Source: Actinomycetota bacterium (GTDB lineage: Bacteria > Actinomycetota > Thermoleophilia > Gaiellales > Gaiellaceae). From it: a DNA stretch of 44,264 nt. A model generated the notes under the pieces. The model saw only the letters and a program-made list of their open reading frames with translations. It did no database searches and was not told where the DNA came from. Numbering within the stretch: position 1 is the stretch's first letter; each line of letters begins with the position of its first letter. The DNA lies in assembly GCA_003152275.1 (NCBI GenBank), contig PLZU01000077.1, forward strand, positions 1 through 44,264, written 5' to 3'. Shown here piece after piece: positions 1 through 44,264 of the stretch. The position numbers and the translations under genes were made by a program.

Positions 1-1070
1 TCAACTTCTTCTTCTTCGTCGCCGAGGAGGCGCGGCGGATCATGGCGCAGCTCGGCATCGCGCGCTTCGACGATCTCGTCGGCCGCGTCGACCTGCTCGA
101 CGTCGACACGGCGCTCGCGCAGTGGCGGGACCGCGGCGTCGACCTCTCGGCGATCCTGCACGACACCGGTGCCGACGGACCGCGCCGGCGCACGGAAGCG
201 CAGCCGCCCGCGCTCGAGGACGCGCTCGACCTACGCCTAATCGACGCGGCGCGTGAAGCAATCCAGGCCGTGGTGCCACAGCAGGCCGAGTTCGTCGTGG
301 CGAACCGGAATCGCACCGTGGGCGGCCTGCTCTCGAACGCGGTGACGAAGGCACACGGCGCAGCCGGCCTGCCACCGGGAACGATCCGCTTCACGCTGCG
401 CGGCTCGGCAGGACAGTCCTTCGGCGCCTGGCTCGCGCCCGGCATCGAGCTGACGCTTATCGGCGACGCGAACGACTACGTCGGGAAGGGCCTTTCCGGC
501 GGCGTGCTCTCCCTACGGCCACCAGAGAACGCTGCGTTCCGCCCAGAGGAGAACGTGATCGCGGGCAACACGATCCTCTACGGTGCGACCGCGGGCAGAG
601 CGTTCTTCTGCGGGCTCGTCGGAGAGCGCTTCGCCGTGCGCAACTCCGGCGCGACTGCGGTCGTCGAGGGCCTCGGCGATCACGGCTGCGAGTACATGAC
701 GGGCGGCGCGGTCGTCGTGCTCGGCCGCACCGGACGCAACTTTGGCGCCGGCATGAGCGGCGGCATCGCGTATGTGCTCGACGAGGATGGAACGTTTGCA
801 GAGCGCTGCAACCGCGAGCTGGTCGGTCTCGATCCGCTCGCGTTCGACGATGTCTCGATCGTGCGCGAGCTCGTGCAGGAGCACGAGCGGCGCACCGGCT
901 CACCGCTCGCGGGACGCATCCTCGACGACTGGCAGCATGTGCAGCTCCGCTTCGTCAAGGTGATGCCGCACGACTATCGCGCTGCACTCGAGCGCCACCA
1001 CGATCACCCGGTGTCGGCCGGTGGGCACGGCCTGTTCACCCGCGAGACCGAAACGGAAGAGGCGGCCTAG
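1..1070 (+). CDS. gltB: Glutamate synthase large subunit, C-terminal part (partial)
   Basis: The reading frame is open from the left edge (frame starting at base 3) and ends with TAG at 1068-1070, so this is the 3' end of a longer gene. The first residues continue into MAQLGIARFDDLVGR, typical of the end of the GltB synthase domain. The rest is the glycine-rich right-handed beta-helix (GXGXG/alpha subunit C-terminal) domain, with repeated turns such as GDANDYVGKGLSGG and GAGMSGGIAYV. GltB makes glutamate from glutamine and 2-oxoglutarate together with GltD, whose start lies 6 bases downstream. An ATG at 42 is internal and not the true start. Confidence 0.96.
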   Translation, partial: NFFFFVAEEARRIMAQLGIARFDDLVGRVDLLDVDTALAQWRDRGVDLSAILHDTGADGPRRRTEAQPPALEDALDLRLIDAAREAIQAVVPQQAEFVVANRNRTVGGLLSNAVTKAHGAAGLPPGTIRFTLRGSAGQSFGAWLAPGIELTLIGDANDYVGKGLSGGVLSLRPPENAAFRPEENVIAGNTILYGATAGRAFFCGLVGERFAVRNSGATAVVEGLGDHGCEYMTGGAVVVLGRTGRNFGAGMSGGIAYVLDEDGTFAERCNRELVGLDPLAFDDVSIVRELVQEHERRTGSPLAGRILDDWQHVQLRFVKVMPHDYRAALERHHDHPVSAGGHGLFTRETETEEAA

Positions 1071-1076
1071 TGGCCT

Positions 1077-2504
1077 ATGGGTGAGATCGGCGGCTTCAAG
1101 AAGTTCAGCCGCGCGGATCCACCCGAGCGCGTTCCCGGCGAGCGCATCGGCGACCACCGTGAGTTCGTGCGCGCACTGCCGCTCCTGGAGTTGCGCGAGC
1201 AGGGCGCGCGCTGCATGGAGTGCGGTGTGCCGTTCTGCCACCACGGCTGTCCGCTCGGAAATCTCATCCCCGACTGGAACGACCTTGTGTACCGTGACCG
1301 GTTCCGCGAGGCGATCGACCAACTCCACCGCACGAACAATTTCCCGGAGTTCACCGGGCGCCTCTGCCCCGCACCGTGCGAAGCGGCCTGCGTGCTCGAG
1401 ATCGAGGAGGGCAACGCCGTCACGATCAAGCAGATCGAGCTCGCGATCGTGACGCGCGCGTGGGAAGAGGGCTGGATCGTCCCGGAGCCGCCGGCGACCC
1501 GCAGCGGCCACAGCGTCGCCGTCGTTGGGTCGGGACCGGCGGGTCTCGCGTGCGCGCAACAACTGAACCGAAGCGGCCACGCGGTCACCGTGTTCGAGCG
1601 CGACGAAGCCGGCGGCGGCTTGGTCCGCTTCGGAATTCCAGACTTCAAAATCGAAAAGAACGTCGTCGAACGCAGGCTCGCGCAGCTCGCCGAGGAGGGC
1701 GTCGAGTTCCGCTTCGGCGTCGACGTCGGCGGCGACGTTGACGCCGCCGAGCTGCGAGACCGCTTCGATGCGGTTGTGCTCGCCGTCGGCTCCCGCGTTG
1801 CGCGCGACCTCCCAGTGCCCGGACGCGAGCTCTCGGGCGTGCACTTCGCGATGGAGTACCTCTACGGCCGGAACCGCGACCTCGCCGGCACGGCTGAGGC
1901 AGCCGTCAGCGCGCACGACAAGCACGTGATCGTGATCGGCGGCGGTGACACCGGAGCCGACTGCGTCGCGAGCGCGCACCGGGAGGGCGCGGCGTCCGTG
2001 ACCCAGATCGAGCTGCTCGGCGAGCCGCCGGCGCAGCGCTCGGACGCCCTCTCGCCGTGGCCGCTCTGGCCGGTGAAGTTGCGGACGTCGTACGCATTGA
2101 AGGAAGGCGGCGAGCGCAGCTTCGCGATCTCGACCACCGGGCTATCCGGCGACGAGCGAGTGGAGCGCATTCACTGGCTGCAGAACAGCGGCGCGCCGCC
2201 GTTCGCACCGATTCCGGGCACCGAAGAGTCGCATCCCGCAGATCTCGTCCTCCTCGCGATGGGCTTCGTCGGTCCTGAGCCGAGGCTGCCGGACGCGCTC
2301 GGCGTCGAGCGGGACGAGCGTGGCAATATCGCGGCCGCCGAGTACGCGGCCAGCGTGCCCGGTGTCTTCGCCGCGGGCGACGCACGCCGAGGGCAGTCGC
2401 TCATCGTGTGGGCAATCGAAGAGGGACGCCGCTGCGCTGGCGCGGTCGACGTGTGGTTCCATGCGAACTGCCGCGAGCCGGTCGCGGCGGCAGCAGGGCA
2501 ATGA
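1077..2504 (+). CDS. gltD: Glutamate synthase small (beta) subunit, NADPH-dependent
   Basis: 475 residues, the usual GltD length. The N-terminal region carries the Cys clusters for iron-sulfur centres (CMECGVPFCHHGCPLGN about 43-59 and CPAPCEAAC about 97-105). It is followed by an FAD-binding GSGPAGLACA motif near 151 and a second dinucleotide-binding motif IGGGDTGADC near 288. The subunit passes electrons from NAD(P)H to GltB. The start is the ATG six bases after the gltB stop, so the two genes are one operon. The stop overlaps the ATG of the next gene (ATGA). Confidence 0.96.
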   Translation: MGEIGGFKKFSRADPPERVPGERIGDHREFVRALPLLELREQGARCMECGVPFCHHGCPLGNLIPDWNDLVYRDRFREAIDQLHRTNNFPEFTGRLCPAPCEAACVLEIEEGNAVTIKQIELAIVTRAWEEGWIVPEPPATRSGHSVAVVGSGPAGLACAQQLNRSGHAVTVFERDEAGGGLVRFGIPDFKIEKNVVERRLAQLAEEGVEFRFGVDVGGDVDAAELRDRFDAVVLAVGSRVARDLPVPGRELSGVHFAMEYLYGRNRDLAGTAEAAVSAHDKHVIVIGGGDTGADCVASAHREGAASVTQIELLGEPPAQRSDALSPWPLWPVKLRTSYALKEGGERSFAISTTGLSGDERVERIHWLQNSGAPPFAPIPGTEESHPADLVLLAMGFVGPEPRLPDALGVERDERGNIAAAEYAASVPGVFAAGDARRGQSLIVWAIEEGRRCAGAVDVWFHANCREPVAAAAGQ

Positions 2505-3031
2505 AGCCGGGCCCGCGCGAAGGGTTCCGCTGGACGCGGGAGACGATCATCTACGCGTTCGAGCTCTGGCACCGCCGTTACCTGTGCTCGCCGACCGTCG
2601 CCGAATGGCGGCGCGCCGGACGCGACAACCCGTCAGCGACGACCGTGCGGAGCGCCTTTGGCTCGTGGAACAGCGCAGTCAAGGCGGCAGGGCTACGGCC
2701 GCGTCGGCCGGGGGAGGCTCGCAAGACTGGCTCACCCATGCTCGACCATCGACCGGCGGAGGCCGTCACACGCTGGCCGCCGCCACGGGTGGTGGAGCGC
2801 TTGCAGGCGTGGGCGCACGAGCACGGCCGGCCGCCGACGCTCGAGGAGTGGCGCCGCGCCGGCGCGCGCCATCCGTCCGCCGCAACGGTTCGCCGCCTCT
2901 TCGGCAGCTGGAACGCCGCGCTGGTCGCGGCCGGCTTCGAGATGCGCCCGCCCGGCGTCCCGGTCGAGCCGCGGAGCGCCACGCACGCGCGCTGCGAGAA
3001 AACGGGCCGCTGGACCGCACGGCCTGCTTGA
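2501..3031 (+). CDS. Protein with two homing-endonuclease-associated (HNH_repeat) units
   Basis: The start is the ATG at 2501 that overlaps the gltD stop (ATGA), giving 176 residues; the frame is open further upstream but that part lies inside gltD. Two similar units are visible, at about residues 12-64 and 95-145. Each has P-T-x-x-E-W-R-R-A-G, then PSA-TVR and FGSWN-A--AAG. This is the signature of the homing-endonuclease-associated repeat, a small putative DNA-binding module often found next to HNH nucleases. No HNH nuclease domain is present here, so this is likely a stand-alone DNA-binding protein. Coupling to gltD is clear, but no role in nitrogen metabolism can be inferred. Confidence 0.82.
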   Translation: MKPGPREGFRWTRETIIYAFELWHRRYLCSPTVAEWRRAGRDNPSATTVRSAFGSWNSAVKAAGLRPRRPGEARKTGSPMLDHRPAEAVTRWPPPRVVERLQAWAHEHGRPPTLEEWRRAGARHPSAATVRRLFGSWNAALVAAGFEMRPPGVPVEPRSATHARCEKTGRWTARPA

Positions 3032-3063
3032 CACTCAGGCCGCCACCGATGGATCATCGGTGG
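3028..3063 (+). promoter_or_regulatory. TTGACA box followed by a perfect 9-bp hairpin/palindrome
   Basis: TTGACA at 3028-3033 overlaps the stop of the HNH-repeat gene. It is followed by CCACCGATG (3043-3051), GAT, CATCGGTGG (3055-3063), a perfect inverted repeat. It has no T-tract, so it is a poor intrinsic terminator. It could be an operator for the next gene, whose ribosome site GAAGGAGG ends five bases before the ATG at 3096. The function is unproven. Confidence 0.45.
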
Positions 3064-3095
3064 ACCAGCCTGCGGCCCGCTCCGAAGGAGGCCGC

Positions 3096-4025
3096 ATGCC
3101 CGCCACTGGAACGACCGTAGCCCGGATCACGAACGTTGCGATCCAACCGGATACCGAGGCGGCAGACCTGTACCGCTCCGCGCGCGTGGCCGGCTTTCCG
3201 GCCGACCCGAGCCTGAACCTGCAGCGCTTCGCCGGCAAGACAATCGAGCACCTCACCTTCACGCACGTCTACCTCGGTGGCGCCGCGGCCTGGCGCTCGG
3301 ACGACATCCAGCAGATCGACTGGGCGCTGCCGGCAGCGATGCAGGACTCGCAGCTGAACAACGTGCTCGCGCAGTACTTCCCGGACGGCAAGCCGACGAC
3401 GACGTTCAAGCCCTCTCGAATCTTCGACAGCTCGGTTCCGGCACGCGTGTACCGGGACACGATCGAGAGCCTCGTCGCCTCGCTCGATCAGTCAGGGACG
3501 CTATCTGGCTTCGATCTCGCGTCGAGCGTCTTCTGTCTGCTGCTGCCGGAGGGGGTCGTGCTCGTGGACGGAATCTCGACCGGCCACAACGGCGTCGACT
3601 CGAAGCACGGACTCGGTGGTTACCACGGATCGATCCACGCGAAGCGCGGCTCGAAGATGGAGACGGTCTACTACGCCGTCTGCGTGTACTCGGAAGGCAC
3701 GAACGGCATCGCCGTCTTCCCGGACGCGTGGAAAAACACGTGCGCGGTCTTCTACCACGAGTTGTGCGAGGCGCGAACGGATCCGGACGTCGAGGACGCG
3801 ATCCGCGCAGGCAACTCACCGCATGCGAACGACTTCCTCGGCTGGTACTCGCTGCAAGGCGGCGAGATCGGCGACATCCCGCTCGAGGAAGCGGGCGCGA
3901 ACCTGACGTCGATCATCAGGGAGGTCAAGCTCGCGGCGGGCAGCAAGACGGTCCCCGTCCAGTTCATGTGGTCGAACGCCGTTGCCGGCCCCGAAGGGCC
4001 GATCACACGCAAGCACGCTCCGTAA
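3096..4025 (+). CDS. Putative zincin-like protein with HELxE...EIGD motif
   Basis: 309 residues from ATG 3096, preceded by GAAGGAGG, which decides the start within a longer open frame. I do not recognise a named family for the whole protein. Near residue 221 it has YHELCEARTDPD, and about 30 residues later GWYS--GGEIGDI. The combination HELxEa.TDP ... GW...G.EigD recurs in bacterial and exordium-like proteins suspected to be zinc metalloproteases, with His-Glu and later acidic residues as candidate ligands. The classical HExxH second His is absent (the position holds Glu). There is no signal peptide or TM segment, so it is probably cytoplasmic. Catalysis is inference only. Confidence 0.7.
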   Translation: MPATGTTVARITNVAIQPDTEAADLYRSARVAGFPADPSLNLQRFAGKTIEHLTFTHVYLGGAAAWRSDDIQQIDWALPAAMQDSQLNNVLAQYFPDGKPTTTFKPSRIFDSSVPARVYRDTIESLVASLDQSGTLSGFDLASSVFCLLLPEGVVLVDGISTGHNGVDSKHGLGGYHGSIHAKRGSKMETVYYAVCVYSEGTNGIAVFPDAWKNTCAVFYHELCEARTDPDVEDAIRAGNSPHANDFLGWYSLQGGEIGDIPLEEAGANLTSIIREVKLAAGSKTVPVQFMWSNAVAGPEGPITRKHAP

Positions 4026-4035
4026 GATCGGAGTG

Positions 4036-4419
4036 ATGCAGCACGAGTTCGCGATCGCGACCCGCTGGCCCGACTTCGACGCGCTCGGCCACTTGAACCA
4101 GGCCGTCTACCACGTCTACCTCGACGAAGCGCGGGACGACGCGCTGCGAAAGACGGTCGGCGACTTCACCGCGTGGCCGAACATCGTCGTCCACACGTCG
4201 ATCGACTATCGGCGGGAGATCGCGCTCGGCATGCGCGAGATTATCGTCCGCACGCAGATCACGGAGGTCGGTCGGTCGAGCGTCCGCTTCAAGCAGACCG
4301 TGTCGACGCCGGACGGTGAGATCGCCGCCGAGGCCGAGGCCGTGCTCGTCGCGTGGGATCTCGAGGCGCGCCGGTCGCGCGAGATCACACAGACGGAGCG
4401 GGAGCGCTTGACGCGGTGA
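4036..4419 (+). CDS. Acyl-CoA thioesterase, hotdog fold (YbgC/4HBT family)
   Basis: 127 residues from ATG 4036; a GTG directly before it at 4033 is a possible alternative. The N-terminal stretch [19 protein letters not shown] is the classic hotdog motif (R-x2-D-x2-G-H-x-N/Y), in which the Asp is the usual catalytic residue of 4-hydroxybenzoyl-CoA-type thioesterases. Length and motif fit a small homomultimeric cytoplasmic thioesterase; the substrate cannot be read from sequence. Its last 35 bases overlap the convergent DUF4389 gene. Confidence 0.88.
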
Positions 4420-5083
4420 CGGGCTCGTTCTCGCCGGCATCCAGGCGGAACGGCGGATACTCCGGCGTCAGCAGCGCCGCGTAGGCCCAGACGCGCCAGG
4501 CCCAGCGGTTGAGCCCGAGCACGAAATCGAAGATCGAGCGCGGATAGTCGCCGCGGAAGAGCAGCACGAGACTCGCGACGAAGACGAGCAGGCCCGTGAG
4601 CCCGAACGAGCCGCCACCCGACCAGCTGGTGTGGCCCGCCGCGAAGGAGATGCCGCCGCCGGCAAAGACCCCGGCGATCACGTACTGCGGGATGCCCGCG
4701 AGCCACCAGCCGATCAACGCGAGGCCCTTGCGCTGCCGCTCCGGGTACGCGATATCGAGGCGCGCCGGATAGTCCGGCACGTCTTCGAGCGTGAACGGCG
4801 GATAGCGGTCCGTCCCGTTCGCGCCGTACAAGTAGAAGGAGACGCGCCACGACCACCGTAGAACGCCGAGATTGAAGTCGAAGATCCCACGCGGATAGCT
4901 GCCCGTGAAGAGGAGCGTGAAGAACGCGACGATGGTGAGCACGAAGAACGCGATGAAGAGGAACAAAAGCACGATCACGTGCGGGATCGCGAGCAACCAT
5001 TTGACCAACCAGAGCGCGCGCGACGGGTTGTCGAAATGGCCTTCGACGCTCACCGAAGAGCGAGCTGCAACGGTCGCCTGCAC
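4385..5083 (-). CDS. DUF4389 membrane protein
   Basis: 232 residues from a GTG start. The sequence alternates long hydrophobic segments (about residues 27-60 and two more around 125-175) with conserved aromatic-rich loops: [18 protein letters not shown] near 60 and the related [17 protein letters not shown] near 175. Two such repeats are characteristic of DUF4389. It should be an inner-membrane protein with about four TM segments. The family function is unknown. The 3' end overlaps the end of the thioesterase gene, transcribed toward it. Confidence 0.85.
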
Positions 5084-5142
5084 CGCCGCATCATTTCACG
5101 AATTCACATCGAGGACTTACACCCCGCTTCTACCTTCTGTGC

Positions 5143-5745
5143 ATGGACGAACACCTGAAGCTGAGCCGTCGCGACTCGCTGCTCGCGGCCGGCGATCTGA
5201 CCGCCGCAGCGCTCATCCCCGAGGCCGCGTCCGCGGCCCGGTCCGGGCCCGCGGCCGTCGCATCGGGCGCGATCTCGTGCGTCCTCACGCCGGAGCTGAC
5301 CCAGGGGCCGTACTACGTGCCAAACGAGAAGGTGCGCCGCAACATCACCGAAGGCAAGCCCGGCGTCCCGCTCGACCTCCGCCTCACCGTCGTCGACGCC
5401 TCGACCTGCAAACCGATCAAGAGCGCCGCCGTCGACATCTGGCACGCGGACGCGCTCGGCGTCTACTCGGGGGCGATCGCCAACGACCCCGGGACGAATT
5501 TCATGCGCGGTGTGCAAAAGACGGACAGCACCGGGCTCGCCCGCTTCGAATCCGTCTACCCCGGCTGGTACCAGGGCCGCGCGGTGCACATCCACGTGAA
5601 GGTGCATCTCGGCGGCACGGTCGTGCACACAGGCCAGTTGTTTTTCAACGACGCCTTCACCGACACCGTGTACAAACGGTCGCCGTACAACACACGCGGA
5701 AGCCGCGATACACGCAACGCGAGCGACTCGATCTACCGCGGCTGA
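5143..5745 (+). CDS. Intradiol ring-cleavage dioxygenase-like protein
   Basis: 200 residues. The body follows the intradiol dioxygenase core: LTPELTQGPYYV, VDIWHADALGVYSG, GLARFESVYPGWYQGRAVHIHVKV. The two Tyr (in GVYSG and GWYQGR) and two His (HIHVK) correspond to the four non-haem Fe(III) ligands, so an active centre is possible. The N-terminus has SRRDSLLAAG, a weak twin-arginine-like motif followed by a poor hydrophobic stretch, so export by Tat is plausible but unsure. Secreted paralogues of this type in soil bacteria act on catechol-like aromatics; the substrate is unknown. Confidence 0.88.
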   Translation: MDEHLKLSRRDSLLAAGDLTAAALIPEAASAARSGPAAVASGAISCVLTPELTQGPYYVPNEKVRRNITEGKPGVPLDLRLTVVDASTCKPIKSAAVDIWHADALGVYSGAIANDPGTNFMRGVQKTDSTGLARFESVYPGWYQGRAVHIHVKVHLGGTVVHTGQLFFNDAFTDTVYKRSPYNTRGSRDTRNASDSIYRG

Positions 5746-5757
5746 CCCAACCGGGGG

Positions 5758-5791
5758 TTGACACTCCCTTAGCTCCCACGGAAAACGTGGG
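5758..5791 (+). promoter_or_regulatory. TTGACA box and hairpin enclosing the CAP-gene start codon
   Basis: TTGACA lies at 5758-5763. CCCACG (5775-5780), GAAAA, CGTGGG (5786-5791) forms a 6-bp stem whose 3' arm contains the GTG start at 5787. The layout TTGACACTC followed by an inverted repeat resembles the one upstream of 3096. It could limit translation or be an operator. Confidence 0.35.
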
Positions 5792-6461
5792 TATCAGGGG
5801 TCTGCGGTTACCAGTAGCTCTTTTCGTATGCGCCGTCACTGCCGCGCTCGGCCTGGCCGCGGCCGCGGGCGCGGCCGACGATCCCTACGCGGCCCTGCTC
5901 GCCCCGAGCGGCACGTGCGGGGCTGCAGCCGACCAGCTCGACCTCGACTCCGCGACGGCGCAACTTGCGATGCAGTGCCTCACGAACTACGCGCGCGCGC
6001 AGCAAAGCCTCCCGCCGTTGCAGCTGAACCCAACGCTGAACACGGCGGGACAGACAAAGCTAAAAAGCGACATCACGTGCGCCGAGTTCAGCCACACGCC
6101 CTGCGGGCAACCCTTCGACGCGGTATTCGCGACGTACGTCATGGGAGCGACGAGCTACCAGATCGGCGAGAACATCGCCTGGGGCACCGGCAGTTACGGA
6201 ACACCGCGCCAGGCGATGAACGGCTGGCTGCATTCGACCGGACACCGCGAGAACATTCTCACCGCCGCCTATGCGGAGCTCGGCATCGGCTACCTACCGG
6301 AGCAAACGTTCCAGGGCTACAGCGGAGCGACGCTCTGGTCACAGGAATTCGGACTTCGTAGCCCGTCGTCGAGCACCGTCTCCACGCCGCCCGTCGCGCA
6401 TAAGCCGGCGCAGAAGCAGAAGCCGAAGCCCAAACCGAAGCCTCACAAGCCCAAGCGCTAG
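5787..6461 (+). CDS. Secreted CAP-domain (SCP/PR-1-like) protein
   Basis: 224 residues from GTG 5787, chosen because it gives a clean signal peptide (GLRLPVALFVCAVTAALGL, cleavage near AGAADD); the open frame runs further upstream without a coding look. The CAP domain follows with CLTNYARAQ, FSHTPCG, YQIGENIAWG, MNGWLHSTGHRENIL and the closing WSQEFG. The GENIA, HRENIL and H residues fit bacterial CAP proteins. The last 30 residues are a Lys/Pro-rich tail (KPKPKPKPHKPKR), perhaps binding the cell surface. Bacterial CAP proteins are extracellular; their activity is mostly unknown. Confidence 0.9.
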   Translation: MGIRGLRLPVALFVCAVTAALGLAAAAGAADDPYAALLAPSGTCGAAADQLDLDSATAQLAMQCLTNYARAQQSLPPLQLNPTLNTAGQTKLKSDITCAEFSHTPCGQPFDAVFATYVMGATSYQIGENIAWGTGSYGTPRQAMNGWLHSTGHRENILTAAYAELGIGYLPEQTFQGYSGATLWSQEFGLRSPSSSTVSTPPVAHKPAQKQKPKPKPKPHKPKR

Positions 6462-7246
6462 CGGAACGTGTAGCGCAGGAAGAGGTGCTCGCCGGCGCGT
6501 CGCAACGACAGCAGGCGTGGAGCCACGCGCGCTTTCGGCAGCAGCTCGACACCTTCGACGAGCCCGAACCGTCGGCCGGACGCGAGCCTGCCAGCGAGCA
6601 CCGGTGACACGGTGAGGAAGAGCTCGTCGACGAGACCCTGGGCAACGAGCTCGCCGAACGTCGACGGGCCTGCCTCTGCGAGCACGAGCGAATGCCCGCG
6701 GCTGCGCAACAGCTGGAGTGCGGCACCGAGGTCGACCCGATCGCCGTCATTGACGGCGACGACATGCGGAACGACGCCTTCGAGCCCTGCCGCACCGCGC
6801 ACGGTCGTCAGGACGGCGGCGTCTGCGAGCACCGGGTGGGTTACATCGAGCGACGCGCCCGTGGTCACGACCGCCACCGCCGGGTGCTCCGACTTGCCGA
6901 GTCGCGTCCGCAAGTCGGCGAACGCGTTCTTGCCGGCGGGGTAGACGCCATCCGGCCGCCAGCGCCCCTTCGGGGACGCGAGCAGCGTGCTGGAGCCGAT
7001 CAACACGACGTCCGCGAACGCGCGCAACAACCCCATCACGAATTTGTCGTCCTCGCTCTCGTCGGCGATAAGCGCGTTCGAGCCCTCGAGCGCAGGGATC
7101 GCGACGACACCATCGAGCGTCTCGACGAAGTTCGCGTAGACGCACGGCCCCCGGAAGCCGAGCGCTCCTGCATAGAGCGCACGCAACTCATCCGGCAGGT
7201 CGCGCTGCGGAAGCCCATCTTGCTCCCACAGGAGCTCGAGGGTCAT
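6458..7246 (-). CDS. RibD C-terminal-domain reductase (pyrimidine/DHFR-like)
   Basis: 262 residues. It has the RibD_C/HTP-reductase pattern: YANFVETLDGVVAIP near 40, DKFVMGLLRAFADVVLIGSSTLL near 70, LAEAGPSTFGELVAQGLVDELFLTVSPVLAG near 200. These enzymes bind NADPH and reduce a pterin- or pyrimidine-like ribosylated substrate. The ATG at 7246 overlaps the folE stop (ATGA), so it is translationally coupled to GTP cyclohydrolase I. This suggests a pterin, folate or deazaflavin role rather than main riboflavin synthesis, because no deaminase domain is attached. The last bases overlap the convergent CAP gene by 4 nt. Confidence 0.88.
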   Translation of the reverse strand: MTLELLWEQDGLPQRDLPDELRALYAGALGFRGPCVYANFVETLDGVVAIPALEGSNALIADESEDDKFVMGLLRAFADVVLIGSSTLLASPKGRWRPDGVYPAGKNAFADLRTRLGKSEHPAVAVVTTGASLDVTHPVLADAAVLTTVRGAAGLEGVVPHVVAVNDGDRVDLGAALQLLRSRGHSLVLAEAGPSTFGELVAQGLVDELFLTVSPVLAGRLASGRRFGLVEGVELLPKARVAPRLLSLRRAGEHLFLRYTFR

Positions 7247-7896
7247 TGGCTCCGGTGGGGGCTCCGGCGAGCGCGCACCTCGTCGAGGAACTCGCGCCGC
7301 AGGTCGGCGTCCTCGTCGTAGAGCCCGCGCCAGAACGTCGTCACCGTGCGCGACCCTTCCTCCTCGACGCCGCGCATCTGCGTGCAGAGGTGGGCGGCCT
7401 CGATGTGCACCGCGACGCCGCGAGGTTCCACGAGATCGAGAAGCCGGTCCGCGATCTGCTCTCCGAGCCGCTCCTGCACGGTGAAACGGCGTGCGTACAG
7501 CCGAACGAGCCGCGTCAACTTCGAAATGCCGAGGATCTCGCCGTTGGCGATATACGCCAAATGCGCCACGCCGTGAAACGGCAGTGCGTGATGCTCGCAC
7601 AGCGAGAAGAACGAGATCGGCCCTTCGACGATCTGGCTGTGCAACCCGTTGACGCCTCGCGGCCGCTCGGACGGAAAAGCCGTGCGCAGCTTCTCGTCGC
7701 CGTCGTAGCCCGCCGTCGCCTCGAACATCGCACGGAGAAAACGGCGTGGAGTCTCGCGCGTTCCGGGCGTTTCGAGATCCATGCCGAGCGCCGTGAGAAT
7801 CTCGGCGATGCTGCGCTCGTAGCGCGCCCACTCCTCCAGTGAGATCGTGCGTTCGTCGTCCGGTTCCGGTCGCGCCGGCAATTCAACGATGCTCAA
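7243..7896 (-). CDS. folE: GTP cyclohydrolase I
   Basis: 217 residues. It converts GTP to 7,8-dihydroneopterin triphosphate, the entry to folate, biopterin and 7-deazaguanine synthesis. Zinc ligands Cys100, His103 (FFSLCEHH) and Cys171 (AHLCTQMRG) are all present, as is ISKLTRLV. The start is TTG at 7896 with a strong AGGAGG seven bases before it. It overlaps the preceding CDP-alcohol phosphotransferase gene by 14 nt and the following RibD-like gene by 4 nt, so the three form an operon. Confidence 0.96.
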   Translation of the reverse strand: MSIVELPARPEPDDERTISLEEWARYERSIAEILTALGMDLETPGTRETPRRFLRAMFEATAGYDGDEKLRTAFPSERPRGVNGLHSQIVEGPISFFSLCEHHALPFHGVAHLAYIANGEILGISKLTRLVRLYARRFTVQERLGEQIADRLLDLVEPRGVAVHIEAAHLCTQMRGVEEEGSRTVTTFWRGLYDEDADLRREFLDEVRARRSPHRSQ

Positions 7897-8635
7897 GCGA
7901 AACCTCCTGATTCGATGGAGTCAGCAGAAAGAGTCCGGCGACGAACACGACCTGCGTGAGCAGAATCCACACGTACACGACCGGCTGGCCCGCCGCGATG
8001 CAGATGCCGAAAACCGCAAGCTGCGAGGACATGCCGAGCTGGGCAAGCGCTCCGACCTTGGCTAGATCGGTGCGTCCGCGCAGGAAGAGCTCTACCAGCC
8101 GGTCCTGCCACCCGTAGACGAGGCCGTAGACCCGCCCGAGCACCGATGCATCCCAGGCAGCCGGCGCACCCCGCGCAAGGCGCTCGACGTTGAAGTTGAT
8201 GCTCAGCACCGCAGTCAGCGCGACGAATCCCAGCGCAGCGACGAACGGCCGGCCGGTGTACCACCCGAGGCCGGCGAAGAGTGCGGCGTCGACGAGCAGG
8301 TCGCACTCGGAGTCGAGGTAGCGGCCAAACGCGGTGACGCGGCCGGTGAGCCGCGCGAGCTGGCCGTCCGCGTTGTCGAACACCGTCTTCGCTTGAACGA
8401 GCAAGGCCGCGACAATAAGGTGGCCGCGAGCGAGCTCGACCGCGCCGGCAACGCCGAACGCAGCGGACGCAAGCACGACCGCCGGTGGCGGCACGCGCAG
8501 CGGCGCGAGCGCGAGCACGACGAGATGGGCAAGCGGCCGGAAGACGACCTCGCACACCGTCTCCTGCCGCAGCCTTGCCTTGCGCGAGCGCGCGAGCTTA
8601 GACAAACGCCCCTTCACCAACGGGCTCGCCTGCAC
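7883..8635 (-). CDS. CDP-alcohol phosphatidyltransferase family protein
   Basis: 250 residues with several TM segments. The full catalytic signature D-x2-D-G-x2-A-R-x8-G-x3-D-x3-D is present: Asp87, Asp90, Gly104, Asp108 and Asp112. The enzyme transfers a CDP-linked phospholipid or polyol-phosphate head group in the membrane; the acceptor is not predictable. The first 12 codons overlap the end of the upstream oxidoreductase gene, so a start slightly further in is possible. It lies in the same minus-strand operon as folE. Confidence 0.9.
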   Translation of the reverse strand: MQASPLVKGRLSKLARSRKARLRQETVCEVVFRPLAHLVVLALAPLRVPPPAVVLASAAFGVAGAVELARGHLIVAALLVQAKTVFDNADGQLARLTGRVTAFGRYLDSECDLLVDAALFAGLGWYTGRPFVAALGFVALTAVLSINFNVERLARGAPAAWDASVLGRVYGLVYGWQDRLVELFLRGRTDLAKVGALAQLGMSSQLAVFGICIAAGQPVVYVWILLTQVVFVAGLFLLTPSNQEVSLEHR

Positions 8636-9752
8636 GAATCAACTCGCGCGCCACGTCGACCTTGTCCCACACGTTCCACAGGAGGAAACCGCGCGGGCGG
8701 CCGGCGTCGTCGACGTAGGCGATCGTTCCCTTGCGGTTCGGCTCTTCCCAGGTCTCGACGGTCGCGAGCCGGGAGTCCACCTCGCCGACGGCCTCGTAGC
8801 CGAGGTCGAACAGGTCGGAGTAGAAGAGCGGTAGGTGGTCGTACGGCTCCGTCGCGCCGGCCATGTTCGCGCCGACGATCCGGCCGTGCGTGTTCGCATG
8901 ATCCTCGTGCTCGACGCGGAACTGGCCACCGAGGACGAGGTTCGGGTAGTTCGCGACGTCGCCGGCGGCGAACACGTCGTCGCGGCCGTCGACCCGGCCG
9001 AACCTGTCGACGACGATGCCGTTGTCGACCGAAAGGCCTGCCGCCTCGGCGAGCTCGATGTTCGGCACGATGCCAAGCCCTGCGACGACCGCGTCCGCCT
9101 GGATCGCGCGTCCTGACCCGGTGTGGACGGTGGTGCCGTCGACGGAGGCGACAGTCTCCTCGGTCAGCATCTCGACACCCTTCGCGCGGAAGTAGTCGGC
9201 CACGAACCGAGCGAGGCCGTCCGGGAGCACGCGCGACGTCACCCCCGCCTCGGGTATGACCATCGTCACCTTCGCGCCTGCGCTCGTCAGCGACGCGGCG
9301 AGCTCGGAGCCAATGAAGCCGCCGCCGATGACGACGACGTGCGCGCCGCCGTCGATGATCTGCTTCAGCTTCCGGAAGTCGTCGAGCGTGCGGTAATAGA
9401 TGACCTGCTCGTCCGCCCCGCCGAGGCGCCGCGGCGTGCCGCCGGTCGCGAGCAGGAGCTTCTCGTAGCCGTGCTCGTCGCCTGCGTCGTCGGTCGCGCG
9501 GGCATTGGCGAGATCGAGGGCGACGATCCGGCGCCCGAGGATCACTTCGGCACCGGCGTCCGCCGTGTGCTTCCAGATCTTGGCCTCGTCCCCGCCGCTC
9601 CAGAGCCCTTTCGTGAGGGGCGGGCGCTTGTACGGGGGGTGCGGCTCGGAGCCGACCAGCGCGATTGAGCCATCGCCGTCATGCTCCCGTATGCCTTTGA
9701 CCGCGGCATCCGCGGTCATTCCTCCGCCGACGATCAAATAGCTCGTATCCAT
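8598..9752 (-). CDS. NAD(P)/FAD-dependent oxidoreductase (ferredoxin-reductase/AIF-like)
   Basis: 384 residues from ATG. It has an N-terminal FAD site YLIVGGGMTADAA (about 5-17), PPYKRPPLTKGLW near 40, an NAD site VVVIGGGFIGSELA near 140, and the second FAD motif DVFAAGDVANYPN near 265. The C-terminal region resembles the reductase_C domain of ring-hydroxylating-dioxygenase ferredoxin reductases and of AIF. The cytoplasmic electron partner is unknown. It is the first gene of the minus-strand run to the RibD-like gene and diverges from the carbinolamine dehydratase gene 41 bases away. Confidence 0.92.
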   Translation of the reverse strand: MDTSYLIVGGGMTADAAVKGIREHDGDGSIALVGSEPHPPYKRPPLTKGLWSGGDEAKIWKHTADAGAEVILGRRIVALDLANARATDDAGDEHGYEKLLLATGGTPRRLGGADEQVIYYRTLDDFRKLKQIIDGGAHVVVIGGGFIGSELAASLTSAGAKVTMVIPEAGVTSRVLPDGLARFVADYFRAKGVEMLTEETVASVDGTTVHTGSGRAIQADAVVAGLGIVPNIELAEAAGLSVDNGIVVDRFGRVDGRDDVFAAGDVANYPNLVLGGQFRVEHEDHANTHGRIVGANMAGATEPYDHLPLFYSDLFDLGYEAVGEVDSRLATVETWEEPNRKGTIAYVDDAGRPRGFLLWNVWDKVDVARELIRAGEPVGEGAFV

Positions 9753-9793
9753 GGTTGTGCCGATCCTAGTGAGAAGGGATACTTCGTACTACT

Positions 9794-10042
9794 ATGCAAC
9801 TTCCAGAGGGGTACATTGATTCCCAGGGTGCGCTCGAGAGAACGTTCGAGCTGCCTTCCTTCCGTGACGCGATCGCCTTCGTGGGCCGCGTGGCCGACCT
9901 GGCGGAGGAAGCCAACCACCACCCCGACATCACGATCTCGTACAAAAAGGTAACGCTCCGCTGGACGACGCATTCCGCCGGGGGCCTCACAGACCTTGAC
10001 TACGAGCTGGCGTCGCGGACGGATGCGCTCGTCGAGCCATAG
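9794..10042 (+). CDS. phhB: Pterin-4a-carbinolamine dehydratase
   Basis: 82 residues, shorter than the usual 95-110 but covering the active site. The conserved motif EEANHHPDI (E-x3-H-H-P) is followed by VTLRWTTHSAGGLTDLD, matching the PCD/DCoH fold with its two active His and the T-H-x3-G-L-T stretch. The enzyme dehydrates 4a-hydroxytetrahydrobiopterin for recycling by aromatic amino acid hydroxylases; paralogues may act in molybdopterin or folate metabolism. folE lies about 2 kb away, so a pterin theme is plausible. Confidence 0.9.
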   Translation: MQLPEGYIDSQGALERTFELPSFRDAIAFVGRVADLAEEANHHPDITISYKKVTLRWTTHSAGGLTDLDYELASRTDALVEP

Positions 10043-10088
10043 CCGCGCCCTCTCGCCGGCGGGCCTCGGCTAACAGCTCGCGGCGCCG

Positions 10089-10220
10089 CTACTCGTTGCC
10101 GTGGTCGCGCTCGCAGAAGTCCGGGCAGGTGCACTCGGCGAGCTCGGCCGTGCAGGCCATCTCGGGCGAGGCTGCCGGAGCTGCTGCGGGCTCGGCGGGG
10201 GTGAGCTCGATCACATCCAT
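10089..10220 (-). CDS. Small four-cysteine protein (43 aa)
   Basis: A short frame starts with ATG 10220 (MDVIELTPAEPAAAPAAS) and ends with TAG at 10089. AGGA lies seven bases upstream of the ATG. The C-terminal half holds Cys23, 30, 32 and 36 in the order C-x6-C-x-C-x3-C, ending CPDFCERDHGNE. The spacing and acidic/His tail suggest metal binding or a modified peptide. I do not recognise a family, and no modifying enzyme is adjacent. It fills an otherwise gene-free stretch between convergent neighbours. Confidence 0.55.
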   Translation of the reverse strand: MDVIELTPAEPAAAPAASPEMACTAELAECTCPDFCERDHGNE

Positions 10221-10306
10221 TCTCGGATCCTAAATCACACCTCGGTGGTCATGTCAAACGTCTTTGCCCCCGATCTCGGATCCAGCTCTGTTTGTAAGAC
10301 GTCGGC

Positions 10307-10393
10307 AGACCCCCCGAAAGGGGGACAGACGGTCTCCCCTGCCCCTGTTCAAATGAGGCCTCCCAGGGACAGCTGGCCGCTCGGTGAGCGGCC
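10307..10393 (+). ncRNA. Structured 5' leader of the NlpC/P60 gene (three tandem stems)
   Basis: Three consecutive stems precede the ATG at 10417. AGACC (10307-10311) pairs with GGTCT (10331-10335) around CCCC-GAAA-GGGG. CTGCCCCTG (10339-10347) pairs with CAGGGACAG (10364-10372) with one mismatch. GGCCGCTC (10375-10382), GGT, GAGCGGCC (10386-10393) is a perfect 8-bp hairpin. Actinobacterial NlpC/P60 genes are often under c-di-AMP (ydaO-type) riboswitches, but I do not see the conserved ydaO core, so the class is unassigned. Confidence 0.45.
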
Positions 10394-10416
10394 GCACTCG
10401 TGCCCAGGGATCCCCG

Positions 10417-11007
10417 ATGCTGCGAACCCGCCTCCTCATCTCCCTGCTTGTCGTTGCGTTCGCGCTCGGGGCCGCGCTCCTGAGGCCGCTCTCGAGCCGC
10501 GCCGACGACGGCTCGACGCCGCTCCCGTCCGACCCGATCCCGCCGACGGATACGACGCCGGTCGTCCCGCCGCTCCCGGTGGTGAAGGCCAAGAAGGCGA
10601 AGAAGGCGAAGAAGGCACCGACGAGGACGACCCAGTCGCACCTTGCGTTCGGGACGCGGGTCGCGGACTACGCGAGGAAGTTCCGCGGTGTCCGCTACGT
10701 CTATGGCGGCAGCACGCCGCGAACAGGCTTCGACTGCTCCGGCTTCGTTCGCTACGTCTACGCACACTTCGGCCTCTCCCTCGCCCACTCGAGCTTTGCG
10801 CAGTTCACCGACGGCCGCAGCGTCAGCCGGGCATCGCTTCGGCCGGGCGACCTCGTCTTCTTCGACGGCCTCGGCCACGTCGGCATCTACATCGGCAACG
10901 ACCACTTCATCCATGCGCCGCACACCGGCACCCGCGTCCGCATCGAGACGCTCGCCGGTTGGTACAGCTCGCGTTTCGTCGGCGCCCGTCGGCTTCGCGC
11001 CGCCTAA
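10417..11007 (+). CDS. Secreted NlpC/P60 cell-wall endopeptidase
   Basis: 196 residues from ATG 10417, which gives a signal peptide (LRTRLLISLLVVAFALGAA) and has CAGGGA upstream; an in-frame start at 10384 would add an unlikely Arg-rich extension. A Pro/Lys linker (AKKAKKAKKAPTR, about 58-70) leads to the catalytic domain: Cys107 in FDCSGFVRYVY, His154 in GHVGIYIG and His166 in FIHAPH. These cysteine peptidases cut D-Glu-diaminopimelate bonds in peptidoglycan stem peptides outside the membrane. Confidence 0.93.
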   Translation: MLRTRLLISLLVVAFALGAALLRPLSSRADDGSTPLPSDPIPPTDTTPVVPPLPVVKAKKAKKAKKAPTRTTQSHLAFGTRVADYARKFRGVRYVYGGSTPRTGFDCSGFVRYVYAHFGLSLAHSSFAQFTDGRSVSRASLRPGDLVFFDGLGHVGIYIGNDHFIHAPHTGTRVRIETLAGWYSSRFVGARRLRAA

Positions 11008-11023
11008 CTGCGACACTTGGGTC

Positions 11024-13348
11024 GTGGCGACGACCGTCGCGACCGCCGGACTGACGCAGCAGGAAGCCGAGCGCAAGCTCGCTGCAAGGCCGCCCGCCGC
11101 CGTTACGTCAAGCCGCTCGTACAAGAGCATCGTCGTCGCGAACGTCTTCACCGTCTTCAACCTGATCCTGCTCGCGGCCGGAGTGCTCACGCTGTCGTTT
11201 GGCGACGTGCAGGATGCCCTCTTTCTCGCGATCCTCGTCGCGAACGCGGGCATCGGAATTGCCCAGGAAGTACGTGCGAAGCGGACCCTCGATCGCCTCG
11301 CCGCGCTCGTCGCCCCGACCGCAAGCGTGATCCGCGACGGCACACCGAGGCGAGTCGGTGTCGAAGACGTAGTCGAGGGCGACGTCGTGCTCCTCGACGC
11401 AGGCGATCAGGTGGTCGCGGACGGCAGGCTCCGGCGCAGCGACGGGCTCGCGCTCGACGAGTCGATCCTCACCGGCGAATCGGAGCCTGTGTCGAAGGGC
11501 GAAGGCGAGGAGGTACAATCCGGCTCGTTCGCCGTCGAGGGCGCCGGCGCGTACCTCGTGACGGCCGTCGGTGAGAAGAGTCATGCGGCGCGTGTCGCGG
11601 GGCAGGCACGCGAGTTCCGGCATCCGCGCTCACCGCTCGAGCGCTCGATCAACCGCCTTCTGTTCGTGCTCGTCGGCGTGCTCGTGCCGCTCGGGGTCGC
11701 ACTCGGCTGGGTGCTGTACCGACGCCACACCTCGCTGCACAACGCGGTGCCGACAACCGTCGCCGCCGTCGTGACGCTCGTGCCTGAAGGGTTGATTCTC
11801 CTGACGAGCGTGACGTACGCCGTCGCAGCAGTGCGCATGGCACGCCGCGGGGCGCTCGCGCAGCAGCTGAACGCGATCGAGTCAATCGCCTCCGTCGACA
11901 CGATCTGCCTCGACAAGACGGGTACGCTGACCGATGCGCGGCTGCAGGTCGAGGAGCTCGTTCCGGCTCCGGGCATCGAAGCAGGGGAGCTCGCGCACGA
12001 GCTCGGGCGCTACGCAGCGAGCGCGCATTCGCGGAACGCGACGCTCGAAGCGATCGACGAGCATTGCGGCGGCGCCGAAGAGGATCCGCGCTCGAGCGTG
12101 CCTTTCTCATCGAGGCGCCGCTGGAGCGCACTGCAGTTCGGTCCGACGACGTACGTACTCGGCGCGCCCGAGCTGTTCCCTCCAAGCGAGCTGCAGACGC
12201 TCGCCGAGCACGAGGCGCGCGCAGGCCGGCGCGTCGTTGCGTTCGGCATCGCGCGCGGTCGAGTCGACGCCGATTCGCCGCCGGTGATCGACGAGCCGCT
12301 CGGTCTCGTCGTGCTCAGCGAGCGCCTGCGCGCAGATGCGCGGGAAACGGTCGGGTTCCTTCATTCGCAGGGAGTGCGCGTCATCGTCATCTCCGGTGAC
12401 CGGCCCGAAACGGTCGCGGCGGTGGCAGCCGACGTCGGCATCGAAGGCCCCGCACTCGACGGAAGCAACCTGCCGCGCGATCCCGCAGCGCTCCGTCGCC
12501 TGCTCGCGGAGCACGCCGTGATCGGACGCATCTCGCCGGAGGACAAGAAGCGCGTCGTCGAGACGCTCACGGCGGACGGCCGGTACGTCGCGATGATCGG
12601 CGACGGCGTAAACGACGTGCCGGCGCTGAAAGCAGCGCGGCTGGCGATCGCGCAGGGCAACGGGTCGCAGATGGCGCGAGCCGTCGCCGATCTCGTGCTC
12701 GTCCACGGCGACTTCGCGAGCGTGCCCGCGCTCGTCGCCGAAGGCCGCAAGGTGCTGCGCAACCTCCAGCGAGTCGCAAAGCTCTTCGTCGCGAAGTCGG
12801 CGTTCGCATTTTTCCTCGTCATCTCGATCGGGCTGACGCCGCAGGCGTATCCGCTCCTGCCGCGCCATCTCACGCTCGCAGCCGGGCTGACGATCGGCAT
12901 TCCGGCGTTCTTCCTCGCACTCGGTCCAAGTGAAGGCCGGTTCGGTTCAGAGCGGTTCCTGTTCGAAGTCGGACGCTTCGCCGTTCCAGCCGGCACCGCG
13001 GCGGGGCTCGGCGTGCTCGCCAGCTTCGTGTTCGCGCGCAACGTCGGCCGGCTGCCGCTCGTCGAAGCACGCACGATCGCCACGACGGTCCTCGTGCTCG
13101 TCGGCCTCTACCTGATCCTCGTGCTCGAGGCGACGACTCGGCGGCGAGCTGCCGCGGTGGGCACGCTCACGGGCGCGATGCTCGTTCTCTACGCGCTCGT
13201 CGTCGCCGCGCCTGGCACGCGGCATTTCTTCGCGCTGACGATCCCGGGGCCGGGCGGGGTCTTCCTCGCGCTCGCCGGCGCCGCACTCGCCGTCGTGGGG
13301 CTGTGGCTCACCGACGACCGGTTCGTGCCGGGGGCGCTCCGCGCCTAG
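11024..13348 (+). CDS. Cation-transporting P-type ATPase, CtpE-like
   Basis: 774 residues from GTG 11024, 16 bases after the NlpC/P60 stop. P-type landmarks: TGES at 150-153, phosphorylation site DKTGTLT with Asp297, and GDGVND at 526-531. Multiple TM segments flank the A and P domains, including VVTLVPEGLILLTS before the P domain and six or so hydrophobic helices at the C-terminus. The N-terminal part (ANVFTVFN..., IAQEVRAKRTLDRLA) resembles mycobacterial CtpE, for which a calcium-uptake role is reported. Ion specificity here is inference. The stop overlaps the convergent CGNR gene by 4 nt. Confidence 0.93.
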   Translation: MATTVATAGLTQQEAERKLAARPPAAVTSSRSYKSIVVANVFTVFNLILLAAGVLTLSFGDVQDALFLAILVANAGIGIAQEVRAKRTLDRLAALVAPTASVIRDGTPRRVGVEDVVEGDVVLLDAGDQVVADGRLRRSDGLALDESILTGESEPVSKGEGEEVQSGSFAVEGAGAYLVTAVGEKSHAARVAGQAREFRHPRSPLERSINRLLFVLVGVLVPLGVALGWVLYRRHTSLHNAVPTTVAAVVTLVPEGLILLTSVTYAVAAVRMARRGALAQQLNAIESIASVDTICLDKTGTLTDARLQVEELVPAPGIEAGELAHELGRYAASAHSRNATLEAIDEHCGGAEEDPRSSVPFSSRRRWSALQFGPTTYVLGAPELFPPSELQTLAEHEARAGRRVVAFGIARGRVDADSPPVIDEPLGLVVLSERLRADARETVGFLHSQGVRVIVISGDRPETVAAVAADVGIEGPALDGSNLPRDPAALRRLLAEHAVIGRISPEDKKRVVETLTADGRYVAMIGDGVNDVPALKAARLAIAQGNGSQMARAVADLVLVHGDFASVPALVAEGRKVLRNLQRVAKLFVAKSAFAFFLVISIGLTPQAYPLLPRHLTLAAGLTIGIPAFFLALGPSEGRFGSERFLFEVGRFAVPAGTAAGLGVLASFVFARNVGRLPLVEARTIATTVLVLVGLYLILVLEATTRRRAAAVGTLTGAMLVLYALVVAAPGTRHFFALTIPGPGGVFLALAGAALAVVGLWLTDDRFVPGALRA

Positions 13349-13902
13349 GAGGGTTTGCGCCAAGCCCTCCTATCTCGGTAGGCCTTCGTCTTCGTGCGGT
13401 TGCCGCACACGGCCATCTGACACCACACCGCCGACCGGTTGCGCGAACGGTCGTAGAAAAGCCACTGGCACACGTCCCGTCGACACGCTTTCAGGCGAGA
13501 CCATGTGCCGTCGGCCATCGCGGTGTAGACGATCCCGACGAGGTCGGCGAGCGCACCGTCCGCCGTGTGGCGCGGAGGCTCAAGGACGCCGTCGCGGCCG
13601 TCGATGCGCACGACGAGCTCGGCTTCGAGGATAGTGTCCGCAGCGCCGCCGTTGTTCGCAAGGGCAAGCCGCCGCAGCCCTTCACGGAGCTCGAGCGCAC
13701 ATTCGAGGTTCGCCTCCATGACGCGCGTGCCGGAGTCGATCAGCCCCAGCTCGACGAGCAGTGCTTTAAGACGTTCGGTGGAGTGAAGCACCTCCCGTCC
13801 ATGCTCATAGTCGACCGTGTTCACGAACCGCCGCACGAGCTCGAGCCGACCCGGCGCGGGCTCGACGTCGTGCATGTAGTCGATCGACTCGACGGGCTCC
13901 AC
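13345..13902 (-). CDS. CGNR zinc-finger (ABATE-type) transcriptional regulator
   Basis: 185 residues from GTG; an internal ATG ten codons in is an alternative start. The N-terminal half (RLELVRRFVNTVDYEHG, ALELREGLRRLALANN) matches the ABATE stress-response domain. The C-terminal zinc finger is LKACRRDVCQWLFYD..RNRSAVWCQMAVCGNR, with the C-x4-C ... C-x4-C-G-N-R signature. These proteins are thought to be DNA-binding regulators of detoxification genes. No target is evident. The gene is isolated on the minus strand, tail to tail with the ATPase. Confidence 0.93.
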   Translation of the reverse strand: MEPVESIDYMHDVEPAPGRLELVRRFVNTVDYEHGREVLHSTERLKALLVELGLIDSGTRVMEANLECALELREGLRRLALANNGGAADTILEAELVVRIDGRDGVLEPPRHTADGALADLVGIVYTAMADGTWSRLKACRRDVCQWLFYDRSRNRSAVWCQMAVCGNRTKTKAYRDRRAWRKPS

Positions 13903-13930
13903 CCGCTGACACTACCAACCGGGCTTTGCA

Positions 13931-13960
13931 GGTGTCAGACACTTTTTGGTGTCTGACACC
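13931..13960. repeat. Perfect 12-bp inverted repeat (hairpin)
   Basis: GGTGTCAGACAC (13931-13942), TTTTTG, GTGTCTGACACC (13949-13960). It lies between the stop of the cyclic-nucleotide-domain gene and the start of the CGNR gene, both on the minus strand. There is no T-tract after it on either strand, so it is either a rho-assisted end or a REP-like element. Confidence 0.6.
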
Positions 13961-13965
13961 GCTTC

Positions 13966-14361
13966 TTATTTGAGCTTTTCGGCCATCGCCGTCAGGAGCT
14001 TCCACGCGATCGCGGAGTTGCTCTCGACCAGCGGCCGGAAATCCCAGGGGGTCATGCCCCAGCACACCATGTCGGATGTGGCGGTGATCGTCGCCGTCCG
14101 GTCGGAGCCGGTGAGGAGTGCGATCTCGCCGAAGTAGTCGCCGGCGACGATTGTGCCGCGCGGCTGGCCGTCGACCGAGACCGCGGCCTCGCCGTCCTCA
14201 ACGATGAAGAAACCAGCGCCGCCGGCGCCCTCCTGGGTGACAGTGTCGCCCGCCGAGAAGCGGCGCTCCTTCATCGAGGCAGCGATCTGGTCGAGCTCGC
14301 GGCGGTCGAGACCCGCAAAGAGCGGCACCTTCTTGAGCACGTCAGACGAGGCCCTGGCCAC
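13966..14361 (-). CDS. Cyclic nucleotide-binding (CAP_ED) domain protein
   Basis: 131 residues from GTG 14361. The open frame extends further upstream, but that part crosses into the divergent gene and lacks domain similarity. The protein is a single cNMP-binding beta-roll: VPLFAGLDRRELDQIA, FSAGDTVTQEG, GAGFFIVEDGEAAVSVDG, and the phosphate-binding cassette GDYFGEIALLTGSDRTATI. The G-E-I-A-L-L ... R-T-A core is intact, so nucleotide binding is likely. No HTH domain follows, so it probably acts through a partner protein. Confidence 0.9.
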   Translation of the reverse strand: MARASSDVLKKVPLFAGLDRRELDQIAASMKERRFSAGDTVTQEGAGGAGFFIVEDGEAAVSVDGQPRGTIVAGDYFGEIALLTGSDRTATITATSDMVCWGMTPWDFRPLVESNSAIAWKLLTAMAEKLK

Positions 14362-14413
14362 GGCGCAGTTATACACCGTGTGACCCGGCCGAAGAAATCG
14401 GCAGGATACGCCG

Positions 14414-15133
14414 ATGCAGCTCACCGTGATCGGATGCTCGCCCGCCTGGCCCAACGCGGGCGGCGCGCAATCGGGCTACCTCGTCGAGGGCGAAGGCCGG
14501 CTCCTCCTCGATTGCGGGCCGGGAGTGCTCGCCCGCCTGCGCACGGTCGACGGCGGGTGGCCCCGGGTCGACGCGGTCGCCATCACCCATTTCCACCTCG
14601 ACCACTGGGGCGATCTCGTCCCGTGGATCTTCGGCGCAAGCTTCGGCCCTGGACGGGAGGTTCCGGCGCCCGAGCTCTGGCTGCCACCGGGCGGCACGGA
14701 TCGACTGCGCCGCTACGGCGACCAGATGAGCTTCTCCGGGCGGATCGAGGGCGCATTTCACGTGCGCGAATACGAAGAGGGCAAACCGTTTCGCGCTGCG
14801 GGCTTCGACGTCACGGCTCTTCGTCTCGAGCATTACTCCGAGCTGACCTTTGGCCTGCGCGTCAGCAATCACAGCAGCACGCTCGCCTATTCCGGGGACA
14901 CGGGCCCGAGCCCGAATCTCGCGCCGCTCGCGCGCGACGCCGACGTCTTCCTCTGCGAAGCGACGCTGCTCGAGCCCGAGCCGGCAGAGCGGGGTCACCT
15001 GAGCGAGGACGAGGCTGTCGAAGCGTTCCGCGCCTCGGGCGCGCGCAGGCTTGTTGTCATCCATCGTCCCGACGAGCTGCCGCTCGACCCGTCCGTCGAG
15101 CGCGCGGCCGACGGCGACGTTCTCACGTTCTAG
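14414..15133 (+). CDS. MBL-fold metallo-hydrolase (RNase Z-like)
   Basis: 239 residues from ATG. It has the metallo-beta-lactamase motif AITHFHLDHWGD near 56-67, a short first motif LLLDCGPGV near 30, AYSGDTGPSPNL near 157 with the bridging Asp, and a final His in VVIHRP near 216. All expected Zn ligands are present. This group includes RNase Z and small phosphodiesterases or arylsulfatases; the substrate cannot be assigned. Its stop codon overlaps the stop of the convergent SGNH gene. Confidence 0.9.
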   Translation: MQLTVIGCSPAWPNAGGAQSGYLVEGEGRLLLDCGPGVLARLRTVDGGWPRVDAVAITHFHLDHWGDLVPWIFGASFGPGREVPAPELWLPPGGTDRLRRYGDQMSFSGRIEGAFHVREYEEGKPFRAAGFDVTALRLEHYSELTFGLRVSNHSSTLAYSGDTGPSPNLAPLARDADVFLCEATLLEPEPAERGHLSEDEAVEAFRASGARRLVVIHRPDELPLDPSVERAADGDVLTF

Positions 15134-15708
15134 GGTACGACGAAGGCGCGTTCGCCGAGCAAGCGGTGACCTTCGACCGACGGATGGTTACCGTCATCCG
15201 TCCACTCGTGAGGCATCCGGTGCGGGTCCGCCGGATCGACGAGGGTGTCGTGGAACGGGAGCAGCGGCATACCAAGCCCTTCCGCAATCGCACGCACGAG
15301 CTCGTTGAGTCGGACGATGTCTTGCGCAGCGCGGTCGTCGCCGTTGTTCCACGGCAGCACGTCTGCAAGCGCGACGCGGAAGCCGAGGCTCCGTCCGCGA
15401 TCGCACATGCCGGCAAGATTTCGAGCGGCCTCTTCGACGGGCCGTCGTTGTACGACGTCGTTGATCCCGCCCTGCACGATCAGGGCTTCAGCGCCGTGGA
15501 CGACGTCGTCGAAGCGGGCGGCAATCTGATCGGTGCGCTCACCGTTCACGCCGTGGTTGCGGAAGTCGAGCTGCGGCGTGCTCAGCGCCGCCCACCATTG
15601 CCACTGGCTCCGCTCGTCGGGCTCGCTGATGCGTGCGCGCACGGCCGGGTCCGGATCCCAGAGCGGCGATCCGGCGGTGATCGAATCCCCCAGGCAGACG
15701 ATGATCAC
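15130..15708 (-). CDS. SGNH/GDSL-type esterase or lipase
   Basis: 192 residues from GTG 15708; the longer open frame upstream reads as low-complexity Ser/Arg and overlaps the XRE gene, so it was rejected. Block I is IIVCLGDSITAGSP with the nucleophile Ser near residue 8. Block III is QGGINDV (G-x-N-D), and block V is DDGNHPSVEGH with the catalytic Asp/His. This matches TesA-like SGNH hydrolases. No signal peptide is present. The substrate is unknown. Confidence 0.9.
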   Translation of the reverse strand: MIIVCLGDSITAGSPLWDPDPAVRARISEPDERSQWQWWAALSTPQLDFRNHGVNGERTDQIAARFDDVVHGAEALIVQGGINDVVQRRPVEEAARNLAGMCDRGRSLGFRVALADVLPWNNGDDRAAQDIVRLNELVRAIAEGLGMPLLPFHDTLVDPADPHRMPHEWTDDGNHPSVEGHRLLGERAFVVP

Positions 15709-15721
15709 GCGGCGCTTGCCG

Positions 15722-16021
15722 CTAGCGCGGCACGAGATCGACGACGAGCTCGCACTCGAGAGCCTCGGCGATGCGCAGCAACGTGTCGATGCGGGGCGGA
15801 CGCCCGCCACGCTCGAGCCGCGCGATCGCAGACTGAGTCGTACCGCAGCGCTCGGCAAGCTCGCGCTGCGAGAGGTTCTTGTCGAGCCGACGCTCGGCCA
15901 CCTTGTCGGCGATGTTCGCAAAGAACCAGCCGCGGTCGCCGGCGATGATGCGCTCGTGCAGCCGCTCGAGCGGCCGCTTGTCCCCTACTCTCGGGCGTGC
16001 TGCTCTCGGCCGCGCTGCCAT
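15722..16021 (-). CDS. XRE-family transcriptional regulator
   Basis: 99 residues from ATG 16021. A Cro/C1-type HTH occupies about residues 45-98: LSQRELAERCGTTQSAIARLERG followed by PRIDTLLRIAEALECELVVDLV. The preceding 40 residues include WFFANIADKVAERRLDKN. Proteins of this shape are often antitoxins (HigA/HipB-like), but no toxin is adjacent here. A palindrome overlapping its promoter suggests autoregulation. Confidence 0.9.
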   Translation of the reverse strand: MAARPRAARPRVGDKRPLERLHERIIAGDRGWFFANIADKVAERRLDKNLSQRELAERCGTTQSAIARLERGGRPPRIDTLLRIAEALECELVVDLVPR

Positions 16022-16028
16022 CGGGATC

Positions 16029-16047
16029 AGTATAGCACTCTTGCTAT
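16029..16047 (-). promoter_or_regulatory. Leaderless promoter and palindromic operator of the XRE gene
   Basis: On the minus strand TATACT (16034-16029) sits seven bases before the ATG, the spacing of a leaderless transcript. It overlaps the palindrome ATAGCA-CTCT-TGCTAT (16032-16047), a good candidate autoregulatory operator. The palindrome also covers the MOSC gene stop codon. Confidence 0.6.
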
Positions 16048-16841
16048 GTAGCGGCGAACAGCCGATCTGCCAGCGGCCGGACCGCGTCGCCCACCCGTAC
16101 GCGTCCCGGGACGGCGACTGCGCCGTAGACGCCGAACGGGAGCGGCTCGTCGCGTCCTTCACGCCGGTAGCGCGCGAGCACGCCGAGTGTGTCGAGATCG
16201 GTGACGCCGCGATCGGGGTCGTGCGAGGTGACGACGCAGCGTCCAACATCGCCGTTCAGCACGATCGTCGCGTCGCCGACGCGCACCTGGGCGCCGAGCC
16301 ACTCGTCTTCTTCGTGTGCCGACACGCCGTCGATCTCGAAGAGCATCCGGAAGCGGCGGCCGTCGACCGGCTCATCGGCGCCCGCTTCTTCGCGGAGCCG
16401 CTCGAGCGAGCCGCGAGAGACGAGCGAGACGGTGCCGCCGCAGTAGCCGCGGTCGGCGGCGTGCTGCTCGGCCCAGAGCAGCGTGAGCGGCCGGCCGACG
16501 AACTTCGAGATCGCGCTCTCCCACGGTCCGAGCACACGGCGCGACGGATGGGGGTGCTCGTACATCTCGGCGTCGACCGCCTCGCCGAGCTCGACGGTGC
16601 CTTCGACGCGCGTGCCGTCCGGAAACGTGAGCGCGAGCTGCCGCGTCTCCTCGTCCCACTGCGGCCGGATGCGCACCATCGGCCCATTGCGCTTGCCGTT
16701 GAACAGGCGTCCGTCCGCGTCGACGAGCCAGAAACGGCGGTTACCGCGGACGCCGTGAGGCTCGAGCTCGACGTCGTCCGGGTGCACGAGTCCGAGCGAC
16801 TTCACGGGCGCGATCGAGATGCGAACGACGCGAGCTTCCAC
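16044..16841 (-). CDS. MOSC-domain protein (YcbX/mARC-like)
   Basis: 265 residues from GTG. The N-terminal MOSC beta-barrel shows ISIAPVKSLG and GVRGNRRFWLVDADGR. The C-terminal MOSC core has RRFRMLFEIDG, GDATIVLNGDVGRCVVTSHDPDRG and a conserved Cys in GRCVVT that would bind the molybdenum cofactor in mARC-type proteins. A ferredoxin domain, found in YcbX, is absent. Likely role: Moco-dependent reduction of N-hydroxylated compounds, by family inference only. Confidence 0.9.
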   Translation of the reverse strand: MEARVVRISIAPVKSLGLVHPDDVELEPHGVRGNRRFWLVDADGRLFNGKRNGPMVRIRPQWDEETRQLALTFPDGTRVEGTVELGEAVDAEMYEHPHPSRRVLGPWESAISKFVGRPLTLLWAEQHAADRGYCGGTVSLVSRGSLERLREEAGADEPVDGRRFRMLFEIDGVSAHEEDEWLGAQVRVGDATIVLNGDVGRCVVTSHDPDRGVTDLDTLGVLARYRREGRDEPLPFGVYGAVAVPGRVRVGDAVRPLADRLFAAT

Positions 16842-16858
16842 CTCTTCAGCTTACGCGG

Positions 16859-17668
16859 CTAGAAGTAGAAGGACGACCAGGCTTGCCACCAGTCGTCGCC
16901 GCGGGCGACGATCAGGCGGGGCCCGGTCACTTCGACGTTCTTGCGGTTGCGGTACTCCTCCAGCCGGTCCGGCGAGGTGAACTCGATCTCGATCTCGCAG
17001 GGCCGGCCCGGGTCGTACGGCTGCACGGCCTTCAAATCCTTCAGAGCGCGCTTCGCGCCAGCCTCGATCATTTCGCGCGCGCGCACCGCAGGAATGTTGC
17101 GCGCACTGAAGCGTCCCAGCCCGACCTTCACCTCGACGGTCGTGAGTCCCTCGCCGAGCAGCGTGCGGCCCTCACGGCACACGGCTCGGTCACCGGTGAC
17201 AAGCAGCACCGGGCAACCCCAGTGGCCGCAGAGCGCGGCGTTGATGCCGGTCTCGCCGACGAGCGTGCCGTTGAAACGGAGGTTCTGCCAGGCCTGGCTC
17301 GACACGGTGTGCGAGAGCACGCCGTCCGGAGTCCCGGCCATCGCGTGCATGCCGACGAAGAGCGCCGCGTCGCAGCCCTCCTCGAGGAACTCCGTGTATT
17401 CCGTCCACTCGTTCTGGACGACGAACTCGCAGTCGGGATCGAGCTCCGCAGGCAAAAGCGAGTTGAAGGTGTAGTCGCCGCCGGCGCCGTGGCAGTCCAC
17501 CACGACGATCTCCTTGGCGCCCGCGGCCTTCGCCCCGCGGACAGCGGCGTTGATCTCCTCGGTGTAGAGCTTGCGGCCCTCGTGGTAGAGAGTCTGGTCG
17601 CCGCCGGTCTGCGCCCACTTGACGATGCCGGCGACGCCCTCGATGTCGCTGATGATGTGAACGCGCAC
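16859..17668 (-). CDS. M55 family D-aminopeptidase (DppA-like)
   Basis: 269 residues from GTG. The N-terminus MRVHIISDIEGVAGIV, the zinc-binding DCHGAGGDYTFN near 59, FVGMHAMAG near 104 and a conserved HTV segment near 120 match the M55 peptidase family. This forms decameric D-aminopeptidases that release N-terminal D-amino acids, for instance from peptidoglycan-derived D-Ala peptides. No dpp transporter genes are adjacent. The upstream gene diverges 31 bases away. Confidence 0.93.
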   Translation of the reverse strand: MRVHIISDIEGVAGIVKWAQTGGDQTLYHEGRKLYTEEINAAVRGAKAAGAKEIVVVDCHGAGGDYTFNSLLPAELDPDCEFVVQNEWTEYTEFLEEGCDAALFVGMHAMAGTPDGVLSHTVSSQAWQNLRFNGTLVGETGINAALCGHWGCPVLLVTGDRAVCREGRTLLGEGLTTVEVKVGLGRFSARNIPAVRAREMIEAGAKRALKDLKAVQPYDPGRPCEIEIEFTSPDRLEEYRNRKNVEVTGPRLIVARGDDWWQAWSSFYF

Positions 17669-17699
17669 GGCGGGACACTACTGCGCTAGCGTCGTCGGC

Positions 17700-18590
17700 G
17701 TGGTCCACGCGCCGTCACCACCGATCGTCGCCGTCCAGCCCGCCGCGGAGATCCGCACGGCCTCGCCGGTCAACGAAGTCACGGTCGACGGAGGGCTCGC
17801 TGCCACACTCGTCGGCGAGACGCCGTCGTGGGAGTACGTGCTCGTGTGGTCGCCCAAGGGAATCGTGGTACGCCCGAACCTCGCGTGCGACAGGCAGGAG
17901 AGCGATCTCGTGCTCGCGGGCGACCGACTCGCGCACGTCTGCTTCGAGGGCAACACAAACACGGTCCTGACGGCGACGCTCCACCGCACGACAAGCGTGC
18001 CGCAGCTTCACACGTCGGCCTTCGTCGTGCTGGCGGGGCATGGATCGCTGATCGCCGGCTCAGCAGGGCGGACGCTGTGGCGCTTCGACCCCGCGGGGAA
18101 GACGAAGCTGCGCACGTACACCGCGTCGATCATCGCGCTCGATGTCGACGGCGCCCGGATCCTCATCGGCCGAAATAAGAGCGTCCTCGAGATCGTGTCG
18201 CGATCCGGAAAGACGCTTACGACATTGAAGATCCCGCACTTGGGCGGCGCGCTTCTGCGGGGCGCGCACATCGCGTCGATCGCGAATCACCGTTTTGTCC
18301 TGAGCGATCTGCAGGGCAAAGCCGTTCGCACACGCCCCGTTGTCGGTGACGCGACGCTCGTCGACGTCGATGGCGATCTCGTCGTCTACAGCTTCGGGAC
18401 GCGGTTGCACCTGTTGCGTCTCAGTGACGGTCGCGACGTCGCGTTGCGCTTCAAGGGGCAGTTCGGCTATGCGAGCGCGAAGCTCTGGCGAGGGGGCGTC
18501 TTCTACACGTACAACGGCAGCAGTGGCAGCAAACCGGGTCACGCCGGCTTCGTCTCCGCTGCCGGCGTGCGAGCGCTGCTTCGTCGTTAG
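17700..18590 (+). CDS. Hypothetical beta-propeller-like protein
   Basis: 296 residues from GTG 17700, the only start codon after an in-frame stop at 17658. I do not recognise a named family. The sequence is made of short beta-strand repeats such as VLVWSPKGIVVRPNLA, GRTLWRFDPAGKTKLRTY, ALDVDGARILIG and VLEIVSRSGKTLTTL, spaced about 40 residues apart, which suggests a WD40/YVTN-like propeller. No signal peptide is visible, although such proteins are often exported. It ends nine bases before the SDR gene and is probably cotranscribed with it. Confidence 0.75.
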   Translation: MVHAPSPPIVAVQPAAEIRTASPVNEVTVDGGLAATLVGETPSWEYVLVWSPKGIVVRPNLACDRQESDLVLAGDRLAHVCFEGNTNTVLTATLHRTTSVPQLHTSAFVVLAGHGSLIAGSAGRTLWRFDPAGKTKLRTYTASIIALDVDGARILIGRNKSVLEIVSRSGKTLTTLKIPHLGGALLRGAHIASIANHRFVLSDLQGKAVRTRPVVGDATLVDVDGDLVVYSFGTRLHLLRLSDGRDVALRFKGQFGYASAKLWRGGVFYTYNGSSGSKPGHAGFVSAAGVRALLRR

Positions 18591-18599
18591 GCTCCGAGA

Positions 18600-19376
18600 G
18601 TGAATACCGGGCTAGCAGGCAAGGGCGTCATCGTCACCGGTGGGTCGGGCGGCATCGGCTCCGCGTGCGCCCGCGCGTTCGCGGCGGAAGGCGCGCGCGT
18701 CATCGTTCACTACCACCAAGGCCGCGATCGCGCCGAGGCGATCGCCGCGGAGCTGCAGGGCGCGACTGCACTCGGCGCCGACCTCACAGACGAAGCGCAG
18801 GTCGACGAGTTCTTCGCGCGAGCGCGCACGGCGCTCGGGAGCGTCGACGTCTGTGCCGCCGTCGCAGGCGTGTGGCCTTCACCGGACGAACCGGTGTGGG
18901 AGCTCCCGCTCGAGCGCTGGGAGCAGACAGTGCGCGCGAACCTCACGGCGACGTTTCTCACGGCTCGCGCCTTCCTGCGCGAGGTCCAGCGGAACGGCCA
19001 CGGCAACCTCGTGCTCGTCGGGTCGACGGCCGGCCGGTTCGGCGAGGCCGGCCACGCAGACTACGCGGCCGCGAAGTCGGCGATCCAGGGCGGTCTGCTG
19101 CTCAGTCTGAAGAACGAGATCGTGCGCGTCGCGGTGGGTGGGCGCGTGAACGCCGTCGCGCCGGGGTGGACGCACTCACCGATGACGCGCGGCGCGCTTG
19201 ATCCCGAGGTCGTCGAGCGAATCTCCCGGACGATGGCGCTACGCAAAGTCGCGACCGCCGACGACATCGCGCGCGCGGTGCTTGTTCTCGCATCCGACGA
19301 GCTCTCGGGCCACATCAGCGGCGAACTCGTCACCGTCGCGGGCGGCATGGAAGGCCGCACGATTCATCCCGAATAG
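18600..19376 (+). CDS. Short-chain dehydrogenase/reductase (FabG-like)
   Basis: 258 residues from GTG. Cofactor site TGGSGGIGSA (T-G-x3-G-x-G) lies near residue 12. The catalytic region is VLVGSTAGRFG with Ser near 143 and YAAAKSAI with Tyr-x3-Lys near 156. The closing segment NAVAPGWTHSPM is followed by a GHISGELVTVAGG C-terminus. All classical-SDR residues are intact. His-Tyr-His after the second strand (VIVHYHQG) suggests NADP preference is not certain. The substrate is unknown. Confidence 0.93.
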   Translation: MNTGLAGKGVIVTGGSGGIGSACARAFAAEGARVIVHYHQGRDRAEAIAAELQGATALGADLTDEAQVDEFFARARTALGSVDVCAAVAGVWPSPDEPVWELPLERWEQTVRANLTATFLTARAFLREVQRNGHGNLVLVGSTAGRFGEAGHADYAAAKSAIQGGLLLSLKNEIVRVAVGGRVNAVAPGWTHSPMTRGALDPEVVERISRTMALRKVATADDIARAVLVLASDELSGHISGELVTVAGGMEGRTIHPE

Positions 19377-19381
19377 AGCGA

Positions 19382-19402
19382 GCGGCGCCATGAAGGCGCC
19401 GC
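19382..19402 (+). terminator. GC hairpin after the SDR gene
   Basis: GCGGCGCC (19382-19389), ATGAA, GGCGCCGC (19395-19402) is a perfect 8-bp stem five bases after the SDR stop. There is no T-run behind it, so it may only stabilise or pause the transcript. Confidence 0.4.
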
Positions 19403-19419
19403 CGCAGGCTCCAGCCGCA

Positions 19420-19646
19420 GGATGATTGCCGTCAGTCCCCCGGGAGGAGTCCGTTCGCTTGATCGGCAACACGGGGCACGGCCTTGAGCGGGTGAAGCAG
19501 CCACGTCAACCGAGTCCGAGGGATAGGTGAAGTCCGCGCAAGCCGCGATACTCAGACTGCATCCGTCGAGCGGCCCCGATGCGGCGGGGGCCGCCCCGGA
19601 GGAAGTAGACACCGAGAGCGGGGCCGGCGGCGGCCCCGCTCTTTTA
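19420..19646 (+). ncRNA. Candidate structured leader RNA / riboswitch of the methionine-synthesis gene
   Basis: About 295 bases without a protein gene lie before the homocysteine methyltransferase/MTHFR gene. GGATG (19420-19424) and CAGTC (19433-19437) can pair with CATCC (19560-19564) and GACTG (19555-19559), closing a domain of about 145 nt. TTGCCG (19426-19431) can also pair with CGGCAA (19464-19469), giving alternative or pseudoknot pairing. A segment GGGATAGGTGAAGTCC ... CCGCGATACT (19520-19551) loosely recalls the cobalamin-riboswitch core, but the AGTCAGGA box is missing, so no class is assigned. The RNA ends in a strong intrinsic terminator. Confidence 0.5.
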
Positions 19647-19648
19647 TT
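19615..19648 (+). terminator. Strong intrinsic terminator just before the metH-like gene
   Basis: An 11-bp stem (19615-19625 with 19632-19642; core AGCGGGGCC / GGCCCCGCT) is followed by TTTTATT at 19642-19648. It stands only 23 bases before the ATG at 19672, the position expected for a riboswitch or attenuator expression platform. Confidence 0.8.
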
Positions 19649-19671
19649 GAGGCTTCGTACACTGACGCGCG

Positions 19672-21474
19672 ATGTCGAGGTTTCTCGAGCGGCTTGCGTC
19701 AGGCCCGCCGATCGTCGCGGACGGCGGCATGGGCGCGCTCCTCGCGAGCGCGGTCGACCGGCTGCGCTGCCCCGAGGAGGCGAACCTCAAAGCGCCCGAA
19801 GCGGTCCTCGACGTGCACCTCGGCTACATCCGCGCCGGCGCGGAGTTGATCGAGACGAACACGTTTGGCGCGAACCGCGCGAAACTCGCCCAGTACTTCC
19901 TCGAGGACGAGTTCGAGCGGATCAACAACGCCGCTGTCAAGCTCGCCCGCGAAGCCCGCGAAATCTCCGGCAAGGAGGTGTTCATCGCGGGCTCGATCGG
20001 GCCGGGCGGCGAGTACGCCGAGCAGGCGCGCGTGCTCGAGGGCCGCGGCGTCGAGCTCTTCTTCGTTGAGACGTTCGCCGACCTCGACGACCTGGAAGCG
20101 GCGGTCGCCGCGCTCCGCTCGGTGTCGAGCCTGCCGATCGTCACGCTCATGAGCTTCGACTCGGCCGGCGACACGCTCGCCGGCGTCTCGGCCGCGAAAG
20201 CAGCCGCGCGGTTGCACACGCTCGACGTCGCCGCGTTCGGCGCGAACCATGGCGCCGGGCCGACGGCTGCCCTGCGCGCCCTCTCCGAGATGCAAGTTGG
20301 CGCACCGCTCGCCGTATTGCCGAACGTGGGCCTTGCGAGCATGTCAGGCAAACGGATCGTCTTCCCACACGCGACACCCGAATATTTCGGCGAGTTCGCC
20401 GCGCAGGCACGCGCGCTCGGTGCACGGATCATCGGTGGTTGCTGCGGCACGACGCCCGCGCAGATCGCCGCCATCCGCACGGCGATCACCGAGAACGCCG
20501 CGCCATCGACGCCCCTGCTCGTCCGTGAGCGGGAGCAGGCGACCCCTGCTGCACACGGCGATGCGGCGACAAAACTCGAGCGGCTGCTCGAGGACGGCAC
20601 CTTCGTCGTCTCCGTACAGCTCGACCCGCCGCTCGGCGCGAACCCTGAGGCACTGATGGCGACCGCGCGAGCAGTACGCGACTCCGGCAAGGCGCAGTTC
20701 GTCGACGTGAACGACAATCCGCGCGCGCGCGCGCGAATGAGCGGGATCATGGCGTCCGTCGCGATCGAGCGGTTCACCGGGGTCGAGACGATCCCACACC
20801 TCACGCCACGCGACACGACAATCGCAGGACTCGAGTCGCAGCTTCTCGGCGCGCACGCCGAGGGCGTGCGCAACATCCTCTCCGTGACGGGCGATCCGCC
20901 GGAGGCCGGCGACTACCCCGGCGCACACGGCGTCTACGAGGTCGACTCGATCGGGCTCGTCGAGCTGATGACGCGACTGAACCGGGGCGAGGACTTCCAC
21001 GGGCGCGCGATCGACGCGCCGACATCGTTTGTTCCGGGCGTCGCAGTCAACCCCACGGCGGACGACCTCGGACTCGAAGCCGAGCGGTTCGAGCGCAAGG
21101 TGGCTGCCGGCGCTCGCTTTGCGATGACGCAGATCCTGTTCGGTCTCGAGCCGCTCGAAGCGTTTCGCGAACGCATCGGCGGCTCATGGCCGATCCCGAT
21201 CATCGTCGGCGTGTGGCCGATCCGAACGTACGAGCTCCTGATTCGGATGCACAACGAGACGCCGGGCATGGTCGTCCCGGCCGACGTTCAGGAGCGCTAC
21301 CGCCGCGCCGGGTCCAACGCGCGCGAGGTCGGCGGGCAGCTAGGGCTCGAGTTGATCGACGGCGCGCGTTCGCTCGCGCACGGCGTGTACGTGGTCGCGC
21401 CGTTTCGTGCGCCAATGAACGTCGTCGACTTCTTGCCTCAGCCGGCGCACGAGCCGGTCGAGACCGGTCGCTGA
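19672..21474 (+). CDS. Bifunctional homocysteine S-methyltransferase / 5,10-methylenetetrahydrofolate reductase
   Basis: 600 residues. The N-terminal half is an S-methyltransferase barrel: ADGGMGALLAS, ETNTFGANRAKL, and GGCCGTTPAQIAAI with the two zinc Cys 257 and 258. The first zinc ligand, usually Cys in a G-x-N-C motif, is His193 (GANHG). From about residue 300 the MTHFR barrel follows (VSVQLDPPLGANPEALMA, EVDSIGLVELM, FAMTQILFGLEPLEAFRERI). The fusion resembles Bacillus YitJ and would make 5-methyl-THF and use it or another donor to methylate homocysteine to methionine. The ATG follows the leader terminator. Confidence 0.92.
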   Translation: MSRFLERLASGPPIVADGGMGALLASAVDRLRCPEEANLKAPEAVLDVHLGYIRAGAELIETNTFGANRAKLAQYFLEDEFERINNAAVKLAREAREISGKEVFIAGSIGPGGEYAEQARVLEGRGVELFFVETFADLDDLEAAVAALRSVSSLPIVTLMSFDSAGDTLAGVSAAKAAARLHTLDVAAFGANHGAGPTAALRALSEMQVGAPLAVLPNVGLASMSGKRIVFPHATPEYFGEFAAQARALGARIIGGCCGTTPAQIAAIRTAITENAAPSTPLLVREREQATPAAHGDAATKLERLLEDGTFVVSVQLDPPLGANPEALMATARAVRDSGKAQFVDVNDNPRARARMSGIMASVAIERFTGVETIPHLTPRDTTIAGLESQLLGAHAEGVRNILSVTGDPPEAGDYPGAHGVYEVDSIGLVELMTRLNRGEDFHGRAIDAPTSFVPGVAVNPTADDLGLEAERFERKVAAGARFAMTQILFGLEPLEAFRERIGGSWPIPIIVGVWPIRTYELLIRMHNETPGMVVPADVQERYRRAGSNAREVGGQLGLELIDGARSLAHGVYVVAPFRAPMNVVDFLPQPAHEPVETGR

Positions 21475-22571
21475 GCCGAGCCCAGAGCGCGCGCGACAAC
21501 CGACGCCGGAATGCCATACCCGGTCGGCGAACCTACCCGTGCCGCGAAGATCGTCGTGCGGACAACGCCGCGCGCGTCCACCGCGGGGCCACCCGAGTTG
21601 CCGTGGCGTACGCGACCCGCGACTGCGGTGATGGTGCGATCGACGGGGCCGTGCCCATACGCGTCGCGCGTGAGCACGCTCGACGTCGAGCCAATGCGTC
21701 CCGGCGTCGCGGTCAGCGGCCCGTTTTCGGGGTAGCCGAGGATTGCGACGGGCGTCCCCGGCGTCGGGTTCGCATAGCGAAGAGGCCGCACCGTCACACC
21801 GCGCACGCGCAGCACCGCGACGTCGTTGTGGGGGTCGAACGAGACGACGTCGGCGTTGTAGGTTCGGGAGCCCGGGATGGCGACGGTCGTGCCGCTCTCG
21901 CCGGCGACGACATGAGCTGCTGTTACGACGAGGTTCCGACGTGCGAACCAGCCGCTGCCCTCGACGCCGATGCCGCACGCGATGCCGACAATCTTGACGA
22001 CCGAGGCTTCGGCATTCCGCACACCGGGCGCGCGCACGATCGCAGGGCTCGCCGCCGTCGACGGCGCGGCAGGTCCAACGATCGACGGGAACGGATCGAC
22101 GCGCGCGAGCAGATGGAGTAGACGAGCCGGCGGCACCGCCTCGTTCAGGTGGCGAACGATCTCGGAGCGCAGAACTTCCCGCCGGATCGCGGTCTGCCCG
22201 GGGACGAGCAGAGCGGTCGCGCCTGCAACCCAGACGATGACGATGCCTGTCAGCGCTCCGACGAGAATGCCGCCGGCGGAGTCGAGGAACCTGAACGGTG
22301 TCAGCTTCAAGCCGCCGCGGAGGAATGAGCCGGCGAGCGACCCGAGCGTCTGCAAGAGCGCCGCGCCCGCGAACGCGCCGAGGAGGCCGGCGAGCGGTGT
22401 CCACGCGGAGCTCGAGCCGCCGGTAAGCAGGTGCGGCGCGATCCGCGAGCCCGCGTATGCGCCGAGGACGAGACCAGCGAGCGACAGTGCGCTCGCGATA
22501 AGCCCGCGCCGCCAGCCACCGATCGCGCAGACGCCGACGACCGCGAGGGCGATCCAGTCGACGGCCGTCAC
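21438..22571 (-). CDS. Membrane-anchored CvpA/trypsin-like serine protease (MarP-like)
   Basis: 377 residues. The N-terminal 125 residues form four hydrophobic segments of the CvpA/colicin-V-production type. The periplasmic C-terminal domain is a chymotrypsin-fold protease with the complete triad His220 (VVTAAHVV), Asp250 (DPHNDVAVL) and Ser326 (GNSGGPA). This architecture matches mycobacterial MarP (Rv3671c), needed for resistance to acid and oxidative stress. The 3' end overlaps the MTHFR gene by 37 nt, tail to tail. It is the last chromosomal protein gene before the island. Confidence 0.94.
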   Translation of the reverse strand: MTAVDWIALAVVGVCAIGGWRRGLIASALSLAGLVLGAYAGSRIAPHLLTGGSSSAWTPLAGLLGAFAGAALLQTLGSLAGSFLRGGLKLTPFRFLDSAGGILVGALTGIVIVWVAGATALLVPGQTAIRREVLRSEIVRHLNEAVPPARLLHLLARVDPFPSIVGPAAPSTAASPAIVRAPGVRNAEASVVKIVGIACGIGVEGSGWFARRNLVVTAAHVVAGESGTTVAIPGSRTYNADVVSFDPHNDVAVLRVRGVTVRPLRYANPTPGTPVAILGYPENGPLTATPGRIGSTSSVLTRDAYGHGPVDRTITAVAGRVRHGNSGGPAVDARGVVRTTIFAARVGSPTGYGIPASVVARALGSAQRPVSTGSCAG

Positions 22572-22626
22572 GACCGCAGTGTTGCAGTACCGTCGGAGCG
22601 GGCGCGGGCTACAATGCCGTGCCCAC

Positions 22627-22700
22627 GGGGGCGTAGTTCAGCTGGTTAGAACGCCGGCCTGTCACGCCGGAGGTCGCGGGTTCGAGTCCCGTCGCTCCCG
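22627..22700 (+). tRNA. tRNA-Asp (anticodon GTC)
   Basis: A 74-nt cloverleaf: acceptor GGGGGCG/CGCTCCC (one G-U pair) with discriminator G, D-arm GTTCAGCTGGTTAGAAC, anticodon stem-loop CCGGCCTGTCACGCCGG with GTC, and T-arm GCGGGTTCGAGTCCCGT. CCA is not encoded. Its 3' half is the integration site of the neighbouring island; the gene is restored intact after insertion. Confidence 0.97.
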
Positions 22701-23827
22701 CTTTCAAAGTCCCCGCTCTCGGGGACTTTTTCTTTCGGCGTGTTCTTCGCCTCGTTTTTCCGATGGGGTGTGGATGGGGCCGTAAGCTCGTCGAGGGCAT
22801 CCAAAACGCCGCGGTTTGCGTCCGGGAAGAGGTGTCCGTAGAGGTCGAGCGTGACGCGTATCGACGAGTGCCCCATCTGCGCCTGCAGGTACTTCGGGTG
22901 CGCACCGACGGCGACCATTAGCGCCGCGTACGTGTGGCGGAGATCGTGGAAGCGGAAGCCGGTCAACGTCGTGCGGCGAACAGCTGGACGGAAGACGCGG
23001 TGACGGAAATTGTCGTCGTTCAGGATCTCGCCCTGCGGCGAAGGGAACACGAGGCCGAGCTCGTTCGGCTTGCGCGCGAGCAGCTGCCGGCGCAGCACGC
23101 GCACGGCGTGCGCAGAGAGGTCGACGCGCCGGCGCGAAGCGCGCGTCTTCACCGGCACGAGCTCGCCGGCATAGGTGCCGTTCTCGACGCGCGCTGTCTT
23201 GGCCTCGAGGTCGACGTTGCGATCGCGGAGCGCGAACAGCTCGCCCTGACGTAGGCCGGTGAGTGCGGCGAGCATGACCATGTTCCCGTAGGGCGCAGAA
23301 GTGTTCGCGGCGAGCTCCTCGACCTCGTGCCACTCGAGGAAGCGCATCTCGCGTTGGTCACGGCGCGGCGCCTTGACGCGGAAGACGGCCTCGTCGACGA
23401 GGTGGCCGCGCTCCTTCGCGTTTGCGAGCACCTGCTTGAGCACGCGCAGGGTCAGCTCAGCTTGGCGTGGCGCGCGCTTCGCAAGCACGGCGATGTGGTC
23501 TTCGACGGCGGCGGACCGGATCTCATCGAGCGGCATCGCACGGAACACCTCGAGGTGTTGTGTGAGGTCTCGCACGCGCTTGAGCGTGGACGCGCGAACC
23601 CGGAGCGCGTAGCGGTCGAGCCAACCGGCAGCGAACTCGCCGAGCGTCTCGGGCGGCGCCTGGTATAGCGCGCCGAGCGACGCCCGCCTTCGCTGCTCGA
23701 GCACGAATCGATCGGCGTCCTTCTTGAGCACGAACGAGCGCGAGCGCTCGCGGCCGTCGAAGCCGATCCAGCGGGCGCGGTAGCGCTTGCTCCCGTCTCC
23801 CACCCGGTACGACTCGACGTGCGCCAT
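22646..23827 (-). CDS. int: Tyrosine site-specific recombinase (integrase)
   Basis: 393 residues from ATG, two bases after the stop of the HTH gene. The N-terminal part has an AP2-like/arm-binding region (YRARWIGFDGRERSRSF) and a SAM-like core-binding domain. The catalytic domain holds Arg (TGLRQGELFALRD), His-x2-Arg (HDLRHTYAALM), His (MGHSSIRVTLD) and the nucleophile Tyr (LYGHLFPD). The last 18 codons run into the antisense of tRNA-Asp, the usual arrangement for an integrase that targets a tRNA 3' end. It catalyses integration and excision at the 48-bp att core. Confidence 0.96.
   Translation of the reverse strand: MAHVESYRVGDGSKRYRARWIGFDGRERSRSFVLKKDADRFVLEQRRRASLGALYQAPPETLGEFAAGWLDRYALRVRASTLKRVRDLTQHLEVFRAMPLDEIRSAAVEDHIAVLAKRAPRQAELTLRVLKQVLANAKERGHLVDEAVFRVKAPRRDQREMRFLEWHEVEELAANTSAPYGNMVMLAALTGLRQGELFALRDRNVDLEAKTARVENGTYAGELVPVKTRASRRRVDLSAHAVRVLRRQLLARKPNELGLVFPSPQGEILNDDNFRHRVFRPAVRRTTLTGFRFHDLRHTYAALMVAVGAHPKYLQAQMGHSSIRVTLDLYGHLFPDANRGVLDALDELTAPSTPHRKNEAKNTPKEKVPESGDFESGSDGTRTRDLRRDRPAF
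22657..22704 (+). repeat. attL: 48-bp direct repeat within tRNA-Asp
   Basis: It begins GCCTGTCACGCC and ends CTCCCGCTTT, covering the anticodon loop through the tRNA 3' end plus CTTT. It is identical to 41173-41220. The match breaks on both sides (G/C before, C/T after), marking the core. Confidence 0.95.
22706..22735 (+). terminator. Intrinsic terminator behind tRNA-Asp
   Basis: AAAGTCCCCG (22706-22715), CTCT, CGGGGACTTT (22720-22729), then TTCTTT. The 10-bp stem lies on the island side of attL, so the element supplies the tRNA terminator; it also sits inside the 3' coding end of the integrase. Confidence 0.8.
22761..22782 (+). repeat. Left candidate integrase arm-type site
   Basis: CGATGGGGTGTGGATGGGGC plus CG holds two GATGGGG copies 11 bases apart. 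A near-identical 22-mer (20 of 22 bases) lies at 41034-41055 just inside attR in the same orientation. Confidence 0.5.
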
Positions 23828-23829
23828 CG

Positions 23830-24099
23830 CTACTCGAACAGCCTAGGCTGAAAGACGTCCAGGGGCTTCGTCGCTTTCGGCCGGCTCCCCTTCTTCGCCT
23901 TGCTCTCACGGCGGTCGGGCTGCTTGCGATCGGCCCCACGGTGCTCGGCGATCCAACCGCGGACCTCGTCGGGGTCGAAGCGGCGGGTCCCGCCGAGCTT
24001 GTAGCTGGGCAGCTCGCCGTTCGCCGCCTGGTCGTAGACCCAGTTCTCGTGCACCCCGAGCAGCTCGGCGACCTGGCGGACGGTCATCATCGACTCCAT
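23830..24099 (-). CDS. Small helix-turn-helix protein, excisionase/AlpA-like
   Basis: 89 residues from ATG 24099, chosen for the strong AAGGAGGAG eight bases before it. Residues 4-55 form an HTH_17/MerR-type winged helix: MTVRQVAELLGVHENWVYDQ ... GELPSYKLGGTRRFDPDEVRGWI. The tail is Lys/Arg-rich. Genes like this, placed directly upstream of a tyrosine integrase, act as excisionase/directionality factors. It shares an operon with int (gap of two bases). Confidence 0.9.
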   Translation of the reverse strand: MESMMTVRQVAELLGVHENWVYDQAANGELPSYKLGGTRRFDPDEVRGWIAEHRGADRKQPDRRESKAKKGSRPKATKPLDVFQPRLFE

Positions 24100-24120
24100 C
24101 GCTGCTCCTCCTTGGATCGA

Positions 24121-24194
24121 GAATCGAGGATAGCAAATATGGGTCATAGGGCAATAACAGGTCTCGTACCCTGTATGGGTTGTACACTTCGGAT
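24121..24194. promoter_or_regulatory. Divergent promoter region, xis/int versus XRE gene
   Basis: AT-rich for this window. Minus strand: TTGCCC, 16 bases, TATCCT (24132-24127) upstream of the excisionase-like gene. Plus strand: TACACT (24183-24188) seven bases before GTG 24195, a leaderless layout. TATGGGT occurs twice (around 24139 and 24174), possibly regulator sites. Confidence 0.45.
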
Positions 24195-24500
24195 GTGCGC
24201 GGAGGCGAGCTGATCCGGGAGGCGCGGCTGCGGGCCGGCCTCACCCAGAGCGAACTCTCAAAGCTGACCGGCCGCGAGCGCTCCGTGATCGCCCGCTGGG
24301 AGCAGGGCGTGATCTCGCCGCCGGTCGACAGCCTGATGGAGATCATCCACGCCTGCGGCTTCGACTTGCCCTTCACGCTGATGCCGATCGACAAGAGCGC
24401 CGACCAGGAGTTGCAGGAGGCGCTGCTTGCGCCGCCGAGCGAGCGGGTCGAGTGGCTACTCAAAGACCTCGGGCCGAAGCGTGCCCGGTCAGGGCACTGA
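24195..24500 (+). CDS. XRE-family HTH protein (probable antitoxin)
   Basis: 101 residues from GTG 24195; a TTG at 24180 would add five residues but would overlap the predicted -10 box. The N-terminal Cro-type HTH reads ELIREARLRAGLTQSELSKL ... ERSVIARWEQG. The C-terminal part (QELQEALLAPPSERVEWLLKDL) resembles XRE antitoxins that pair with nucleotidyltransferases. The partner gene begins ten bases after the stop. Confidence 0.88.
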   Translation: MRGGELIREARLRAGLTQSELSKLTGRERSVIARWEQGVISPPVDSLMEIIHACGFDLPFTLMPIDKSADQELQEALLAPPSERVEWLLKDLGPKRARSGH

Positions 24501-24510
24501 GGGGAGAATC

Positions 24511-25035
24511 GTGGCCGGCCGGGCTTCCGCGGTGTTCGACCCGTACGAGCTGCTTAGCTCGCTCCAGGCCCATCGAGTCAGCTTCGTCGTGATCGGCGCG
24601 TTCGCGCGCGTCGTCCACGGCACGCGCGAGCTGACCGAGGGGATCGACATCACCCCCTCGATGCGCGAGGACAACCTCGCGTCGTTGCAGCTCGCGCTTG
24701 AGGACCTCGACGTCCGCGGAGCCAACGGTAAGAAACTCGACCTGCACGACCTACCGCGACCGGTCGCAGAGCTCGAGACCCGCGCGGGCGAACTCAAACT
24801 CGTCGCGGAGCCAGCCGGCACGCACGGCTACGACGACCTGCGCCGGCACGCCGAACGCGAACCACTCGGCCGCGGTCTCCGCCCTCAGGTCGCCTCCACC
24901 GACGACCTCGCCCGCATGCTCGGCGCCGTCGACCGCGAGCAAGACGTCGAACGACTCCTCCGCCTCCGCCGCCTCATGAACCTTCAACGCAGCCTCGGCC
25001 GCGAGCTCGGCCGCAGCCGCGGCATCGAGCGCTGA
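24511..25035 (+). CDS. Nucleotidyltransferase-like protein, toxin-like, degenerate active site
   Basis: 174 residues from GTG 24511 with GAGGGGAG upstream. VSFVVIGAFARVVHGTRELTEGIDI has the shape of the small NTase core, normally G-G-x-A-x3-hG...T-x-D-h-D. Here the second Gly is Ala30 and the first metal Asp is Gly44, leaving only Asp46. The C-terminal half is helical (DDLARMLGAVDREQDVERLLRLRRLM). The XRE/NTase pair looks like a toxin-antitoxin or abortive-infection module. Loss of one Asp raises the question of whether catalysis survives. Confidence 0.78.
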   Translation: MAGRASAVFDPYELLSSLQAHRVSFVVIGAFARVVHGTRELTEGIDITPSMREDNLASLQLALEDLDVRGANGKKLDLHDLPRPVAELETRAGELKLVAEPAGTHGYDDLRRHAEREPLGRGLRPQVASTDDLARMLGAVDREQDVERLLRLRRLMNLQRSLGRELGRSRGIER

Positions 25036-25140
25036 CCGCGACATGAACGCTCACGTACAGCAACTACTGACCCCGATAGCAAGCGAGACGCAGATGCATC
25101 CAGATGCAAAAGCGGATCAGCGTTTGTGTACGCCGTACTG

Positions 25141-25614
25141 ATGTCGCGGCACCGTCAGCAACGGCGGGTCGACAAGGAACGCCGCCACACGCACCCCGCA
25201 GTAATCGTTCGCGAGGCGACCCGGGTCGAGCGACTCGCCTATACCCGGGCCCAAGCTGCCGAGGCGCTCGGCATGAGCCGCTCGACCTTCAACCGTCGTG
25301 TCCTTCCGTACGTCGACACTGTCAAGACGCCTTGGGGCGGACACCTGATCCCGGCCGACGAGCTTAAGCGATTGCTCGCTGAATGGCGCCGCCCGCCGCG
25401 CAAGCCAAGGGCTTCTCAAGCGTCTCCCGGCCGTCCCATAGTCGTGCCACAAGAGATCGTCGAGCGCATCCGCGCGGAGCGTGCCGCCGGCGAGAGCCTC
25501 GCTCAGATCGCCCACAATCTCAACGCCAGCAGGACGCCTACGGCGCACAACGGCGAGCGTTGGTGGCCGTCCACCGTGCGTTCTGTGCTTTGGCGATCGT
25601 CCACGCAGCGGTAA
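25141..25614 (+). CDS. HTH protein with recombinase-like C-terminal DNA-binding region
   Basis: 157 residues from ATG 25141; an in-frame GTG at 25126 is an alternative. An N-terminal excisionase-like HTH (AYTRAQAAEALGMSRSTFNRRVLPYVDTV ... GGHLIPADELKRLL) is joined by a basic linker to a segment VVPQEIVERIRAERAAGESLAQIAHNLNASRTPT ... WWPSTVRSVLWRS. The latter resembles the C-terminal part of large serine recombinases. No catalytic recombinase domain is present. It is likely an accessory DNA-binding protein of the island; its function is unknown. Confidence 0.72.
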   Translation: MSRHRQQRRVDKERRHTHPAVIVREATRVERLAYTRAQAAEALGMSRSTFNRRVLPYVDTVKTPWGGHLIPADELKRLLAEWRRPPRKPRASQASPGRPIVVPQEIVERIRAERAAGESLAQIAHNLNASRTPTAHNGERWWPSTVRSVLWRSSTQR

Positions 25615-25697
25615 CCCGAGCCTTCCCGGCCCGCGACACAGAACTGGTGCGCTTTCGTTGCACTTGACCGAAGCCCGCGCCTGCACGATTTCTCCCG

Positions 25698-26345
25698 TTG
25701 CAGCCCAGCGAACCTTTCGATCCCCCGAATAACCGTTTGACCCGCTATGGAGTCGACGCGCTCGCCCCGGAGGAGCTCATCGCGCTGATCCTGCAGGCCG
25801 GCAGTCGAGGGCAGAACGGTCTTGAGACCGCGCGGCGACTCGCCATTGACTTCGGAAGCATCTCTAGACTCGGCAGAGCCGGACCGGAGGAACTCACCGC
25901 TCGCTCGGGCGTGACTCCTGAGCAGGCGGCCGCTCTCGTTTCGTCCTTCCGCTTGGCCCAACTCGCTGCGAGCGACTCTGTTCCGTTAAGGATGCTGTCT
26001 GCCACCGACGTCGCCGCCGTTGCGACGTGTGAGCTGGGGAGCGCGACCCGCGAGCGAGTGATCGTGCTCGTTTGCGATGCCGCGAACCACCTTCGGCAGG
26101 TCGTCCAGGTAAGCGAAGGCAGCGTAGACCGCGCCGTCTTACCAGTCCGCGAGATTCTCAATACCGTGCTCCGTCGCGACGGCCGGGCGTTCGCAATCGC
26201 ACACAATCATCCATCGGGTGACCCTGCGCCAGGGATCGACGATCTTCGAGCGACGCAGTGCCTGCGCGCAGCCGCGCAGGTCGTCGGCCTCCGGTTTCTC
26301 GACCACGTTGTGGTCGCGGGCGATCGGTGGGCAAGGATCAGCTGA
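25698..26345 (+). CDS. radC: RadC-like JAMM/MPN-domain protein
   Basis: 215 residues from TTG. N-terminal HhH-like segment (DALAPEELIALILQAGSRGQNGLE), then an MPN domain with AIAHNHPSGDPAPGIDDLRAT, where His169 and His171 plus a later Asp make the JAMM metal site. RadC proteins were long called DNA repair factors, but their biochemical role is unsettled. They are very common on genomic islands and next to restriction systems. Its last 8 bases overlap the convergent hsdS gene. Confidence 0.9.
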   Translation: MQPSEPFDPPNNRLTRYGVDALAPEELIALILQAGSRGQNGLETARRLAIDFGSISRLGRAGPEELTARSGVTPEQAAALVSSFRLAQLAASDSVPLRMLSATDVAAVATCELGSATRERVIVLVCDAANHLRQVVQVSEGSVDRAVLPVREILNTVLRRDGRAFAIAHNHPSGDPAPGIDDLRATQCLRAAAQVVGLRFLDHVVVAGDRWARIS

Positions 26346-27504
26346 GCGTGGCGAATGTCTGATTGAGTGCGGCCGCGCCAAGAGCGTCCAGGCGGGTCTT
26401 CACCCGTGATCGCGCGGCGTCCGAGGCACTGACGAGCTGCACAGTTCTCGCGACGCGACGCTGTTCGTCGAGCGTCGGCAGCCAGACGTCGTAGTCAAGG
26501 ATCGCCTCGGGCTGAACGCGCTGCCGACGAACACCTAGTCCCTTGCTGCTTCCTGCGAGGTCTCGCCACACGGTCGGCGATCGGAAATAGGCTCCGAGAA
26601 AGGCCGGATCGACGCGCGCAAGGTCGACGGCGAAGGACGGAAACTCGTTCGAGACGTAGTAGCCGTCGTAGCGCTCGTCGACCACTGCATACGCGCCTTC
26701 GAACGCAAAGAGGCGGCTGTAGATGAACTGGTTGGCACGGATGCGAAAAAGCTTCTTGGCGCTCGTAACTGCGCCGTCGATCGGCTCCTTCTCGAACAGG
26801 CCACGCCCAAAGCTCAGGATGCCAACGTTCGGATAGAGCGTTGCCGGATCTACGACCACTTCATCGAGGTCGAGTCGCATGAGGTTCCGCAGCGCCACCA
26901 GGTCCCAACCGCGGGCGCGCCGGTCGCTCACGGAAATGTCTTGCCGGTGCGCAGCAGCGACCGGAAGAGCGCTCGAAAGTCGATCACTGTGGTCCAGCAT
27001 CTGGCGCCCGCTGCGAACCTCTGTGAGCACCGCGCCTAGACGCCCAACGATGCGGCGCTGTTCGGCAAAGTCCGGGAGTGGAATCTCGAGGTTCTCGAAT
27101 CGGTCGATCGCGAGCGTGCGATTGCGCGTGACGGAACCAGGTGCGGCCTGCTGTATTAGCGCATGCCCTGACTCGCTGAGGAAGTAGTAATGCAGGTACT
27201 CCATATCCACCCCGGCGTCAGCGGGAACGTAGGTCAGAAACCGATGGGTCCCGATGCACCCTCGGTCGCGCTCTGTGGCATACGCGATCGCGCCTTCCCA
27301 TGCCTGGATGTTGCTCAGTACCAGGTCGCCAGGTTCGATCGCGAAGAAGCGGTAATCGCCAAGCTCGGACCCGAGCTGTGGGTCGCGATGGAAGATTCCC
27401 TTCCCGAAGGAGTAGACGCCTATCAGCGAATACGCCTCAAACGGGTCGATCTCGACCATGCGTCGCTCGAGATTGACGACGTCACCGACGCGGACTCGTT
27501 TCAT
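26338..27504 (-). CDS. hsdS: Type I restriction-modification specificity subunit
   Basis: 388 residues. Two target-recognition domains separated by conserved helices: a first TRD about 1-150 ending NLEIPLPDFAEQRRIVGRLG, a second about 195-345 ending YDVWLPTLDEQRRVARTV. Each half carries the F/L-P-x2-EQRRI motif that starts the central and C-terminal helices. HsdS chooses the bipartite DNA target for both methylation and cleavage. ATGA overlap with hsdM gives translational coupling. The recognised sequence cannot be read by eye. Confidence 0.94.
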   Translation of the reverse strand: MKRVRVGDVVNLERRMVEIDPFEAYSLIGVYSFGKGIFHRDPQLGSELGDYRFFAIEPGDLVLSNIQAWEGAIAYATERDRGCIGTHRFLTYVPADAGVDMEYLHYYFLSESGHALIQQAAPGSVTRNRTLAIDRFENLEIPLPDFAEQRRIVGRLGAVLTEVRSGRQMLDHSDRLSSALPVAAAHRQDISVSDRRARGWDLVALRNLMRLDLDEVVVDPATLYPNVGILSFGRGLFEKEPIDGAVTSAKKLFRIRANQFIYSRLFAFEGAYAVVDERYDGYYVSNEFPSFAVDLARVDPAFLGAYFRSPTVWRDLAGSSKGLGVRRQRVQPEAILDYDVWLPTLDEQRRVARTVQLVSASDAARSRVKTRLDALGAAALNQTFATLS

Positions 27505-28985
27505 GAGGCTAGCTCTACCTCGATCGCGCAGAGGACCCGCATGATCTCACGCTCGTTCTCGATGAGTTCAGTGATGAGCTCGCTCGGTGGGCGGTGCGCG
27601 AGGTCCGCCGGGCGATTTGGATTTCGGCGGTCGAGGTTGAAACCATTCGACTCAATCTCGCCAATCGGGACACGCCAGGCTCGCTCGTTCTCGGCGCGCT
27701 CCTCACGGTTAGCTCCACCCCACCACGCTTGACATTCTGCGAACTCTTCGAATCGCATCGGCCGCGTCTTCGAATACTTCTTCCGCCCCTCTGGCATGGG
27801 GATCTCGTAGAACCAAACGTCTCGGGTTCGTCCGGTCTTTTCGAAAAAGATGAGGTTCGTCGGAATGTCTGTGTACGGCGCGAAGGCACCTGACGGGAGG
27901 CGGACAACGGTATGAACTTGACACTCGCGAAGCAGCCGCTCTCTGACGCGCGCCGCAATCCCGTCGCCGAACAGGAATCCGTTCGGGACGACCATGCCAC
28001 ACCGTCCTCCTGGCTTAAGAATTCGCTCTACCAGTTGAACGAACAGCAGCGCGGTTTCAGCCGTCCTAGTTGCCTCCGGGAAGTTCGTCTGAATCGCCCT
28101 CTCTTCTTCGCCACCAAAGGGCGGATTGGTCACAACAACGTCCACGCGGTTGGCCGCACGGATCTGCGTCACCGGGTAGGCGAGCGCGTTGTCGCGGACA
28201 ATCGCCGGCTGCTCGATCCCGTGAAGAGAGAGATTCATCATGCCGAGTAGATACGGCAGCGGCTTCTTCTCGATCCCCCGCAGATTGGCCTGGAGCTCGC
28301 GGCGCTGCTCCACCGTCTCGACGCCTGGTGAGATGTGCTCATAAGCCTCCACGAGGAAGCCTCCTGTTCCGCACGCCGGGTCGAGCACGGTTTCGCCAAG
28401 GCGTGGGTCGACCTGCTGCACGACGAACCGAATCACAGGTCTGGGCGTGTAGAACTCGCCCGAGTCGCCCGCCGCGTCGCGGACCTCACGCAGCATCGAC
28501 TCGTAGAGGTGCGCCATCGTGTGGATGTCGTCAGACGAGTTGAAGTTGACCTCGTTGACCTTGTTGACGACGTCGCGAAGCAGGTAGCCGGAGAGCATCC
28601 GGTTGTACGTCTCCTTGAACACCGCGGCGAGCGTGTCGCGAGGATCGTGTTGACCGGCGCCTGTGAGCTCCCGAAGGTAAGGCAGGAGTTTCTCGTTAAC
28701 GAAATCGAGCAGCTCGGTTCCGGTACGACCCTCGACCGGATCGGCCGCCCAGTCGCGCCAGCGGTATGGCTCCTCGATCGCGGGGCGGTAGTCTCGCTCG
28801 GTGAGCTCGAGCCGCTGCTCGAGCGCGTCGAACGCTCGGAGGAACAGCAGCCAGGCGAGCTGAGGGATGCGGTCGAGATCGCCGTTGAGGCCGGCGTCCT
28901 TCCGCATGATGTCGCGCGCGCTCTTGATCGCCGCGTTGAGCTTTGCCTGCGGGGTGGTCGGCTCCGTTCGTCTTGCTCTCGGCAC
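27501..28985 (-). CDS. hsdM: Type I restriction-modification N6-adenine methyltransferase subunit
   Basis: 494 residues from GTG 28985 with GGAGGAG upstream. HsdM N-terminal helical domain, then SAM motif I DPACGTGGFLVEAY near 203 and catalytic motif IV NPPFGGEEER near 288. Both are intact. It methylates adenine in the HsdS-chosen target. The start is placed directly after the AbiEii stop, so hsdM is likely read from the same mRNA as the toxin-antitoxin pair. Confidence 0.96.
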   Translation of the reverse strand: MPRARRTEPTTPQAKLNAAIKSARDIMRKDAGLNGDLDRIPQLAWLLFLRAFDALEQRLELTERDYRPAIEEPYRWRDWAADPVEGRTGTELLDFVNEKLLPYLRELTGAGQHDPRDTLAAVFKETYNRMLSGYLLRDVVNKVNEVNFNSSDDIHTMAHLYESMLREVRDAAGDSGEFYTPRPVIRFVVQQVDPRLGETVLDPACGTGGFLVEAYEHISPGVETVEQRRELQANLRGIEKKPLPYLLGMMNLSLHGIEQPAIVRDNALAYPVTQIRAANRVDVVVTNPPFGGEEERAIQTNFPEATRTAETALLFVQLVERILKPGGRCGMVVPNGFLFGDGIAARVRERLLRECQVHTVVRLPSGAFAPYTDIPTNLIFFEKTGRTRDVWFYEIPMPEGRKKYSKTRPMRFEEFAECQAWWGGANREERAENERAWRVPIGEIESNGFNLDRRNPNRPADLAHRPPSELITELIENEREIMRVLCAIEVELAS

Positions 28986-28987
28986 TC

Positions 28988-29854
28988 CTACTCCTCCTCC
29001 TTGTTGCGAAGAAGCGCCGCCCAGAAGTTCCGGACGACAGTCATCGCCTCGTCGAGTGTCTTCGCAGACAGATCAAGATCGGCGGCCATCGCCGGGTAGT
29101 TCTCGCGCCAGAAGGCGGGCGGGTCCGCGAGTTCATCGGGCAGCGTCGGTTCCACTCTCGCCTCAAAGAGACGAGCAACGATCATGAAGAGCTCTGGCGT
29201 CGGTTCGAGGTCATCGTCGATCAGAAGCACCATGTCCGGAAGATCACGGACTCGCGTGTTTGGACGATCGCCGTACGTCCGGGTGAACGCGTGGAGCTTC
29301 TCGGCGAAGTGCTGCGCGGGATCCACCACCTCCACGTCGTGCCTCTCCAGACCGGCGAAGTCGAGCACTCCCGGCAGAGCAACTCGCTGGGTCTTCGAGA
29401 CCTCGTCGTCGCGGGCTACGACATCGAGCCGCACATTCGCGAACTTACGACCTGCCATACGCGACTCCACAGGGAAGCGCCATCCGGGCCGACCTGCTTC
29501 ATCGAGCGTGATCGTCGTCGGCTCGCCGACGCGGAACTCGAACGCGTCTCCCTCTCGATCGACGGAGAGGCAGTCGGTAAGGAGCTCGCGGACAGTCGAT
29601 CCGTCACCCCGCGCGTCACGAAGGGCCAGGTCAAGGTCCCGGGTGCTGCGAGCTCGATCTCCGAGTCGTATCTCAAGCGCCATGCCTCCCTTGACGACCC
29701 AGCGGCGAGGCGCGCCCAGCTCGAGACGTACGAGCAGACGCTCGAACGCGGCGCGTCGGCGAAGACGTTCGAGGTCGAGCCCGCTCTCGCGTGACCGGTT
29801 GCCAAGGCGGCTCTCGAGTGCCTGCCGGAGCGCCGCCGGCGACTCATACGCCAT
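28988..29854 (-). CDS. abiEii: AbiEii-type nucleotidyltransferase toxin
   Basis: 288 residues. WVVKGGMALEIRLGDRARSTRDLDLAL (about 52-78) holds the K-G-G and T-x-D-h-D motifs of the DUF1814/AbiEii fold. Further motifs are FANVRLDVVARDDE and EKLHAFTRTYGDRPNTRVRDLPDMVLL with the conserved Lys and R-x-D-x2-D. AbiEii toxins transfer nucleotides to RNA targets, tRNA in related MenT toxins, and block growth during phage infection. The gene overlaps its antitoxin by 11 nt and ends two bases before hsdM. Confidence 0.94.
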   Translation of the reverse strand: MAYESPAALRQALESRLGNRSRESGLDLERLRRRAAFERLLVRLELGAPRRWVVKGGMALEIRLGDRARSTRDLDLALRDARGDGSTVRELLTDCLSVDREGDAFEFRVGEPTTITLDEAGRPGWRFPVESRMAGRKFANVRLDVVARDDEVSKTQRVALPGVLDFAGLERHDVEVVDPAQHFAEKLHAFTRTYGDRPNTRVRDLPDMVLLIDDDLEPTPELFMIVARLFEARVEPTLPDELADPPAFWRENYPAMAADLDLSAKTLDEAMTVVRNFWAALLRNKEEE

Positions 29855-30449
29855 CGCGGTCGACCCCCTGAAGCGCGCGCTCGATTCTCAGCGCGGCGTT
29901 TGCGCCGAACTCGTCCGCCCGGTCAAGCAGCGCCCGGCGAGTAGTCATGCCGCGCGCGAGGGCCTCCGCGATCGCCTGCTCAAGCTGATCGAGGTCAAGC
30001 TCCTCTGCTGCGACGTCGAGCAGCGACCGGAGAGGCGTTGTCACGCGGAAGCCTTCGTGTTCTTGAACGTCACGCGGCGCCAGGTCAGCTCGGTGAATCA
30101 CGACGCCGGGGTTCTTCTGGCGGAAGTTCGGCGGCGCAGTCAGATGGACACGGGCGGGGTCAACATCTCCGAGTTCGTGCACGGACAGCGCCGTCTCGTG
30201 AGAAACGACGGCTCGGCCGCGACTCCAGAGCGACCATCGCACAAGATCATCGCGATCGCCGGTCGGCCATTCGGGGAACCTGAAGATCCCGCGGTCAACG
30301 CGGAGCCAGTTACCGCGTTTGGCGTGGTAACGCTGGGCTGGATAGGAGTAGCCCACGTCGAGCGCTTGTGCCGCCGTGAAGTAGCCGGACTGTCTCGCGG
30401 CAATGGCGAGCAGGCGGCGGCGGAGGTCGGTACGGTCTTGAACAGGCAT
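29844..30449 (-). CDS. abiEi: AbiEi-type antitoxin and repressor
   Basis: 201 residues from ATG. N-terminal winged HTH (LLAIAARQSGYFTAAQALDVGYSYPAQRYHAKRGNWLRVDRGIF), then the AbiEi C-terminal domain (RAVVSHETALSVHELGD, VHLTAPPNFRQ, EGFRVTTPLRSLLDVA). In type IV toxin-antitoxins the AbiEi protein represses its own promoter and counters AbiEii. An inverted repeat lies in the promoter just upstream. Confidence 0.94.
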   Translation of the reverse strand: MPVQDRTDLRRRLLAIAARQSGYFTAAQALDVGYSYPAQRYHAKRGNWLRVDRGIFRFPEWPTGDRDDLVRWSLWSRGRAVVSHETALSVHELGDVDPARVHLTAPPNFRQKNPGVVIHRADLAPRDVQEHEGFRVTTPLRSLLDVAAEELDLDQLEQAIAEALARGMTTRRALLDRADEFGANAALRIERALQGVDRDGV

Positions 30450-30450
30450 G

Positions 30451-30498
30451 ATCCTTTATCGAAATTATAGTTTAACGCTCGGATGACCGCGTCAAACT
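30451..30498 (-). promoter_or_regulatory. abiE promoter with inverted-repeat operator
   Basis: On the minus strand, consensus TATAAT (30469-30464) and the ribosome site AAAGGA lie before ATG 30449. The inverted repeat AGTTTAACGC (30469-30478), ten bases, GCGTCAAACT (30489-30498), one mismatch, abuts the -10 box and is a good AbiEi-binding candidate. TTGACG is available upstream but with a long 20-base spacer. Confidence 0.7.
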
Positions 30499-30515
30499 TA
30501 AGATTCCGTACAGGA

Positions 30516-32891
30516 TCACGTCGAATAGAGGAGCTCCTCGAGCTTCTCCACGGCCTGTCGCAGCCTGTCGGCGCCGCCGAATCGCTGGGCGATCTCGACC
30601 GGTGTCCCGAACTCGTTCAGCGGAGGCACCTGGAGAATGCGAAGGTCGTCGAGCTGGCCGATGCCGTGCTCGGCGTACTTCTCCAACAGCTCCTCGAGAA
30701 TCGCCCGCGCCTCAGGGACGAATCCCTCAAGAAACGCGGCATCTTCACGACGGAGCCGGTTCGCCCGGTCCCTGCGACTGACAGCCGGCCCATTCCAGGC
30801 GACGAACACGAGTAGATCTACTGGGTCAGCCTCGCCGTGCCCGAGACGCTCCGCGAGTTCCTCGAATGAGATGCCTCGCACGGCGAACAGCTCCTCGACC
30901 TGCCGGCGCCCCTCCCGGTCGCGCCAGCGTTCGCGCAGGTCGCCAGGGTTCGCAAAAAGGCGCCGAACGTGCCCAGACACATAGTCGGCGTAATCGACGA
31001 GCTTGAGCTTCCCGGTCTCGAAGTCAGGTAGGTAGAAGCCCTCGGCCGTGATCCACACGTCCGATTCGTCGACGTAGAGCTTGCGTCCACCGCGGTCCAC
31101 GAGCTCGTCCTCATCGACTTCCGCGTCGGTGTCGACGTACTCGGGCTCGGGCTCGTGAACCTCGGTCGGCTCGACCACCTCGCCTTGGTCGTCGATCTCC
31201 TCGTCGACGATCTGCTCCGGCGGCCCGTCGAAGTCTGGATCTTCGAAGAGCGCCGTCGCGCCGGAGTAGTCGATGATCTCGAAGCTGAGCTTGTCCGCGT
31301 CTGGGTACAGGCGGGTGCCTCGCCCGATGATCTGCTTGAAGTCCACCATCGACCCGACTGGCTTGAAGAGGACGATGTTCTTCACCGTGGGAAGATCGAC
31401 TCCGGTCGAGAGAAGCTTCGACGTGGTGGCGATGACCGGTGTGTCCGACTCGACGTCAGCGAAGTTGCCGAGGTGTTCCTTCCCAATGTCGCCTTCGGCG
31501 GAGACGATGCGGGCCACGTAGTGCGGGTACTGCCGAGTGAGGTCGGCGTTCGCTCGGTGGAGAGCCGCCCGCATTTGATCGGCGTGCTCGGAGTCGACGC
31601 AGAAGACGATCGTCTTCGCCATGCGATCCGTTCGCTTCAGGTATTCGGTGAGATGCTTCGCCGCTACCTCCGTGCGAGAGAGCAACGAGACGACACGCTC
31701 GAAGTGCCCGGTCTCGTAGAGGTCCGGTGGGATTTCGCGACCGAAGAGGTCGAGTTGACCCTGGTCCGGCTGCCATCCGTAGGCGTCGGGACTGAGCACG
31801 ACGCGTCGCACTCGGTAGGGCGCCAGGAACCCGTCGTCGGTTCCCTGCTTAAGCGAGTACTCGTACACCGGCGCGCCAAAGTACGCGTAGGTGTCTCGGT
31901 TGTCTTCCCGAAGGGGCGTCGCGGTCATGCCGAGCTGCGTTGCGTCTGAGAAGTGTTCGAGGATCGCGCGCCAGCTCGAGTCGTCGCGCGCACTGCCGCG
32001 ATGGCACTCGTCGACCACGATCAGGTCGAAGTAGTCCGCCGGGTAGTCGCGGAAGATCCCGAGGCTGTCGCCGGTGTCCGCCAGCGCCTGATAGAGCGCG
32101 AAGTACACCTCGCGACCGGTCTTGATGTCGCCTTGGATCTTCCAGATCGCGTCACCGAACACCGGCCGGAACTCCCTGCTGATTGGCTGATCCACAAGGA
32201 TGTTGCGGTCGACGAGGTAGAGGATCCGGGGCTTCCGGCTCGCTGCCGGCCATTGTCCGGCCGTCAGCTTCCAAATGAGCTGAAGCGCGACGAATGTCTT
32301 GCCCGTCCCAGTAGCGAGCGTGAGCAGGACGCGCTTGCGGCCCGCAAGAGTCGCCTCGAGCGCGCGCTCGATCGCGACGCGCTGGTAGTAGCGAGGCTCC
32401 TTGACGCCGCCGTCCGCATTCCGGAGCTGTCGCGTGAAGGGCCGCAGCACGAGGTCGGCACTGCCATCGTCGCGGATGCCTTTCCAGGCTCGGAAGCGGG
32501 CCCAAGCCTCGGACGGCGCTGGAAACGCCGTGAGGTCGGTCTGTGCGCCGGTGTCGAAATCGTGCTCGACGATTCCCTTGCCGTTCGTCGCATAGGCGAG
32601 CGGGAGGTCGAGCAGCTCCGCGTAACGCATGCCCTGCTGAAGACCGTCAGACGGAAGTCGGTATTCGCGTTTCGCCTCGACGACGGCAACCGGGAAGCCG
32701 GGGGCGACCTCGAGCAGGTAGTCCGCTCGAAGCGGATCGCCGCGCCGGTGCTTGCCGCGCACCACGACGATGCGTCCGTCCGTAATCGGGTACTGCTCGA
32801 TGATCTGATCCGCGGACCAGCCCGCATCGTGAAGCCGGGGCACCACGTAGTCACGGCAGGTTTCTGCTTCGAGTGGGCCAAGAGCCATCAT
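30516..32891 (-). CDS. hsdR: Type I restriction endonuclease/helicase subunit
   Basis: 791 residues from ATG 32891; a TTG at 32921 would add ten residues and is less likely. N-terminal PD-(D/E)xK nuclease: RADYLLEVAPG...AVVEAKRE near 55-75. SF2 translocase: LATGTGKTFVALQL (Walker A), VVDECHRGS (DECH), GMTATP, TSKLLSTGVDL and QIIGRGTRLYP. An acidic linker near 580-625 (EEIDDQGEVVEPTEVHEPE) precedes the C-terminal EcoEI_R_C-type region. It cuts unmodified DNA after translocation and first requires HsdM and HsdS. It is separated from hsdM by the abiE pair. Confidence 0.95.
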   Translation of the reverse strand: MMALGPLEAETCRDYVVPRLHDAGWSADQIIEQYPITDGRIVVVRGKHRRGDPLRADYLLEVAPGFPVAVVEAKREYRLPSDGLQQGMRYAELLDLPLAYATNGKGIVEHDFDTGAQTDLTAFPAPSEAWARFRAWKGIRDDGSADLVLRPFTRQLRNADGGVKEPRYYQRVAIERALEATLAGRKRVLLTLATGTGKTFVALQLIWKLTAGQWPAASRKPRILYLVDRNILVDQPISREFRPVFGDAIWKIQGDIKTGREVYFALYQALADTGDSLGIFRDYPADYFDLIVVDECHRGSARDDSSWRAILEHFSDATQLGMTATPLREDNRDTYAYFGAPVYEYSLKQGTDDGFLAPYRVRRVVLSPDAYGWQPDQGQLDLFGREIPPDLYETGHFERVVSLLSRTEVAAKHLTEYLKRTDRMAKTIVFCVDSEHADQMRAALHRANADLTRQYPHYVARIVSAEGDIGKEHLGNFADVESDTPVIATTSKLLSTGVDLPTVKNIVLFKPVGSMVDFKQIIGRGTRLYPDADKLSFEIIDYSGATALFEDPDFDGPPEQIVDEEIDDQGEVVEPTEVHEPEPEYVDTDAEVDEDELVDRGGRKLYVDESDVWITAEGFYLPDFETGKLKLVDYADYVSGHVRRLFANPGDLRERWRDREGRRQVEELFAVRGISFEELAERLGHGEADPVDLLVFVAWNGPAVSRRDRANRLRREDAAFLEGFVPEARAILEELLEKYAEHGIGQLDDLRILQVPPLNEFGTPVEIAQRFGGADRLRQAVEKLEELLYST

Positions 32892-32962
32892 GCGCGCTGA
32901 TCGTAGTTCCGTCGACCGCAAACAACAGGGGACGCCGCGAGAGACGCGGTAGTCTCGGCGCC

Positions 32963-33847
32963 ATGGCCGAGATCACGCGGCAACGGATGGGCGAACTCGT
33001 GCGCGGCGTATTCGCCGCGCTCTTGGATCAACCCGAAGGCCTTCCCGCAGCCGAGGTCTTGAAAACCGTCGAGACCAAGGTCTCGCCGACCCCGTTTGAA
33101 CAGACCTACTACCCGAAGTCGCCGAACGTCCGTCGATTCGAGAAGATCATCCGGTTCGGGACGATCCCCGCCGTCAAGGCAGGCTGGCTCCTCAAGAGCA
33201 AGGGCCAGTGGTCGCTGACCGACGAGGGTCGGACCGCTTACTCCAGCTTCACCGATCCAGAATCATTCCAGCGCGAGGCGATCAAGCTCTACGGAGCTTG
33301 GAAGGAGGGGCAGCCGACACCGGAGCCGAACGAAGACGCGCTCGAGACTGAAACAGCGAGCACGTTCGAGGAAGCGGAGGAGGCAGCGTGGGGCGAGATC
33401 CGCGACTACCTCGCGAGGATGCCCCCTTACGACTTCCAGAACCTCGTCGCGGCGCTCCTGAAAGCCATGGGTTACCACGTCCTCTGGGTGGCACCGCCTG
33501 GGCCAGACCGTGGAATCGACATGATCGCGCACACCGACCCGCTGGGCACGACAAGCCCGCGGATCAAGGTGCAAGTGAAGCGACAACCTGGCACGAAGAT
33601 GTCCGTCGACGCGATTCGCTCGTTCATGGCCGTACTCGGTGACCAGGACGTCGGCATCTTCATCTCGGCTGGTGGATTCACCTCCGACGCCGAGCGCGAA
33701 GCGCGCTCGCAGGAGAAGCGGCGCCTGACCCTGATCGACCTGAACCGACTCGTCGAACTCTGGACCGAGCACTTCGTGCAGCTTGACGAAGTCGATCGGC
33801 AGCGACTTCCGCTGAAGCCGATCTATTTCCTCGCACCGCGCGAGTAA
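32963..33847 (+). CDS. mrr: Mrr-type restriction endonuclease
   Basis: 294 residues from ATG 32963, the first plausible start; the open frame upstream overlaps hsdR. The N-terminal winged-helix Mrr_N domain (MGELVRGVFAALL, TPFEQTYYPKSPNVRRFEKIIRFG) is followed by the Mrr catalytic fold: DFQNLVAALLKAMGYHV, GPDRGIDMIAH with the metal Asp, and IKVQVKRQPG (Q-x-K). Mrr enzymes cut methylated DNA, so this could be a type IV restriction activity that tolerates its own HsdM mark. It diverges from hsdR, 71 bases apart. Confidence 0.92.
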   Translation: MAEITRQRMGELVRGVFAALLDQPEGLPAAEVLKTVETKVSPTPFEQTYYPKSPNVRRFEKIIRFGTIPAVKAGWLLKSKGQWSLTDEGRTAYSSFTDPESFQREAIKLYGAWKEGQPTPEPNEDALETETASTFEEAEEAAWGEIRDYLARMPPYDFQNLVAALLKAMGYHVLWVAPPGPDRGIDMIAHTDPLGTTSPRIKVQVKRQPGTKMSVDAIRSFMAVLGDQDVGIFISAGGFTSDAEREARSQEKRRLTLIDLNRLVELWTEHFVQLDEVDRQRLPLKPIYFLAPRE

Positions 33848-33892
33848 CTCCACCGCCGTCCGTCGATCACTACCTCAGGTCGTACGGGCCTC

Positions 33893-35053
33893 TCACTGTG
33901 CTGCCTCGACAAGCTCGGCGATCGCATCGATGAGCAGTCCAAGATCAGGCGTCGCTCCTACTTCGATCGTTTGCGTCGAGCCCGTGTGGCTCGACAAGTT
34001 CGCCACGATGCCTCGCTCGTCAGAGTGCAATGCGACCCCGATCGTGGTCGTGGTACCCGGGCCGACATCGCCCAACCCAACGTTACGAAGTCGTGCTCTC
34101 AACTGTGCAACGGTTGGGTCGACAGTGGCATCGTGTGCAGCTTCGATCGAAACGGCCACCGCACCGAGATACGCAGGGTCGACGTAACGGCCGTCTCCGG
34201 TTGCCAGCATCTTGTCGACCTTGCTGCGAGCTGAGCTATCGAGCAGAGGTGACGCTTCCAAGATCGCAACGGCCGCGGCCGCCGCCGCATCGATGCTGGC
34301 GACGCGGAAGTCGTCCCCGCGCGCAAGGCCGGCTGCCAGAGCACCGGCGAAGACATCGCCAGATCCGATCGTTGTAGACGCGGCGACGCGAAAGGCGGGG
34401 ATAGCCGTACGCTCCCGACCGCTCAGGAGTGTTGTGCCCCATCGGCCGTTCTTCAGGAGCGCGTAGTCGAATCCCGGAAGCGGATGGTTCTCGATGAGCT
34501 CCCGAGGCGTGGCTCCCCCAACCTCCTGTGCTGCCTCACCTACGTTTGCCACGTAGATCCTCGAGGGGGCGGCGACTCCGCAGGCGGCGACCGCATCCTT
34601 GGTCCGTGAGAGTGACCCCTGCCTATCCCAGATGAGCGTGCTCTGCCGGTCGACCCAGCGCGCGATTAGGCCGGATGCAAACGGATCGAGGTCGGGCATT
34701 CCGAAGGCGAGCACGATCCGCGCCTGCGGTGGATCATGTGTGAGCACCGGCTGCGCATGGGCGTCCTCGAACTGAACGCTCGGTGTCTGTACCTCGCCCT
34801 CGTCCTCAATCACGAACGCAGCGCTGGAACCGGGCATGATCTCAATGGCAGCCGGTTCAACGCCGGCTTTGCGCAGAATCGCCCCTAGCTCGTCGGCGTC
34901 ATCAGCACCGACTGCCGCTGCGAGAGCGGTTGATGCGCCGAGGCTGGCCGCAGCGACAGCGGCGTAGAGACCACTACCGCCGAGTCGGCTGCGAGGGTAG
35001 GGGCCTAGAAGTCGCTCGCGGTAAATGCCGCCGACGACTAGAACGTCGATCAC
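33893..35053 (-). CDS. PfkB-family carbohydrate/nucleoside kinase coupled to the OGG-like gene
   Basis: 386 residues from GTG 35053, which overlaps the stop of the upstream gene (ATGTGA). Ribokinase fold: IDVLVVGGIYRERLL and RLGGSGLYAAVAAASLGA (G-G-x-G) at the N-terminus, and TTIGSGDVFAGALAAG with the anion-hole G-S-G-D and catalytic Asp233. The last 110 residues form an extra domain (KMLATGDGRYVDPAYLGAVAV ... TTTIGVALHSDERGIVANLSS) that I do not recognise. It probably phosphorylates a nucleoside or sugar. Coupling to a DNA glycosylase suggests it salvages or marks a released base or nucleoside; this is inference. Confidence 0.85.
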   Translation of the reverse strand: MIDVLVVGGIYRERLLGPYPRSRLGGSGLYAAVAAASLGASTALAAAVGADDADELGAILRKAGVEPAAIEIMPGSSAAFVIEDEGEVQTPSVQFEDAHAQPVLTHDPPQARIVLAFGMPDLDPFASGLIARWVDRQSTLIWDRQGSLSRTKDAVAACGVAAPSRIYVANVGEAAQEVGGATPRELIENHPLPGFDYALLKNGRWGTTLLSGRERTAIPAFRVAASTTIGSGDVFAGALAAGLARGDDFRVASIDAAAAAAVAILEASPLLDSSARSKVDKMLATGDGRYVDPAYLGAVAVSIEAAHDATVDPTVAQLRARLRNVGLGDVGPGTTTTIGVALHSDERGIVANLSSHTGSTQTIEVGATPDLGLLIDAIAELVEAAQ

Positions 35054-35745
35054 ATTGCCAACGAGCCGCGCTGCCACTCCCAGAGGAAGAGATCGAACGC
35101 AGCAGGCGACGCATCGAGTTCCTTGCACCATGAGAGAAACGCTTCCTCGACACGCGCATAATCGCGCGGGAGGCTCACATCGACGAGTCGACGCTCCTCG
35201 ACCAACGCGCGGAGAACGTGGACGTCGATGATTGCGAGACCACGGCCAAGACCGAGGTTCCTGAGCAGCCAACTGGCTGTCTTCTGACCGAAGCCAGGGC
35301 AGCCGCAGAGAAACTCGCGTCGAACACGCTCGTCATCGGTCGCGCGCAGGCGGTCGAGCACGGACGCCTCTCCGAGAAGCCACGCGCGCGCGGAGACAAT
35401 TAGAGTCGCCTTGCGTTGCGGATAGCGGTATCGCCGCAACTCGCCGTTGCGTCGGCGAGGTTCGAACCGAGGCGAAGACAGCTCGTGCCGAAGTCGTTCT
35501 TCGAGCGCCTGCGGCTTCCACCCGGACGAGAACAAGTCGAGTGCAAGCAGCTGACGCGTCGCCGAAAGTGCAAGTTCGTACGGGACACCATGCCCGCCTA
35601 GTAGGCAGAACAACGCCTCGTCCCGCAAGAGATCCTCGGTGACGTTCAGCTCGAGGTCGAAAAGCCCGTCGTAGCGTGGTTGGAGCTCCTGCCAGCGCTC
35701 CCGCCACCCTGCCATTGCGGTCTCGGCTTGCACCGTCTGCGCCAT
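35050..35745 (-). CDS. cap11: OGG-type HhH-GPD DNA glycosylase/lyase (Cap11-like)
   Basis: 231 residues from ATG 35745 with AGGAG nine bases upstream; the longer open frame before it reads as Arg/Pro-rich noise over the exonuclease gene. The helix-hairpin-helix GPD motif CPGFGQKTASWLLRNLGLG carries Lys155 and is followed by AIIDVHVLRAL with Asp174, the lyase Lys and catalytic Asp of 8-oxoguanine glycosylases. In type IV CBASS an OGG-like protein is one of the ancillary genes. Here it lies on the same strand as the CD-NTase but is separated from it by the exonuclease gene. Confidence 0.88.
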   Translation of the reverse strand: MAQTVQAETAMAGWRERWQELQPRYDGLFDLELNVTEDLLRDEALFCLLGGHGVPYELALSATRQLLALDLFSSGWKPQALEERLRHELSSPRFEPRRRNGELRRYRYPQRKATLIVSARAWLLGEASVLDRLRATDDERVRREFLCGCPGFGQKTASWLLRNLGLGRGLAIIDVHVLRALVEERRLVDVSLPRDYARVEEAFLSWCKELDASPAAFDLFLWEWQRGSLAM

Positions 35746-35849
35746 GTCCCTCAGCTCCTGACGAACATCGGCATCAGGTCCATGCGTCTGGTTTGTATCA
35801 CCCGGTCCGGCTGACGGGAACCATGGCGCAGGCCACGTAGAGTCGGGGG

Positions 35850-36437
35850 GTGCCACCAGTGCCGGACCTCTACTTCTCGGTCGATATCGAGGCCGACGGT
35901 CCGATTCCTGGCCCATTCTCGATGCTCTCGTTCGGTCTCGTGGTTGCGGGCCGGTTCGACGGCCTGCGGTTCGAGTCCCGACTCGATCGGCCACACACCC
36001 TCTACAGGGAACTGAAGCCGATCTCCAGCTCGTTCGTCCCAGAAGCGCTCGAGATCTCGGGTCTTGACCGCGACCAGCTCGAACGGGAAGCGGCCGACCC
36101 GCGCACTGCGATGACGGAGGCGCGCGAGTGGGTGCTTGAACAAGCGGAAGACGACCGGCCGGTTCTGACCGGATTCCCGTTGATGTTCGACTGGCTCTTC
36201 ATCTACTGGTACTTCGAACGCTTCGCCGAGGGTGGATCCCCGTTCGATCACTCGGCCGGACTCGACATGAAGACGATGTATCAGCAAAAGGCCGCTGTCA
36301 CCACGTCTAACGCGGGTCTCCGCGATCTGCCCGACGCACTGCAACCGATCCAGCCGCATACGCATAACGCACTCGACGATGCGCTCCGGCAAGCCGAGAT
36401 TTTCGTCCGCCTGTTCGGATGGGAACGCCGAAACTAG
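35850..36437 (+). CDS. DEDDh-type 3'-5' exonuclease
   Basis: 195 residues from GTG, preceded by a G-run. Exo I motif FSVDIEADGP with Asp12 and Glu14, a mid motif PVLTGFPLMFDWLF with a conserved Asp, and Exo III HNALDDALRQ with His172 and Asp177. This is the DEDDh layout of DnaQ/ExoX/TREX-like enzymes acting on DNA or RNA ends, or on short oligonucleotides. It is the only plus-strand gene within the CBASS cluster, and its end overlaps the CD-NTase end by 4 nt. A role in degrading signal oligonucleotides or phage DNA is possible but unproven. Confidence 0.88.
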   Translation: MPPVPDLYFSVDIEADGPIPGPFSMLSFGLVVAGRFDGLRFESRLDRPHTLYRELKPISSSFVPEALEISGLDRDQLEREAADPRTAMTEAREWVLEQAEDDRPVLTGFPLMFDWLFIYWYFERFAEGGSPFDHSAGLDMKTMYQQKAAVTTSNAGLRDLPDALQPIQPHTHNALDDALRQAEIFVRLFGWERRN

Positions 36438-37354
36438 TCGAGAAGACCGTTCCAATCATCAAGGTTGCTGCTCTGCTGCATGCGCTCGGCGATTGCATTG
36501 AATGCAGCGGACACGCGTGTACGTGCAGCGGAGCCGCCGGCTCCGAGGTAGGCGTCGACTCGTTCTGACTGCCCGGTCACATCTGGGATCGGCCTCAGAA
36601 CATCGTTGGCGGCGGACCCAAAGAGATGCGTGAGCATCGATTTCGGATCGCGGGGGCCTCGATAGTTCGCGAACGCGGCAACGCTGAGAGCCTCGAGGTG
36701 GTATCCGGTTGGTCTCTCGGGTTCTGCAAGCTCATGGGCGATTATCGCCTTGGCCAACTTGATCGCCGGTATCGCTGCTCCCGCCTGCGCCTTGTTTAGC
36801 TCGGTGAGCCGCCGTGCGAAGTTGCCAGGCCGAATTTGAACCCACTCGCTCCCGTCTGGCGACGAGATCGCCCGATGCTCACCCTGCTGGATCGCAGGTA
36901 GAAGCTGGACCTCAAGGCCGTCGCCGTATCGCACCGTGACCGCGAGTTGCCCCACCGTGACTTCAGCGGTGTCCCGAAGACGCTCGCGAAGAGCGTCTGC
37001 GAACTGCTCTCTCGCCTCGGTCGGAGAAAGGTCGGCCACCTTTTTCAGCATGACCAGGACGTCGACGTCGCTGAGGCCGTCAACAAAGGTGTGCTTCGCG
37101 ATCGAGCCACCAAATAGCATTCGGTCGATCTCATCGACCTCGTCTCCGAGCGCCTCCTCAAGCTCATCGAGACGCCGCCGTACGAGTTCGACGTCCCGGT
37201 TGTTGAGGTTCCGGAGCTCTTCGTCGAGGCGTGCGTTCACCTCGCTATCGAACTGCGCCCGAGCGACCTGCTCTGCGGCGCGCTCTCGGAGGCGTTCGAG
37301 TCCCTGCTCGCCGCCCGACGAGCCCGCGCCACCACCACCGCCGCCACCACCCAC
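36434..37354 (-). CDS. CD-NTase (cGAS/DncV-like nucleotidyltransferase) with poly-Gly N-terminus
   Basis: 306 residues. GTG start with GAGGAGG seven bases before it. The protein opens Met-(Gly)8-Ala-Gly-Ser-Ser-Gly-Gly, then a long charged helix (about 19-78). The NTase core follows: LFGGSIAKHTFVDGLSDVDVLV with Gly82-Gly83-Ser84 and metal Asp96 and Asp98, and a third acidic residue Glu148 in LEVQLLP. The C-terminal helical domain (IPAIKLAKAIIAHE, HLEALSVAAF, HLFGSA) matches the OAS/CD-NTase fold. It should make a cyclic or linear oligonucleotide alarm on phage infection. The N-terminal Gly, exposed after Met removal, is the expected site of deazaguanine conjugation. Confidence 0.9.
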   Translation of the reverse strand: MGGGGGGGGAGSSGGEQGLERLRERAAEQVARAQFDSEVNARLDEELRNLNNRDVELVRRRLDELEEALGDEVDEIDRMLFGGSIAKHTFVDGLSDVDVLVMLKKVADLSPTEAREQFADALRERLRDTAEVTVGQLAVTVRYGDGLEVQLLPAIQQGEHRAISSPDGSEWVQIRPGNFARRLTELNKAQAGAAIPAIKLAKAIIAHELAEPERPTGYHLEALSVAAFANYRGPRDPKSMLTHLFGSAANDVLRPIPDVTGQSERVDAYLGAGGSAARTRVSAAFNAIAERMQQSSNLDDWNGLLD

Positions 37355-37357
37355 TTG

Positions 37358-38407
37358 CTACCTCCTCATCACGTGAATCATCGCGTCGTAGGTTTGTTCG
37401 AGAATCTCGCGGCGGGAGAAATGTGCCCACTCCCCACCCTCCTCGATGTACACGTTCACATCGTCCGTGAGCTGTGCGAGCGCCTCGAGATTCGTTTGTC
37501 GGACAATCGCCCGTCCTGTCCCGAGCGGCTCCTCCATGAGAGCCGCATCTCGAAGGATCGCCACATCCTGGTAGGAAGCGATCCCATCGTCAAACGCATA
37601 CCGCCACCACGCCAGGCCGTCGATGATCTCCGCGCCGGCGGCAACGTAGAGCGGTGTCCATAAGGGATCGAGCCCACCGAAGACGTGGATTGGCCGTTTC
37701 ACGCCGGCGTCGTCCAAGAGCTCCCTGAGCTGCGCCAGGATCACGAGTCGACCGAGCGGCGTTGGGTCGAGCTCCTTCTCTGTGACCCCGATGACCCCGA
37801 ACGCATCGAGCGCAGCCGCACACGGAGCGAGCGCCTCGAGATCGTGGAAGGTCGGCGAACGCCACGTCGGATCGTTCGGATCGATGCGCGGCGGGGGCTT
37901 GAGCAAGATGTCACTCAGTACACCAGGCCGCCGCCCGAAGAAGCGCTGAGCCGCCTCGATTTGTAACTCGTATGTGTCATGTTTGTCGAAGCTGACGAGA
38001 GCGACGTCCCCGGGCGACCGCAGGCTCTCAAGCGTCGACTCGAACATCCACTCGTCCCACGGTAGAGCTCGCTTGTCCTGCAGATACGGCGGATCGCCTT
38101 CGAACGGCAACGTCTCGTAGCTGCCGCTGTCGACGAGCAGGAGGTCAACCGGCAATGACCTGGCACCGTCTCTGAAGCGCTCTCGCGGGATGAAGCCGTA
38201 GTGCAAGTCGTACGACGACACGAGAAGTCCTACGGGACGCCGCAATGCTGGCAAGGTCGCCTCGAACACGTCGATCTGGTCGAACGATCCGGGCCTCGCG
38301 TCTGGGCCACTCCGCCCGGCGCCCTTGCTGGAAATGGATGGGACGATGAGTGGAGTCTCGAGCGATCCTCCACTCGGGAGGGGCACGACACTCTTACGCG
38401 CGAGCAT
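37358..38407 (-). CDS. cap10: TGT-like protein of type IV CBASS (Cap10-like)
   Basis: 349 residues from ATG 38407, which overlaps the QueC-like stop by 14 nt; a GTG at 38446 is an alternative start. It has the TGT-type barrel hallmarks: LLLVDSGSYETL (93-98, in place of DSGGFQ), PIHVFGGLDPLWTPLYVAAGAEIIDGLAW. The zinc-binding Cys-x-Cys-x2-Cys...His cluster of true tRNA-guanine transglycosylases is missing, so it is unlikely to modify tRNA. Cap10 proteins are reported to be remodelled TGTs that bind the modified CD-NTase. The CD-NTase gene starts three bases after its stop. Confidence 0.87.
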   Translation of the reverse strand: MLARKSVVPLPSGGSLETPLIVPSISSKGAGRSGPDARPGSFDQIDVFEATLPALRRPVGLLVSSYDLHYGFIPRERFRDGARSLPVDLLLVDSGSYETLPFEGDPPYLQDKRALPWDEWMFESTLESLRSPGDVALVSFDKHDTYELQIEAAQRFFGRRPGVLSDILLKPPPRIDPNDPTWRSPTFHDLEALAPCAAALDAFGVIGVTEKELDPTPLGRLVILAQLRELLDDAGVKRPIHVFGGLDPLWTPLYVAAGAEIIDGLAWWRYAFDDGIASYQDVAILRDAALMEEPLGTGRAIVRQTNLEALAQLTDDVNVYIEEGGEWAHFSRREILEQTYDAMIHVMRR

Positions 38408-38981
38408 TAAGCATTGCTCTATCGCGGCACGAAGCGCACGCTCCACAAGGTGTGGAGCCGGCCTCGCAGCTGTATGTCAACTCGAATGGCACATTCAGGC
38501 TCTCGGCCAGCGCGTAGACGTCTGCTTTCTGGGCCTCGAGGAAAGGGGCTGCCAGGCGAACCTGTCCCCCGGTGTGGAAGTCAAGCGATGACTGGATGAG
38601 CTCGATGAACTCGGGGCTGCAGTCGCGATACCCAGTTCCGGCGTGCACTCCGAGGTAAACGACGCAGCTCGGCACTTGAAGAGTAAGGAGAGCGAGGTGC
38701 ACAAAGAAGGCGTTACGGCCTCGGATCTCTCCCTGCCCGAATCTCAACCCGCCGAGTTGGACCTCACGCCATGCCAGGTCATATCGTTCGGCAACCGCGC
38801 ACGACGAGGCGCGCTCGGCGGCGTAGGCGGCCTGTCCGTAGCCGACAAACAGAGCAGTCGCGAGTAAACCCTGCTCCTTCGCCAGCGCCGCTAAAGCGGC
38901 CGAGTCCACACCGCCGCTCAGCAGAATCACTCCCTCGACGTCGAGAAGCGCCGGGTCGAAAAGCTGATCGTTTCTGTTCAC
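38394..38981 (-). CDS. cap9: QueC-like ligase of type IV CBASS (Cap9-like)
   Basis: 195 residues from GTG 38981, which overlaps the SLATT stop (ATGTGA). PP-loop ATPase motif ILLSGGVDSAALAALA with SGGVDS at 22-27; zinc Cys172, 179, 182 and 185 in SCEAGSTPCGACASC. It is shorter than biosynthetic QueC (about 220-230 residues), and no queD, queE or queF lie nearby. QueC turns carboxy-deazaguanine into preQ0; Cap9 is reported to use the same chemistry to join amido-deazaguanine to the N-terminal Gly of the partner CD-NTase. The substrate must come from host queuosine genes outside the window. Confidence 0.9.
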   Translation of the reverse strand: MNRNDQLFDPALLDVEGVILLSGGVDSAALAALAKEQGLLATALFVGYGQAAYAAERASSCAVAERYDLAWREVQLGGLRFGQGEIRGRNAFFVHLALLTLQVPSCVVYLGVHAGTGYRDCSPEFIELIQSSLDFHTGGQVRLAAPFLEAQKADVYALAESLNVPFELTYSCEAGSTPCGACASCRDRAMLNARA

Positions 38982-39481
38982 ATTCGACCGGGGCCGCCGA
39001 GACCGGAGATTTCCGAACTCGTAGGAAGCAGGCCCGCCCATTCGTCGTGGAGGTCTGCCTGATGCTGAGCGACGAACTCTGCGAACCGCTCATCTCGGTC
39101 TTCACCCTTATACGGCCCGACCCGATGCTCGTGCCGGATCCGTTCCGCCTCGAGACGTCGCTGGTAACCCCGGTAGAGACTCCAACGCTCGTGCGGACGT
39201 TCGATTCGGACCCAGCCGCCGAGCACTGCAGCCACCGCCGCCAAGACCGCCACCAGAACTTTCCCAACCCAAAAGGGGCTCGTGTGGTCAGCGACGATTA
39301 CGGCGACCGGAATCGCCGACGTCGTCAGCAACAGACCTCCTGTCGCGACACGAGAGCGGCGCTTGTTCTTGTCGGCCTTCCGGCGGGCGTACCGGATCAT
39401 CGCGTCGCAGTGCTGACGAGCCGTCCCGGACGCGATCGCCTGTTCGAGATTCTCTTCGTCTCTTCCCCACAACCGCCCCAT
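38978..39481 (-). CDS. Two-TM SLATT/DUF4231 protein (candidate membrane effector)
   Basis: 167 residues from ATG 39481; the frame is open upstream but there overlaps the previous gene in a non-coding style. Cytoplasmic N-terminal helix (QHCDAMIRYARRKADKNKRR), TM1 about 46-65, TM2 about 72-92, then a helix with ERWSLYRGYQRRLEAERIRHE and a C-terminal FVAQHQADLHDEWAGLL. This is the DUF4231 form of the SLATT domain, proposed to form pores that trigger cell death when coupled to nucleotide signals. Coupling to the QueC-like gene by a 4-nt overlap ties it to the CBASS operon. Confidence 0.85.
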   Translation of the reverse strand: MGRLWGRDEENLEQAIASGTARQHCDAMIRYARRKADKNKRRSRVATGGLLLTTSAIPVAVIVADHTSPFWVGKVLVAVLAAVAAVLGGWVRIERPHERWSLYRGYQRRLEAERIRHEHRVGPYKGEDRDERFAEFVAQHQADLHDEWAGLLPTSSEISGLGGPGRM

Positions 39482-39534
39482 CTGTTGCCAACGGTAGACC
39501 GTTCTGTGGCCGATGCACAGGATCCGGGCAGATC

Positions 39535-40689
39535 TCAGATGAGCGGCGGTACCACCACGAGCGGTGGGCGCGAGGAGTGCAGTTGAACATGGGCCGCGAG
39601 CCTCGTGCGCAGCTCTCCCGGGTCGTCCTTCGAGTCCCAGAAGAACCACGGGATCTTGTCTAGATCGAACGGCGGCTTTGTGCCATTGCGCGCTGTGATG
39701 ATCACCCGCTGCGCCCGGCCCAGCGCATAGCCGAGCTCGGCCAGACAATTCGGTCGAAGCTCGGTCAGATCGACCACAACCAGCGAGCTGAAGAACAGGC
39801 GAGCGAAGATCTCGTCGTTCATCCACGCGCGCTCAGGCTCATCCCGACCCATCTCGAACCTCGCAAAGCCCAACGCGGCCACGACCGGATCGACGGCCTC
39901 GCGGAAGAACCTTTCTACCTCGACGAAGACCGGAACCGAAGAGTCAAGCAGGCGGACGTAGAAGCACAGCGGTGGCTCGAGCTCGCGAACGAGCTGGAGG
40001 ACGCGCTCCGCGAGTACATCGGCCGTTCTTCCCTCGTTGCGCGTTGACAGTCCAGCGAGGCGACCCGCGCCCGGCACATCGTTCGGAAGCCTTAGGAAGT
40101 TGCTCGGGTTTCTGAGCGCCCGCGCGGCGAGCCCGGCTCCGCCCACAACGTCGTCGCCTCGGCTCGCCCCGATGTCGAAGTCGAGCGGGACAATTGACCT
40201 ACCGCTCTGCGCGTAGAGGTTCGCGAGGTGCTCCACTCCCGCGCCTCCTCCTAGCGTCAGCAGAACGTCACCGGCGTTCGCCTGCTCAATCCGGATCAGA
40301 GCTCCCGAGCGCCATCCCTCAGGCAACACGCTAAGGTCGAGCGCGCTGGCCGCGAGAAGCGCATCGAGCACAGCCCGCCGATGGTCCGGCACCTGATCCA
40401 GACCTCGCTGGCTCGCGCCAGCTATGAGAAGTGGGCCGCGGGCAGTCTGTGCCGCAGCAGCGCCACTCTCTACGGCTGCGAGCGCTGCTTCGAGCGCGGT
40501 CCAGTCGAAGACCAGCGCCGGCGCCCCGGCGCCATGGACAGGCTCGGCACCGATGCCAACGACGAACGAACCCCCTTCGGACGCGTGTCTCCGAACGACA
40601 TCAGCGACGACCGCGTGCGCAAGGTTGAGGAGAGCAACATCGCAGTCGCCACTTGCGCTCCCAGCGATGTGAAGGCGTGGAAGAAAGAT
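39535..40689 (-). CDS. SLOG plus nucleoside-deoxyribosyltransferase/TIR-like protein, non-canonical start
   Basis: The first ATG/GTG/TTG in frame is GTG 40392 (285 aa), but protein-like sequence continues about 99 codons upstream to near 40689 (ATC): IFLPRLHIAGSASGDCD, HAVVADVVRRHASEGGSF, VVGIGAEPVHG, ALVFDWTALEAALAAVE, GPLLIAGASQRGLDQ. An in-frame stop lies at about 40810. Full length would be about 384 aa. Next comes a SLOG-like Rossmann unit GDVLLTLGGGAGVEHLA ... RSIVPLDFDIGAS. The C-terminal domain (AWMNDEIFARLFFSSLVVVD, LTELRPNCLAELGYALG, PPFDLDKIPWFFW) resembles NDT/TIR-like enzymes. SLOG could sense the CD-NTase product, and the C-terminal domain could cleave NAD or nucleotides. Confidence 0.75.
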   Translation of the reverse strand: MFLPRLHIAGSASGDCDVALLNLAHAVVADVVRRHASEGGSFVVGIGAEPVHGAGAPALVFDWTALEAALAAVESGAAAAQTARGPLLIAGASQRGLDQVPDHRRAVLDALLAASALDLSVLPEGWRSGALIRIEQANAGDVLLTLGGGAGVEHLANLYAQSGRSIVPLDFDIGASRGDDVVGGAGLAARALRNPSNFLRLPNDVPGAGRLAGLSTRNEGRTADVLAERVLQLVRELEPPLCFYVRLLDSSVPVFVEVERFFREAVDPVVAALGFARFEMGRDEPERAWMNDEIFARLFFSSLVVVDLTELRPNCLAELGYALGRAQRVIITARNGTKPPFDLDKIPWFFWDSKDDPGELRTRLAAHVQLHSSRPPLVVVPPLI

Positions 40690-40715
40690 CGCTGAGACTT
40701 CTTGCCCTGGTCGAT

Positions 40716-40922
40716 CTAAGCGGCCACGCCGAGCGCGAGCCTCGGCGTGAAGTTCGGGTAGGTGAGGCGGGTGTAATCCAGGGCCAACCGTTCCGCCTCG
40801 GATACTTGTTTACCCTCGCGGATGTACCAGTTCAACATCATCTTGAACGTAGCCTGGTCCATGTCGCCTCGCGTCTTGTCGTACCGCGCGCAAGCCGCCT
40901 TGCTAACTGCCTTCCAGGACAT
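40716..40922 (-). CDS. Small hypothetical protein (68 aa)
   Basis: ATG 40922 to TAG 40716. The sequence is amphipathic and protein-like (ATFKMMLNWYIREGKQVSEA, ERLALDYTRLTYPNF), with a basic N-terminus (SWKAVSKAACARYDKTRGD). I recognise no family. It lies immediately upstream of the SLOG/NDT gene on the same strand and could share its transcript. The N-terminus may extend to an upstream start (40967), adding 15 residues. Confidence 0.6.
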   Translation of the reverse strand: MSWKAVSKAACARYDKTRGDMDQATFKMMLNWYIREGKQVSEAERLALDYTRLTYPNFTPRLALGVAA

Positions 40923-41033
40923 GCGACAAGCGTACCAAGGGGTCCTGGCATCGGCCCCGGCGCGCACCGAGAACCCAAGAGCGTTGGGCGGCAGCTCTGA
41001 ACAACACGCCGGTTGTCACTGGAGGCGACAACG

Positions 41034-41055
41034 CGATGGGGTCTGGATGGGGCGG
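41034..41055 (+). repeat. Right candidate integrase arm-type site
   Basis: CGATGGGGTCTGGATGGGGC plus GG, differing from the left copy at 22761-22782 in 2 of 22 bases, in the same orientation, 118 bases inside attR. The stretch 40923-41172 otherwise holds no gene I can support. Confidence 0.5.
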
Positions 41056-41172
41056 GACTCTCCGAAGACCCCATGGAAGGGCGTGCAACCCCTACACGCC
41101 GGAACGGACGAAACGCCTGCTAATCGGGCTCTTCCGGGCTTTCCGATGGAGGATCGTGTTTACCCTTGCGTC

Positions 41173-41220
41173 GCCTGTCACGCCGGAGGTCGCGGGTTCG
41201 AGTCCCGTCGCTCCCGCTTT
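41173..41220 (+). repeat. attR: 48-bp direct repeat, remnant tRNA-Asp 3' end
   Basis: Identical to 22657-22704. The 5' half of the tRNA is absent here (preceded by unrelated TACCCTTGCGTC), so this is not a functional tRNA but the far attachment site of the island. Confidence 0.95.
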
Positions 41221-41247
41221 TCACCCACCGCGTTCACTGCGACGTGG

Positions 41248-44200
41248 TCAACTCGAAGGCGAAGCAGTCGCCTTGAGGTCGGCCTCGCTCTCGCGAAGGT
41301 ACCGGGTGGCGCGCACCGATCGATAGAACTCCAGCGCCCGCTCGCGCTGGACACCAGCTTCGTCCGTGCGATCCGCCGCAACCAGCGTCTGCGCGCCGCG
41401 AAGACGGAAGTGCGCCGCGTACGTCTCGGCACCGGCCGAGGCGAGGATCTCGGCTGCGTCCAGAATCGCGCCCCGCGCCAGGGCTTCCGCCGCCCGATGC
41501 CACACGCGCTCGGGATGGCCTGCGGCAATCTTCGCGAGCGGATCGAGCGGAAGGCCGAGCTCGTCCAACGCGGCCGCTACCTCGAAGAGCTCGTGGGGCC
41601 AGACAAATGCGTGCGGGTCGACTTCGTTCAGGATCTCTTCGAGCTCGCCGGCGAGTGCTTCCGCTTCGCCCCGGCGATCTGTTGCCAGTGCAACGCGCAC
41701 GCCCGTCGCGAGCAGGCGGGCTCGCGAATCGACGTCCTGCTCGGCGGCGTCAAACTCGAGCCCCCGCTGGACATCGGCCCATGCGCCCGGAAGCTCGTTG
41801 CGACCGAGGCGGACTGTGGCACGAAGCATCAACGCACCGTCGTGCCACTGCCGCGCGAGCGGATCCGCGAGAAGTTCGTCGGCAAGCCGGAATGTCGTGT
41901 CCCAGTCGCCCAGCAGGAAGCTATTGGCACACAGCATCAGGGCGCCCCAGCGCGCGTCAGTTTGCATCCCATAGTGCCGCGCGTTCGCGAGACGAGTCTC
42001 GAACATCTCGCACGCCTCCCGCATGCGGCCGGCGGCGACGTAGGCCCAGCCGAGATTGTTGTAGATGCGCCCGAGCTCGAAAGGCGAGCAGTGCTCGAGG
42101 GCCAAGCGCAGGCTATCCTCGAGATCCTCGAGGCCGCCGAAGTCGTCGAGTCCCACTCTCGCATGGCCGATCGTGTTCAACGCGTTCGCCCACAGATCGT
42201 AGAGGGCGAGCTCCTCGGCGAGCGCAAGGGCCTCGCGTCCGATCGGAATCGCGTCCTCCTCGTGGGCGGTCACCGCGAGCAGGCGCGCCTGATTCGCGAG
42301 CACAAAGGTCTTCGTCCGGCTCGGGGGCGTGGCTTGCACCATCGCCGCGGCCTGCGCCGCGTGTTCGAGCGCGCGCTTGTCGTCGTCTTGGAAGTAGAAC
42401 GCCAGCGCCAGGAGCGTCTCGGCCTCGGCCGCACGCTCCGAGTTCCCGTCGGCGAGCAGCGCGTCGCGAGCCTCGACCAACGGCTCGAGCCGCCGATCGA
42501 CGTGAAAGCCGGCCTCCGCGCGCCGGAAGACGAGCTCGCCCCGCTCCGGGTCGTCGACCGGCCAGAGTTGAAGCGCGCTCTCGTAGAACTCGAGAGCCAC
42601 TCCATACGTGAAGAGCGCCGCGGCGCGATCGCCCGCGTTACGGAACGCTCGTCGCGCGTGCTCCTCGAATCCGCTTGCATCGTTCCCCGCAGCCCTCGCA
42701 AGTTCGAGCGCCGAGAGGTAGTGGTGGGCGACGCTCTCCGCGTGGTCCTCGGCCCGTCCGAGCGACTCGATCCATGCGGCCGCGCGCGCGTGTTTGTCGG
42801 CGCGCGCGGCGCGGGGAATCTCGCCGTACGCGACGTCGCGAACGAGCAGATGCTGAAACGCATATTCGCCATCATCTGCGACCGACGAGCGGCGTTCGCG
42901 GCGGACGAACTCCTTACGCTCGAGCGCATGCAATAGCTCCTCCGCCTGCCAGGTGTCGACACCAGCGACCGCGCCGACGGCGCCGAGCCAGAAGACTCCT
43001 CCCACGACGGCAGCATCCTGGAGCAGAGCCTTCTCGGCCTGGGGGAGCGCGTCGATGCGCGCCGCGATGATCGCCTGAACCGTCTCCGGCAGCTCGGGCG
43101 TCGACGTGCGGCTCTCGGACAGTATGCGCGCGAACTGCTCGGCGTAGAGCGGATTCCCGCCGGCGGCCGCGAGCAAGGTCGTCTGCGTCTCGGCGGGCAA
43201 GACCGAACGACGGAGGAGATCGCCGAGCAGCTTCGCCGTGTGCACGTCGGAGAGCGGCGAGAGCGAGATCGTCGTTGCGTTGGACTTCCCGCCCGCCCAG
43301 CCCGGACGACGGGTCAGGAGCTCGGGTCTGGCGGTGCACACGACGAGGATCGGAACGCCAGTGGCCCACTCGACGAGGTGATCGACGAAGTCGAGAACGC
43401 CATCGTCGGCCCAGTGCAAGTCCTCGAGCACGAGCACCAGCGGCCGCTGTTCGGCAAGGGCCTCGAGAAAGCGGCGCCACGCCGCGAAAGCCTCCGACCG
43501 GCGCTCCTCCGACGATCCACCTACGCCGCCCAGCCCGACGAGCGGCCGGAGCTGGTTCGCGACGCGTTCGGGCTCGGGCGGGTCCGCCGCGACTACGGCG
43601 GCGGCGAGTTTCTGGTCGGCAACCGCGGCTGAGTCGCTGTCAAGGATCTCGGCCTGTGCCTTGACGATCTCCGCGAGCGGCCCGAACGTGACCGCCTCGC
43701 CGTACGGAAGAGCGCGGCCGCGGCGCCAAGTGACAAGGTCACCGTGCGTCTCGATCGAGCGGCCAAGCTCGTAGACGAGCCGGCTCTTTCCGATCCCTGG
43801 CACCCCGACGACCGTGACGAGCTGGGGGGAGCGCTCGCGCTTGACGCGCGCAAGCGCGTCCGTGAGCACGTCGAGCTCCTCCGAGCGTCCCACGAGCCGA
43901 GCGGCGTGGCCGCGCTCGCCGCCCACACGCGAGCGCGGCTCGATTGCGACCCACACCGGCACCGGCTCCGCCTTCCCTTTCGCGCCGACCGGCTCCGCGT
44001 CTCGGTAGACGATCACGTCCCTGGTTGCGCGGTAGGTCTGCTCGCCGACGAGGATCCCGTCCACCGGAGCCGCCGCCTGCAAGCGCGCTGCCGTATTGAC
44101 GACGTCGCCGGAGGCCATCCCTTCCCCCGCCTCCGGCCGTGCGCCGAGGGCGACCAGGGCCTCGCCCGTGTTCACGGCGAGTCGCACGTGCAGATCCGGC

Positions 44201-44264
44201 TCGCCTGCAGTCCAGTCCCGGATCGCCAGCGCCGCCCGTACCGCCCGTTCGGGGTCGTCCTCGT
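41248..44264 (-). CDS. Adenylate-cyclase-domain / AAA-ATPase / TPR signalling protein (partial at 5' end)
   Basis: The frame stays open through the right edge (GAG codon at 44262), so the start is outside; an internal GTG at 44187 is not the start. Visible order from the N-terminal side: the end of a class III nucleotide-cyclase domain (RLAVNTGEALVALGARP, ASGDVVNTAARLQAAAP), an AAA/STAND ATPase (VVGVPGIGKSRLVYELGRS Walker A, VLVLEDLHWADDGVLDFV Walker B), and over 500 residues of TPR-like helices. Such proteins act as large transcriptional or signalling switches in actinobacteria. About 1,005 residues are visible. It lies outside the island. Confidence 0.92.
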   Translation of the reverse strand, partial: EDDPERAVRAALAIRDWTAGEPDLHVRLAVNTGEALVALGARPEAGEGMASGDVVNTAARLQAAAPVDGILVGEQTYRATRDVIVYRDAEPVGAKGKAEPVPVWVAIEPRSRVGGERGHAARLVGRSEELDVLTDALARVKRERSPQLVTVVGVPGIGKSRLVYELGRSIETHGDLVTWRRGRALPYGEAVTFGPLAEIVKAQAEILDSDSAAVADQKLAAAVVAADPPEPERVANQLRPLVGLGGVGGSSEERRSEAFAAWRRFLEALAEQRPLVLVLEDLHWADDGVLDFVDHLVEWATGVPILVVCTARPELLTRRPGWAGGKSNATTISLSPLSDVHTAKLLGDLLRRSVLPAETQTTLLAAAGGNPLYAEQFARILSESRTSTPELPETVQAIIAARIDALPQAEKALLQDAAVVGGVFWLGAVGAVAGVDTWQAEELLHALERKEFVRRERRSSVADDGEYAFQHLLVRDVAYGEIPRAARADKHARAAAWIESLGRAEDHAESVAHHYLSALELARAAGNDASGFEEHARRAFRNAGDRAAALFTYGVALEFYESALQLWPVDDPERGELVFRRAEAGFHVDRRLEPLVEARDALLADGNSERAAEAETLLALAFYFQDDDKRALEHAAQAAAMVQATPPSRTKTFVLANQARLLAVTAHEEDAIPIGREALALAEELALYDLWANALNTIGHARVGLDDFGGLEDLEDSLRLALEHCSPFELGRIYNNLGWAYVAAGRMREACEMFETRLANARHYGMQTDARWGALMLCANSFLLGDWDTTFRLADELLADPLARQWHDGALMLRATVRLGRNELPGAWADVQRGLEFDAAEQDVDSRARLLATGVRVALATDRRGEAEALAGELEEILNEVDPHAFVWPHELFEVAAALDELGLPLDPLAKIAAGHPERVWHRAAEALARGAILDAAEILASAGAETYAAHFRLRGAQTLVAADRTDEAGVQRERALEFYRSVRATRYLRESEADLKATASPSS

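What the first reader, a model, noticed from the sequence alone, without database searches (positions are those of the whole stretch)
33893..40689. Type IV CBASS cluster with extra PfkB kinase, exonuclease and SLOG/NDT-like gene
Seen: on the minus strand a SLOG/NDT-like gene, a SLATT protein, a QueC-like protein, a TGT-like protein without zinc Cys and a CD-NTase form one tightly packed set with 4-14-nt overlaps, followed after a plus-strand exonuclease by an OGG-like glycosylase coupled to a PfkB kinase. Known, as I recall: QueC-, TGT- and OGG-like proteins (Cap9, Cap10, Cap11) define type IV CBASS. Inference: this is a complete type IV CBASS in a high-GC actinobacterium, with accessory genes I do not know as standard parts.
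Basis: partly seen in the sequence, partly recalled or inferred. Interest (0 to 1): 0.93.

Follow-up and report, generated by a model that had tools for sequence, protein, structure and literature searches.

The report
Type IV CBASS with unusual accessory genes
An actinobacterium carries, on a mobile island, an anti-phage alarm system of a known rare kind (type IV CBASS), but its usual glycosylase-like part is replaced by one that still looks catalytically active and is paired with a sugar- or nucleoside-type kinase, while the host genome as assembled shows no genes for making the modified base on which such alarms depend.

Summary
The core is a type IV CBASS: CdnD, Cap10 and Cap9 match the solved CdnD, Cap10 and Cap9 (E 8e-65, 1e-29, 1e-39) far better than CCA enzymes, TGT or QueC, and CdnD begins MGGGG, like the N-terminus that Cap9 modifies. 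The exonuclease (Cap18-like) and the SLOG/NDT gene belong to known CBASS families. The "OGG" is not canonical Cap11: it is an Ogg2-type protein that keeps the catalytic Lys, which 0 of 46 scoreable canonical Cap11 rows keep. It replaces Cap11 in a small clade (4 of 52 loci with enough flank; none has both). In two of the four (window and a Dehalococcoidia locus) a related PfkB kinase follows it directly; in the other two it follows QueE-QueD, which make CDG, the Cap9 substrate. Five loci of this clade carry QueD-QueE in or beside the operon. The window's system does not, and its host assembly (86% complete) shows no QueD, QueE or true QueC. The system sits on an 18.5-kb island at a tRNA-Asp gene. 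New variant of a known kind; the role of the glycosylase-kinase pair is inferred, not shown.

The parts
22627..22701 (+). tRNA-Asp (GTC), integration target of the island
   Evidence: ARAGORN
22657..22704 (+). att-like repeat copy 1 (3' end of the tRNA-Asp gene)
   Evidence: 48-nt exact direct repeat, spacing 18,516
41173..41220 (+). att-like repeat copy 2, far end of the island
   Evidence: 48-nt exact direct repeat
22646..23827 (-). tyrosine integrase
   Evidence: Pfam Phage_integrase 3.9e-22
33893..35053 (-). PfkB-family kinase, GTG start overlapping the OGG stop by 4 nt; ribokinase-like with a GSGD motif and 98 more residues than its L008 relative
   Evidence: Pfam PfkB 65.6 bits vs cut-off 25.8; 40% identical to the PfkB after the OGG in L008; Foldseek ribokinase 7.7e-14 on a model of pLDDT 61.7
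35050..35745 (-). Ogg2-type 8-oxoguanine glycosylase-like protein with catalytic Lys and Asp, in place of canonical Cap11
   Evidence: Pfam Ogg-HhH 62.5 bits vs cut-off 27; PDB 3fhf 5.2e-16; NCBIfam PRK01229 82.6 bits, below its cut-off 183; invariant K155 and D174; ATG 35745
35850..36437 (+). Cap18-like 3'-5' exonuclease, convergent with CdnD
   Evidence: PADLOC PDLC00753 1.6e-40; PDB 7t2s 1e-27
36434..37354 (-). CdnD, CD-NTase with N-terminus MGGGGGGGGAGS
   Evidence: PDB 9ntn_G CdnD 7.6e-65; PADLOC cyclase PDLC00790 2.6e-97; GGS-x11-DVD motif
37358..38407 (-). Cap10, TGT-like protein without the zinc cysteines
   Evidence: PDB 9ntn_A Cap10 1.3e-29; PADLOC PDLC00913 3.9e-62; one Cys
38394..38981 (-). 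Cap9, QueC-like N-terminal deazaguanylation enzyme; keeps ATP, CDG and zinc motifs
   Evidence: PDB 9nto_B Cap9 1.2e-39; PADLOC PDLC00911 1.9e-56; motifs SGGVDS, HAGTGYRDCSPEF, four Cys
38978..39481 (-). SLATT two-transmembrane protein (DUF4231/SLATT_1), not the usual type IV 2TM family
   Evidence: Pfam DUF4231 8.5e-14, SLATT_1 4.9e-6; no PADLOC match at E<=0.01; no homologue at 1e-3 in the fetched loci
39535..40689 (-). SLOG-NDT effector (Cap17-like N-terminal SLOG plus DNPH1/TIR-like C-terminal domain); start codon uncertain (ATC 40689 assumed)
   Evidence: PADLOC PDLC00733 4.6e-76 over 9-387 of 388; Pfam Cap17-like_N 8.8e-43; model pLDDT 83.5, Foldseek ThsA 3e-4 and DNPH1 9.7e-4

Best explanation
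A type IV CBASS of the deazaguanylation kind, carried as cargo of a tRNA-Asp-integrated defence island. Inferred working, by homology: Cap9 joins 7-carboxy-7-deazaguanine (CDG) to the N-terminal glycine of CdnD; Cap10 binds the modified N-terminus; phage infection makes CdnD produce a cyclic oligonucleotide; the SLOG domain of the SLOG-NDT protein senses it and its DNPH1/TIR-like domain destroys a nucleotide (NAD+ or dNMP), with the SLATT protein as a second, membrane-acting effector; the Cap18-like exonuclease is an accessory. In this small clade canonical Cap11 has been replaced by an Ogg2-type glycosylase that keeps its catalytic residues. Most likely it excises a (modified) guanine-type base and the translationally coupled PfkB kinase phosphorylates a sugar or nucleoside product, or together they handle the deazaguanine base on which the system depends. 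Shown here: gene identities, motifs, replacement of Cap11, recurrence of the OGG-PfkB pair in a second locus. Not shown: any activity, and the role of the pair.
For: Core; Cap9 keeps the ATP, CDG-recognising Tyr/Asp and zinc motifs given for Cap9 in PMC13279940 and PMC13329287 (passages). N-terminus: Gly2 in 63 of 70 rows, the start being chosen in favour of Gly; the two loci with neither Cap9 nor Cap10 (L063, L066) are among the seven without. Cap11 replacement: of 52 loci with enough flank 37 have canonical Cap11, 4 the Ogg2 type, 0 both, 11 neither (Fisher p 0.005, loci treated as independent); 0 of 46 scoreable canonical rows have the Lys, 4 of 4 Ogg2-type rows have it, and it aligns with a Lys of 3fhf that reads Gln in 3knt. 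Pair: L008 has SLOG-NDT, Cap9, Cap10, CdnD, OGG and PfkB in one run on one strand. Specificity, in a phylum sample: 0 of 197 other genomes have the PfkB at 1e-15, 2 of 197 a weak Ogg2 match at 1e-10. Effector: 2TM in 38, full SLOG-NDT in 6, both in 0 of 52.
Against: OGG-PfkB lies 688 nt beyond CdnD, behind an opposite-strand exonuclease, and the island holds other defence genes, so the pair could be a neighbour. The pair is seen in two loci only. No CDG source was found: own genome 0 PTPS/QueD; QueE only a 27-bit partial radical-SAM match; QueC only Cap9 and two partial PP-loop matches of 22-25 bits in much longer frames; but the assembly is 86% complete. SLOG-NDT has no ATG/GTG/TTG start. The PfkB model is poor (pLDDT 61.7). 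NDT versus TIR chemistry is unresolved: PADLOC calls the family TIR, Foldseek favours DNPH1 weakly.
Confidence: 0.75

Rival explanations
1. An ordinary type IV CBASS whose true parts end at CdnD; the Ogg2 and PfkB genes are an independent two-gene defence or repair unit that merely sits next to it in the island.
For: Separate unit 688 nt away, with an opposite-strand gene between; island with other defence genes; Brig-type phage-base glycosylases give defence on their own, one of them cloned from next to a CBASS (PMC13160076, passages).
Against: In L008 the same two genes follow CdnD directly in the same run; the Ogg2 type lies downstream of CdnD in all four loci of the clade that have it, each time without canonical Cap11; both genes are nearly absent from the phylum samples.
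Confidence: 0.2
2. A decaying or silent copy: the effector lacks a usual start codon and the host cannot supply CDG, so the system no longer works.
For: No ATG/GTG/TTG at the homologous start of SLOG-NDT; no QueD, QueE or QueC found in the assembly.
Against: All eight frames are open and key motifs are kept; genome only 86% complete. Of the 11 of 49 type IV host assemblies without a PTPS match, eight loci (L008, L011, L019, L026, L030, L049, L052, L065) still have single, unbroken Cap9, Cap10 and CdnD frames; of the others L040 has split Cap9 and Cap10 frames, L054 is cut by the contig end and L066 has neither Cap9 nor Cap10.
Confidence: 0.12
3. A queuosine or tRNA/DNA-modification gene cluster with a CCA-like nucleotidyltransferase.
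For: QueC- and TGT-like family names.
Against: Best matches are CdnD, Cap10 and Cap9, not CCA enzymes, TGT or QueC; a true TGT is elsewhere in the genome; 50 of 52 relatives of this CdnD have Cap9 and Cap10 beside it.
Confidence: 0.01

Closest known systems
Type IV CBASS with protein deazaguanylation (CdnD-Cap9-Cap10; PDB 9ntn, 9nto; Wassarman et al. 2025, preprint abstract seen, PMC11996544)
   Same: CdnD, Cap9 and Cap10 together, glycine N-terminus of CdnD, Cap9 motifs
   Different: No canonical Cap11 and no usual 2TM effector; instead catalytic-Lys Ogg2 type, PfkB, SLOG-NDT and a different SLATT
Commonest type IV set among the relatives found here (Cap9-Cap10-CdnD-2TM PDLC00681-OGG PDLC00910)
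   Same: Core three genes in the same order
   Different: The two genes after CdnD are replaced
L008, uncultured Dehalococcoidia locus CATOSP010000002.1
   Same: SLOG-NDT, Cap9, Cap10, CdnD, Ogg2 type, PfkB
   Different: One run on one strand; no window-type SLATT or exonuclease found; PfkB lacks the C-terminal extension
Solirubrobacterales type IV loci L007 and L009
   Same: L009 has the nearest CdnD (50% identity); same Ogg2 type
   Different: Carry 2TM and QueE-QueD; no SLOG-NDT or PfkB
Ogg2-type N-glycosylase/DNA lyases (PDB 3fhf, 3knt; the family label Ogg2 is recalled)
   Same: HhH region with catalytic Lys and Asp
   Different: Match covers only the C-terminal half (profile 108-231 of 235); below the NCBIfam cut-off
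Cap18 of E. coli upec-117 CBASS (PMC9122588, passages)
   Same: CBASS-associated 3'-5' exonuclease family (PDLC00753)
   Different: Opposite strand here; in that paper a catalytic-dead Cap18 did not affect protection

Membership tests
Type IV CBASS (deazaguanylation core) | CD-NTase of the CdnD kind | tested here: met
   9ntn_G 7.6e-65; PDLC00790 2.6e-97
Type IV CBASS (deazaguanylation core) | QueC-like Cap9 with ATP, CDG and zinc motifs | tested here: met
   9nto_B 1.2e-39; motifs
Type IV CBASS (deazaguanylation core) | TGT-like Cap10 | tested here: met
   9ntn_A 1.3e-29; PDLC00913 3.9e-62
Type IV CBASS (deazaguanylation core) | N-terminal glycine acceptor on CdnD | tested here: met
   GTG start at 37354 gives MGGGGGGGGAGS
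Type IV CBASS (deazaguanylation core) | An OGG-like gene in the locus | tested here: met
   Pfam Ogg-HhH 62.5 bits vs cut-off 27
Type IV CBASS (deazaguanylation core) | Deazaguanylated CdnD and phage defence | not testable with these tools
   needs protein mass spectrometry and plaque assays
Commonest five-gene type IV set | Cap11 of family PDLC00910 | tested here: not met
   no PADLOC match at E<=1; Ogg2 type instead. 11 of 52 loci have neither kind
Commonest five-gene type IV set | 2TM effector of family PDLC00681 | tested here: not met
   window SLATT has no PADLOC match at E<=0.01 and no match to the 2TM profile
Ogg2-type glycosylase | catalytic Lys and Asp in the HhH region | tested here: met
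   K155, D174 invariant in four rows; Lys and Asp aligned with 3fhf
Ogg2-type glycosylase | NCBIfam equivalog PRK01229 above its cut-off | tested here: not met
   82.6 bits vs cut-off 183: related, not an equivalog by that model
Cap18-type exonuclease | match to the CBASS exonuclease model and a solved 3'-5' exonuclease | tested here: met
   PDLC00753 1.6e-40; 7t2s 1e-27
CBASS effector family PDLC00733 (SLOG plus NDT/TIR-like domain) | full-length match | tested here: met
   9-387 of 388, 4.6e-76; fold search
PfkB kinase | Pfam PF00294 above cut-off, GxGD motif | tested here: met
   65.6 vs 25.8 bits; GSGD in both rows

The most novel reading that the evidence does not exclude
The Ogg2-PfkB pair links base excision to deazaguanylation: in a host without CDG synthesis, the system is armed only when an infecting phage brings 7-deazaguanine chemistry (phages with folE-queD-queE are known), either because phage-made CDG lets Cap9 modify CdnD or because Ogg2 excises deazaguanine bases from phage DNA and PfkB processes the product. 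That would make type IV CBASS in such hosts a sensor of phages that hide their DNA with deazaguanine.
Probability: 0.1. Interest if true: 0.9.

Novelty: new variant of a known kind. Interest (0 to 1): 0.62.

Why it matters
Type IV CBASS was only recently shown to modify its own cyclase with a nucleobase; what its OGG-like protein does and where the base comes from are, as far as I could see, open. This clade gives natural experiments on both: an OGG that keeps the catalytic Lys beside a kinase; operons that bring their own CDG-making genes (QueD-QueE in five loci, in four of the five hosts the only PTPS/QueD match in the genome); and, in the window and L008, intact cores in hosts with no QueD match.

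Tried and rejected
Considered and rejected: a queuosine or CCA-type cluster; the window OGG as canonical Cap11. Profile comparison of the window OGG type with canonical Cap11 aligned the HhH region (E 0.0043) but gave only 8% probability, so homology of the two beyond a shared fold is not shown. That PfkB always stands in for QueD-QueE: not upheld, L011 of the same clade has neither. Viral contigs: no CdnD relative in two scans. Plasmids: one record, Pseudanabaena. More loci of the clade: a class sample gave 5 of 399 genomes (own; two whose coordinates fit L009 and L010; G794 = L079, a Cap9-Cap10-CdnD-2TM-Cap11 locus; one weak), a sample of the phylum of L008 gave 1 of 400, L008 itself. The PfkB substrate could not be narrowed: all NCBIfam matches are far below their cut-offs. 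The 27-bit radical-SAM match of the own genome to QueE was judged not QueE; such partial matches are found in most relatives too.

Against my reading, told plainly: 11 of 49 type IV host assemblies have no PTPS match, among them Devosia sp. YR412 (L065) with a canonical set, so lack of CDG genes is not special to the PfkB-bearing loci; 50 of the 66 loci were given to that search and one (L033) was not held. The exclusivity of 2TM and SLOG-NDT counts only full SLOG-NDT matches within 5 kb; L038 and L067 have 2TM and, farther off or in part, weaker Cap17-type matches. The scan needs short peptide patterns, so it undercounts. Fourteen of 66 non-redundant loci were dropped from the 52-locus tally for short flanks; L002, L003, L010 and L046 were left out as short or redundant. 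Fisher values ignore relatedness.

Full report
OBSERVATION. The eight genes described are present as open frames. After start correction by homology and overlaps they are, on the minus strand, SLOG-NDT (39535-40689), SLATT (38978-39481), Cap9 (38394-38981), Cap10 (37358-38407), CdnD (36434-37354), then a plus-strand exonuclease (35850-36437), then OGG (35050-35745) and PfkB (33893-35053). Junctions: +53, -4, -14, +3 nt within the first five, 688 nt to OGG, -4 nt OGG/PfkB.

SURROUNDINGS. The window is one whole contig (44,264 nt) of a 3.25-Mb, 105-contig assembly that is 86% complete. Two genomes called 'same class' (G660, G787) fit the coordinates of the Solirubrobacter loci L009 and L010, so the host is an actinobacterium of the class of Solirubrobacter. 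A 48-nt exact repeat of the tRNA-Asp 3' end (22657-22704 and 41173-41220) brackets an 18.5-kb element. GC is 0.607-0.658 in the 1-kb windows from 25 to 41 kb and 0.656-0.727 in the others. The element starts with a tyrosine integrase and an HTH_17 protein. The CBASS lies at its far end; HsdS, HsdM, HsdR, Mrr and an AbiEi-like protein lie between. It looks like a mobile defence island.

CORE. CdnD, Cap10 and Cap9 match the solved type IV proteins at 7.6e-65, 1.3e-29 and 1.2e-39; the best CCA-adding enzyme, TGT and QueC score 0.055, 0.34 and 3.7e-7. PADLOC models named TGT and QueC, and a cyclase model, match at 3.9e-62, 1.9e-56 and 2.6e-97. Cap9 keeps SGGVDS, HAGTGYRDCSPEF and four zinc-type Cys, motifs given for Cap9 in PMC13329287 (passages; its C-terminal motif has one more residue before the second Cys), and the Tyr/Asp that recognise the base in PMC13279940 (passages). 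CdnD starts MGGGGGGGGAGS; PMC13279940 states that Gly2 of the MGGS motif is modified by Cap9. In my set Gly2 is found in 63 of 70 rows, redundant rows included and the start chosen in its favour; the seven others are L019, L031, L032, L060, L071 and the two loci with neither Cap9 nor Cap10, L063 and L066. The own genome has a separate true TGT (1.3e-141).

RELATIVES. A pattern scan with a four-row CdnD alignment found 66 loci in the species-genome collection, none in two scans of viral contigs, and one plasmid was found by tblastn. Iterated profiles of the window genes and of the recurrent neighbours show the usual order Cap9-Cap10-CdnD-2TM-Cap11; representatives of the last two match PDLC00681 (7.9e-62) and PDLC00910 (8e-75). 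Of 66 non-redundant loci (window included), 52 have at least 2.5 kb before and 2 kb after CdnD. Of these 52, within 5 kb: 50 have Cap9 and Cap10, 37 canonical Cap11, 38 the 2TM, 6 a full SLOG-NDT, 4 the window's OGG type, 2 PfkB, 2 the exonuclease, 5 QueD with QueE.

THE OGG IS A REPLACEMENT. The window OGG has no PADLOC match at E<=1. It is an Ogg2-type relative (PDB 3fhf 5.2e-16; NCBIfam PRK01229 82.6 bits, below its cut-off of 183; the label Ogg2 is recalled). K155 and D174 are invariant in the four rows; K155 aligns with a Lys in 3fhf that reads Gln in 3knt (that 3knt is a designed catalytic mutant is recalled). In canonical Cap11 that position is V, I, A or T in 42 of 47 rows scored by pattern and A in four more read by eye; one row is a fragment. 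K-x-D-R-H is found in 45 of 47. No locus has both kinds (0 of 52; 37 and 4; Fisher p 0.005, ignoring relatedness). The CdnD tree puts window, L007, L008 and L009 in one supported 8-row clade with L011, L012, L014 and L023 (98/94); that the four Ogg2-type loci form a clade of their own is not shown.

THE PAIR. In L008 (Dehalococcoidia) the Ogg2-type gene and PfkB follow CdnD in one run, and its PfkB is 40% identical to the window's, with the GSGD motif. Neither gene is general in the phylum samples: no PfkB match at 1e-15 in 197 other genomes; two weaker Ogg2-type matches (73-74 bits) in 197. In L007 and L009 the genes before it are QueE and QueD (PTPS 8.3e-34 and 1.6e-35; QueE above the cut-off of 240 bits in both). 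In L012, L014 and L023 QueD and QueE lie just before Cap9; the QueE of L012 and L014 score 106 and 107 bits, below the family cut-off of 206. By coordinates the QueD in the CBASS locus is the only PTPS match in the host genome for L007, L009, L014 and L023; L012's host has a second, partial one. CDG is the Cap9 substrate (PMC13279940) and FolE, QueD and QueE make it (PMC13329287, passages), so these loci carry most of their own supply. [quoted passage not shown] Searches for CBASS with QueE (26 papers, 10 listed), PfkB (2), 7-carboxy-7-deazaguanine (4, 3 listed) and 8-oxoguanine DNA glycosylase (1) showed nothing in titles or abstract starts that describes these arrangements; of the listed papers I saw passages of PMC13279940, PMC13329287, PMC11676413, PMC10952713 and PMC13160076. 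The Science 2025 paper on deazaguanylation was not held, so prior mention there is possible.

THE CDG PUZZLE. In the window's genome there is no PTPS, no TIGR04508 QueE, only a 27-bit partial TIGR03365 match, and for QueC only Cap9 and two partial PP-loop matches. In the 15 other genomes of the genus that were searched PTPS is found in 3 and TIGR04508 in 0. TGT is present, so queuosine precursors may be salvaged; CDG salvage is not known to me. Eleven of 49 host assemblies with such a locus have no PTPS match, so this is not unique to the window. Phages that carry folE, queD and queE are described in PMC6884629 (passages); phage-borne CDG is therefore a possible source, untested.

EFFECTORS. 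Full SLOG-NDT and 2TM do not co-occur within 5 kb (6, 38 and 0 of 52; p 1.5e-4), which suggests alternative effectors. The window adds a SLATT of another family. The exonuclease is Cap18-like; in the E. coli upec-117 system a catalytic-dead Cap18 did not affect protection (PMC9122588, passages).

MECHANISM. Shown by sequence: identities, motifs, order, replacement. Inferred: deazaguanylation of CdnD, cyclic-oligonucleotide signalling, SLOG sensing and nucleotide hydrolysis. Speculative: that the Ogg2-type protein excises a guanine-type base and PfkB acts on the product. Phage-base glycosylases acting in defence have precedent (Brig1-3, Brig3 with an operon partner; PMC13160076, passages).

VERDICT. 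A real type IV CBASS, a new variant of a known kind: the accessory module, not the core, is new.

Noticed in passing
window 22646-41220: The CBASS is cargo of a tRNA-Asp-integrated island with integrase, HTH protein, a recombinase-like fragment (25126-25614), a type I restriction system, Mrr and an AbiEi-like protein.
   Followed up: partly
window 39535-40809 (-): The SLOG-NDT frame has no ATG, GTG or TTG near the homologous start; the nearest table-11 start codons are ATC 40689 and 40668. Relatives L008 and L064 start with ATG there. Unexplained: weak start by design, unusual start, or decay.
   Followed up: partly
L007, L009, L012, L014, L023: QueD and QueE genes inside or next to type IV CBASS operons of actinobacteria; in four of the five hosts the only PTPS/QueD match in the genome.
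   Followed up: yes
L063 and L066 (Chloroflexota): CdnD relatives followed by a SLOG-type half protein, without Cap9 and Cap10 and without the N-terminal glycine motif: a natural control for the deazaguanylation link.
   Followed up: partly
window 40716-40922 (-): A 68-codon open frame just upstream of SLOG-NDT near the att-like repeat; no homologue sought.
   Followed up: no
L032 6365-8259: Another type IV locus (Chloroflexi) has SLOG-NDT pieces and a Cap18-like exonuclease before Cap9.
   Followed up: no
L040 4597-6151: Cap9 and Cap10 each fall in two frames (Devosia nanyangense MAG): a broken or misassembled type IV locus.
   Followed up: no
window 33893-34190 (-): The window PfkB has 98 more residues than the L008 PfkB, at its C-terminus; no Pfam family matched there.
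   Followed up: no
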